Part shown: positions 1 through 32,517 of the stretch, piece after piece
Position numbering within the stretch: the stretch's first letter is position 1
How the letters are laid out: every line of letters begins with the position of its first letter
DNA from: Acidimicrobiales bacterium
Lineage (GTDB): Bacteria > Actinomycetota > Acidimicrobiia > Acidimicrobiales > AC-9
Direction of reading: 5' to 3'
DNA: 32,517 nt
NCBI GenBank assembly: GCA_036491125.1
Contig: DASXCO010000169.1
Coordinates: 1-32,517 of the forward strand
The notes under the pieces: generated by a model
Seen by the model: the letters and a program-made list of their open reading frames with translations, nothing else
What the model was told of the DNA's origin: nothing
Database searches by the model: none
Position numbers and translations under genes: made by a program

Positions 1-288
1 GAGCCGGGCGACGGCGCGGGGCCCGGCGGCGTGCTGCACACCGATCGATACGGGGTCTCTCCGTTCGCCCCGCCACTTGCCCGGCATCCACGTGCAGATG
101 GGCACGGCGGGGCCGCTGGCCGAGAAGATCCCGAAGAGCGAAGACTCCTGGGGGACGTCGGTGTCCTCTTCGATGCCGGGATGGAAGTTGATCCATCCGC
201 GGCGGCTGCCGGCGACGCGATCCATTCGAGCCAGGATCTCGGCTCGGGCGTCCGGCTGGAACTCCAGTGACTCGGGCGGGCCTTTCAC
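1..288 (-). CDS. Conserved hypothetical protein, N-terminal part (runs off the window)
   Basis: The frame opens with GTG directly after the stop of the gene upstream (TGA then GTG, no gap) and stays open for 96 codons to the window edge, so the C-terminus is missing. The visible part begins MKGPPESLEFQPDARAEIL and contains a hydrophobic stretch, SLFGIFSASGPAVPICTWMP. I see no catalytic motif I can name. Tight junction with the small membrane protein upstream on the same strand suggests one transcript. Function unknown. The reading is supported by the overlap-style junction and by absence of stops; it could still be part of a longer family protein that I do not recognise. Confidence 0.6.
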   Translation of the reverse strand, partial: MKGPPESLEFQPDARAEILARMDRVAGSRRGWINFHPGIEEDTDVPQESSLFGIFSASGPAVPICTWMPGKWRGERRDPVSIGVQHAAGPRAVARL

Positions 289-447
289 TCAGACCAGTCC
301 GAGCACCCGGCCGGCCGAGAAGATGGCGATGACCACCAGCACGGTCATGGCGATGGTGCAGAGCAGCTCGTAGCCCCGGCGGCGCAGGCCGAAGATCCCG
401 ACGCCCTGAGCCAGCACCAACGCCACGACGAAGACGGCGATCGTCAT
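289..447 (-). CDS. Small membrane protein with two predicted helices (52 aa)
   Basis: A 52-residue ORF, MTIAVFVVALVLAQGVGIFG at the start, then a short basic loop (LRRRGYE), then a second hydrophobic helix (LLCTIAMTVLVVIAIFSAG). Two membrane helices joined by an RRR loop are read directly from the sequence. It starts at ATG and its stop codon is immediately followed by the GTG of the next gene. It lies 55 nt downstream of the acyl-CoA dehydrogenase stop, with one copy of a 30-nt dispersed repeat in between. No clear Shine-Dalgarno sequence precedes it. Function unknown; it may be a small accessory membrane protein of the neighbouring hypothetical gene. Confidence 0.6.
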   Translation of the reverse strand: MTIAVFVVALVLAQGVGIFGLRRRGYELLCTIAMTVLVVIAIFSAGRVLGLV

Positions 448-461
448 CGGCGAGCAGGATC

Positions 462-491
462 GGCCCGGGGGGCGGGCCCGAGGGAGTGGCC
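462..491 (+). repeat. Intergenic copy of the dispersed 30-nt GC-rich repeat
   Basis: This gap copy matches the minus-strand copy at 27645-27674 at 21 of the first 22 positions (both contain GGCCCGGG, one variable base, then GGCGGGCCCGAGG). It sits between the acyl-CoA dehydrogenase stop and the small membrane protein gene, outside any coding frame. Confidence 0.5.
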
Positions 492-502
492 GACCCGGGC
501 GC

Positions 503-2455
503 TCAACGGCGGGGGCCGGTGGCAGCCACGCTCTCGGGACTCTCGGGCGCGGCGACCTTGGCCTCGACGTCGCCCTCGACGCTGGCAGTGCCGAGCATGG
601 GGCCCTCGCCCGCGGGGTCGAGGATGCCGCCTTCCGCCCAGGTGTAGCGGCCCGTCAGCACGGCCTGGGCGGCGGCGTAGTTGTCGGAGTCGTCGTTGTG
701 CCATAGCTCGTGGAAGAGCCGGTCGACCCGGCGGCGGGCGCCCGTGCAGAACAGATCGGCCAGCTCGAAGGCACCCTCGCCCTCCACCTCGCCGTCGTCG
801 GTCAGCATCTGGGCGCGCACACACGCCGCGCTCATGGCGAACAGCTCGGCCCCGATGTCGACGATGCGACCGAGGAAAGCCTGCTTGCGCTCGAGCTTGC
901 CCTGCCAGCGGGACATCCCGTAGAAGGTCGAGCGGGCGAGCTTGCGGCTGGAGCGTTCGACGAAGCGCAGGTGGGTCCCCAGCTCGCCGAACTCCGCGTA
1001 GCTGCGAGGGGACTGGCCCTGCCCGACCGCGAGCCGCGGCAACCACTTGCTGTAGAAGGCCCCCGCCTTGGCCGCCGTCTTGGCCTTGGTCCGGGCGTCG
1101 ACCTCAGGATCGATGATGGCGCCGGCGACGGCGAGGTGCTGGTCGACGGCCTCCCGAGCGATCAGCAGCTTCATGATCTCGGAGGAGCCCTCGAAGATCC
1201 GGCAGATGCGGAGGTCTCGGAGGATCTGCTCGGCCGGGACCGGCTTCTCGCCACGGGCCTCGAGGGACGCTGCCGTCTCGAACCCTCGGCCGCCCCGGAT
1301 CTGGACCATCTCGTCAGCGACCTGCCAGGCCATCTCCGAGCAGTACAGCTTGGCCAGGGCGGCCTCGATGCGGATGTCGTGCTGCTCGGCGTCGGCCAGG
1401 AGGCTGGACAGCTCCACCACGGCTTCCTCGGCGAAGGTCACGCCGGCCATGAAGGCGATCTTCTCGGCCACCGCCTCGTGCTTGCCGATCGGCATGCCCC
1501 ACTGGACGCGCTCGTTGGCCCACTGGCGCACGATCTTGAGGGACAGCTTCGAGGACGCCGCGCAGGTGGCGGGGAGCGACAGACGCCCGGTGTTGAGCGT
1601 CTGCAGGGCGACCTTCAGGCCCCGACCCTCGCCGCCGACGACGTCGTCGACCGGCACGCGCACGTTCTCGAATCGGGTCACTCCGTTCTCGATGCCACGA
1701 AGGCCCATGAACTGGTTGCGGTGCAGCACTTTCACGCCGGGCGCGTGGGCATCGACGATGAAGGCGGTGATGCCACCGCGGTGCCCCTCGGAGCGGGGGA
1801 CGGTGGCCATGACGACCAGGAGATCGGCGATGACGCCGTTCGTGGTCCACAGCTTCTCGCCGTTGATGAGATAGGCCGAGCCGTCCTCGGTGGGGACGGC
1901 GCTGCAGTGCATCCGGGCCGGGTCGCTCCCGACGTCGGGCTCGGTGAGCAGAAAGGCGCTGATCTGATCGCGGGCCACACGGGGCAGGTACTTGCGCTTC
2001 TGCTCGGGGGTGCCGAACAGCTTGAGCGGCTGGGGCACCCCGATCGACTGGTGGGCGCTGAGCAGCGTGCTGATCGCCGAGTGGTAGGTGACCGCCATGG
2101 CCAGGGCGCGGTTGTAATAGACGTACGACAGCCCCAGGCCGCCGTACTCCTCGTCGATCTTCATGCCCAGGGCGCCCAGGTCGCAGAGGCCCTTGATGAC
2201 GCTCTCGGGGATCTTGGCGTCGCGCTCGATGACGGCGGGGTCGACCTCCTCTCGCAGGAAGGCCTCCAGGCGGGCCAGGAAGGCCTCGCCCTTGGCCCTG
2301 TCCTCGGCGGACGGACGGGGATGGGGGTGGACCATCTCCAGCTTGAAGCGGCCCAGGAACAGCTCCTTGGCGAAGCTGGGCTGGTCCCACTCCTGCTGCC
2401 GGGCGGCCTCGGCGACGTCGCGGGACTGCTTCTCGGTGACGGCTCGAGTGTTCAA
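503..2455 (-). CDS. fadE: Acyl-CoA dehydrogenase, FadE10-like (650 aa)
   Basis: FAD-dependent acyl-CoA dehydrogenase that would introduce the alpha-beta double bond in an acyl-CoA, in the cytoplasm, passing electrons to an electron-transfer flavoprotein. Visible landmarks are the substrate/FAD segment FLLTEPDVGSDPARM (about 168-182), LWTTNG (202-207), GLRGIENGVTRF (251-262), the helix RIEAALAKLYCSEMAWQVAD, IRGGRGFE (386-393), and FEGSSEI (421-427), whose E422 aligns with the catalytic glutamate of the VLCAD-like group. A C-terminal extension of about 200 residues follows, and the total length equals what I recall for mycobacterial FadE10 (650 aa). The start is taken as TTG because GGAGG lies 9 nt before it and no ATG or GTG fits. 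It is divergent from the VOC gene. Confidence 0.88.
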   Translation of the reverse strand: MNTRAVTEKQSRDVAEAARQQEWDQPSFAKELFLGRFKLEMVHPHPRPSAEDRAKGEAFLARLEAFLREEVDPAVIERDAKIPESVIKGLCDLGALGMKIDEEYGGLGLSYVYYNRALAMAVTYHSAISTLLSAHQSIGVPQPLKLFGTPEQKRKYLPRVARDQISAFLLTEPDVGSDPARMHCSAVPTEDGSAYLINGEKLWTTNGVIADLLVVMATVPRSEGHRGGITAFIVDAHAPGVKVLHRNQFMGLRGIENGVTRFENVRVPVDDVVGGEGRGLKVALQTLNTGRLSLPATCAASSKLSLKIVRQWANERVQWGMPIGKHEAVAEKIAFMAGVTFAEEAVVELSSLLADAEQHDIRIEAALAKLYCSEMAWQVADEMVQIRGGRGFETAASLEARGEKPVPAEQILRDLRICRIFEGSSEIMKLLIAREAVDQHLAVAGAIIDPEVDARTKAKTAAKAGAFYSKWLPRLAVGQGQSPRSYAEFGELGTHLRFVERSSRKLARSTFYGMSRWQGKLERKQAFLGRIVDIGAELFAMSAACVRAQMLTDDGEVEGEGAFELADLFCTGARRRVDRLFHELWHNDDSDNYAAAQAVLTGRYTWAEGGILDPAGEGPMLGTASVEGDVEAKVAAPESPESVAATGPRR

Positions 2456-2599
2456 GGCCTTGACCCTCCTCGATGCGGGCAACGAAGACGAACGAGACCC
2501 GGTAGGCCTTCGCCCCGTCTTGTACCCGCCCTGGTCGGCGCCCATGTCGGGCCCGTCCATATTGCCACTCCACCAGCCGACGGCGGCATCTCCCCGTCG

Positions 2600-2605
2600 T
2601 AGAAT
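2600..2605 (+). promoter_or_regulatory. -10 hexamer TAGAAT, leaderless start for the VOC gene
   Basis: TAGAAT ends 7 nt before the A of ATG 2612, which places the expected transcription start on the start codon. There is no Shine-Dalgarno sequence. No convincing -35 is seen. Confidence 0.6.
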
Positions 2606-2611
2606 TGGGAT

Positions 2612-3205
2612 ATGAGCACCGAAACCACGGGGGAGCCGCTGTCCGAGCAGCACCACGATCAGGAGGCCCCGCGTTGGCGGGGCATCAACCACCTGGCGCT
2701 GATCACCGATGACATGGACGCGACCGTGCGCTTCTATGACGGGGTGCTCGGCGCCCGACTGGTGGCCGATCTGGGTACCCGCTCGTTCCGCCACTATTTC
2801 TTCGAGTTCGGGGCCGGCAACACGGTCGCGTTCTTCGAGTACCAGGGAGTGAAGCTGGAGACGTTCGCCAAGCCGGCGGGGATCCCCGATCCCCGGGCCA
2901 TCCAGTTCGACCACCTGTCGTTCAACCTGCCCGACGAGACCGCCCTGCTGGCCCTCCGGGACCGGCTGAAGGCCGCCGCTTGCGAGGTGACCGACCTGGT
3001 GGATCACGGCTTCCTCCGGTCGATCTACTTCACCGACCCGAACGGGATCGCCCTCGAAGCCTCGTACTGGGTGACCGACCCGACGGGACGGGCCGCCGAC
3101 TACGCCGACGAGGGGCTCTTCGCCGACCCCGATCCGGTCCCTGCCGTGCGCGAGCTGCGGTCCGAGGGCCGGGTGCGGTCGGTCCCCTCCACCCGCCTCG
3201 CCTGA
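2612..3205 (+). CDS. VOC-superfamily (glyoxalase/dioxygenase-like) protein (197 aa)
   Basis: Metal-dependent vicinal-oxygen-chelate protein. The first beta-alpha-beta module begins INHLALITDDMDATVRFYDG (H27); the second carries QFDHLSFNLPD (H101) and FTDPNGIALEASYW (E149). H27, H101 and E149 fit the usual His/His/Glu metal set of one VOC unit. The C-terminal 45 residues are polar and probably disordered. The ATG is chosen because a -10 hexamer sits 7 nt upstream, implying leaderless translation. It is divergent from the acyl-CoA dehydrogenase, and a hairpin follows its stop. The substrate cannot be told from the sequence; ring-cleaving dioxygenase, glyoxalase-like and isomerase roles all remain possible. 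Confidence 0.82.
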   Translation: MSTETTGEPLSEQHHDQEAPRWRGINHLALITDDMDATVRFYDGVLGARLVADLGTRSFRHYFFEFGAGNTVAFFEYQGVKLETFAKPAGIPDPRAIQFDHLSFNLPDETALLALRDRLKAAACEVTDLVDHGFLRSIYFTDPNGIALEASYWVTDPTGRAADYADEGLFADPDPVPAVRELRSEGRVRSVPSTRLA

Positions 3206-3224
3206 GTCCGTCCGGGGCAGCGAG

Positions 3225-3252
3225 GCCCGGCCAGGGAGCGCCTGAGCCGGGC
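3225..3252 (+). terminator. Hairpin after the VOC gene, without a U tract
   Basis: GCCCGGC pairs with GCCGGGC, and inside it CAGG pairs with CCTG, giving an 11-bp stem with one bulged A and a 5-nt loop, 19 nt after the VOC stop. No T run follows, so it would be a U-less actinobacterial-type terminator. Confidence 0.45.
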
Positions 3253-3270
3253 CCGTCCGGGGCCGGGCAC

Positions 3271-3276
3271 TAACGT
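3271..3276 (+). promoter_or_regulatory. Possible -10 hexamer TAACGT for the amine oxidase gene
   Basis: TAACGT lies 30 nt before ATG 3307, giving a leader of about 24 nt that contains CGGAGG, 6 nt before the ATG. No -35 was recognised. Confidence 0.4.
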
Positions 3277-3306
3277 GAGCCGTCCGAGCGAGGTCGGAGG
3301 ATCGTG

Positions 3307-5250
3307 ATGGAGGAAGGCCCCAGCGTGGCCGTGAAGGGCCCCGACGAGGCGCCTGCGGCCCACCCGCTCGACTCGCTGTCGGTGGCGGAGATCAGCGCCG
3401 CCTGCGCCATCGTGACAGAGGACCGCGGGTTGGTGGACGACGTCAGGTTCCCCTGGGTCACTCTGCACGAGCCGCCGAAGGACGTCGTGACGGGGTACCG
3501 GCCCGGCGACGACATCGATCGCCAGGCCGAGGTGGCGGTGTGCGAGCGGATCACCGGCGTGGTGCACGAGGCCGTGGTGTCGATCACCCGGTCGACAGTC
3601 CTTTCGTGGCAATCGGTGCCCGGCGCGGTCACCCCGCTGCTGGTCGACGAGCTCGTCTTCGCCTTCCAGGCCGTCAAGGCCGACGCCCGGTGGCAGGAGG
3701 CCATGCGGCGACGGGGGGTCACCGACCTCGAGCTGGTCCAGGTGGACCCGTGGCCGGCAGGCAACTTCGGGATCGCCGCAGAAGCGGGACGGCGTCTCGT
3801 TCGCTGCGTCTCCTACGTGCGGACCCACGCTGCCGACAACGGCTACGCCCGTCCCGTGGAGGGGCTCGTCGCCGTGGTCGACCTCGCCACCGCCGAGGTG
3901 ATCGAGCTCGTGGACCGGGAGGTCGTCCCGGTCCCCGAGGCGGCCGGCAACTACGACCCGGCGTCGGTGGGCGAGCAACGACAGGGCCTGCGGCCGCTCG
4001 TCATCTCCCAACCGGAGGGCCCCAGCTTCGTGGTCGAGGGATCCGAGATCCGCTGGCAGCGTTGGCGCCTGCGGGTATCCGTCCATCCCATCGAGGGCGT
4101 CGTGCTCCACACCGTCGGCTACGAGGACGGCGGACGGGTCCGACCGATCCTCCACCGGGCCTCGATCGCCGAGATGGTTGTCCCCTACGGGGACACCTCC
4201 ACCAACCACTGGTGGAAGAACGCCTTCGACGTCGGCGAGTGGGGGCTGGGCAAGATGATGCAGAGCCTCACCCTCGGCTGCGACTGCCTGGGCGAGATCC
4301 GCTACCTCGACGCCGTCGTCGGTGACGATCGGGGCGGGGCCCGCACGATCTCCAACGCCGTCTGCCTGCACGAGGAGGATTACGGGATCCTCTGGAAGCA
4401 TGTCGATCTCTGGAGCGGCGCCTCCGAGGTGCGCCGGTCCCGGCGGCTGGTGATCTCGTTCATCGCCACCGTGGGGAACTACGAGTACGGCTTCTACTGG
4501 TACCTCTATCTCGACGGCACCATCCAGCTCGAGGTGAAGCTGACGGGCATCATCCAGACGTCGGCTCGCGAGCCCGGCCACCGCCCGGCCTTCGGCGAGG
4601 TCGTCGGTCCCGAGCTCTACGCGCCGAACCACCAGCATCTGCTCTGCGCCCGGCTCGACTTCGACCTGGACGGCCGGTCGAACTCGGTCTACGAGCTGGA
4701 CGCCGTCAGCCTCCCGCCCGGTGAGGACAATCCCGAGGGGAGCGCCTTCCGCTCTCGGGCCACCCTGCTCGCGTCGGAGTCGGAGGCCCAGCGCATGATC
4801 GATCCGCTCGCCGCTCGCAGCTGGAAGGTCGTCAACCAGTCCTCGCTGAACGGCCTCGGCCAGCCGGTGGGCTACAAGCTGATCCCCGGCCAGTCGACCT
4901 GCCTGCTGGCGCAGCCGTCGTCGAGCGTCGGTCGCCGGGCCGCGTTCGCGTCGAAGAGTCTCTGGGTGACCCCCTTCGATCCGGCCGAGCGCCGCCCGGC
5001 GGGGGACTACCCGAACCAGAGCAGCGGCGGCGACGGGCTCCCGGCGTGGACGGCAGCGGACCGCCCGCTGGTCGACACCGACGTGGTCCTGTGGCACACG
5101 TTCGGCCTCACTCACGTGCCCCGACCCGAGGACTGGCCCGTCGCCCCTGTCGATTATGCGGGGTTCGTCCTGAAGCCGGCCGGCTTCTTCGATCGCAACC
5201 CGGCGCTGGATGTGCCCCCGACGACGAACGGACACTGCTCCAGCGAGTGA
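3307..5250 (+). CDS. Copper-containing primary amine oxidase (647 aa)
   Basis: Oxidative deamination of primary amines to aldehyde, ammonia and hydrogen peroxide, using a self-made topaquinone cofactor and Cu(II). All hallmark residues are visible: the cofactor motif GNYEYGF with topaquinone precursor Y392; the catalytic-base motif NAFDVGEWG with D308; and copper ligands H442 and H444 (NHQHLLCARLD) and H603 (LTHVPRPEDWPV). Length is normal for the bacterial family. No signal peptide is seen, so it is likely cytoplasmic, like the Arthrobacter enzymes. ATG 3307 is preferred over GTG 3304 because CGGAGG lies 6 nt before it. It has its own promoter candidate and a large palindrome after the stop. 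The amine substrate cannot be predicted. Confidence 0.93.
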   Translation: MEEGPSVAVKGPDEAPAAHPLDSLSVAEISAACAIVTEDRGLVDDVRFPWVTLHEPPKDVVTGYRPGDDIDRQAEVAVCERITGVVHEAVVSITRSTVLSWQSVPGAVTPLLVDELVFAFQAVKADARWQEAMRRRGVTDLELVQVDPWPAGNFGIAAEAGRRLVRCVSYVRTHAADNGYARPVEGLVAVVDLATAEVIELVDREVVPVPEAAGNYDPASVGEQRQGLRPLVISQPEGPSFVVEGSEIRWQRWRLRVSVHPIEGVVLHTVGYEDGGRVRPILHRASIAEMVVPYGDTSTNHWWKNAFDVGEWGLGKMMQSLTLGCDCLGEIRYLDAVVGDDRGGARTISNAVCLHEEDYGILWKHVDLWSGASEVRRSRRLVISFIATVGNYEYGFYWYLYLDGTIQLEVKLTGIIQTSAREPGHRPAFGEVVGPELYAPNHQHLLCARLDFDLDGRSNSVYELDAVSLPPGEDNPEGSAFRSRATLLASESEAQRMIDPLAARSWKVVNQSSLNGLGQPVGYKLIPGQSTCLLAQPSSSVGRRAAFASKSLWVTPFDPAERRPAGDYPNQSSGGDGLPAWTAADRPLVDTDVVLWHTFGLTHVPRPEDWPVAPVDYAGFVLKPAGFFDRNPALDVPPTTNGHCSSE

Positions 5251-5257
5251 GGGCGCG

Positions 5258-5325
5258 TTCCGCATCTGGTCGAAACGGGTCACCGCGCCGGTGAGGGTCG
5301 CGCCCACTTTCGACCAGATGTGGAA
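5258..5325. repeat. Large nested inverted repeat after the amine oxidase gene
   Basis: An 18-nt left arm (5258-5275, beginning TTCCGCATCTGG) and an 18-nt right arm (5308-5325, ending GATGTGGAA) are reverse complements at 17 of 18 positions. The 32-nt centre holds a second perfect hairpin, TCACC/GGTGA (5280-5284 and 5290-5294). It starts 7 nt after the amine oxidase stop. No U tract follows. It may be a terminator, a structured RNA or the remnant of a small palindromic element. Confidence 0.75.
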
Positions 5326-5392
5326 CAAGACTGATGGGAGTGCCCGCGGCCGACGGGCTCACGACGGACCCCTCGCCCGGCCACCCGGTCCG

Positions 5393-5398
5393 TAGACT
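5393..5398 (+). promoter_or_regulatory. -10 hexamer TAGACT, leaderless start for the phosphatidyltransferase gene
   Basis: TAGACT ends 8 nt before ATG 5406, and there is no ribosome binding site. This argues against the earlier in-frame ATG at 5334. Confidence 0.6.
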
Positions 5399-5405
5399 CG
5401 GGTCG

Positions 5406-6041
5406 ATGGGTACCCGCGGCGACAGCGACGCCGGGGGGGATCGCGTCCTCACCATCCCCAATGCCGTCACCGCGGCCCGTCTCGCTGCTGTGCCGGTATT
5501 CCTGTGGCTCCTGTTCGGAGTGCAGAACCGGGTGGCCGCGGCGGCGCTGCTGGCCGTGCTGGGGGCCACCGACTGGGTCGACGGGTGGCTCGCCCGTCGG
5601 CTCGGTCAGGTCTCCACGCTGGGAAAGGTGCTCGACCCGGTGGCGGACCGTGTCCTGCTCGGGGTCGGCGTGGTGGCGATCACAGTCGACGGGTCCGTAC
5701 CCCTGTGGCTGGGTGTCGCCGTGTTGGCGCGCGAGGCACTTGTGTCGGCGGCCGTCCTGGCCCTGGCCGCCGCGGGAGCGGCCAGGATCGACGTGGTGTG
5801 GGTCGGCAAGGCGGGCACGTTCGGCCTGATGGTCGCCTTCCCGCTGTTCCTGGTGGCGGGGCCGTCGGCGTCGTGGCCCAACGCGGCGCTGGTCGCGGCG
5901 TGGGTGTGCGCGGTGCCCGCGCTGATCCTGTCGTGGTACGCAGCCGGCACCTACATCCCGCTCGCCCGGGGTGCGCTCGCTCGAGGACGCCGACCCGGTA
6001 GGTCGTCCGGCGGGAGCGCTCGGGTAGGGTCGAGACCGTGA
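5406..6041 (+). CDS. CDP-alcohol phosphatidyltransferase, PgsA2-like (211 aa)
   Basis: Integral membrane enzyme that transfers a phosphatidyl group from CDP-diacylglycerol to an alcohol. The family signature D-x2-D-G-x2-A-R-x8-G-x3-D-x3-D is complete: DWVDGWLARR followed by GKVLDPVADR (about residues 57-83). About six hydrophobic segments flank it, and the C-terminus is basic and G/S/R-rich. Its size and its place upstream of the gcvH-garA-ftsR block resemble mycobacterial pgsA2 (Rv1822), whose substrate is not settled; glycerol-3-phosphate is the default guess. The start at 5406 follows the leaderless rule. The stop overlaps the GTG of the next gene (GTGA), so the two are probably translated together. 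Confidence 0.88.
   Translation: MGTRGDSDAGGDRVLTIPNAVTAARLAAVPVFLWLLFGVQNRVAAAALLAVLGATDWVDGWLARRLGQVSTLGKVLDPVADRVLLGVGVVAITVDGSVPLWLGVAVLAREALVSAAVLALAAAGAARIDVVWVGKAGTFGLMVAFPLFLVAGPSASWPNAALVAAWVCAVPALILSWYAAGTYIPLARGALARGRRPGRSSGGSARVGSRP
6025..6030 (+). promoter_or_regulatory. -10 hexamer TAGGGT inside the phosphatidyltransferase gene
   Basis: TAGGGT ends 8 nt before GTG 6038 and lies within the last codons of the upstream gene. It would give a leaderless internal transcript of the nucleotidyltransferase gene. Confidence 0.5.
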
Positions 6042-8524
6042 AGGCGGTGATCATGGCGGGCGGGGAGGGCACGCGTCTGCGCCCGCTGACGTCCAACCAG
6101 CCCAAGCCCATGCTGCCCATGGTGAACCGCCCGATGATGGAGCACATCGTGGGGCTGCTCAGGGAGCACGGCTTCGACGACATCGTCGTGACCGTCGCCT
6201 TCCTGGCCAACGCCGTGCGGACCTACTTCGGTGACGGATCCGAGTTCGGCGTCAGGATGGTCTACGCCACCGAGGAGACTCCCCTCGGCACCGCGGGCTC
6301 GGTGCTCAACGCCAGGGACGAGCTCGACGAGCGCTTTCTCGTGATCTCCGGAGACGTGCTCACCGACATCGACCTCTCGGCGATCATGGCCTTCCACGAG
6401 GAGCGGCGGGCCCTGGTCACCATCGGGCTCAAGGCCATGGAGAACCCCCTCGAGTTCGGCATCGTCATCACCAACGAGGACGGCTCCATCGATCGATTCC
6501 TGGAGAAGCCCACCTGGGGGCAGGTGTTCAGCGACACGGTCAACACCGGGATCTACGTCCTCGAGCCCGAGGTGTTCGACTTCGTCGAGTCGGGGCGCCC
6601 AGTCGACTTCTCGGGCGAGGTGTTCCCGGCACTGCTGGCGGCGGGCGAGCCGCTGTACGGCTACGTCGCCGAGGGGTACTGGGAGGACGTCGGCAACGCC
6701 GAGGCCTACGTCCGGGCCCACCAGGACGTGCTCGACAACAAGGTGGTCATCGACGTGCCCGGCTTCTCCATGCGACCGGGCGTGTGGATCGGCGAGGGTG
6801 CCGAGGTGCACCCCTCGGCTCACATCGACGGTCCTGTGGTGATCGGCGACTACTGCCGCATCGGCCCCGGTGCCCATCTTGGCGACCACACGGTGCTCGG
6901 CGGCAACGTGCTCGTCGGACCGGACGCCTCCCTGCAGCGGGCCATCGTCCACGAGAACTCGTACCTGGGGCAGGGGGTGAGCCTGCGGGGGTGCGTCCTC
7001 GGGCGGGCCAATGACCTCCGGCAGGGGGTGCGGTGCGAAGAGGGCGTGGTCCTGGGCGACGAGTGCTTCGTGGGCGAGCAGGCGGTCATCAACCCCGGGG
7101 TGAAGGTCTACCCGTCGAAGACGGTGGAGGCCGGCGCCACGGTCAGCTCCTCGATCGTGTGGGAGTCACGCGGGACCCGCAGCCTGTTCGGGCGGGTGGG
7201 CGTCACCGGCCTGGCGAACGTGGACATCAGTCCCCAGCTGGCGGTCCGGGTGGCCATGGCCTACGCCACGACCCTCAAGCGGGGCAGCACCGTGACGACC
7301 TCGCGCGACTCGAGCCGAGCGGCCCGGATGCTCAAGCGGGCGATCATGGTCGGGCTCAACGCGGCCGGTGTGAACGCCGACGACCTGGAGGTCGCCACCC
7401 TTCCGGTCACCCGGTTCCAGGTGCGGCGGGGATCGAGCCAGGGCGGCATCAGCGTGCGGTTGTCTCCCGGGGACCCGCAAGCGGTCCTGATCCGGTTCTT
7501 CGACGACACCGGCGTTGACGTCGACGAGACGACACAGCGCAAGATCGAGCGCCTCGTGAACCGCGAGGATTTTCGTCGGGTGCCGGCGGCCGAGATCGGC
7601 GACCTCGGCTTTCCGCCCAGGACCCTCGAGTTCTACACCGCGGCGCTCATGGACAGCATCGACCTCGATGCGGTGCGGGCCGCCCGGTTCAAGCTGGTCG
7701 TCGACTACGCCTACGGCACGGCGAGCTTCGTGATGCCAAATGTGCTGGCCCGGCTCGGCGCCGACGTCCTTGCGGTCAACCCCTACGCCTCGACCGAGGG
7801 CGCAGTGGCCTTCGATCGGGAGACGCACGCACGCCAGGTGGGCCAGATGGTCCAGAGCTCGGGCGCCCATCTCGGTGCCGTGATCTTCCCTGACGGCGAG
7901 CGACTGGTGATCGTCGACGACGCCGGCCACGTGCTGAGCGATGACGAGGCGCTGCTGGCGCTGCTGCGACTGGTGGTGACCAGCCGGGATCGACCGCGCG
8001 TGGCGCTGCCGGTCGTCGCCAGCCGGGCCGCCGAGGTCATCTGCGCCGAGGCCGGGGCCGAGGTCGTCTGGACCAAGACCTCCACCGCCCATCTGATGGA
8101 GGTCGCCGCCGAGGAGCAGGTCGACTTCGCCGGAGGGCGCGAGAGCGGGTTCGCCTTCCCGGCCTTCCTCCCCGCCTACGACGCCGCCGCCACGCTGGTC
8201 AACCTGCTGGCCATGCTGGCGAGCGGCGGGATCCGACTCTCGAAGGTCGTCGGCCAGTCCTCGCCCGTCCACATGGCCCACCAGCGGGTGATCACTCCCT
8301 GGGAGCAGAAGGGCCTGGTCATGCGCACGCTGGTGGAGAACCTCAAGGACCGGGAGCTGGTCCTCGTCGACGGGGTCAAGGTGCTGGAGGACGACGGGTG
8401 GGCCCTGGTCCTGCCCGACCCCGAGCATCCCGTCACCCACGTATGGGCCGAGGCGGCGGACGACCGGGCCGCCTCGACGCGGGCCGAGGAGTACGCGTCG
8501 CTCGTCCGTGAGCTGCTCCGGTAG
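6038..8524 (+). CDS. Nucleotidyltransferase / degenerate phosphomannomutase fusion (828 aa)
   Basis: The N-terminal domain (1 to about 230) is a sugar-phosphate nucleotidyltransferase of the mannose-1-phosphate guanylyltransferase type: MAGGEGTRLRPLTSNQPKPM (6-25), FLVISGDVLTD, and the substrate segment FLEKPTWGQVFSDTVNTGIY. Residues about 245-375 are left-handed beta-helix repeats (VVIGDYCRIGPGAHLGDHTV and similar). The C-terminal part from about 400 has the phosphomannomutase fold, but its active-site loops are altered: the phosphoserine loop reads RLSPGDP (S476), the metal loop DGDADR is reduced to DGER (619-622), the sugar loop is GGRESG, and the phosphate loop reads LPDPEHP (792-798). 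GDP-mannose supply for glycans is the likely pathway. GTG start, overlapping the upstream stop. Similar long proteins exist in other actinobacteria, as I recall. Confidence 0.88.
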   Translation: MKAVIMAGGEGTRLRPLTSNQPKPMLPMVNRPMMEHIVGLLREHGFDDIVVTVAFLANAVRTYFGDGSEFGVRMVYATEETPLGTAGSVLNARDELDERFLVISGDVLTDIDLSAIMAFHEERRALVTIGLKAMENPLEFGIVITNEDGSIDRFLEKPTWGQVFSDTVNTGIYVLEPEVFDFVESGRPVDFSGEVFPALLAAGEPLYGYVAEGYWEDVGNAEAYVRAHQDVLDNKVVIDVPGFSMRPGVWIGEGAEVHPSAHIDGPVVIGDYCRIGPGAHLGDHTVLGGNVLVGPDASLQRAIVHENSYLGQGVSLRGCVLGRANDLRQGVRCEEGVVLGDECFVGEQAVINPGVKVYPSKTVEAGATVSSSIVWESRGTRSLFGRVGVTGLANVDISPQLAVRVAMAYATTLKRGSTVTTSRDSSRAARMLKRAIMVGLNAAGVNADDLEVATLPVTRFQVRRGSSQGGISVRLSPGDPQAVLIRFFDDTGVDVDETTQRKIERLVNREDFRRVPAAEIGDLGFPPRTLEFYTAALMDSIDLDAVRAARFKLVVDYAYGTASFVMPNVLARLGADVLAVNPYASTEGAVAFDRETHARQVGQMVQSSGAHLGAVIFPDGERLVIVDDAGHVLSDDEALLALLRLVVTSRDRPRVALPVVASRAAEVICAEAGAEVVWTKTSTAHLMEVAAEEQVDFAGGRESGFAFPAFLPAYDAAATLVNLLAMLASGGIRLSKVVGQSSPVHMAHQRVITPWEQKGLVMRTLVENLKDRELVLVDGVKVLEDDGWALVLPDPEHPVTHVWAEAADDRAASTRAEEYASLVRELLR

Positions 8525-8599
8525 CGCCGACGGAAGCTGCCCTCGGGAGAACGCCGACCCGGCGGCGGCGCGCTGGACCGGGCAGGTCGCGGTATCGGG

Positions 8600-8605
8600 T
8601 AGCTT
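8600..8605 (+). promoter_or_regulatory. -10 hexamer TAGCTT, leaderless start for gcvH
   Basis: TAGCTT ends 7 nt before ATG 8612, with no Shine-Dalgarno sequence in the few intervening bases. I saw no glycine riboswitch in the 87-nt gap upstream. Confidence 0.55.
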
Positions 8606-8611
8606 CCTGCC

Positions 8612-8992
8612 ATGAATGTGCCCGACGGCCTCCGCTACACCTCCGACCACGAGTGGGCCCGTCTCGAGGACGGCAAGGTGCGGGTCGGGATCACCGACTA
8701 CGCCCAGGACGCCCTGGGTGACGTGGTGTTCGTCCAGCTCCCGGAGCAAGGGGCGACCGTCGAGGGATCGGCGGTGTTCAGCGAGGTCGAGTCGACGAAG
8801 TCGGTCTCGGACATCTACGCGCCCGTGGCTGGCGTGGTGGTCGAGGTCAACACGGAGCTCGCCGACGCTCCGCAGCGCGTCAACGAGGACCCGTACGGCG
8901 AGGGCTGGATCTGCGTGATCGAGCCGCGGGAGCCCGGCGAGGTCGCCGGGCTCCTTGACGCCGAGGCCTATCGTCAGCTGATCTCGAGCTAG
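8612..8992 (+). CDS. gcvH: Glycine cleavage system H protein (126 aa)
   Basis: Lipoyl carrier protein of the glycine cleavage complex; it shuttles the aminomethyl group from the P protein to the T protein and is reoxidised by the L protein. The lipoylation motif ESTKSVSDIYAP is intact with K63. The N-terminus (YTSDHEWARLEDGKVRVGITDYAQDALGD) and the C-terminal YGEGWI segment are typical. Length is normal. It heads the garA-ftsR-hpt-bfn-merR block and is separated by seven genes from gcvT-gcvPA-gcvPB, yet on the same strand. No lpd gene is present in the window, so the L protein must be encoded elsewhere. Confidence 0.96.
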   Translation: MNVPDGLRYTSDHEWARLEDGKVRVGITDYAQDALGDVVFVQLPEQGATVEGSAVFSEVESTKSVSDIYAPVAGVVVEVNTELADAPQRVNEDPYGEGWICVIEPREPGEVAGLLDAEAYRQLISS

Positions 8993-9030
8993 TCCGATCA
9001 CCACCCGGTGAGCGGCGGACCGTCAAGGAG

Positions 9031-9036
9031 TACGGT
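9031..9036 (+). promoter_or_regulatory. Possible -10 hexamer TACGGT before the FHA gene
   Basis: TACGGT ends 9 nt before ATG 9045. AAGGAG at 9025-9030 would alternatively serve TTG 9036, three codons upstream of that ATG, so the start is ambiguous. Confidence 0.4.
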
Positions 9037-9044
9037 TGACTCCG

Positions 9045-9521
9045 ATGTTCTGCAACAACTGCGGTCACCGCAACCCACCCGACGCCAAGTTCTGCTCGTC
9101 GTGCGGAGCGGTGCTGCCCGGGTCCGCCGACGATACGACGGTGACGTTCCTGCCTGTCGAGGGTGGCGGAGAGGTGGCCGAGGAGGAGGTCGGCGTCACG
9201 CTTCCGGAGCTGCCCCAAGGCACGGGCATGCTCGTGGTCAAGCGCGGTCCCAACGCCGGCTCGAAGTTCATGCTGGACGAAGACGTCACCCGGGCCGGAC
9301 GTCACCCGGAGAGCGACATCTTCCTCGATGACATCACGGTGTCCCGACGTCACGCCGAGTTCGCGCGTCGCGAGCGCGGCTATCTCGTACGGGACGTAGG
9401 CTCTCTCAACGGCACGTACCTGAACCGGGAGCGCATCGAGGAGGCTGAGCTCGCCAGTGGAGACGAGGTCCAGATAGGTAAGTTCAAGCTCGTCTATTTG
9501 GCGGGGGCGGCGGAAGGGTAA
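9045..9521 (+). CDS. garA: Zinc-ribbon FHA protein, GarA-like (158 aa)
   Basis: Phosphothreonine-binding regulator. The N-terminus is a zinc ribbon, MFCNNCGHRNPPDAKFCSSC (Cys 3, 6, 17 and 20). It is followed by an acidic linker with DDTTVTF (T31, T32), which occupies the place of the phosphorylated ETT motif of mycobacterial GarA. The FHA domain spans about 62-152, with the binding residues in AGRHPESDIFLDD (R86), SRRHAEF (100-106) and GSLNGTY (N122). The FHA part closely matches what I recall of GarA (GPNAGS, SDIFLDD, VGSLNGTY, GDEVQIGKF). GarA controls 2-oxoglutarate and glutamate enzymes according to its phosphorylation by PknB/PknG. Mycobacterial GarA lacks the ribbon. ATG 9045 gives the ribbon its usual start. 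Confidence 0.88.
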   Translation: MFCNNCGHRNPPDAKFCSSCGAVLPGSADDTTVTFLPVEGGGEVAEEEVGVTLPELPQGTGMLVVKRGPNAGSKFMLDEDVTRAGRHPESDIFLDDITVSRRHAEFARRERGYLVRDVGSLNGTYLNRERIEEAELASGDEVQIGKFKLVYLAGAAEG

Positions 9522-9531
9522 GGCGGTCGGC

Positions 9532-10893
9532 TTGGCGGAGCGGACGTATCTCTCGATCGGGGACGTGTTGTCCCTGTTGAAGGACGAGTTTCCCGACATC
9601 ACCATCTCGAAGATCAGGTTCCTCGAGAGCCAGGGTCTCCTCGACCCTGAACGCACCCCGTCGGGGTACCGGAAGTTCTACGAGGAGGATGTCGACCGGC
9701 TTCGGTGGATCCTGCGCCAGCAGCGCGAGAACTTCCTGCCCCTCAAGGTCATCAAGGGCCGTCTGCGCCGCAACGGCGGCTTGGCCGAGGGTGAGTCCCC
9801 CGACCCCGATCGCGTTGATCCTGCTGGCAGGGCGGGTGCCGGTGCAGGGGTCGGTGTGGCCCGCAAGGCGACCGGCTCGCGGTCCGTGGCCGGCGTGGCG
9901 GCGATTGCGACCCTCCGACCCCGCGAGGCCGGGACGGCGGGTACGCCCGCGCAGGGTCCGGGTGAGCGCCCGAGGGGCGCAGCGGGCGGCGCTCGCGTGC
10001 ACCAGGGTCCGGAGGGCGGCCAGGACGAGCCGGCCGAGGGTGCGCACGACCTGGATCGGGAGCCGCCGGCCCAGGAGGGGCGTGCCCGGGAGGCCCGTGC
10101 CCGGGAGCGGACAGGACAGACGTCGACGCCGTCGCCCACCGGAGTACGGAGCCGCTTCGGGGTTCCCTCCCAGCAGCGGGGCGGTCGCCCTGACGCCGGG
10201 GCCCTGCCGGCCGACACCCGAGGGCGGGGCGGGTCACCAGGCCGCTCGGCCCCGGCGACACCCGGCGCAGGAGTCCGGCCCGACGACGCCACCCTCCCGA
10301 GAAGCCGGCCCGACGATACTGGCGGCCCGGGAAGCCGGCCCGACGACACCGTCGGCCCGAGAAGCCGGCCCGACGACACTGCCGGCCCGGGAGGTCGGCC
10401 CGACGACACTGCCGGCCCAGCCGGCAGGCGGGAGGGGTCAGCGGGCCCGCGGCCAGCGCCTCCGGAGACGACCGAGGAGCAGTCGGGCGGTCCGCTCTCT
10501 ATCGGCCTGTCGGGCGTGAACCTCACCGCGGGCGAGCTGTCGGAGGCGAGCGGCCTGAGCGAAGAGGATCTTCGCGAGCTGGAGCGCTATGGCCTCCTCG
10601 TCGGGCGGCCGGTCGGTGACACGGTCTACTTCGACGAGGAGTCCTTGACGGTCGCCCGCCTGTCGGCGGGGTTTCGTCGGTTCGGTATCGAGGCCCGACA
10701 CCTGCGCATGTACCGCACGGCGGCCGACCGTGAGGCGTCATTCTTCGAGCAGATCGTCATGCCGATGCTCAAGCAGCGGAACCCCGTGGCCAGACGGCGC
10801 GCCGTGGAGACCCTGACCGAGCTGGCGCGCCTCGGCCAGGGGCTCCGAGGCTCACTCTTGCGGAGCGCCCTGAGGGACAACACCGGGGGGTGA
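9532..10893 (+). CDS. ftsR: MerR-family regulator, FtsR-like, with a long low-complexity insert (453 aa)
   Basis: Winged-helix DNA-binding regulator. The N-terminal 80 residues are typical of the Rv1828/FtsR family: LSIGDVLSLLKDEFPDITIS, KIRFLESQGLL, SGYRKF and FLPLKVIKGRL. The conserved effector/dimer domain follows only at about 320-453 (SIGLSGVNLTAGELSEASGL to the end). Between them lies a disordered P/G/R/A/D-rich segment of more than 200 residues, including five 10-residue tandem repeats (RPDDT-type, about 247-296). The mycobacterial homologue I recall is about 247 aa without this segment. In Corynebacterium FtsR activates ftsZ; the same role is inferred here. TTG start, 10 nt after the garA stop. 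The stop overlaps the GTG of the next gene. Confidence 0.87.
   Translation: MAERTYLSIGDVLSLLKDEFPDITISKIRFLESQGLLDPERTPSGYRKFYEEDVDRLRWILRQQRENFLPLKVIKGRLRRNGGLAEGESPDPDRVDPAGRAGAGAGVGVARKATGSRSVAGVAAIATLRPREAGTAGTPAQGPGERPRGAAGGARVHQGPEGGQDEPAEGAHDLDREPPAQEGRAREARARERTGQTSTPSPTGVRSRFGVPSQQRGGRPDAGALPADTRGRGGSPGRSAPATPGAGVRPDDATLPRSRPDDTGGPGSRPDDTVGPRSRPDDTAGPGGRPDDTAGPAGRREGSAGPRPAPPETTEEQSGGPLSIGLSGVNLTAGELSEASGLSEEDLRELERYGLLVGRPVGDTVYFDEESLTVARLSAGFRRFGIEARHLRMYRTAADREASFFEQIVMPMLKQRNPVARRRAVETLTELARLGQGLRGSLLRSALRDNTGG
10264..10420 (+). repeat. Five tandem copies of a 30-nt unit inside ftsR
   Basis: The period is exactly 30 nt: GAGTCCGGCC, GAAGCCGGCC, GAAGCCGGCC, GAAGCCGGCC and GAGGTCGGCC begin at 10271, 10301, 10331, 10361 and 10391. 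Two units (10324 and 10384) begin GGCCCGGGA. Each unit encodes a 10-residue block of the GPGSRPDDTV type. Confidence 0.9.
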
Positions 10894-11453
10894 CACCGGC
10901 ATCGGCCCGGGTCCTCATCGATAGCGACGAGCTCAGGACCAGGGTGTCCCGCCTGGGGGCAGAGCTGTCGGCGGCGTACCCAGGCGGCATGGTGCTCGTT
11001 GCGGTGCTCAAAGGCAGCGTGTGCTTTCTGGCCGATCTCGTGCGCTCCGTCACCGTGTCATGCCAGATCGACTTCCTCGCCATCTCGTCCTACGCCGAAG
11101 GGACCGGACGGGTCCGAATCGTGAAGGACCTCGACACCGACATCTCCGGACAGGAGGTGGTGCTCGTCGAGGACATCGTCGATACCGGCCTCACGCTGAC
11201 CTACATTCTCGGCGAGCTCGAGCGGCGCGGCCCGCGTTCGCTCGCGGTGTGCGCACTCTTGGACAAGACCGCTCGTCGCATCGTGCCCACGCCGATCCAA
11301 TACGTCGGTTTTGCCATCGAGGACGAGTTCGTCCTCGGCTACGGCCTCGACTACGCCGAGCGCTACCGCAACCTCGACCGGGTCGTGGCCGGTGACCTCG
11401 CTGCGCTCCGGGTGGAGCCCGACGCGCATGTCGAAGAGCTGTTCTCACGCTAA
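10890..11453 (+). CDS. hpt: Hypoxanthine phosphoribosyltransferase (187 aa)
   Basis: Purine salvage enzyme that makes IMP or GMP from hypoxanthine or guanine and PRPP, in the cytoplasm. The PRPP-binding motif VVLVEDIVDTGLTL (about 89-102) is intact. LVAVLKGSVCFLADLVR, DFLAISSYAEGT and VGFAIEDEFVLGYGLDYAERYRNL are family landmarks, including the DE-F-GYGLDY base-binding segment. GTG start overlapping the ftsR stop (GTGA), so translation is probably coupled. In the mycobacterial block I recall, ftsR is followed directly by the bifunctional nuclease gene; an hpt gene in between is unusual, since actinobacterial hpt usually sits near tilS and ftsH. Confidence 0.95.
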   Translation: MTPASARVLIDSDELRTRVSRLGAELSAAYPGGMVLVAVLKGSVCFLADLVRSVTVSCQIDFLAISSYAEGTGRVRIVKDLDTDISGQEVVLVEDIVDTGLTLTYILGELERRGPRSLAVCALLDKTARRIVPTPIQYVGFAIEDEFVLGYGLDYAERYRNLDRVVAGDLAALRVEPDAHVEELFSR

Positions 11454-11456
11454 GTT
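11451..11456 (+). promoter_or_regulatory. -10 hexamer TAAGTT overlapping the hpt stop codon
   Basis: TAAGTT ends 7 nt before ATG 11463, and its TAA is the hpt stop codon. This implies a leaderless transcript for the nuclease gene in addition to read-through from hpt. Confidence 0.55.
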
Positions 11457-11462
11457 GCTTCT

Positions 11463-11963
11463 ATGGTCGAGGTGCACTTGGCAGCCGTGCGGGTTGACCT
11501 CCAGTCGAACACGCCGGTGGTGCTGCTCCAGGAGACCGAGGGCGCCAGGCGGACGCTGCCGATCTTCATCGGGGCCCCCGAGGCCACGGCGATCGCCTTC
11601 GCTCTCCAGGGGGTGACCACCCCCCGACCGATGACCCACGACCTGATGAGGGACATGCTGGCCGCCCTGGGGGCCAGCGTGGAGCGGGTTGTGATCACCG
11701 AGCTCAGATCGGCGACCTATTACGCCGAGCTGCAGCTCCGGATGGGCGACCAGAGCCCGACGGTGTCCAGCCGTCCGTCGGACGCCATCGCCCTCGCCGC
11801 CCGCCTGGGGACCCCCCTGTACGTGGCCGACGACCTCCTCGACGCGGAGGGCGTGGTCCTCCAGACAGAGGACGAGGACGACGAGCCGGCCAACCCCGAG
11901 GAGCTGGTGGGCGAGTTCCGCCAGTTCCTGCAGAACATCCGGCCCGAGGACTTCAGCTCCTAG
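11463..11963 (+). CDS. bfn: Bifunctional nuclease family (DUF151) protein (166 aa)
   Basis: Member of the bifunctional nuclease/DUF151 family, homologous to mycobacterial Rv1829 (about 164 aa). Visible family features are VVLLQETEGARRTLPIFIGAPEATAIAFALQG (16-47), RPMTHDLMRDMLAALGA (51-67) and the strongly conserved SSRPSDAIALAARLGTPLYV (about 101-120), followed by an acidic C-terminus ending in a helix. The family's in vivo substrate is uncertain; DNase and RNase activity were described for the plant founder. It lies between hpt and the second merR, in the conserved order. Function beyond the family name is not inferred. Confidence 0.9.
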   Translation: MVEVHLAAVRVDLQSNTPVVLLQETEGARRTLPIFIGAPEATAIAFALQGVTTPRPMTHDLMRDMLAALGASVERVVITELRSATYYAELQLRMGDQSPTVSSRPSDAIALAARLGTPLYVADDLLDAEGVVLQTEDEDDEPANPEELVGEFRQFLQNIRPEDFSS

Positions 11964-11993
11964 CCGGGTCGCCGGAGGCCGCCCGGCGCGTCG

Positions 11994-12022
11994 TTGACGC
12001 CATCCAGGGGGGAGCGTACGCT
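11994..12022 (+). promoter_or_regulatory. Promoter TTGACG-N17-TACGCT for the second merR
   Basis: This is the best -35/-10 pair in the window: TTGACG (11994-11999), a 17-nt spacer and TACGCT (12017-12022). Transcription would start near 12029, leaving a leader of about 95 nt. Confidence 0.65.
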
Positions 12023-12058
12023 GTGACAACGGCGTAACTACGTCGATGTGAGTGTCAC
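12023..12058 (+). promoter_or_regulatory. Inverted repeat GTGACA/TGTCAC just after the merR promoter
   Basis: GTGACA (12023-12028) and TGTCAC (12053-12058) are exact reverse complements 24 nt apart, flanking the expected transcription start. This is a candidate operator for the MerR protein itself or another dimeric regulator. Confidence 0.3.
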
Positions 12059-12124
12059 GGCCCGAGCGACTGATGCCTGGTCAGGGTTCCGTCGAGGGGT
12101 CAGTCGACCGGGAGGCAGCACGCC

Positions 12125-12628
12125 ATGGCAGAAGACGGGTTTCGCGGGCCGCAGGTCTGTGCGATCGTCGGTATCACCTACCGCCAGCTCGACTACTGGG
12201 CGAGAACCGATCTTCTGGTCCCGTCCATCTCGGAGGCCCGGGGGAGCGGGACCCAGCGGCGGTACTCCTACCGGGACCTGCTCGAGCTCAAGGTCATCAA
12301 GCAATTGCTGGATGCCGGCGTGTCCCTCCAGTCGACCCGCCGGGCCATCCAGTGCCTCCGGGACAACCTGGGCGAGGACGTCGCCTCGGCGAACCTGGTC
12401 CTCGGGGGATCGGACTCGCTCCTTGCCCACTCGGGAGAGCAGGTCGTCGACCTGCTGAAGGGTGGCCAGGGCGTGCTCAACATCGTCCCCCTGGCCGGCG
12501 TCAAGGAGGCGATCGACGCCGCCATCCTGCGGCTGGCGCCCGAGGGCGAGGCACCCGCTCAGCACGCGAGCGGGACCACCGAGCAGACCGAGCCGGTCGC
12601 CAGATCCGCGGTCGGCCAAGGGGGGTAG
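12125..12628 (+). CDS. MerR-family regulator (Rv1830-like, 167 aa)
   Basis: Second MerR-type DNA-binding protein of the conserved block. The winged helix is at the N-terminus: FRGPQVCAIVGITYRQLDYW (about 5-24), ARTDLLVPS, GTQRRYSYRDLLELKVIKQL, then VSLQSTRRAIQCL. It is followed by a dimerisation helix and a short tail. No metal-binding cysteines typical of metal sensors are seen. The size and position after the bifunctional nuclease match mycobacterial Rv1830. ATG 12125 has GGGAGG about 9 nt upstream. The leader is long and carries an inverted repeat, compatible with autoregulation. The reading frame continues beyond its TAG stop into the next gene, an unusual arrangement described separately. 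Confidence 0.9.
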   Translation: MAEDGFRGPQVCAIVGITYRQLDYWARTDLLVPSISEARGSGTQRRYSYRDLLELKVIKQLLDAGVSLQSTRRAIQCLRDNLGEDVASANLVLGGSDSLLAHSGEQVVDLLKGGQGVLNIVPLAGVKEAIDAAILRLAPEGEAPAQHASGTTEQTEPVARSAVGQGG

Positions 12629-12634
12629 GGCACC

Positions 12635-13051
12635 CTGGACAGAAGCGGCCTCCCATACGAGAGCGTCCGCTTCGCCCACAACTCGGAGCGGCAGTTTGCC
12701 AAGCTCCTCGACTTCTACGGGATCATCTGGCAGTACGAGCCCGTCGAGTTCACCCTGGAGCGGGACACCAATGGCGCACCCGCCGCGGCTCTCCGGCCCG
12801 ACTTCTATCTGCCCGCGTACGACCTCTACATCGAGATCACCACCCTCAACCAGCGTCTGGTGACGAAGAAGAACGCCAAGGTGCGACGTCTCCGCCAGCT
12901 GCACCCCGAGGTGAAGATAAAGATCTTCTACCAGCGTGACTATCTGAACCTCCTGGTCAAGTACGGCCTGGAAGAGCCCTCGCAGTTGGCCGACGCCGGC
13001 CTCGACACGGTCGAGCCCCGTCCCCTCTCCTTCGAGCCCGAGGACGACTAG
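12635..13051 (+). CDS. Nuclease-like conserved protein with an apparent CTG start (138 aa)
   Basis: The conserved-looking protein reads LDRSGLPYESVRFAHNSERQ at its start, then LLDFYGIIWQYEP, RPDFYLPAYDLYIEITTLN, TKKNAKVRRLRQLHP and FYQRDYLNLLVKYG. A glutamate in the first helix, then PDF, then IEI with downstream lysines resembles the PD-(D/E)XK nuclease core, although the usual E-x-K lysine is T here. There is no ATG, GTG or TTG in frame before GTG 12860, which would remove most of the fold. CTG 12635 with a G-rich AAGGGGGG about 9 nt upstream is the most likely start. It is in the same frame as merR, seven nt after its TAG. Function unknown. Confidence 0.68.
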   Translation: MDRSGLPYESVRFAHNSERQFAKLLDFYGIIWQYEPVEFTLERDTNGAPAAALRPDFYLPAYDLYIEITTLNQRLVTKKNAKVRRLRQLHPEVKIKIFYQRDYLNLLVKYGLEEPSQLADAGLDTVEPRPLSFEPEDD

Positions 13052-13112
13052 CCCGGCTCGGGAGGCCGGCGCAAGGACGCTGCGCTCGGCTGGGCACACC
13101 CTGGGGAGGCCG

Positions 13113-13118
13113 TAGGCT
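13113..13118 (+). promoter_or_regulatory. -10 hexamer TAGGCT, leaderless start for gcvT
   Basis: TAGGCT ends 8 nt before GTG 13126. No Shine-Dalgarno sequence and no glycine riboswitch are seen in the 74-nt gap. Confidence 0.55.
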
Positions 13119-13125
13119 GGCGGGC

Positions 13126-14199
13126 GTGACAACCCAGCGCTCGCCGTTGGCAGCCGCCCATGAGTCGCTCGGCGCGCGCTTTGTCGACTTCGGCGGATGG
13201 GAGATGCCGATCTCCTATCCGGCGGGGACGGTGGCCGAGCATCGGGCGTGCCGGAGCGCCGCCGTCGCCTTCGACGTGAGTCACCTGGGCACGGTGCGAG
13301 TCGAAGGGCGTGACGCCTTCGAGCGGCTCCAGCGCAGCCTGACCAACGACCTTCGGCGCATCGGTCCCGGCCGAGCGCAGTACACCCATCTCCTCGACGA
13401 GGCCGACGGCTCGGTGATCGACGACATCATCGTGTGGTGGGTCGCGCCGACCCGCTTCGACGTGATGCCCAATGCCTCGAACACCGCCAGCGTCAGGGGT
13501 GCCCTGGGCGGTCCCGACGTGACCCGTGAGCGGGCGGTGATCGCCATACAGGGGCCGACCGCCCGCCAGCAGCTGGCGTCCGTGAGCACGGCCGCGGCGA
13601 CGGTGTCCCGCTTCGGGGTGGCTGTCTTCGACTGGGACGGCGCCGACTGCGTGGCCGCTGGGACCGGTTACACGGGCGAGGACGGCGTCGAGTGCGCCGT
13701 GCCGGTTGCCCGGGCGGAGGCCTTCTGGTGGGCCGTGCTGGACCAGGGGGTGGTCCCTGCCGGGCTCGGCGCGCGCGACACGCTCCGGCTGGAGGCGGGC
13801 CTGCCCCTGCACGGTCATGAGCTGGGACCGGGGATCACCCCCCTCCAGGCCGGGTTGGGCTGGGTGGTCGGCTGGGACAAGGGGGAGTTCCGGGGGCGGG
13901 AGGCCCTCGAGGCCGAGCGCCGCCGGGGGATCGCTCGGCGACTCCGGGGATTGGTGACCGAGGGGCGCCAGCCTCCTCGCGACGGCAACGACGTGCGCGA
14001 TGGTGACCGGCTCCTCGGCCGGGTGACGAGCGGGAACTACTCTCCCGTGCTCGAGCGGGGGATCGGGATGGCCCTGGTCGCGCCGGACGTCGAGCCCGGC
14101 GCGGCGGTGACGATCGACGTGCGTGGGCGACCAGTCGATGCCAGCGTCGTGACGCTGCCCTTCGTCGGTCCCCGCGCCACCGCGAGAAGGGGTGTGTGA
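13126..14199 (+). CDS. gcvT: Glycine cleavage system T protein, aminomethyltransferase (357 aa)
   Basis: Transfers the methylene group from the aminomethyl-lipoyl H protein to tetrahydrofolate, releasing ammonia. Landmarks are the N-terminal ARFVDFGGWEMPISY (17-31), AFDVSHLGTVRVEG, the folate-site loop GSVIDDIIVWW (D99/D100), GYTGEDGVECAVP, GLGARDTLRLEAGLPLHGHE, and the C-terminal beta-barrel with GRVTSGNYSPVLERGIGMALV. Length is typical. GTG start under the leaderless rule. It begins the gcvT-gcvPA-gcvPB operon, with gcvPA starting 4 nt after its stop. GcvT-like folate proteins such as YgfZ lack this full landmark set, so the gcvT call is firm. Confidence 0.94.
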   Translation: MTTQRSPLAAAHESLGARFVDFGGWEMPISYPAGTVAEHRACRSAAVAFDVSHLGTVRVEGRDAFERLQRSLTNDLRRIGPGRAQYTHLLDEADGSVIDDIIVWWVAPTRFDVMPNASNTASVRGALGGPDVTRERAVIAIQGPTARQQLASVSTAAATVSRFGVAVFDWDGADCVAAGTGYTGEDGVECAVPVARAEAFWWAVLDQGVVPAGLGARDTLRLEAGLPLHGHELGPGITPLQAGLGWVVGWDKGEFRGREALEAERRRGIARRLRGLVTEGRQPPRDGNDVRDGDRLLGRVTSGNYSPVLERGIGMALVAPDVEPGAAVTIDVRGRPVDASVVTLPFVGPRATARRGV

Positions 14200-14203
14200 G
14201 CCA

Positions 14204-15547
14204 GTGGGTCACTACGTTCCGCACACCGACGCCGAGATCGACGTCATGCTGGCCGCCTTGGGGCTGACGTCGGTGGAGGAGCTGTTCGCTTCCGTCCCCC
14301 AGGCGCTCCGCCTGGCCGGCGGGCTCGATCTGCCCGCGGGGCTGGGCGAGCCGGACGTGCTGGCTCGGCTCGAAGAGCTGGCCGGGCGCAACCAGGTGGA
14401 CGGACGGGACCTGGTCTGCTTCGCCGGGGCGGGCGCCTATGACCACGAGGTACCTGCGGCGACCCGGTCGCTGGCCGGCCGGGCCGAGTTCGTCACCGCC
14501 TACACGCCGTATCAGCCCGAGGTGGCCCAGGGCGTGCTCCAGGCCCTGTTCGAGTTCCAGACCATGATCGCCCGGCTGGCCGGTGTCGGCATCGCCAACG
14601 CCTCCTTGTACGACGGCGCCAGCGCCACCGTGGAAGCGGTGAACCTGGCCACGTCCTCCACCCGTCGGTCGACGGTGTGGATCTCCGAGGGCGTGCACCC
14701 GCACTGGCGCCAGGTCGTGAGGACGTTCGCCGCCGGAGAGGGTCGCGAGGTGGTCGAGATCCCCCTCGACGACGGCGTGACGGCGTGGCCGGACGAGCCG
14801 CACGACGTCGGCGCCGTCATCACCGCCTACCCGAACTACCTGGGCTGCCTGGAGGACCTCGGTCGGGCTCGGCAGGTGGCCGACGGCGCCGGGGCGCCGC
14901 TCGTCGTGGCCTTCGACCCGGTGGCGGCCGGACTGCTCCGCTCACCGGGGTCGTGGGGAGCCGACGTGGTGGTGGGCGAGGGTCAGGCCTTCGGGACGGC
15001 GCTCAATTTCGGCGGCCCCTACCTGGGGCTCTTCGCGTGCACCGAGGAGCACGTGCGCCGCCTGCCCGGCCGCCTGGTGGGCGAGACGGTCGACACGGAG
15101 GGCCGCCGTGCCTACGTCACCACGCTGCGGACCAGGGAACAGGACATCCGCAGGGAGCGGGCGTCGTCGAACGTCTGCACCAACCAGACTCTGATGGCCG
15201 TGACGGCGGCGATCCAGCTCGGGTGGCTGGGCACGGGCGGGCTCGTCGAGGTGGCTCTCCGCTGCGCCCGGGGTGCCCGCTACTGCCGTGAGGCGCTGCT
15301 CGCGGTCGACGGCGTCGAGCCACTCGTCTCGGCGCCCGTCCTGCGCGAGTTCGCCGTCCGGGCCCCCGTCGACGGCGAGGTGCTCGTCGAGCGGCTGGCC
15401 GAGGAGGGCTTCCTCGCCGGGGTGCCGCTCGGGCCCGGTCTGGAGGCCAGTGGGTGCGAGGGTGGCTTGCTCGTGGCGGTCACCGAGCGCCGGACGAGGG
15501 AGGAGATCGACGCCTTCGCCGCCGCCTTCGAGAAGGCCGTGCGGTGA
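14204..15547 (+). CDS. gcvPA: Glycine dehydrogenase (decarboxylating) subunit 1 (447 aa)
   Basis: N-terminal half-type subunit of the two-chain P protein, which decarboxylates glycine and loads the H protein. Typical start GHYVPHTDAEIDVMLAALG. Further landmarks are CFAGAGAYDHEVPA (about 73-86), TAYTPYQPEVAQGVLQALFEFQTMI, SLYDGASATVEAVNLA, VITAYPNYLGCLED, VVVGEGQAFGTALNFGGPYLGLFAC and TREQDIRRERASSNVCTNQTLMA. It lacks the PLP lysine, which is on subunit 2. GTG 14204 is preferred because it gives the family's usual N-terminus; GTG 14192, overlapping the gcvT end, is the alternative. The stop overlaps the gcvPB ATG (TGATG). Confidence 0.94.
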   Translation: MGHYVPHTDAEIDVMLAALGLTSVEELFASVPQALRLAGGLDLPAGLGEPDVLARLEELAGRNQVDGRDLVCFAGAGAYDHEVPAATRSLAGRAEFVTAYTPYQPEVAQGVLQALFEFQTMIARLAGVGIANASLYDGASATVEAVNLATSSTRRSTVWISEGVHPHWRQVVRTFAAGEGREVVEIPLDDGVTAWPDEPHDVGAVITAYPNYLGCLEDLGRARQVADGAGAPLVVAFDPVAAGLLRSPGSWGADVVVGEGQAFGTALNFGGPYLGLFACTEEHVRRLPGRLVGETVDTEGRRAYVTTLRTREQDIRRERASSNVCTNQTLMAVTAAIQLGWLGTGGLVEVALRCARGARYCREALLAVDGVEPLVSAPVLREFAVRAPVDGEVLVERLAEEGFLAGVPLGPGLEASGCEGGLLVAVTERRTREEIDAFAAAFEKAVR

Positions 15548-17127
15548 TGGACCGGGAGGGCGCGGGCGCCGCCACCAGCGCCGGGACGAGCGCCGCCACC
15601 GACCCCGCCGGGGGGCGGGCCTCGAGCGCGCCGCTCATGGGTCGGGAGTCCGAGCCGACCATCTTCGAGCTCTCGCAGCCCGGCCGGCGGTCATGGTCCC
15701 TGCGCACCACGGGTGTACCAGAGTGGTCGGCGCCGGAGCTGGTGCCCGAGGCGCACCTGCGGTCCGAGCCGGTCGAGGTGGCCGAGGTGTCCGAGCGCGA
15801 CCTCGTGGCGCACTTCACCCGGCTCTCGCACCGGCAGTACGCGGTGGACGTCGGGGCCTATCCCCTCGGGTCGTGCACGATGAAGTACAACCCCAAGCTG
15901 TGCGACGAGGTCGCCTCCCTCCCCGGCCTGACCCGCGCCCACCCCGCTGCTCCCGCGTCACTGGTGCAGGGGTGGCTGGAGCTGCTGGTCGCGCTGGAGG
16001 AAGCCCTGTGCAAGGTGACAGGGATGACGGCGGCCACCTTGCAGCCGGCGGCGGGCGCGGCCGGCGAGCTCACCGGGTTGATGCTGATGCGGGCCTGGCA
16101 CTCGGCGCAGGGGAACGGGTCAGGGCGGCGACGGGTGATCATCCCCGACTCCGCCCACGGGACCAACCCGGCCTCGGTCACCCTCGGCGGCTACGAGGTG
16201 ACGACGGTTGCCTCCGATGCCAGAGGTTGCGTCGACGTGGACGCCCTCGAGGCCGTACTCGACGACACGGTGGCTGGCATCATGCTCACCAACCCGAACA
16301 CCCTCGGGCTGTTCGAGGAGGACATCGCCACCATCGCCGCGGCCGTGCACGACGTCGGTGGGTTGCTCTACTACGACGGGGCCAATCTCAACGCCATCCT
16401 CGGTGTGGCCCGCCCCGGCGACATGGGCTTCGACATCGTGCACATGAACCTGCACAAGACGTTCGCCACGCCCCACGGCGGCGGGGGACCGGGCGCAGGG
16501 CCGGTGGCGGTATCGGAGCGGCTGGCGCCCTTCCTGCCCGGACCGCGTCCCGTGCGCCGTCCCGGCGGCCAGGAGGACCAGGCCGACGGCTACGGGTGGG
16601 AGATGCCGGAGCGCTCCATCGGCCGGGTGCACTCCTGGCACGGCAACGCCGTGGTCCTGGCCCGGGCGTACGCCTACGTCCTCGCCAACGGCGGTGACGG
16701 CCTGCGGCGGGTGGCCGACGCCGCCGTGCTCAACGCCAACTGGCTGCGCCAGCGCCTGCGCGGCTCCTACGACATCCCCTACGACCGGCCCAACATGCAC
16801 GAGCTGGTGATCTCGGCCGCCAACCTGAAGCGGCGCAGCGGCGTCAAGGCGCTCGACGTGGCGAAGCGACTGCTGGAGGAGGGCTTCCACTCTCCGACGG
16901 TGTACTTCCCGCTGACCGTCGAGGAGGCCCTCATGATCGAGCCGACCGAGACCGAGAGCCCGCAGACGCTCGAAGCCCTGGGCCACGCCCTCGAGGTCAT
17001 CGCCGCCGAGGCCCTCGGTGGCGATCCCGGCCCGGCGAAGGCGGCGCCGCGGACCACGCCGGTCTCCCGGGTCGACGAGGCCCGGGCGGCCCGCCAGCTC
17101 GTTCCGACCTGGGACGCCCGGGGCTGA
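15547..17127 (+). CDS. gcvPB: Glycine dehydrogenase (decarboxylating) subunit 2 (526 aa)
   Basis: PLP-bearing subunit of the two-chain P protein. The PLP lysine is K304 in HMNLHKTFATPHGGGG, with the glycine-rich loop next to it. Further landmarks are YPLGSCTMKYNPKL (about 102-115), LQPAAGAAGELTGL, DSAHGTNPASVTLGGYEV, IMLTNPNTLGLFEEDI, YYDGANLNAILGVARPGDMGFD and MIEPTETES. The first 35 residues are an A/S/G-rich tail ahead of the usual start (SEPTIFELSQPGRRSW). The C-terminal 25 residues are also non-conserved. The start overlaps the gcvPA stop by one base. Mycobacteria carry a single-chain GcvB at the comparable position, so the split form here is notable. Confidence 0.95.
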   Translation: MDREGAGAATSAGTSAATDPAGGRASSAPLMGRESEPTIFELSQPGRRSWSLRTTGVPEWSAPELVPEAHLRSEPVEVAEVSERDLVAHFTRLSHRQYAVDVGAYPLGSCTMKYNPKLCDEVASLPGLTRAHPAAPASLVQGWLELLVALEEALCKVTGMTAATLQPAAGAAGELTGLMLMRAWHSAQGNGSGRRRVIIPDSAHGTNPASVTLGGYEVTTVASDARGCVDVDALEAVLDDTVAGIMLTNPNTLGLFEEDIATIAAAVHDVGGLLYYDGANLNAILGVARPGDMGFDIVHMNLHKTFATPHGGGGPGAGPVAVSERLAPFLPGPRPVRRPGGQEDQADGYGWEMPERSIGRVHSWHGNAVVLARAYAYVLANGGDGLRRVADAAVLNANWLRQRLRGSYDIPYDRPNMHELVISAANLKRRSGVKALDVAKRLLEEGFHSPTVYFPLTVEEALMIEPTETESPQTLEALGHALEVIAAEALGGDPGPAKAAPRTTPVSRVDEARAARQLVPTWDARG

Positions 17128-17149
17128 GCAGGCCGCGGGTCCGGACGGC

Positions 17150-17175
17150 GGCGCCCTCGCGTGCGGCGCCCTTTC
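17150..17175 (+). terminator. Hairpin after gcvPB
   Basis: Two GGCGCC hexamers (17150-17155 and 17165-17170) can pair around a 9-nt loop and are followed by CTTTCC. This is a weak, short-U-tract terminator candidate about 23 nt after the stop. Confidence 0.35.
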
Positions 17176-17219
17176 CGGGGGTCGCCTCGGCGGCGCTGCG
17201 GCTCCCAGCGGGGCTGGCC

Positions 17220-17225
17220 TATGGT
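17220..17225 (+). promoter_or_regulatory. Possible -10 hexamer TATGGT for the acyl-CoA synthetase gene
   Basis: TATGGT lies 31 nt before ATG 17256. The predicted leader of about 25 nt contains AGAGGAG, 5 nt before that ATG. Confidence 0.4.
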
Positions 17226-17255
17226 CGGCGGACGCAGGACTAGAGAGGAGTCGTG

Positions 17256-18812
17256 ATGGCCCCGAACGTCGACGTCAGCCTGGGCAGCTGGTTCGCGAGG
17301 CGGGCGGCCGCCACCCCGGACCGCCCGGCGATCAGCTTCGAGGGGACCACACGCACCTACGCCCAGTTCCTCGATCGAGTCGATCGCCTGGCGGCCGGCC
17401 TGCGGGCTGGCGGCGTCAGCCACGGCGACAGGGTCGGGTTCCTCGGGCTCAACTCGCCGGCGTTCCTCGAGGCGATGTTCGCCGCGTCCCGCCTGGGGGC
17501 GAGCTTCGTGCCCCTGAACTTCCGCCTCACCGGCCCCGAGCTGGCCTTCATCATCGGCGACGCCGGGATCCACACCCTGGTGGCTGACGGCCCGCACCGT
17601 GCGGTCGCCGACTCGGTGCGCCCACGCGTGCCGGTGCGTCGCTACCTGGGAGCCGACCACGTGGTCGCCGACGGGTGGGAGCTGCTCGAGGACGTCATCG
17701 CCAGCCACCGCCCGATCACCGCCACCGAGCCGATCGGCGACGACGAGGTCGCGGCCATCATGTACACCTCGGGCACGACCGGGCGGCCCAAGGGGGCCAT
17801 GCTCACCCACGGCAACCTCTGGTGGAACAACATCAATGCCCTCCACACCCTTGACATCGTCCAGGACGACGTCACCCTCGTTGTCGCGCCGCTGTTCCAC
17901 ATCGGCGGCTTGAACGTCACCACGCTCGTCACCTGGCAGAAAGGTGGCGAGGTGGTGCTGCACCGCAGCTTCGACCCGGGCGCCTGCCTCGAGGCCATCG
18001 CCGGGCGCGACGTGACGACCATGTTCGCCGTGCCGGCGATGCTCCTGCTCATGAGCCAGCACCCCGGCTTCGGCGAGGCCGACCTCACCAGCCTGCGGAT
18101 GGTGGTCTGCGGGGGAGCGCCCGTGCCCGAGGCGCTCATCAAGACCTACAACGGCGCGGGCGTTCCCATCAACCAGGGCTACGGCTTGACCGAGACGGCA
18201 CCCCTCGTGACGTTCCTCACGCCGGAGTTCGCGCTGGAGAAGGTGGGGTCGGCCGGCCGGACTCCGCTGTTCACCGAGGTGCGACTGGCGGGGGCGCAGG
18301 GCGGCGTGGTGGTCGAGCCACTGGCCCGCGGCGAGGTGTGCGTGCGGGGACCCAACGTGATGAAGGGGTACTGGAACCAGCCTGAGGCCACGGCGGCCGC
18401 CATCGACAGCGAGGGCTGGTTCCACACCGGGGATCTCGGCTATGTCGACGAGGACGGGTTCCTCTTCATCGTCGATCGGGTGAAGGACATGGTGCTCACC
18501 GGTGGCGAGAACGTGTATCCGGCCGAGGTGGAGGGCGCGCTCTTCCAGCATCCGGCCGTCGCCGATGTCGCCGTCGTCGGTGTGCCCGACGAGCGCTGGG
18601 GAGAGACGGTGGTGGCGGTCGCGGTGGCGAAGGAGAACGCGTCGCTGACCCTGGAGGACCTGCGCGACGTCGCCGGCCGCTCCCTGGCCCGCTACAAGCT
18701 GCCGACCCGCTTGGAGGTGGTCGACGCCTTGCCTCGCAACCCGGCGGGAAAGATCCTCAAGTTCGAGCTCCGGGAGCGGCTCGGAGCGGGTCCGGACACG
18801 AAACGGAGCTGA
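17256..18812 (+). CDS. Long-chain-type acyl-CoA synthetase (AMP-forming, 518 aa)
   Basis: Activates a carboxylic acid through an acyl-AMP to an acyl-CoA. The adenylation motifs are complete: AIMYTSGTTGRPKGAMLTHG (P-loop type, about 168-187), GYGLTETAPLVTF (A5), GWFHTGDLGYVDEDGFLFIV (A7), DRVKDMVLTGGENVYPAEVE (A8) and NPAGKILKFELR with the catalytic lysine near the C-terminus (A10). Normal length. ATG 17256 is chosen over GTG 17253 because AGAGGAG is 5 nt upstream. It is followed after 5 nt by a luciferase-like oxidoreductase, suggesting an operon. The exact acid (fatty, aromatic or terpenoid) cannot be read from the sequence. Confidence 0.92.
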   Translation: MAPNVDVSLGSWFARRAAATPDRPAISFEGTTRTYAQFLDRVDRLAAGLRAGGVSHGDRVGFLGLNSPAFLEAMFAASRLGASFVPLNFRLTGPELAFIIGDAGIHTLVADGPHRAVADSVRPRVPVRRYLGADHVVADGWELLEDVIASHRPITATEPIGDDEVAAIMYTSGTTGRPKGAMLTHGNLWWNNINALHTLDIVQDDVTLVVAPLFHIGGLNVTTLVTWQKGGEVVLHRSFDPGACLEAIAGRDVTTMFAVPAMLLLMSQHPGFGEADLTSLRMVVCGGAPVPEALIKTYNGAGVPINQGYGLTETAPLVTFLTPEFALEKVGSAGRTPLFTEVRLAGAQGGVVVEPLARGEVCVRGPNVMKGYWNQPEATAAAIDSEGWFHTGDLGYVDEDGFLFIVDRVKDMVLTGGENVYPAEVEGALFQHPAVADVAVVGVPDERWGETVVAVAVAKENASLTLEDLRDVAGRSLARYKLPTRLEVVDALPRNPAGKILKFELRERLGAGPDTKRS

Positions 18813-18817
18813 GCCGT

Positions 18818-19696
18818 ATGCGTATCGGATTGTTCATCGCGACCATCAATCCCATCGCCACCCCCGAGTTCCTCGCCTCGATGGCACGTGGAGCGGAGGA
18901 GGGCGGCTTCTCGTCGGTGTGGGTGGGGGAGCACGCCGTGCTCGTCGACGAGTACGAGTCACGCTATCCGTACGCCGACGACGGCAAGATCCCACTCACG
19001 GGCGACGTCGGTCTGCTGGAGCCCTTCGACGCGCTGTCGTTCCTGGCCGGGGTGACCTCGACGGTGCGGCTGGGCACGGCCGTGTGCCTGCTTCCCCAGC
19101 GCAATCCCGTCTACACCGCCAAGGACGTCTCGACGGTCGACTGGTTGTCGGGGGGTCGCTTGGACTTCGGCATCGGCGTGGGCTGGCTGCGGGACGAGTT
19201 CGAGGCCGTGGCCGCGCCCTTCGAGCACCGGGGCGAGCGCTGCCGGGAGTACATCGAGGTCATGCGCAGCCTGTGGTGCGAAGACCCCTCGGAGCACCAG
19301 GGGAGGTTCTATTCATTGCCTCGCTGTCGGATGTTCCCCAAGCCGGTGCAGGAGCCGCACCCGCCCCTGTACTTCGGGGGCGAGAGCGACGCCGCCCTAC
19401 GCCGTGTGGCCGATCTCGGCCACGGTTGGCACGGCTTCAACCTCGCCGCCGACGAGGCGGCCGAGCGGGTGGCCCGCCTGGAGCGCATGCTCGAGGAGCG
19501 GGGCCGGACCCTTGCCGACGTCGACGTGACCGTCTCGTCCTATCTCAAGCCCGTTGAACCCGAGAGCGTCGCCGCCTACCGGGATGCGGGGGTCGACCAG
19601 CTCGTGCTCCCCGCCTTCGCCACCGACAGTCAGAAGATGAGCGAGCTTCTCTCCGGACTGTCGGAGCGGTTCGTGGAGCCGGCCGGGGCGCTGTAG
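18818..19696 (+). CDS. Luciferase-like, probably F420-dependent oxidoreductase (292 aa)
   Basis: TIM-barrel flavin/F420 oxidoreductase of the luciferase-like monooxygenase family. Landmarks are MRIGLFIATINPIATPEFLA, GFSSVWVGEHAVLV, VTSTVRLGTAVCLLPQRNPVYTAKDVSTVDWLSGGRLDFGIGVGW split across residues 80-125, FPKPVQEPHPPLYFGGES, and the C-terminal AYRDAGVDQLVLP. The SGGRLDFGIGVGW segment is the family's phosphate-binding signature. Length fits the TIGR03619-type F420-dependent subgroup as I recall it. It probably forms an operon with the acyl-CoA synthetase. Its stop codon directly abuts the stop of the convergent aldolase-like gene. The substrate is unknown. Confidence 0.88.
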   Translation: MRIGLFIATINPIATPEFLASMARGAEEGGFSSVWVGEHAVLVDEYESRYPYADDGKIPLTGDVGLLEPFDALSFLAGVTSTVRLGTAVCLLPQRNPVYTAKDVSTVDWLSGGRLDFGIGVGWLRDEFEAVAAPFEHRGERCREYIEVMRSLWCEDPSEHQGRFYSLPRCRMFPKPVQEPHPPLYFGGESDAALRRVADLGHGWHGFNLAADEAAERVARLERMLEERGRTLADVDVTVSSYLKPVEPESVAAYRDAGVDQLVLPAFATDSQKMSELLSGLSERFVEPAGAL

Positions 19697-20458
19697 CTAC
19701 TCGAGCAGGTCGGGCTGCTCCCGCACGATGCGGTCGTAGAGCGGCTGGAAGCTGAACCAGCCGGCAATGTTGCTGCCGACCTGCGTGGACGTGAGCTTGG
19801 CCATGTCCTCTTCGATCAGCACCGGCTTGCCGGCGGCCTCGGCGAGGAGCTGAGCCTGGCACGAGCGTTCCATGGTGATGAACCACCAGGCCGCCTCGTC
19901 GACGGACTGGCCGACGGTGAGCAGCCCGTGGTTGCGCAGGATGACGGCCTTGGAGTCAGCGAGGGAGTGGGCGAGGCGCTTGCCCTCCTCGAGGTCGAGG
20001 ACGACACCGGTGTAGTCGTCGAACAGGGCGTGGTCCCCGTAGAAGGCGCACACGTCCTGGGTGATGGGGTCGAGCTTGCGTCCGAGCGCCGACCACGACT
20101 TGCCGTAGATCGAGTGGGCATGGGCCGCGGCCACCACGTCGGGACGGGCGGCGTGGACCTGGGAGTGGATGGCGAAGGCGGCGGTGTTGACGGTGTAGTC
20201 ACCCTCGACCACCTCGCCCTTGTCGTTCACCAGGATGAGGTCGCTGACCCGGATGTGGCCGAAGTGGACGCCGAAGGGGTTGACCCAGAAGTGGTCGAGA
20301 CGCTCCGGATCCCGCGCCGTGATGTGGCCGGCGACTCCCTCGTCGAAGCCGAACCGCGAGAACAGACGAAACGACGCCGCGAGCCGCTGCTTGCGGTGCA
20401 GCCGTTCGTCCTCGACGGACGAGAACTGGGGCGGCAGCGGGAGACCTTTCTCCGGCAT
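19697..20458 (-). CDS. Class II aldolase/adducin family protein (253 aa)
   Basis: Zinc-dependent class II aldolase fold, as in L-fuculose-phosphate aldolase and L-ribulose-5-phosphate epimerase. Landmarks are FSRFGFDEGVAGHITARDPE (about 34-53), LILVNDKGEVVEGDYTVNTA, the metal site AAAHAHSIYGKSWSALG (H-x-H) and the third ligand in AVILRNHGLLTVGQSVDEA. ATG 20458 is chosen because GGAGG lies 7 nt upstream. The H-x-H and NHG ligands are intact, so an active lyase, epimerase or decarboxylase is possible; many actinobacterial members of this size are uncharacterised. It converges with the luciferase-like gene with no gap between the two stop codons. Confidence 0.9.
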   Translation of the reverse strand: MPEKGLPLPPQFSSVEDERLHRKQRLAASFRLFSRFGFDEGVAGHITARDPERLDHFWVNPFGVHFGHIRVSDLILVNDKGEVVEGDYTVNTAAFAIHSQVHAARPDVVAAAHAHSIYGKSWSALGRKLDPITQDVCAFYGDHALFDDYTGVVLDLEEGKRLAHSLADSKAVILRNHGLLTVGQSVDEAAWWFITMERSCQAQLLAEAAGKPVLIEEDMAKLTSTQVGSNIAGWFSFQPLYDRIVREQPDLLE

Positions 20459-20537
20459 CTGGACACCTCCGCGAAAGGGATCTGACCAGCCGATCCTAAC
20501 GGTCCCGGTCGGCTGTCGGGTGCGGGGCCCCGGCTGG

Positions 20538-20543
20538 TACGTT
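20538..20543 (+). promoter_or_regulatory. Possible -10 hexamer TACGTT for the RDD gene
   Basis: TACGTT lies 60 nt before the proposed CTG start. The resulting leader of about 48 nt contains AAGGAG at 20587-20592. No clear -35 is visible. Confidence 0.35.
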
Positions 20544-20597
20544 CTCGGCAAAACGGCTCGGCGGGGGAGTCCCGTCCGGGTCGGCGAAGGAGCAGCC

Positions 20598-21149
20598 CTG
20601 AGCACCGATCGCCCGCTCTCGGAGTCCGGCCGCGACGAGCACTCGGCCCCGGCGTCGAGGGGACCGGCAGGCTGGGCCGAGCCGCGCTCGGCCCAGTGGC
20701 GTGACCGCCGCTCTGGCGGGGTCGCCGGGACACAAGCGGGGCCAGTCGACGAGGAGCCGCCCCCGAGACAGGCGTTGCTCGCCCACTGGGGATTGCGGGT
20801 GGCTTCCTACCTGGTCGACTTCGTGGCCCCGTTCCTGGCCGCGGCCATCCTCGTCAGGGTGTGGGCGCCGGCCGGGTTCGTCGCCTACGTGGTCGCCGTG
20901 GCCTTCGTGGTCTGGAACCTGGTGGTCCAGGGCGTCACCGGCCAGTCGGTCGGCAAGCGCCTCGTCGGCACCATGCTGGTGCGACAGGACGACGGCGAGG
21001 TCGTGGGTCCGTGGCTGTCGATCGTGCGCTACCTCGCCCACATCGTGGACGTCCTGCCGCTCTACGCGGGGTTCTTGTGGCCCCTGTGGGACCACAAGCG
21101 CCAGACCTTCTCCGACAAGCTGTGCCACACGGTCGTCATCGTCGCCTGA
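20598..21149 (+). CDS. RDD-family membrane protein, apparent CTG start (183 aa)
   Basis: Integral membrane protein of the RDD family. After a polar N-terminal region of about 65 residues come the hydrophobic segments LRVASYLVDFVAPFLAAAIL and FVAYVVAVAFVVWNLVV, then QSVGKRLVGTMLV, and a last hydrophobic stretch VDVLPLYAGFLWPLWD, ending in KRQTFSDKLCHTVVIV, which is typical of RDD C-termini. AAGGAG sits 5 nt before CTG 20598 and no ATG, GTG or TTG follows in frame until TTG 20774, just before the first helix. The CTG start is therefore inferred; a shorter protein from 20774 cannot be excluded. RDD proteins are poorly understood, with transport roles proposed for some. Confidence 0.75.
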   Translation: MSTDRPLSESGRDEHSAPASRGPAGWAEPRSAQWRDRRSGGVAGTQAGPVDEEPPPRQALLAHWGLRVASYLVDFVAPFLAAAILVRVWAPAGFVAYVVAVAFVVWNLVVQGVTGQSVGKRLVGTMLVRQDDGEVVGPWLSIVRYLAHIVDVLPLYAGFLWPLWDHKRQTFSDKLCHTVVIVA

Positions 21150-21463
21150 GGGGCGTGAACGTCGCTGTCGTAGATGCCATGAAGGCGCCCGAGAACGTCC
21201 GATTGGTGCCCGTTCGAGGCAACCTGCAGCGGCTAGGCCCCAGAAACGCCAGCTGAACGCGACGAGCTCGGGCGCGACAAGCCTGCCAGGGCGACTCGGT
21301 CGTGCCGAGATGCGGTCGGCGGGCTCGAGCAGCCGGGGAGGGGTTCCGGAGGCAATCGGAGCCGTCTACGGGCTTCCCACGAACTCAACTTTACATAACG
21401 TACATTCTGGGCGGCCGGGGTAGGGGTGTATCGGGTCTCGAGAGGGGTGCCGCCACCGCGGGC
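21150..21463. other. Convergent intergenic region of 314 nt
   Basis: Lies between the ends of the RDD and PAP2 genes. It holds a dif-like site at 21388-21415. The rest shows only a weak 33-codon ORF (GTG 21155 to TGA 21256) with no ribosome binding site and no recognisable product. No tRNA was found. Confidence 0.6.
21388..21415 (-). other. dif: Candidate dif site (XerC/XerD chromosome dimer resolution site)
   Basis: On the minus strand the site reads as an 11-nt left arm GCCGCCCAGAA, a 6-nt centre TGTACG and an 11-nt right arm TTATGTAAAGT. The right (XerD) arm matches the Bacillus subtilis dif arm, as I recall it, at 10 of 11 bases and the E. coli arm at 9 of 11. The left arm ends in AGAA, like B. 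subtilis. Overall about 20 of 28 positions match the B. subtilis site. It is an AT-rich island in GC-rich DNA, lies in a convergent gap, and separates mainly plus-strand genes on the left from mainly minus-strand genes on the right. Confidence 0.6.
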
Positions 21464-22459
21464 TCAGGCGCTGACGCCGACCTCGGTGGGGCTGTCGTCG
21501 CCGTCCGCAGCTGGTGGTGCGGTGGGCGCGCCCGTGGCCCCCGGCTCGGCGCCCGACGACGGGACTCCCGGCACGGCCCCGGAGGTCGGCGGGCGACGGC
21601 GAAGACCGCTCACGCGAAGCGGGTCGACGAGTGACACGATTCGACCAGGAGCGCTCGTGAGCCATGAGTCGGCTGCCCGGAGCCATCCGGCCGGCACCTG
21701 CAGCCAGGCCGGGTGCGGAAGCACGCCGCTGAGGGCGGCGATCGGCGAGACCGTGAAGGCGGGACGGGGGAGTTGGGTGATGGCCACCCCGAGGGTGAAC
21801 ACGACCACTCCCCCGGCGGCGTCGAGGAAGTAGTGGTTGGCGGTGACGATGATCGTGAACAGGGTGACGAAGGGGTGGAGGATCAGCAGGGCCTTGATCC
21901 AGCGACGGCGGACGACAGGGACCAGGGCGAAGACGCACCAGAGGGCCCAGGCGATGTGGAGGCTGGGCATGGCGGCGTAGAGGTTGCCGGCGTCCTTCAT
22001 GAGGGCCGAGTCCCAGCTGCCGATCCCTCCGATCACGTTCAGGGTGTCCACGAAACCGAAGCTCGACGGCAAGAAGCGCGGCGGCAGCAGAGGGAACGCG
22101 ATGAAGCCGACGAGGCCAAGGCCGGTCATCCAGGCCAGGGCGTTGCGCCACCGGATGTAGCGCTCGGGGAATCGGCGGAACAGCCACACGAGGGTGACCA
22201 CCGGGAGCACGAAGTGCACCGTTGAGTAGAAGAGGTCGGACGCCTCGATCAGGAGCCGATGCGGCAGGAACCACTGCTGAATGGCGTGCTCGCCAAAGAT
22301 GCCGAGGGACCGCTCCGCGTGGACGATCTGGCTGGCGTGGGTGCCGGCCACGGCGTGGGCCCCGGCCGCCTTGCTGCTCGTCCACTCGTAGACGAGGTCG
22401 AACGCCACGATGGCGAGCACTTCCTTCCACCACCGCAGCCGCCGCGTCCCCGGGTTCAC
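21464..22459 (-). CDS. PAP2-superfamily membrane phosphatase/phosphotransferase (331 aa)
   Basis: Membrane protein of the PAP2/inositol-phosphotransferase type. The two catalytic motifs are AAMPSLHIAWALW (PSLH) and TANHYFLDAAGG (N-H-x3-D), each within or beside hydrophobic helices. Five or six membrane segments are visible (for example KEVLAIVAFDLVYEW, VHFVLPVVTLVWLF, MTGLGLVGFIAFPLLPPRF and LLILHPFVTLFTIIV). The C-terminal 90 residues are a P/G/A-rich cytosolic or external tail. GTG 22459 is preferred over ATG 22465 because TAGGAT ends 8 nt before the GTG but only 2 nt before the ATG. Likely acts on a lipid phosphate or polyprenyl phosphate; the substrate is not known. The dif-like site follows its stop. 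Confidence 0.85.
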   Translation of the reverse strand: MNPGTRRLRWWKEVLAIVAFDLVYEWTSSKAAGAHAVAGTHASQIVHAERSLGIFGEHAIQQWFLPHRLLIEASDLFYSTVHFVLPVVTLVWLFRRFPERYIRWRNALAWMTGLGLVGFIAFPLLPPRFLPSSFGFVDTLNVIGGIGSWDSALMKDAGNLYAAMPSLHIAWALWCVFALVPVVRRRWIKALLILHPFVTLFTIIVTANHYFLDAAGGVVVFTLGVAITQLPRPAFTVSPIAALSGVLPHPAWLQVPAGWLRAADSWLTSAPGRIVSLVDPLRVSGLRRRPPTSGAVPGVPSSGAEPGATGAPTAPPAADGDDSPTEVGVSA

Positions 22460-22466
22460 CGGCATG

Positions 22467-22472
22467 ATCCTA
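22467..22472 (-). promoter_or_regulatory. -10 hexamer TAGGAT, leaderless start for the PAP2 gene
   Basis: Read on the minus strand, TAGGAT ends 8 nt before GTG 22459. It would be too close to ATG 22465 to drive its expression, which decides the start. Confidence 0.5.
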
Positions 22473-22514
22473 ACGAGCCAGGTTGCGTTAACCAGTGCAT
22501 TCGCCCCATCTGGC

Positions 22515-23246
22515 TCATGTCGGCAGGGCCCCGAGAAAGCCCAGCGCAGCGTCGATGAAGCCGAAGCTCATCGGTGTGGCCAGGTGGTCCACCCCCTCGA
22601 GGACGACCAGGGTGGCGTCGGGCAGGGCGTCGAGCAGGGGCTCAGCCGGGCCGGCGAAGTCCTGGTCCCCCAGGACCACGAGGACCGGGACCCGCACCCC
22701 GGCCAGCTCCTGACTGGTCAGCGGGGCGACGGGTCGCCGGAGGCAGGCGGCGAGGGCGAGGGGATCGTTGCCCGGCGTCCGGGCGAACCGGGCGAAGGCT
22801 CGGGCGAGGTTGGACTGGGGCGGAACGGCAGAGGTCCCGGAGCCGGGCTCCGAGGCGGATATGGAGCTCCCGGGCGCCGATCCCTCGACGGCGCGGGCGA
22901 CGACTTCGACATCGTCGTCGCGCAGCACACTCTCCCCTACACCGCCCACCACGACGCGGCCGAAGGCACCGGGTCGGGTGGCGGCGACCGTGAGCAGCAG
23001 CCTGGCACCCAACGAGAAGCCGATGGCGTCGACGGGACCATCCGGTGGGAGGAGGGTCGTCAGCTGGGACTCGAGGCCGACGTAGGCGGCGGGGTCGTGG
23101 GGCTTGGCCGCCGTCCCGTGGCCGAGAAGGTCGGCGCCGATGACCTCTCGACCTGCATCGCACAACAGGTCCACCCAGCCGGGCTCGCGCCAGTTGCGCT
23201 CGAACGACGAGGCGAAACCATGGACCAGGAGGACGGGCACCGGCAC
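22515..23246 (-). CDS. Alpha/beta hydrolase (243 aa)
   Basis: Alpha/beta hydrolase fold enzyme. The N-terminal VPVLLVHGFASSFERNW gives the oxyanion-hole HGF motif. The nucleophile is S78 in AIGFSLGARLL (G-x-S-x-G), the acid lies in VLGDQDFAGP (D196, or D194), and the histidine is H221 in GVDHLATP. Residues about 120-175 form a lid with a G/S/P-rich stretch. GTG 23246 starts 9 nt after a TAAAGT hexamer, with no Shine-Dalgarno sequence. Esterase, lipase or meta-cleavage hydrolase roles are all compatible; the neighbours do not settle it. It lies upstream of the PAP2 gene on the same strand, with its own promoter. Confidence 0.88.
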   Translation of the reverse strand: MPVPVLLVHGFASSFERNWREPGWVDLLCDAGREVIGADLLGHGTAAKPHDPAAYVGLESQLTTLLPPDGPVDAIGFSLGARLLLTVAATRPGAFGRVVVGGVGESVLRDDDVEVVARAVEGSAPGSSISASEPGSGTSAVPPQSNLARAFARFARTPGNDPLALAACLRRPVAPLTSQELAGVRVPVLVVLGDQDFAGPAEPLLDALPDATLVVLEGVDHLATPMSFGFIDAALGFLGALPT

Positions 23247-23254
23247 GGATCGCC

Positions 23255-23260
23255 ACTTTA
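23255..23260 (-). promoter_or_regulatory. -10 hexamer TAAAGT for the hydrolase gene
   Basis: On the minus strand TAAAGT ends 9 nt before GTG 23246, leaving at most one or two untranslated bases. Confidence 0.5.
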
Positions 23261-23330
23261 CGGGTGCGCCCTGGCGTTTCTAGAGCGCCCCGGTCGACCT
23301 CGCCCGTCGCAGGCCCCGGTGATCCCGTTG

Positions 23331-23336
23331 TAGCTT
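23331..23336 (+). promoter_or_regulatory. -10 hexamer TAGCTT before the RG-rich protein gene
   Basis: TAGCTT ends 10 nt before ATG 23346, predicting a leader of about 3 nt or less. It is divergent from the hydrolase promoter, 70 nt away. Confidence 0.5.
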
Positions 23337-23345
23337 GGCCTCGTC

Positions 23346-24761
23346 ATGTCCCGCAGGATCGACGTGGAGCTGACCAGCGTCCGGGAAGACGGCAGCTGGA
23401 CGTGGCGCGCAGCTGGGGCGCGCCAGCCGAAGGGCGTGCTGGAGGGCTCCGTGCTCTACGAGGGCGCCAAGGTCGGTGACGTGGTGCGGGCGGAGGCGGA
23501 GTTCGAGCTCGAGGGCATCAGCATCTTGTCGGTGCTGCCGCCGAAGGAGAAGAAGCGCGCCGAGCCCGAGCGGCTGGAGATCATCGGTTCGCCGGGTCGA
23601 CAGGAGGGCGTGACCACGTCAGTGATGCGCCGGAGCGGCCGCCCGGAGCGAGGCCGCGGGGACGGCGATGCGAGGCGGCGGCCGCGACGAGACGGCGGTG
23701 ACGCGTCGCCGGAGCGGCCCCGTCGCGAGGGCTCGTCCCGCCAGCCTCGGTCGGATGGCGAGGGACGAGCGCGCCGCGGCGACGCCGGTCCGGGAGGCCG
23801 GTCCAGGGGCGGTCGGACGCCGGCGGACACGAACGCAGACAAGCGCCGCGATGGCGGCGGGCGGCGCGGACCGCGGCGGGATGCTGAGTCGGGCGGGCGC
23901 GCCGCTGGTCGGCCGGCGCGCCAGAGCGAAGACTCCGGAGACGGCGGTAGGACACCACGGCCGAAGCGGCTGAGCCCGGCCACCGTGCACCGCGACGCCG
24001 CTCTGGCCGGGCTGTCCCCGGAGCAGCGAGCGATCGCCGAGCAGGTGCTCAAGGGTGGCATCCCCGCGGTGCGCCAAGCGATCGAGGGCCAGAACGACCG
24101 GGCGCGCTCGGCCAACCTTCCAGAGGTCAACGGCGAGGCCCTTCTGACGCTCGCCGAAGAGCTCCTTCCACGGCTGAATGCAGCCACCTGGCGGGATCGG
24201 GCCGACGCGGCGGCCGGCGCCGTCGACGAGATCAGCCTGCGGGACCTGCGGTCGGTCGTCGCCGGCGCGGACACGGCGACGCGCGACGACGAAAGTCGCC
24301 TCCTCGCCAGCACCCTGCGCGAGGCGCTCGAGCGGCGCGTGGGGCACATGCGCGAGCAATGGGTGGAGGAGATCACCCGGGCTCTGGATGAGGGTCGCCT
24401 GGTGCGGGCGCTCCGGGTCTCGGCCCACCCACCCGAGCCGACGGCGCGCTTTCCTGGCCAGCTGGCGGTGCGCATGAGCGATGCCGCCGGCGAGGCGATG
24501 GCGCCCGACACCTCGGCGGAGCGGTGGACGACACTGCTCGAAGCGGTGGCGGACTCTCCGATCCGGCGGATGGTCAAGCCCCGGGGGCTCCCCCGCGATC
24601 CGGCGGACAGCGTGGTCGACGCGGCCCGGCAGGCCTCCGGACGGGTGCCCGCGCTCGCCACCATGCTGGGCATCGGTATGCCGCCGCCGCCGGGTCCACC
24701 GCGGCCGCACTCCCCTCGTCCGCCGCGCCCGGCGGTCGGTCGCGACCGGCGGGCGGGCTGA
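23346..24761 (+). CDS. Unknown protein: small beta domain, RG/RD-rich linker, helical C-terminus (471 aa)
   Basis: I do not recognise a named family. Residues 1-80 look like a compact beta domain (IDVELTSVREDGSWTWRAAG, then GVLEGSVLYEGAKVGDVVRA and GISILSVLPPKEKK), resembling an OB-fold or TRAM-like nucleic-acid module. Residues about 85-210 are a highly charged disordered stretch rich in RR, RG, RD and GG, much like RNA-binding RGG regions. Residues about 215-450 are mostly helical (SPEQRAIAEQVLKGGIPAVR, ISLRDLRSVVAGADTATRDD and similar), followed by a proline-rich tail. It is followed after 4 nt by the enoyl-CoA hydratase gene. An RNA-binding role is inference only. Confidence 0.78.
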   Translation: MSRRIDVELTSVREDGSWTWRAAGARQPKGVLEGSVLYEGAKVGDVVRAEAEFELEGISILSVLPPKEKKRAEPERLEIIGSPGRQEGVTTSVMRRSGRPERGRGDGDARRRPRRDGGDASPERPRREGSSRQPRSDGEGRARRGDAGPGGRSRGGRTPADTNADKRRDGGGRRGPRRDAESGGRAAGRPARQSEDSGDGGRTPRPKRLSPATVHRDAALAGLSPEQRAIAEQVLKGGIPAVRQAIEGQNDRARSANLPEVNGEALLTLAEELLPRLNAATWRDRADAAAGAVDEISLRDLRSVVAGADTATRDDESRLLASTLREALERRVGHMREQWVEEITRALDEGRLVRALRVSAHPPEPTARFPGQLAVRMSDAAGEAMAPDTSAERWTTLLEAVADSPIRRMVKPRGLPRDPADSVVDAARQASGRVPALATMLGIGMPPPPGPPRPHSPRPPRPAVGRDRRAG

Positions 24762-24765
24762 CCCC

Positions 24766-25527
24766 GTGGTCGACTACAGCAAGCGGGGCAATACTGCGGT
24801 GCTCACCATCCGCCGTCCTGAGGCCCGCAACGCCGTCAATGCCGAGGTGGCCAAGGGCATCGAGGCGGGTCTCGATCGCCTCGAGAGCGACAGCGAGGTG
24901 TGGATCGGTGTCGTCAGCGCCGACGGCCCCGTCTTCTCTGCGGGCGCCGACCTCAAGGCCATCGCCGCCGGTGAGGCGTTGACGCTGTCTACCGAGCGCG
25001 GCGGCTTCGCTGGCATCACCCGCCGCGATCGGGTGAAGCCCCTTGTGGCCGCCGTGGATGGGCCCGCCCTGGCCGGGGGGTGCGAGATCGTCCTGGCGTG
25101 CGACCTCGTCGTGGCCTCGACGGCCGCCTCCTTCGGCCTGCCCGAGGTCAAGCGATCGCTGGTAGCGGCGGCGGGCGGACTGTTCCGGCTGCCCCGAGCC
25201 CTCCCCCCCGCGGTGGCCATGGAGCTCATTCTCACCGGCGACCCCCTTCCGGCCGAGCGGGCGCACGCCCTCGGCATGGTGAACGAGCTGGTCGCTCCCG
25301 GAGAGGCGTTGACGGCGGCGCTGGCGCTGGCCGAGCGGGTCTGTGCCAATGCTCCCGTCGCCGTGCGGGAGAGCCGAGGAGTGGCGATCGCCGCCCACAC
25401 GGCCGACGACGAGACCCTGTGGCAGATGACCGAGGAGGCGATGACCCGAGCCGCTCGCTCGGAGGACTTCGCCGAGGGTCCGCGCGCCTTCATCGAGAAG
25501 CGGGCGCCGGTCTGGAAGGGACGCTGA
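24766..25527 (+). CDS. Enoyl-CoA hydratase/isomerase family protein (253 aa)
   Basis: Crotonase-fold enzyme acting on acyl-CoA substrates. The oxyanion-hole segment is FSAGADLKAIAAG (57-69) and the second part ALAGGCEIVLACDLVVAS. Both catalytic glutamates of true enoyl-CoA hydratases are present: E107 (GGCE) and E127 (GLPEV), followed by VAAAGGLFRLPR. GTG start 4 nt after the upstream stop, so it is co-transcribed with the RG-rich protein. The C-terminal PRAFIEKRAPVWKGR is typical. Converges with the NUDIX gene after 12 nt. The acyl chain cannot be assigned. Confidence 0.92.
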   Translation: MVDYSKRGNTAVLTIRRPEARNAVNAEVAKGIEAGLDRLESDSEVWIGVVSADGPVFSAGADLKAIAAGEALTLSTERGGFAGITRRDRVKPLVAAVDGPALAGGCEIVLACDLVVASTAASFGLPEVKRSLVAAAGGLFRLPRALPPAVAMELILTGDPLPAERAHALGMVNELVAPGEALTAALALAERVCANAPVAVRESRGVAIAAHTADDETLWQMTEEAMTRAARSEDFAEGPRAFIEKRAPVWKGR

Positions 25528-25539
25528 CCGACTCGTTCG

Positions 25540-25932
25540 TCAGAGGACGCCGTGGTCCCGGAGGAAACCGGCCAGGCCGTCGACGAGCGCGACCCGCGGG
25601 ACCGACGACAGCGGGAACCAACTGGCCTCGGCAGCATCGTCAGCGGCCACCGGCCGTCGTCCATCGGTGACGGTGACGGCGAAATCGAGGATCACGAAGT
25701 GGTGTTGCGGCCCGATTCGCTCGGCCCAACCCAACAGCTCGCCGCAGCGCACCTGCAGTCCCGTCTCCTCCGCCACCTCGCGGACGACCGCGTCGCAGAT
25801 GGTCTCCCCTGCCTCGACCCGGCCGCCGGGCACCGACCATCGTCCCGCTCCCGGCCCCCTCCCCCGCCGCACCAGCAGCAGCTCCTCATCGGCCACGGCC
25901 ACGGCGCCGACGCAGAGCTCGGGACGGGTCAC
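25540..25932 (-). CDS. NUDIX hydrolase (130 aa)
   Basis: Hydrolyses a nucleoside diphosphate linked to another group. The Nudix box G-x5-E-x7-R-E-x2-E-E-x-G is complete in GGRVEAGETICDAVVREVAEETGL (split: GGRVEAGETICD and AVVREVAEETGL, about residues 35-58). It is preceded by the usual LLLVRRGRGPGAGRWSVPGG. GTG 25932 overlaps the stop of the upstream GNAT gene (GTGA) and has GCGGAG just before it, so the longer frame starting at 26079 is rejected. Substrate not determined; MutT-like or ADP-ribose pyrophosphatase-like roles are possible. Confidence 0.9.
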   Translation of the reverse strand: MTRPELCVGAVAVADEELLLVRRGRGPGAGRWSVPGGRVEAGETICDAVVREVAEETGLQVRCGELLGWAERIGPQHHFVILDFAVTVTDGRRPVAADDAAEASWFPLSSVPRVALVDGLAGFLRDHGVL

Positions 25933-26438
25933 TGCTCCGCGGGCGGGGTCCGCCCGGGAGGGCGGTCTGATGAGAGGGCCCGGTGCATGACGATCAGTCG
26001 CGCCTTGAAGCCGCTCGACTCGAAGAAGTTCTTGCTCAGACGGTCGCCGGGAAGCGCCACGGTGTCCACCCCGGCGCACCCCCGATCGACGAACCAGGCC
26101 ATGAGGGCGCCCATGAGGGCTTCGCCCACGCCCACGCCGCGGGCGCCCGGCTCCACGAACAGGTCCTCGACGACGCCGAGCTCGGTCCCGCCGGGGAGCG
26201 TCTCGGTGCGGGCGGTGGCGTAGCCGACGATCTGGTCATCGACCGTGCCGACCCAAGCTGCTCCGTCGCGATCGTCCAGGGTCCGGGCCAGCGCCTGCTC
26301 GACGGGCTCGGGTCGACCGTGGTGCTCGACGAGCAGCGCCCCACCTCGAGCGGCGGAGAGCTGGGCCAGAGCGCTGCGGCTGAGCTCGGCGAGCCGAGGG
26401 AGGTCGTCCCGGTCGGCTCGCCTGGCCGCTTCACGCAT
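25929..26438 (-). CDS. GNAT-family N-acetyltransferase (169 aa)
   Basis: Acetyl-CoA-dependent acyltransferase. Core motif A is VVEDLFVEPGARGVGVGEALMGALMAW (read as VVEDLFVEPGARGVGVGEA plus LMGALMAW, about 89-115), with R/G-x-G-x-G for pyrophosphate binding; motif B is KNFFESSGFKARLIVMHR. ATG 26438 overlaps the stop of the upstream gene (TGATG), and its own stop overlaps the NUDIX GTG. The three-gene run is a tight, translationally coupled operon. The substrate cannot be assigned. Confidence 0.88.
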   Translation of the reverse strand: MREAARRADRDDLPRLAELSRSALAQLSAARGGALLVEHHGRPEPVEQALARTLDDRDGAAWVGTVDDQIVGYATARTETLPGGTELGVVEDLFVEPGARGVGVGEALMGALMAWFVDRGCAGVDTVALPGDRLSKNFFESSGFKARLIVMHRALSSDRPPGRTPPAEQ

Positions 26439-27091
26439 CAGCTCCTGCCGGGAGCCTGCAGCTGGGCGATGCGATTGAGAATGGTCCTGCGGCCCCTGGT
26501 GGCCGCCTCGTAGGTCCTCACCGCCTCCAGCTCGTCCGCAGCGAGGCCGGCCAGGCGCTGGACCACGTGGGAAGCAGACAGCGCGTCGTAGCCCGGGATG
26601 GCGAGGGCGCTGGCGTCACCAGACGGCGTGCCCGGTGCCGGTAGCGGTGCCGAGGCGCCCTCCACCGACGTGGACACGGTGGACGGGGGGACAGGAGGGG
26701 CTCCGTCGGATCCCGTGGTGCCGTCTGTCGACCAGACCCCTGTGCCGTCGCCGTCGCCGTCCGTCGGGTCCGCCTCCCGGGCCGGCTGTGCCCACGGGTC
26801 GGGCTCCCCCGGCTGTGCCCACGGGTCGGCCTCCCGGGCCGCCGGTGCTCCGAACGGCCCGCCTTCCGAGACGCGTCCGGTCGCCTGACGAACCACACGC
26901 TGCGCCTCGCGTTGCCCTTGGGCGACGGCGAAGCTGCCGACCATCTTGGCCATGGCGAGCTGGCCGTTCACCCGGGCCCGGCCCTTGTCGATCAGCTGCG
27001 GCAGCTCCTCGGTGACCGAGATGGCCAACCCCACCGGTGCGTAAAGGCACACATCGAGGGCCTGCTCGAGCAGTGATTTCCTCTCCGTCAT
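26438..27091 (-). CDS. Conserved actinobacterial-type protein of unknown function with repeat-bearing linker (217 aa)
   Basis: Two helical ends are joined by a disordered middle. The N-terminus contains LLEQALDVCLYAPVGLAISV and ELPQLIDKGRARVNGQLAMA, which look amphipathic or membrane-associated. The C-terminus reads LAIPGYDALSASHVVQRLAG and LAADELEAVRTYEAATRGRR, similar to conserved hypothetical actinobacterial proteins I recall, without known function. The middle (about 85-160) is P/G/S/D/T-rich and contains ADPWAQP repeats encoded by the dispersed 30-nt DNA unit. ATG 27091 is preferred; GTG 27109 is possible. First gene of the overlapping unknown-GNAT-NUDIX operon. Confidence 0.82.
   Translation of the reverse strand: MTERKSLLEQALDVCLYAPVGLAISVTEELPQLIDKGRARVNGQLAMAKMVGSFAVAQGQREAQRVVRQATGRVSEGGPFGAPAAREADPWAQPGEPDPWAQPAREADPTDGDGDGTGVWSTDGTTGSDGAPPVPPSTVSTSVEGASAPLPAPGTPSGDASALAIPGYDALSASHVVQRLAGLAADELEAVRTYEAATRGRRTILNRIAQLQAPGRS
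26754..26840 (-). repeat. Three tandem copies of the dispersed 30-nt unit inside an unknown gene
   Basis: Copies at 26811-26840 (30 nt), 26784-26810 (27 nt) and 26754-26783 (30 nt), read on the minus strand. The first and third begin GGCCCGGGAGGC; the first ends GGGCACAGCC. The reading frame is shifted by one base relative to the copies in ftsR and helY. Confidence 0.8.
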
Positions 27092-27130
27092 GACCCCATC
27101 ATTCCTCACGGCGCAGCTCGGCAGGCCCGG

Positions 27131-27577
27131 TCAGCTGGTGCGCACGATCATCACGTCGCACGGGGCGTGATGGCTCACGGCGTTGGGCACGCTGCCGAGC
27201 AGGAAGCGGCCGGCTGAGGACATGCCCTTCGACCCCACTACGATCAGGTCGGCTCGCCGCCGGTCGGCCACCTCGAGCAGGGCCTCAGCGGCGGTACCAG
27301 CCTCGGACACGGCACTGGCATCCGTGACCCCCTCCTGCCGAGCGAGCCGGACGGCGTCGCCGGCGTGATCGTCGGCCAATCCGGAAGCCGTGATCCGCCA
27401 CTTGATCTCCTCGGGGGCCTCGGCCCGGTCGCGGTCCAGGCCCTGGGGGTGGGGGTCGTAGGCGGTCACCGCGATGAAGGCGGCGCCGACGGTGGAGGCC
27501 AGCCGGGCGGCGTGCTCGACAGCCTTGGTGGCCGTCTCGGAGCCGTCGGTACCCACCACGATCCGTCGGTAGCTCAT
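27131..27577 (-). CDS. Universal stress protein, UspA family (148 aa)
   Basis: Small nucleotide-binding stress protein. The N-terminus YRRIVVGTDGSETATKAVEH (3-22) is typical. The ATP-binding motif G-x2-G-x9-G-S/T is complete in VVGSKGMSSAGRFLLGS (about 116-132), followed by VPNAVSHHAPCDVMIVR. An ATP-binding member is therefore likely. ATG 27577 is preceded by a G-rich stretch at a plausible distance; the longer frame starting at 27844 overlaps the DUF4193 gene on the same strand and is rejected. Possible roles are in stress or dormancy responses, inferred from the family only. Confidence 0.92.
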   Translation of the reverse strand: MSYRRIVVGTDGSETATKAVEHAARLASTVGAAFIAVTAYDPHPQGLDRDRAEAPEEIKWRITASGLADDHAGDAVRLARQEGVTDASAVSEAGTAAEALLEVADRRRADLIVVGSKGMSSAGRFLLGSVPNAVSHHAPCDVMIVRTS

Positions 27578-27644
27578 GGACGGCCCCCAGAGGACCTGGA
27601 GGCGGGTTGGCCCCGCAGCGGGGCTGGACGCGCGAGGCGCCTGC

Positions 27645-27674
27645 GCCATTGTCCTCGGGCCCGCCTCCCGGGCC
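27645..27674 (-). repeat. Intergenic copy of the dispersed 30-nt repeat
   Basis: Read on the minus strand it begins GGCCCGGGAGGC and contains GGGCCCGAGGACAATG. It matches the ftsR unit at 10384-10413 closely and the 462-491 copy at 21 of the first 22 bases. It lies 3 nt after the DUF4193 stop codon. Confidence 0.7.
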
Positions 27675-27677
27675 GGC

Positions 27678-28166
27678 CTAGACGCAGTCGCGACACAGCA
27701 TTCGCTCCTGGTCGGCCAGCTGGCTGGGGTGCTTGACGAGGAAGCACGACCGACACACGAACTCGTCCGGCTGCTTGGGCAACACCTTCGTCGCCGTCTC
27801 CGTCCGGTCCTCGGTCTCGGGTGTCTCCTCGTCCTCCTCCTCATCCTCGGCGACGACCAGGCGCTCCTTGAGGATCACGTCGAGGCTGGCCTCGACGTCC
27901 TCCTCGTCGTCCTCGTCGTCGTCCTCCTCCTCCTCGTCCTCGGCTCGATCGGTCGTGGCGGGGGCGCCGTTCTTGCTCTCCGGCTCCGCCGCCTCCGCCT
28001 CCTCCTCCTCTTCCTCCTCGAGATCCTCGCCTTCGTCGGCCTCTTCTTCCTCGAGCGAGTCCTCGTCAATGAGCTCGTCGTCTGCCAGCTCGTCGAGGTC
28101 GGGCTCGTCGAGCTCCTCTTCTTCTTCTGTTTCTTCGTCCACCTGGTCGTCGACGTCTTCGGCCAT
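27678..28166 (-). CDS. DUF4193 zinc-ribbon protein with a long acidic N-terminus (162 aa)
   Basis: The C-terminal 70 residues carry the DUF4193 signature: ASLDVILKERLVV followed by an acidic patch, then DEFVCRSCFLVKHPSQL and LCRDCV, giving a four-cysteine zinc knuckle (C-x2-C and C-x2-C). The homologue I recall, mycobacterial Rv2699c, is about 100 aa. Here some 90 extra N-terminal residues are almost entirely E and D with a few L, A and S. ATG 28166 is chosen with AAGGA 9 nt upstream and TAGGCT about 32 nt upstream. The acidic arm suggests a nucleic-acid mimic or a protein-binding arm, but that is speculation. Function of the family is unknown. Confidence 0.88.
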   Translation of the reverse strand: MAEDVDDQVDEETEEEEELDEPDLDELADDELIDEDSLEEEEADEGEDLEEEEEEEAEAAEPESKNGAPATTDRAEDEEEEDDDEDDEEDVEASLDVILKERLVVAEDEEEDEETPETEDRTETATKVLPKQPDEFVCRSCFLVKHPSQLADQERMLCRDCV

Positions 28167-28197
28167 TGCAGCCCGTCCTTGCTGAGTTCGGCCCGGG

Positions 28198-28203
28198 AGC
28201 CTA
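28198..28203 (-). promoter_or_regulatory. -10 hexamer TAGGCT for the DUF4193 gene
   Basis: On the minus strand, TAGGCT lies about 32 nt before ATG 28166, giving a leader of about 25 nt with an AAGGA ribosome binding site. Confidence 0.45.
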
Positions 28204-28670
28204 TACGGCGCCACCTGCTCGTCGAGCGGGCCACAGGTGGCGGGCTCCGGCGCGCAAACTACCGCCTGCCGGCAGGCGAGACGCCGGCCGGCACATCCAT
28301 CAGACCAGCGGATCCAGGCGGGCGGTTGGGCCCAGGAGCCTTTGGGGCCGTCCGGTGGCCCATTCCCCCGTAACGCAAAAGAGCGCTCGACGGAAGGGTT
28401 ATTGGGACGTTCTCTACTCGGCTTCCTGGGCCCCCGCGGCCCGCGACCCCCCCTCCCAAGAGAACAAACCACATAATCCCGGGAGGCCCACGACCTGGCG
28501 TCCGGGGCGTCTGGGACTCCGCTAGTTATGCCGCGCCTGGAGGTGATCGTCAACCCCGACCTGATCCGGATGACCTGGCTCTTCGCGTATCACCCCTGTT
28601 CAAGAGGGTGAAAAAAAACCCAGCCTGCGGGGGATACCCACCGCCCGCGCGGGGGCGCGCTCGGTCGCTG
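28204..28670. other. Non-coding region of 467 nt with several inverted repeats
   Basis: Between the DUF4193 promoter and the ThyX stop. It holds CCACCTG/CAGGTGG (28211-28217 and 28234-28240), the perfect palindrome CGCCTGCCGGCAGGCG (28263-28278), GTTCTCT/AGAGAAC (28409-28415 and 28459-28465) with a GC-rich loop, and an A8/T8 run (28611-28618). A 27-codon ORF (ATG 28528 to TGA 28611, MPRLEVIVNPDLIRM at its start) has no ribosome binding site. A non-coding RNA or gene remnant is possible; I recognise neither tmRNA, RNase P nor SRP RNA. Confidence 0.5.
28611..28648 (-). terminator. Candidate intrinsic terminator after the ThyX-like gene
   Basis: On the minus strand GCGGG/CCCGC (28627-28648) forms a hairpin followed after 8 nt by a run of eight T (28618-28611). 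The T run is the only one of this length in the window; the spacing to the stem is longer than ideal. Confidence 0.5.
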
Positions 28671-30323
28671 TCAGCGAGCCGGCCGAGCCGTGTGGTGCTG
28701 GCGCTCGGATACGCGGCGAGCCTCCGCACGGCGGGCGGCCTCGAGGCGCCCGAGGCCGTTGTCGGCCTGGTCGTCGTGATCGACGAAGCGCATCATCTGG
28801 GCCACGGCGTGATGGCCGGCTTGCTCGGCGATGAGGCGGTGCATCTCGCGGGCCACGGTCCGGTAGGCAGGGTGCCCCTGGGAGCCCGACCGGAGCTCCA
28901 GGATGTGCATGGCCTCGCGAGCGTTCATCTGCATCACGTAGCGCACCCGGAAGGCGAGGGCCACGGCATACGGAGCCTGGTCCGGGAACTGTGGGGCCAG
29001 GGCGTCGTGCAGGGTCGCCGACCGGACCATCGATTCCTCGAACGCCGGCGCCACCCCCGCCTCGACGGCGGCCTCGGGCAGGTCGTACCCAAGGCTGGTG
29101 TCGAGCGGCTGCCACTCGATGGTGAGCATGCGATGCCGCTGGAGGTCCCGAAAGGCTCCGTAGTCCGACACCACGTCGAAGCGGTAGGACGTGCGTTCCA
29201 GCGCCCGTCCGGGACGGTGACGACGGTTCGTGCGATCGCCCACGTAGGCCTGTACCACCTGGCGCCGCTCGTCAGCAGACATCCGGGCGACCCGCTCGGC
29301 CAGCTCGGCCTCCCCCAGGTCGGTGTGTGGGTACAGCATGGCGGCGATGACCTTGTTCTCACCGTCGGGGTCGAAATCCACCAGCGTGACCGGGGGTGGG
29401 GGGTCGCCCATACCCGCTTCGCCCGAGGGGAAGAGCCTGGCCGCAAGGTCGTCCATGGCGGTGCGATTTGCGGCCAGGTAGGCCGACCACTCCCCTCCCC
29501 GATCCGGGCGGTCCACGCGCTTGAGGAAGGACGGGATGGCCTTGCGAAGCTCCTCGAGCATGAGCTCGGCGTAGTAGCGGGCCTCCGGGAGGGGATGGGC
29601 CCGCATGTGGAGGAGCAGTAGCTCGTAGGACTGGCCGGTGCCGTAGATGCCTACGTTGGACAGCGATCCGGCTGGTAGCAGCCCCCGTAGCGCGTCGAAG
29701 GCCTTGGCCCGGATCGACTGGCGATAGGCCAGGTCGGAGTCGGTGCTGGCCTTCGGGTACTGGCGGGTGATCCAGGCCTGGACCACCGGCAGCAGCGCCG
29801 CATAGGTGTCGAACATCCGGTCCATCTCCCCCACGTAGCGGGCGCCGAGAGGAGACTCGAGGATGGCCGGGTCTCTGAAGTACCGGTAGTGGCCACTGGC
29901 CAGGCGGGAGTCGTAGGCGACATAGCGCGTCGACTGCTCCAGGTAGGCCATGAGCCGGCTCCGCTCGAGGACCTTGGTCAGGAGGTTCGACGCCTGCTCG
30001 CAGGCGAGGTGCACGCCGCCGAGCTGAGCGACCGAGTCGTCGCCGTACTCGAGGAAGATCCGATCGTAGAGTTGCTCGGCCCGACGAAGGCCGACGGTGG
30101 CGTCGACGGTGAGGTCGCCGGTGATGTCCAGATCGCCGACGAACTCGTCCAGGAACAGCCGTCGCAGGCTCTTGGCCGAACGGGAGTACCGGGCGAACAG
30201 CGCTCCCTTCACCACCTCGGGCAGGTTGACAAGGGCGAAGACGGGTCCGTCGATGGTCGTGAAGTAGCGCCGCAGGACGTCGGACTCCTCGTCGCTGAAG
30301 CGCTCCCGGACGTACGGATGCAT
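28671..30323 (-). CDS. Double-length ThyX-like (flavin-dependent thymidylate synthase) protein (550 aa)
   Basis: Two ThyX-fold halves in tandem; ordinary ThyX is about 250 aa. In the first half the signature R-H-R-x7-S-x-R reads RSRLMAYLEQSTR (R121 to R133): only the His is changed, to S122. In the second half RHR is intact (396-398, DLQRHRMLTIEWQPLD) but the S-x-R part is lost. Conversely, the C-terminal ThyX residues are well kept only in the second half (RVRYVMQMNAREAMHILELR and GHPAYRTVAREM), while the first half has TGQSYELLLLHMR. A composite active site is possible. ThyX makes dTMP from dUMP with methylene-tetrahydrofolate, FAD and NADPH. ATG 30323 fits the leaderless rule; ATG 30335 overlaps the -10. 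Confidence 0.85.
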   Translation of the reverse strand: MHPYVRERFSDEESDVLRRYFTTIDGPVFALVNLPEVVKGALFARYSRSAKSLRRLFLDEFVGDLDITGDLTVDATVGLRRAEQLYDRIFLEYGDDSVAQLGGVHLACEQASNLLTKVLERSRLMAYLEQSTRYVAYDSRLASGHYRYFRDPAILESPLGARYVGEMDRMFDTYAALLPVVQAWITRQYPKASTDSDLAYRQSIRAKAFDALRGLLPAGSLSNVGIYGTGQSYELLLLHMRAHPLPEARYYAELMLEELRKAIPSFLKRVDRPDRGGEWSAYLAANRTAMDDLAARLFPSGEAGMGDPPPPVTLVDFDPDGENKVIAAMLYPHTDLGEAELAERVARMSADERRQVVQAYVGDRTNRRHRPGRALERTSYRFDVVSDYGAFRDLQRHRMLTIEWQPLDTSLGYDLPEAAVEAGVAPAFEESMVRSATLHDALAPQFPDQAPYAVALAFRVRYVMQMNAREAMHILELRSGSQGHPAYRTVAREMHRLIAEQAGHHAVAQMMRFVDHDDQADNGLGRLEAARRAEARRVSERQHHTARPAR

Positions 30324-30331
30324 GCGGCGCC

Positions 30332-30337
30332 ACATTA
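30332..30337 (-). promoter_or_regulatory. -10 hexamer TAATGT for the ThyX-like gene
   Basis: On the minus strand TAATGT ends 9 nt before ATG 30323, with no ribosome binding site. It overlaps the alternative ATG 30335. Confidence 0.5.
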
Positions 30338-30404
30338 CGGCCCAGCGCCCGCGGTGGCGGTGGATCCGCCTCCCCCTCCGAGCAGGGCGTTCGCGGAGAC
30401 GCTG

Positions 30405-32517
30405 CTAGGAGGCAGCGGCAGCGCCGGCGTCGAGGACCGACGACGCGGCCACGATGTCCCGGAAGAGGTCGTCGGCCGCCTGTCCCGCGGCCCGGGCCGT
30501 GCCCGGAACGGGTGCCACCTGCTCGATCTGGCGGAGGAGGTCGATCAGCTGCTTGATGTTGCGTACGAAGTCGCCGCCCGAGACGTCCTCGTCGGCGATG
30601 ACGCGGCTCAGATCGTCCCCCGCGGCCCATGCCCTGGCAGCCGGGGCGAAGCCGGAGTCGAGTGGTCGGGTCGGGGGTAGGCCCGCCGCAGCCTCGTCGG
30701 CTCCCAGCCGCCGAGCCAGCTCCTCGACGGCGCGCCAGCGTCGCTGGAGCTCACTCCTCGGGCCGGCGTGGGCCGCCGGTTGTCCTCCCGGGCCAAACCC
30801 GCTCGCGGGAGCGGGCGCCGGTCCTCGGGCTTCGAAGGTGAACACCGACAGCAGCGCGGCGACCGACGGCGGGTCGAGCCCGTCGAGGAGACCGGCTCCG
30901 AGTGTCTCGGCCACCAGCAGGTCCGCCTCGTGGTAGATGCGGGCCAGGCGATCCCCGGCCTCCGTCAGCGACCAGCCGTCGACATACCCGCGGCGGCGCA
31001 GCAGCCCCAGGACCCGGTCGAACTGGCGGGCCAGTGACTCGCTGCGCCCCCGGACCCGCCGCTCCAGGCGCTCACGCTCGCGCTCCAGCCGGTCGGCGCG
31101 GTCGGCCGCTCGCAGGTGGGTCCGCAGCTGCGGACAGCTGGCCACGGGGTGCGAGGCCGCAGCACCGGAACCACCGCGCCGGGCGCCACCTTCATCGGTG
31201 GCCCTGCGCCGGGCACGGCCCCGCTTGCCGACGGACGTCGCCGCGCCCTCGGGCTGGCCTTCCGGACCGGCTGTGTCCTCCTGCCGGCCTCCCGGGCCGG
31301 CTGTGTCCTCGAGGTCGATACGGCGCAGGGCGGCGGCCGTCTGGCGGACGAAGCGGGCCGTCGACGGGTCGTAGGGCACCGGGAGCTCGATGCGGGCCAC
31401 GGGGCGGGGTGGAGCGTGGAAGTCGGCCGCCCGGAGGAGGACCTTGCGGGTGTCGACGGTGACAGCGCCGAGGCGCACGTCGCCGCCACGGCGTCGGGCG
31501 GTCGTGATCACCGCCGCCGGTCCGGAGGCGACGGCGGTGGGCATGCGCAACACGTCGCCGGGCCGGATCCGATCGAGGGCCTCCTTGATCTCGGTCCGTG
31601 GGCTGTCGGGGTGCGGCTGCTCGGTGCCGGCGGCAGCGGACCGTCGGGCGGCGCCATCGAGGCGCCGGAGCTCCTCGACGTCGCCTCGGTCGCAGCTCGC
31701 AGCCCGCCGGGCGTCGGCCAGCGCCGTCGTGGTGCGCTCGAGCCGGGCCTCGAGGTGGACGACGTCGGCGTCGGCCCGGTACTGGGCGAAGGAAAGGTTG
31801 AGCAGGTGGTGGGCCTGGTCCGACGGGTAGCGGCGGACCAGGTTGGCCGTCATGTTGTAGGTGGGTCGAAAGGAGGACGTGAGCGCGTAGGTGCGGGTCG
31901 ACGCCAGCCCCGCCACCTGGGAGAACGGCACGAAGCGATTCCACAGCACCACGGCGTGGCCCACCTCGTCGATCCCGCGCCGTCCAGCCCGCCCCGTCAG
32001 CTGGGTGTACTCCCCCGCCGTCAGCGTCTCGTGTCGCTCGCCGGTGAACTTGGTCAGCTTCTCGATGACCACGGATCGGGCCGGCATGTTGATGCCCAGC
32101 GACAGCGTCTCGGTGGCGAAGACCACCTTGACCAGGGCTGCGCCGAAGCAGGCTTCGACGGCCTCCTTGAAGGGCGGCACGAGGCCGGCGTGATGTGATC
32201 CGAGGCCGGCCTCCAGCCCCGTGAGCCAGGCACCGTAGCCGAGCACCCGGAGGTCGTCGTCCGACAGGGCCTCGACCTTGGCCTCGGCGATCTCCCTGAT
32301 CTGGCGCCGCTCCTCGGGAGTCGTCAGTCGTACTCCGTCGTCGAGGCACTGGCGGACGGCGTCGTCGCAGGCGGCCCGGCTGAAGATGAAGTAGATGGCG
32401 GGCAGCATCGACTCCTCGCCGAGGCGGTCGACCACCTCGGACCGCCAGGGCGCGTACAGCCGGCTGCGTGGTCGGCCGTACGGTCGACGTCCCGGTGACG
32501 CGCCTTCGAGCGCGGCC
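30405..32517 (-). CDS. helY: Ski2-like DEAD/DEAH-box RNA helicase HelY, N-terminus outside the window
   Basis: ATP-dependent helicase related to Mtr4/Ski2; only the second RecA domain and what follows is present (704 codons), and the frame is open at the right edge. Visible are YFIFSRAACDDAV, HHAGLVPPFKEAVEACFG, VVFATETLSLGINMPARSV (motif V) and YTQLTGRAGRRGIDEVGH (motif VI), then GLASTRTYALTSSFRPTYNM and FAQYRAD. The remainder carries the arch and the C-terminal DSHCT helical domain (DLSRVIADEDVSGGDFVRNI, KQLIDLLRQIEQVAP). The order closely follows mycobacterial HelY as I recall it. A disordered insert near 31130-31310 contains EDTAGP repeats encoded by the dispersed 30-nt unit. RNA turnover or ribosome-related remodelling is inferred from the family. 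Confidence 0.93.
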   Translation of the reverse strand, partial: AALEGASPGRRPYGRPRSRLYAPWRSEVVDRLGEESMLPAIYFIFSRAACDDAVRQCLDDGVRLTTPEERRQIREIAEAKVEALSDDDLRVLGYGAWLTGLEAGLGSHHAGLVPPFKEAVEACFGAALVKVVFATETLSLGINMPARSVVIEKLTKFTGERHETLTAGEYTQLTGRAGRRGIDEVGHAVVLWNRFVPFSQVAGLASTRTYALTSSFRPTYNMTANLVRRYPSDQAHHLLNLSFAQYRADADVVHLEARLERTTTALADARRAASCDRGDVEELRRLDGAARRSAAAGTEQPHPDSPRTEIKEALDRIRPGDVLRMPTAVASGPAAVITTARRRGGDVRLGAVTVDTRKVLLRAADFHAPPRPVARIELPVPYDPSTARFVRQTAAALRRIDLEDTAGPGGRQEDTAGPEGQPEGAATSVGKRGRARRRATDEGGARRGGSGAAASHPVASCPQLRTHLRAADRADRLERERERLERRVRGRSESLARQFDRVLGLLRRRGYVDGWSLTEAGDRLARIYHEADLLVAETLGAGLLDGLDPPSVAALLSVFTFEARGPAPAPASGFGPGGQPAAHAGPRSELQRRWRAVEELARRLGADEAAAGLPPTRPLDSGFAPAARAWAAGDDLSRVIADEDVSGGDFVRNIKQLIDLLRQIEQVAPVPGTARAAGQAADDLFRDIVAASSVLDAGAAAAS
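31239..31310 (-). repeat. Tandem copies of the dispersed 30-nt unit inside helY
   Basis: The clearest copy is 31269-31298 (minus strand: GGCCCGGGAGGC then CGGCAGGAGGACACAGCC). A diverged copy precedes it on the plus coordinate (31239-31268) and a partial GACACAGCC copy follows (31299-31310). They encode EDTAGPGGRQEDTAGPEGQP. Confidence 0.8.

Follow-up and report, generated by a model that had tools for sequence, protein, structure and literature searches.

A predicted chromosomal dif site and its polar GGGGGAG surroundings in an uncultured Acidimicrobiales lineage

The 28-mer at 21388-21415 (minus strand; GCCGCCCAGAATGTACGTTATGTAAAGT) of the 32,517-nucleotide stretch of DNA analysed here, referred to as the window, is with a probability of about 0.97 the chromosomal dif site of its Acidimicrobiales host, and recombination at this site is predicted by analogy with established Xer/FtsK systems. 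Dif is the place near the replication terminus where the recombinases XerC and XerD part joined daughter chromosomes. The initial annotation had offered the same reading, which is supported by the uniqueness and conservation of the sequence, the presence of three machinery proteins and the antipodal position of the equivalent site in relatives, together with motif polarity. Such a site is an expected housekeeping feature; what is new, though minor, is the mapping of dif in this lineage and the use of GGGGGAG polarity as a terminus marker in the Acidimicrobiales examined. From a draft contig, the terminus of replication in this uncultured lineage is thus placed to within about 1 kb.

Read on the minus strand, the site has the 11-6-11 layout GCCGCCCAGAA-TGTACG-TTATGTAAAGT. 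The putative XerC-binding arm GCCGCCCAGAA (21405-21415) was assigned by alignment with sites from across the order and with the dif of Frankia alni (PMC3025954), the central TGTACG (21399-21404), the most variable part among relatives, would serve as the strand exchange region, and the putative XerD-binding arm TTATGTAAAGT (21388-21398) is the arm best conserved across the order. With 13 of 28 bases G or C (46%), the 28-mer is AT-rich against the 71% of the window, and it sits in the gap between two convergent genes, namely an RDD-family membrane protein gene on the plus strand (20220-21149; PF06271, E=4e-12; start codon uncertain) and a PAP2-family gene on the minus strand (21464-22465; PF14378, E=2e-46). 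The layout, AT-richness and convergent gap given in the initial annotation are thus confirmed. The accompanying claim that gene direction switches at the site holds only roughly: to the left, most of 3304-19696 is on the plus strand, while 19697-20605 is on the minus strand; to the right, genes with Pfam matches are on the minus strand.

With the dif sites of E. coli and B. subtilis, the 28-mer shares the XerD arm TTATGTNAANT, while the XerC arm and the centre differ and the present host is GC-rich; the likeness extends to the machinery, as XerC, XerD and the FtsK gamma domain are all encoded in the genome under study. The predicted dif of Frankia alni, CACGCCGATAATGCACATTATGTCAAGT (PMC3025954), is identical at 21 of 28 positions and resembles the site in its 11-6-11 layout, its strongly conserved XerD arm, its occurrence once per chromosome and its location near the terminus, whereas its XerC arm carries CCGATAA in place of CCCAGAA and its centre reads TGCACA in place of TGTACG. 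Since dif predictions have been published for 66 of 66 Actinobacteria (PMC3025954), the earlier remark that dif is poorly mapped in uncultured or deep actinobacterial lineages was overstated.

Being short and intergenic, the 28-mer could in principle resemble dif by chance or be an operator unrelated to it, and other protein-binding sites are also found in such gaps, but this explanation is barely credible in view of the search results. At up to 2 mismatches, a single copy of TTATGTAAAGT is present in the window, compared with 0.11 expected; one match was likewise obtained there with the order-wide dif pattern at up to 3 mismatches, and none in 100 shuffles. Conservation across the order refutes this explanation. 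The 28-mer is identical in both other genomes of the genus, in which the sequence on either side, including the adjacent spacer, has diverged, and it recurs with 3 changes (25/28 identical) in a genome of another family (G006). Moreover, the gap separates convergent genes, so that an operator would have no promoter to regulate. The expectation that relatives would conserve the 28-mer was therefore borne out, though not the further expectation of unrelated neighbours, as the neighbouring genes in the genus-mates are syntenic with the window and it is the adjacent spacer that diverges.

A second possibility, that the sequence is an attachment site of dif type which an Xer-dependent mobile element or plasmid left behind or has at its flank, gains some footing from the extra dif-like sites in a related genus described below, yet it is highly improbable, and the single copy and the synteny largely refute it. 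As had been predicted, the site is the single best match in its genome: a pattern search with up to 3 mismatches returned one match in the whole 3.83 Mb and none with a reversed control, which agrees with the single copy per chromosome characteristic of dif in a draft of 251 contigs that is 96% complete. Its flanks consist of metabolic genes, none of the genes typed there being of integrase, plasmid or phage kind, and its neighbours are the same in the two genus-mates and partly so in three other families, where the region from 23.3 kb onward is recognisable beside the equivalent site in the same orientation (G006, G007, G135). In addition, the 28-mer lies where the polar motif switches strand.

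The reading as chromosomal dif also accords with the recombination machinery. Both xerC and xerD, on whose presence the initial annotation had made its proposal depend, are encoded in the same genome, which specifies XerC, a full-length XerD and an FtsK whose gamma domain scores 91 bits, above the cut-off. The Xer proteins score slightly under the NCBIfam equivalog cut-offs, that for XerD being exceeded in only 4 of 14 control genomes. The xerC gene lies directly upstream of a 378-aa ORF that is read, from its sequence, as rpsB. Near-identical xerD genes occur on two contigs (C115:208-1092, L035; C219:2287-3033, L036, partial and cut by the contig end), and the second copy probably reflects strain variation in the genome bin. 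From established Xer/FtsK biology, the expected course of binding, activation and recombination would be as follows: XerC would bind at GCCGCCCAGAA and XerD at TTATGTAAAGT; polar motifs of the GGGGGAG type would steer FtsK along each chromosome arm; FtsK would unite the two dif copies of the dimer at the septum and activate XerD; and strand exchange over the 6-bp centre would resolve the dimer.

A position roughly opposite oriC, as expected of dif, was found for the equivalent site in the complete, single-contig relatives, at chromosome fractions from dnaA of 0.507 (G004), 0.486 (G008) and 0.594 (G125), the genome under study itself being in 251 contigs; two further relatives gave about 0.50 (G242) and about 0.56 (G052), with lengths known to 0.1 Mb only. 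The GC-skew switch anticipated near 21.4 kb is absent from the window (+0.028 left against +0.030 right of the 28-mer). A sign switch of GC skew near dif is a correlate, not a requirement. Skew is also weak and irregular in the three complete relatives and nearly uninformative in the order, and it was accordingly rejected as a terminus marker, being too weak in both the window and these relatives.

Motif polarity proved more informative. As no clear polarity was seen for GGGNAGGG, the KOPS form of E. coli, a motif was derived de novo by searching 1.2 Mb of G004, G008 and G125, with the window left out, for 7-mers biased toward dif. The most polar word was GGGGGAG, with 282 copies pointing toward dif and 34 away; the plus:minus counts to the left and right of dif were 36:0 and 0:34 in G008, 48:2 and 1:30 in G125, and 76:11 and 20:58 in G004. 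Within the window, the counts were 7:0 on the left and 1:9 on the right (Fisher p = 0.0004), the word ranked first for polarity among the testable 7-mers, 1574 in all, and its strands were best separated by a split at 21767-21814, 0.4 kb from the 28-mer. The seven left-arm copies (2629-20569, plus strand) start at 2629, 12008, 12240, 13881, 18111, 18925 and 20563, and the nine right-arm copies (21808-32016, minus strand) have their low coordinates at 21808, 24588, 25201, 25859, 26804, 29310, 29826, 30370 and 32010, all pointing to dif, with one wrong-strand exception on the right arm (21766, plus). In the Acidimicrobiales genomes examined, the terminus is thus marked by GGGGGAG polarity and not by GC skew. 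The exceptional copy lies within the PAP2 gene, 42 bp from the inverted copy at 21808, and the spacing of this pair is kept in both genus-mates (L049, 1783/1825; L050, 603/645).

The motif has a published counterpart in the architecture-imparting octamers (T/C)GGGGGAG and G(A/T/C)GGGGGA, which were used to locate the dif of Corynebacterium aurimucosum (PMC2830990) and which, when pooled, occur in the window at 12:1 to the left and 2:13 to the right of dif. The two systems share the GGGGGAG core, the leading-strand bias and the polarity switch at dif, whereas the present motif was derived from, and observed in, Acidimicrobiales, another class of the phylum. By analogy with the KOPS of E. coli and the known case of B. 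subtilis, we infer that FtsK reads GGGGGAG; a literature search on GGGGGAG together with FtsK returned nothing relevant. A more tentative proposal, which we regard as possible though somewhat less than even in probability, is that guidance through dif and GGGGGAG predates the split between Acidimicrobiia and Corynebacteriales and that the neighbourhood at 23.3-30 kb has been kept beside dif in at least four families; if true, the position of the terminus would be evolutionarily locked.

Across the order, the 26-base dif-core pattern with up to 3 mismatches matched 148 of 248 genomes, usually once each, against 3 genomes with the reversed control, leaving about 40% of the genomes with no match at this threshold. 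A looser pattern applied to the latter yielded mostly noise, with control counts about equal to real ones, except for a conserved variant in one family (f35: G036, G081, G112, G139, G164, G186), in which the common pattern has no match. The variant, TTGAGAAT(5)TTATGTAAAGT, recurs in five of these six genomes, the sixth (G081) having TTGGGAAT, and suggests an altered XerC arm; one genome carries two copies on the same contig (G164, C1), 0.75 Mb apart and in opposite orientation. The sites collected across the order constitute a dif profile usable for Acidimicrobiales. A further group of matches belongs to a CRISPR array adjoining cas1- and cas2-like ORFs (L052, G146:C163, 429-1116; type II-C suspected by eye), whose repeat recurs every 65 bp and differs from the dif pattern at 3 positions, which produces 11 tandem dif-like matches; at 24 bits, this likeness is plausibly a coincidence.

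Most genomes carry one site, but one genus of the order, of low GC content (about 47-54% G+C over the contigs examined), has 8 (G022) and 12 (G070) dif-like sites. When the arms alone were scored, 3 matches were obtained in 1.2 Mb of control DNA taken from three relatives, as many as their own dif sites would account for, and the additional sites are therefore unlikely to be due to chance. Several lie near contig ends. In G022 (loci L054-L056 and L129-L132), a canonical site on C10 is accompanied by seven slightly degenerate sites on separate contigs (C3, C55, C84, C94, C95, C106, C109), two of which, among those read, adjoin Rhs-like repeat-protein ORFs. The 12 sites of G070 (contigs C26, C50, C52, C67, C74, C99 and C124; loci L057, L058, L059 and L123-L128) have near-perfect arms and varied centres. 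On C50, an inverted pair at 5861(-)/6898(+) (L058, 5861-6923) flanks a toxin-antitoxin pair made up of an XRE-type helix-turn-helix gene and a gene for a Gp49/HigB-like toxin, and on C67 another at 11035(-)/13491(+) (L057, 11035-13516) flanks a pabB-like gene together with a short coiled-coil ORF; an ORF resembling the latter also adjoins the dif-like site at 7792. Dif modules are known from Acinetobacter plasmids (PMC6449649, PMC13141974), and a literature search pairing dif modules or pdif with actinobacteria listed none from Actinobacteria among the best 12 of its 81 matches, which does not prove that there are none. The inverted site pairs of G070 around small cassettes resemble these modules, here in an Acidimicrobiales genus, and may be regarded as dif-module-like candidate cassettes; the order-wide dif search thereby exposed multi-dif genomes resembling the Acinetobacter dif-module system.

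Follow-up and report, generated by a model that had tools for sequence, protein, structure and literature searches.

ThyX returns tetrahydrofolate (THF), so dihydrofolate reductase (DHFR; FolA) is dispensable to its hosts, as the paper title "Life without dihydrofolate reductase FolA" reflects. In a normal ThyX tetramer, the RHR/R174 surface of a subunit (residue numbers of Thermotoga maritima ThyX, Tm) serves one site and its S88-R90 loop the site of a neighbor. Because each subunit gives both surfaces to different sites, the tetramer has four equal sites. Nucleotide binding in the related PolB is divided between two monomers: one gives Phe79, Arg82, His83, Arg86, and Arg193, and its neighbor supplies Glu94', Ser96', Ala97', Arg98', and Arg166' (PMC5003785, in excerpt). 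In PBCV-1 ThyX, monomer A supplies Gln-75 and Arg-182, whereas Ser-88 and Gln-89 belong to monomer B (PMC3498832, in excerpt). In Mtb ThyX, FAD is held by the RHR of subunit A with help from Ser71 and Arg190 of subunit B, and the backbone of subunit C Gln103 meets the flavin ring (PMC6514825, in excerpt). Each normal ThyX subunit thus plays all roles, at separate sites. Judged by motif spacing, the Tm counterparts are probably R78 for PolB Arg86, R174 for Arg193, and E86, S88, G89, R90, and R147 for the residues of the neighboring monomer; the distance from PolB 166 to 193 equals that from Tm 147 to 174.

The window, the whole 32,517-nucleotide stretch of DNA analyzed here, encodes two ThyX-like domains in a single chain. 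Residues are numbered from the start codon at 30335 (554-amino-acid form); the initial annotation used the ATG at 30323 (550 amino acids).

28671 to 30323, minus strand: tandem ThyX gene, 550 amino acids plus stop (the upstream ATG at 30335 would give 554)
29421 to 30335, minus strand: N-terminal ThyX half, residues 1–305, predicted substrate-loop donor (hhalign 98.6% to the ThyX profile)
28767 to 29402, minus strand: C-terminal ThyX half, residues 312–523, predicted RHR/FAD donor (profile alignment and model)

Pfam Thy1 (PF02511) matched two stretches of the protein (E 7.3e-33; 114.4 bits against a cut-off of 24.8) and was the only Pfam family listed for it, with no ThyA domain (PF00303). Each half was also compared separately with a ThyX profile, and hhalign returned probabilities of 98.6% for the N-half and 98.5% for the C-half. 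The tandem of ThyX-like halves described in the initial annotation is therefore a pair of divergent ThyX domains; aligned directly with each other, the halves are almost unrelated (hhalign 6.9%). Against the NCBIfam thyX equivalog TIGR02170, with a cut-off of 87.9 bits, the window protein scored 38.4, five of seven relatives scored 30–71, one Bacillus plasmid form reached 101, and BONAISHI gave no match. A sequence search of the whole protein against solved structures found no ThyX. AlphaFold modeled the full single chain (80 sequences) with pLDDT 82.5 and pTM 0.84, and residues 312–523 of this model aligned with residues 7–218 of T. maritima ThyX (3g4a; Z 15.8, rmsd 2.5, 192 residues aligned). 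The N-half modeled alone was poor (pLDDT 69.1, pTM 0.50): Foldseek gave no match at E 0.001 or better, and the best match of a fold search with this weak model was Mtb ThyX (Z 5.3 over 75 residues). The C-half is thus assigned to the ThyX fold by model and the N-half by profile only.

The motifs of the two halves, from N-terminus to C-terminus, were located as follows.

30180 to 30191, minus strand: R49-Y50-S51-R52 (both S51 and R52 never vary in an alignment of 21 rows)
30024 to 30044, minus strand: GDDSVAQ, equivalent to Tm G52-H53-..-T55-..-E58 (S101 invariant; profile and sequence alignment)
29955 to 29963, minus strand: R125-S126-R127, the lost RHR of the N-half, W-G-R in most relatives (alignment)
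29922 to 29939, minus strand: E133-Q-S135-T-R137-Y138, intact ThyX substrate loop (Tm E86, S88, R90, Y91; alignment)
29685 to 29687, minus strand: R217 (Tm R147), invariant (alignment)
29130 to 29138, minus strand: R400-H401-R402, intact RHR (Tm R78-H79-R80; alignment)
29094 to 29117, minus strand: EWQPLDTS, the lost S-x-R-Y loop of the C-half (alignment)
28917 to 28925, minus strand: N471-A472-R473 (Tm N163, R165; alignment)
28890 to 28892, minus strand: R482 (Tm R174, dUMP activation), invariant (alignment)
28860 to 28880, minus strand: QGHPAYR, with R492 (the R of the canonical AQWEIR motif) invariant (alignment)

The second half reads as first annotated: RHR is kept, S-x-R-Y is gone, and N471-A-R473, L481-R482, and QGHPAYR are present. 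The first half does keep S-x-R (S135-T-R137), but the RSR said to replace its RHR is not typical of the family, which mostly has W-G-R, with W at position 125 in 100/129 and G at position 126 in 123/129 aligned sequences. S51 probably corresponds to Tm S30 of the folate loop. In the core form the Tm H53 position is D99 and the E58 position Q104; the former is H in phage, Bacillus, and Paenibacillus forms. R473 was found in 129/129 core sequences and is W, A, or P in the Bacillus, Paenibacillus, and phage forms.

The 129 tandem proteins comprised 50 from genome searches and stretches and 79 of 81 neighborhood loci, two being dropped for a stop inside the matched range. Nine distant relatives were added, from two phages and seven of ten plasmid records (the three left out were Bacillus licheniformis/paralicheniformis). 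In all 138 proteins, the N-half keeps E133, S135, R137, Y138, and R217, the C-half keeps R400-H401-R402 and R482, and the N-half RHR and C-half loop are lost. RHR-x7-S-x-R never occurs in one stretch of one domain: RHR belongs to the C-half and S-x-R-Y to the N-half. Every protein therefore holds one complete dUMP/FAD catalytic set, with the equivalents of E86, S88, R90, Y91, and R147 in the N-half and of R78, H79, R80, and R174 in the C-half. These nine columns never vary, which rules out a decayed pseudogene; what had been called decay of the halves is instead a division of labor. An alignment of 21 rows (a reduced set plus three further phage forms, Ma-LMM01, Yong MS32, and My-WqHQDG) had 15 invariant columns (A48, S51, R52, S101, E133, S135, R137, R217, P221, R400, H401, R402, L481, R482, and R492), and Y138 was kept in 20 of the rows.

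Equivalents of the side chains that PolB draws from its neighboring monomer (Tm E86, S88, R90, and R147) all fall in the N-half, and those of Arg86 and Arg193 in the C-half. The division of dUMP-pocket residues between the halves is thus the two-monomer split of PolB, which supports the composite site put forward in the initial annotation. Complementarity alone, counted over four units (loop, R147, RHR, and R174), is by our own arithmetic a 1-in-6 coincidence, so its weight rests on the invariance and on the agreement with the split seen in the crystal structure. With an N-half profile, each of the nine distant tandem proteins scored above every canonical ThyX of the test set, whereas a C-half profile did not separate Bacillus and Paenibacillus forms from canonical ThyX; a single fusion event behind the tandem forms is therefore likely, not proven.

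The protein is very probably a true thymidylate synthase in which two fused chains pair into a pseudo-tetramer, two of its sites being composite and two abandoned. Two ThyX domains, fused in one chain, would each have specialized. The C-half would always take the RHR/R174 part, holding FAD and activating dUMP, and the N-half the loop part, with the equivalents of E86, S88, R90, Y91, and R147. Pairing of two chains would then give the pseudo-tetramer, with two complete sites per dimer and the two reciprocal sites lost. What we observe are the complementary invariant residues, the distribution of the tandem as sole synthase, and the near absence of FolA; we infer enzyme activity, the dimer of fused chains, two live sites, and the FAD stoichiometry. 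The chemistry would be that of ThyX, from CH2-THF through reduced flavin to dUMP; since the products would be dTMP and THF, FolA would be dispensable.

It seems unlikely to us that the composite sites are complete within a single chain, as a working pseudo-dimer that needs no pseudo-tetramer. The pTM of 0.84 for the single-chain model would suit such an arrangement, but three subunits contribute to ThyX sites (PMC6514825, in excerpt; PMC11940539) and S101, at the place of a third-subunit residue, is kept.

In favor of the fused-dimer synthase, the N-half of the Bacillus and Paenibacillus plasmid forms, which lacks RHR and R174, also keeps H53, E58, and N-G-R (at the N163-R165 position), and their C-half keeps RH(N)R and R174; H53, E58, and N163-R165 are thus each present once in these forms. 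In the actinobacterial core, D99 stands at the H53 position, and it is the C-half that carries the R165 equivalent. Third-subunit residues are therefore not uniform (D99, Q104, and the R165 equivalent), which counts against the pseudo-tetramer model: FAD-phosphate contacts must differ from those of T. maritima, and the third-subunit role in the core is the least firm part of the model. Several residues that would line the abandoned sites are conserved in the core and vary in phage and Bacillus forms: R127, Y131, Q235, and mostly R245 in the N-half, and W408, Q409, and R473 in the C-half. A speculative and rather doubtful reading of this pattern is that the actinobacterial form has turned these sites into a second ligand pocket, for example one for a regulatory nucleotide; if true, this would make the enzyme an asymmetric and possibly allosteric ThyX.

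The genome from which the window derives (96.42% complete) had Thy1 matches confined to the tandem gene and no match to PF00303 (ThyA), PF00265 (Tdk), or PF01712 (dNK). The second thyA or thyX that the initial annotation had proposed to look for was therefore not found there. The tandem gene was present in 128 of 149 genomes of the class that were at least 90% complete, a few times as contig-end fragments. Thy1 matches occurred in 136/149, these 128 and eight of one family (f79) with single-domain ThyX. ThyA was matched in 16/149. Of these, 13 had no Thy1 match; the other three were the tandem genomes G357, with a full ThyA, G188, with ThyA in two pieces, and G212, with a weak match (5.6e-14), so that 125 of the 128 tandem genomes had no ThyA match. 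No single-domain ThyX was found among the 128 (best Thy1 E 7.9e-28), and the extra Thy1 matches of G305 and G386 are consistent with additional tandem fragments. The 21 genomes lacking the tandem had ThyA (13) or single ThyX (8), and none of the 149 lacked all three.

In a phylum sample of 296 genomes, the tandem profile matched 104, nine of them weakly via single-domain ThyX; of the 95 left, G188, G212, and G124 (partial) had a ThyA match. The finished genome of Acidimicrobium ferrooxidans (2,158,157 bases, PMC3035218; G077) has the tandem and no ThyA match. The tandem thus appears, by these profile searches, to be the only thymidylate synthase in most of the class. On contig C39 of G188, the two separate ThyA pieces lie near a DHFR gene, with the tandem also in the genome; they are possibly a broken acquired copy. 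Weak single Thy1 matches in five genomes (G009, G039, G050, G072, and G154; loci L066–L070) were checked for half-genes. Those in G009, G039, and G050, the three of five read, were not half-genes and encode a different single ThyX of about 300 amino acids, in which THR...SRNSASSRA replaces RHR...S-x-R. In G275 (L065), a 563-amino-acid ORF encodes a single-domain ThyX whose RHR motif and S-x-R loop are separated by an intein-like insert of about 300 residues. Many phylum-sample genomes lacking Thy1 (f29, f31, f35, and others) showed only a short, weak ThyA match, an ORF of about 230 amino acids covering PF00303 positions of about 110–227, perhaps the methanogen-type ThyA. About 5/296 had, by subtraction, neither Thy1 nor ThyA.

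DHFR (PF00186) was found in 11/149 class genomes: 7/13 with ThyA only, 0/8 with single ThyX, and 4/128 with the tandem, namely G357 and G188 (ThyA on the same contig too), G284 (good match), and G303 (weak). Expressed by ThyA content, DHFR occurred in 2/125 tandem genomes lacking a ThyA match versus 9/15 genomes with full or split ThyA (Fisher 5.8e-9, a descriptive value since the genomes are related; neither count includes G212, whose ThyA match is weak). The near absence of DHFR from tandem-only genomes is expected from ThyX chemistry. All six ThyA genomes lacking DHFR belong to one genus (g240: G339, G369, G372, G388, G394, and G406), with full ThyA and no PF00186 match in 6/6, which counts against a strict rule.

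The tandem gene lies in a conserved chromosomal neighborhood: across 81 loci (80 plus one viral contig, many ending early at contig ends), an upstream helicase homolog was present at 67, DUF4193 at 46, and a GNAT gene at 61. Tandem genes also occur in Parabacteroides, Euzebya, Miltoncostaea, Paenibacillus, and Bacillus plasmid records and in jumbo phages or cyanophages. In the jumbo phage Tunturi_5 the gene adjoins dUTPase and dCMP deaminase genes, and on the Euzebya plasmid it adjoins a dCTP deaminase gene. The tandem of Parabacteroides distasonis (Bacteroidota; NZ_OY725790.1, L174) is 45% identical to the window protein and lies about 3 kb from a DHFR gene; its occurrence there suggests horizontal transfer. 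Two MAG records titled Bifidobacterium breve (L119 and L158) carry an Acidimicrobiia-type tandem and are probably mislabeled. A naturally split two-gene form was considered in Vibrio phage Yong, where the match named two features, and rejected, the region being one 461-amino-acid gene.

These distributions bear on whether the protein could have lost thymidylate synthesis and be a flavoprotein of another kind, for instance an NADPH oxidase, a regulator, or an enzyme that methylates a different nucleotide such as UMP. Its score below the thyX equivalog cut-off would allow this, and PolB is a ThyX fold able to methylate UMP (PMC5003785, in excerpt). We consider it improbable, because it would leave 125/128 tandem genomes of the class with no detected synthase, every catalytic residue is kept once, DHFR is nearly absent from those genomes, and dUMP-making genes adjoin the tandem of Tunturi_5 and that of the Euzebya plasmid. 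That the C-half alone is catalytic and the N-half a scaffold or regulator is very improbable: only the C-half has RHR and clearly matches the fold, but it lacks every loop and R217 equivalent, these N-half residues never vary among Actinomycetota, Bacteroidota, Bacillota, and phages, and T. maritima ThyX shows a large decrease with S88A, R90A, or Y91A (PMC8316439, in excerpt).

If the fused-dimer synthase is correct, it would be a clean natural duplication and fusion that split one shared active site between two specialized domains. DNA synthesis requires this enzyme, which seems to be the sole thymidylate synthase across most of its class and to have representatives in other phyla, plasmids, and large phages. 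The tandem separates roles that are hidden in a homotetramer, so ThyX subunit roles and half-of-sites questions would become directly testable. For annotation, genomes that seem to lack thyX by the equivalog model do carry a candidate synthase. Among the matches listed for open-licence full-text literature, judged by title and opening of the abstract, no paper on tandem, fused, or long ThyX was found; H53D together with thymidylate synthase matched no paper, and the excerpts of PMC10733785 and PMC9931769 hold nothing on tandem ThyX.

Among described systems, canonical ThyX/FDTS (PF02511, TIGR02170; T. maritima TM0449, 1o26) has in common with the tandem the fold of the C-half, RHR, the dUMP loop, R147, R174, and no need for FolA. 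Unlike TM0449, the tandem consists of two fused domains, each lacking half of the site, and its C-half is approximately 17% identical. The UMP/dUMP methylase PolB (4p5a, 4p5b) shares the ThyX fold, and its dUMP pocket, formed by two monomers, serves as template for the partition; PolB is a single-domain protein encoded by a polyoxin gene, whereas the tandem gene has its conserved chromosomal neighborhood. Thermus thermophilus Thy1 with an extra C-terminal domain (6j61) is also a longer ThyX, but its chain of 270 residues is not a double ThyX. The long form is already catalogued, under the name "FAD-dependent thymidylate synthase" and as PHROG 36506, "thymidylate synthase" (491 positions), a family of tandem length whose layout is that of the window protein. 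In a viral-structure library, the full model paired with the Microcystis phage Ma-LMM01 thymidylate synthase over 534 columns with an rmsd of 14.8, which means that the halves are either arranged differently or poorly placed with respect to each other. This phage gene has been described as a ThyX homolog (PMC5780444, in excerpt); its product, gp020 (491 amino acids), is phage-borne and very distant (20% identity in the Foldseek alignment), but it has the tandem layout and the same partition of residues as the window protein.
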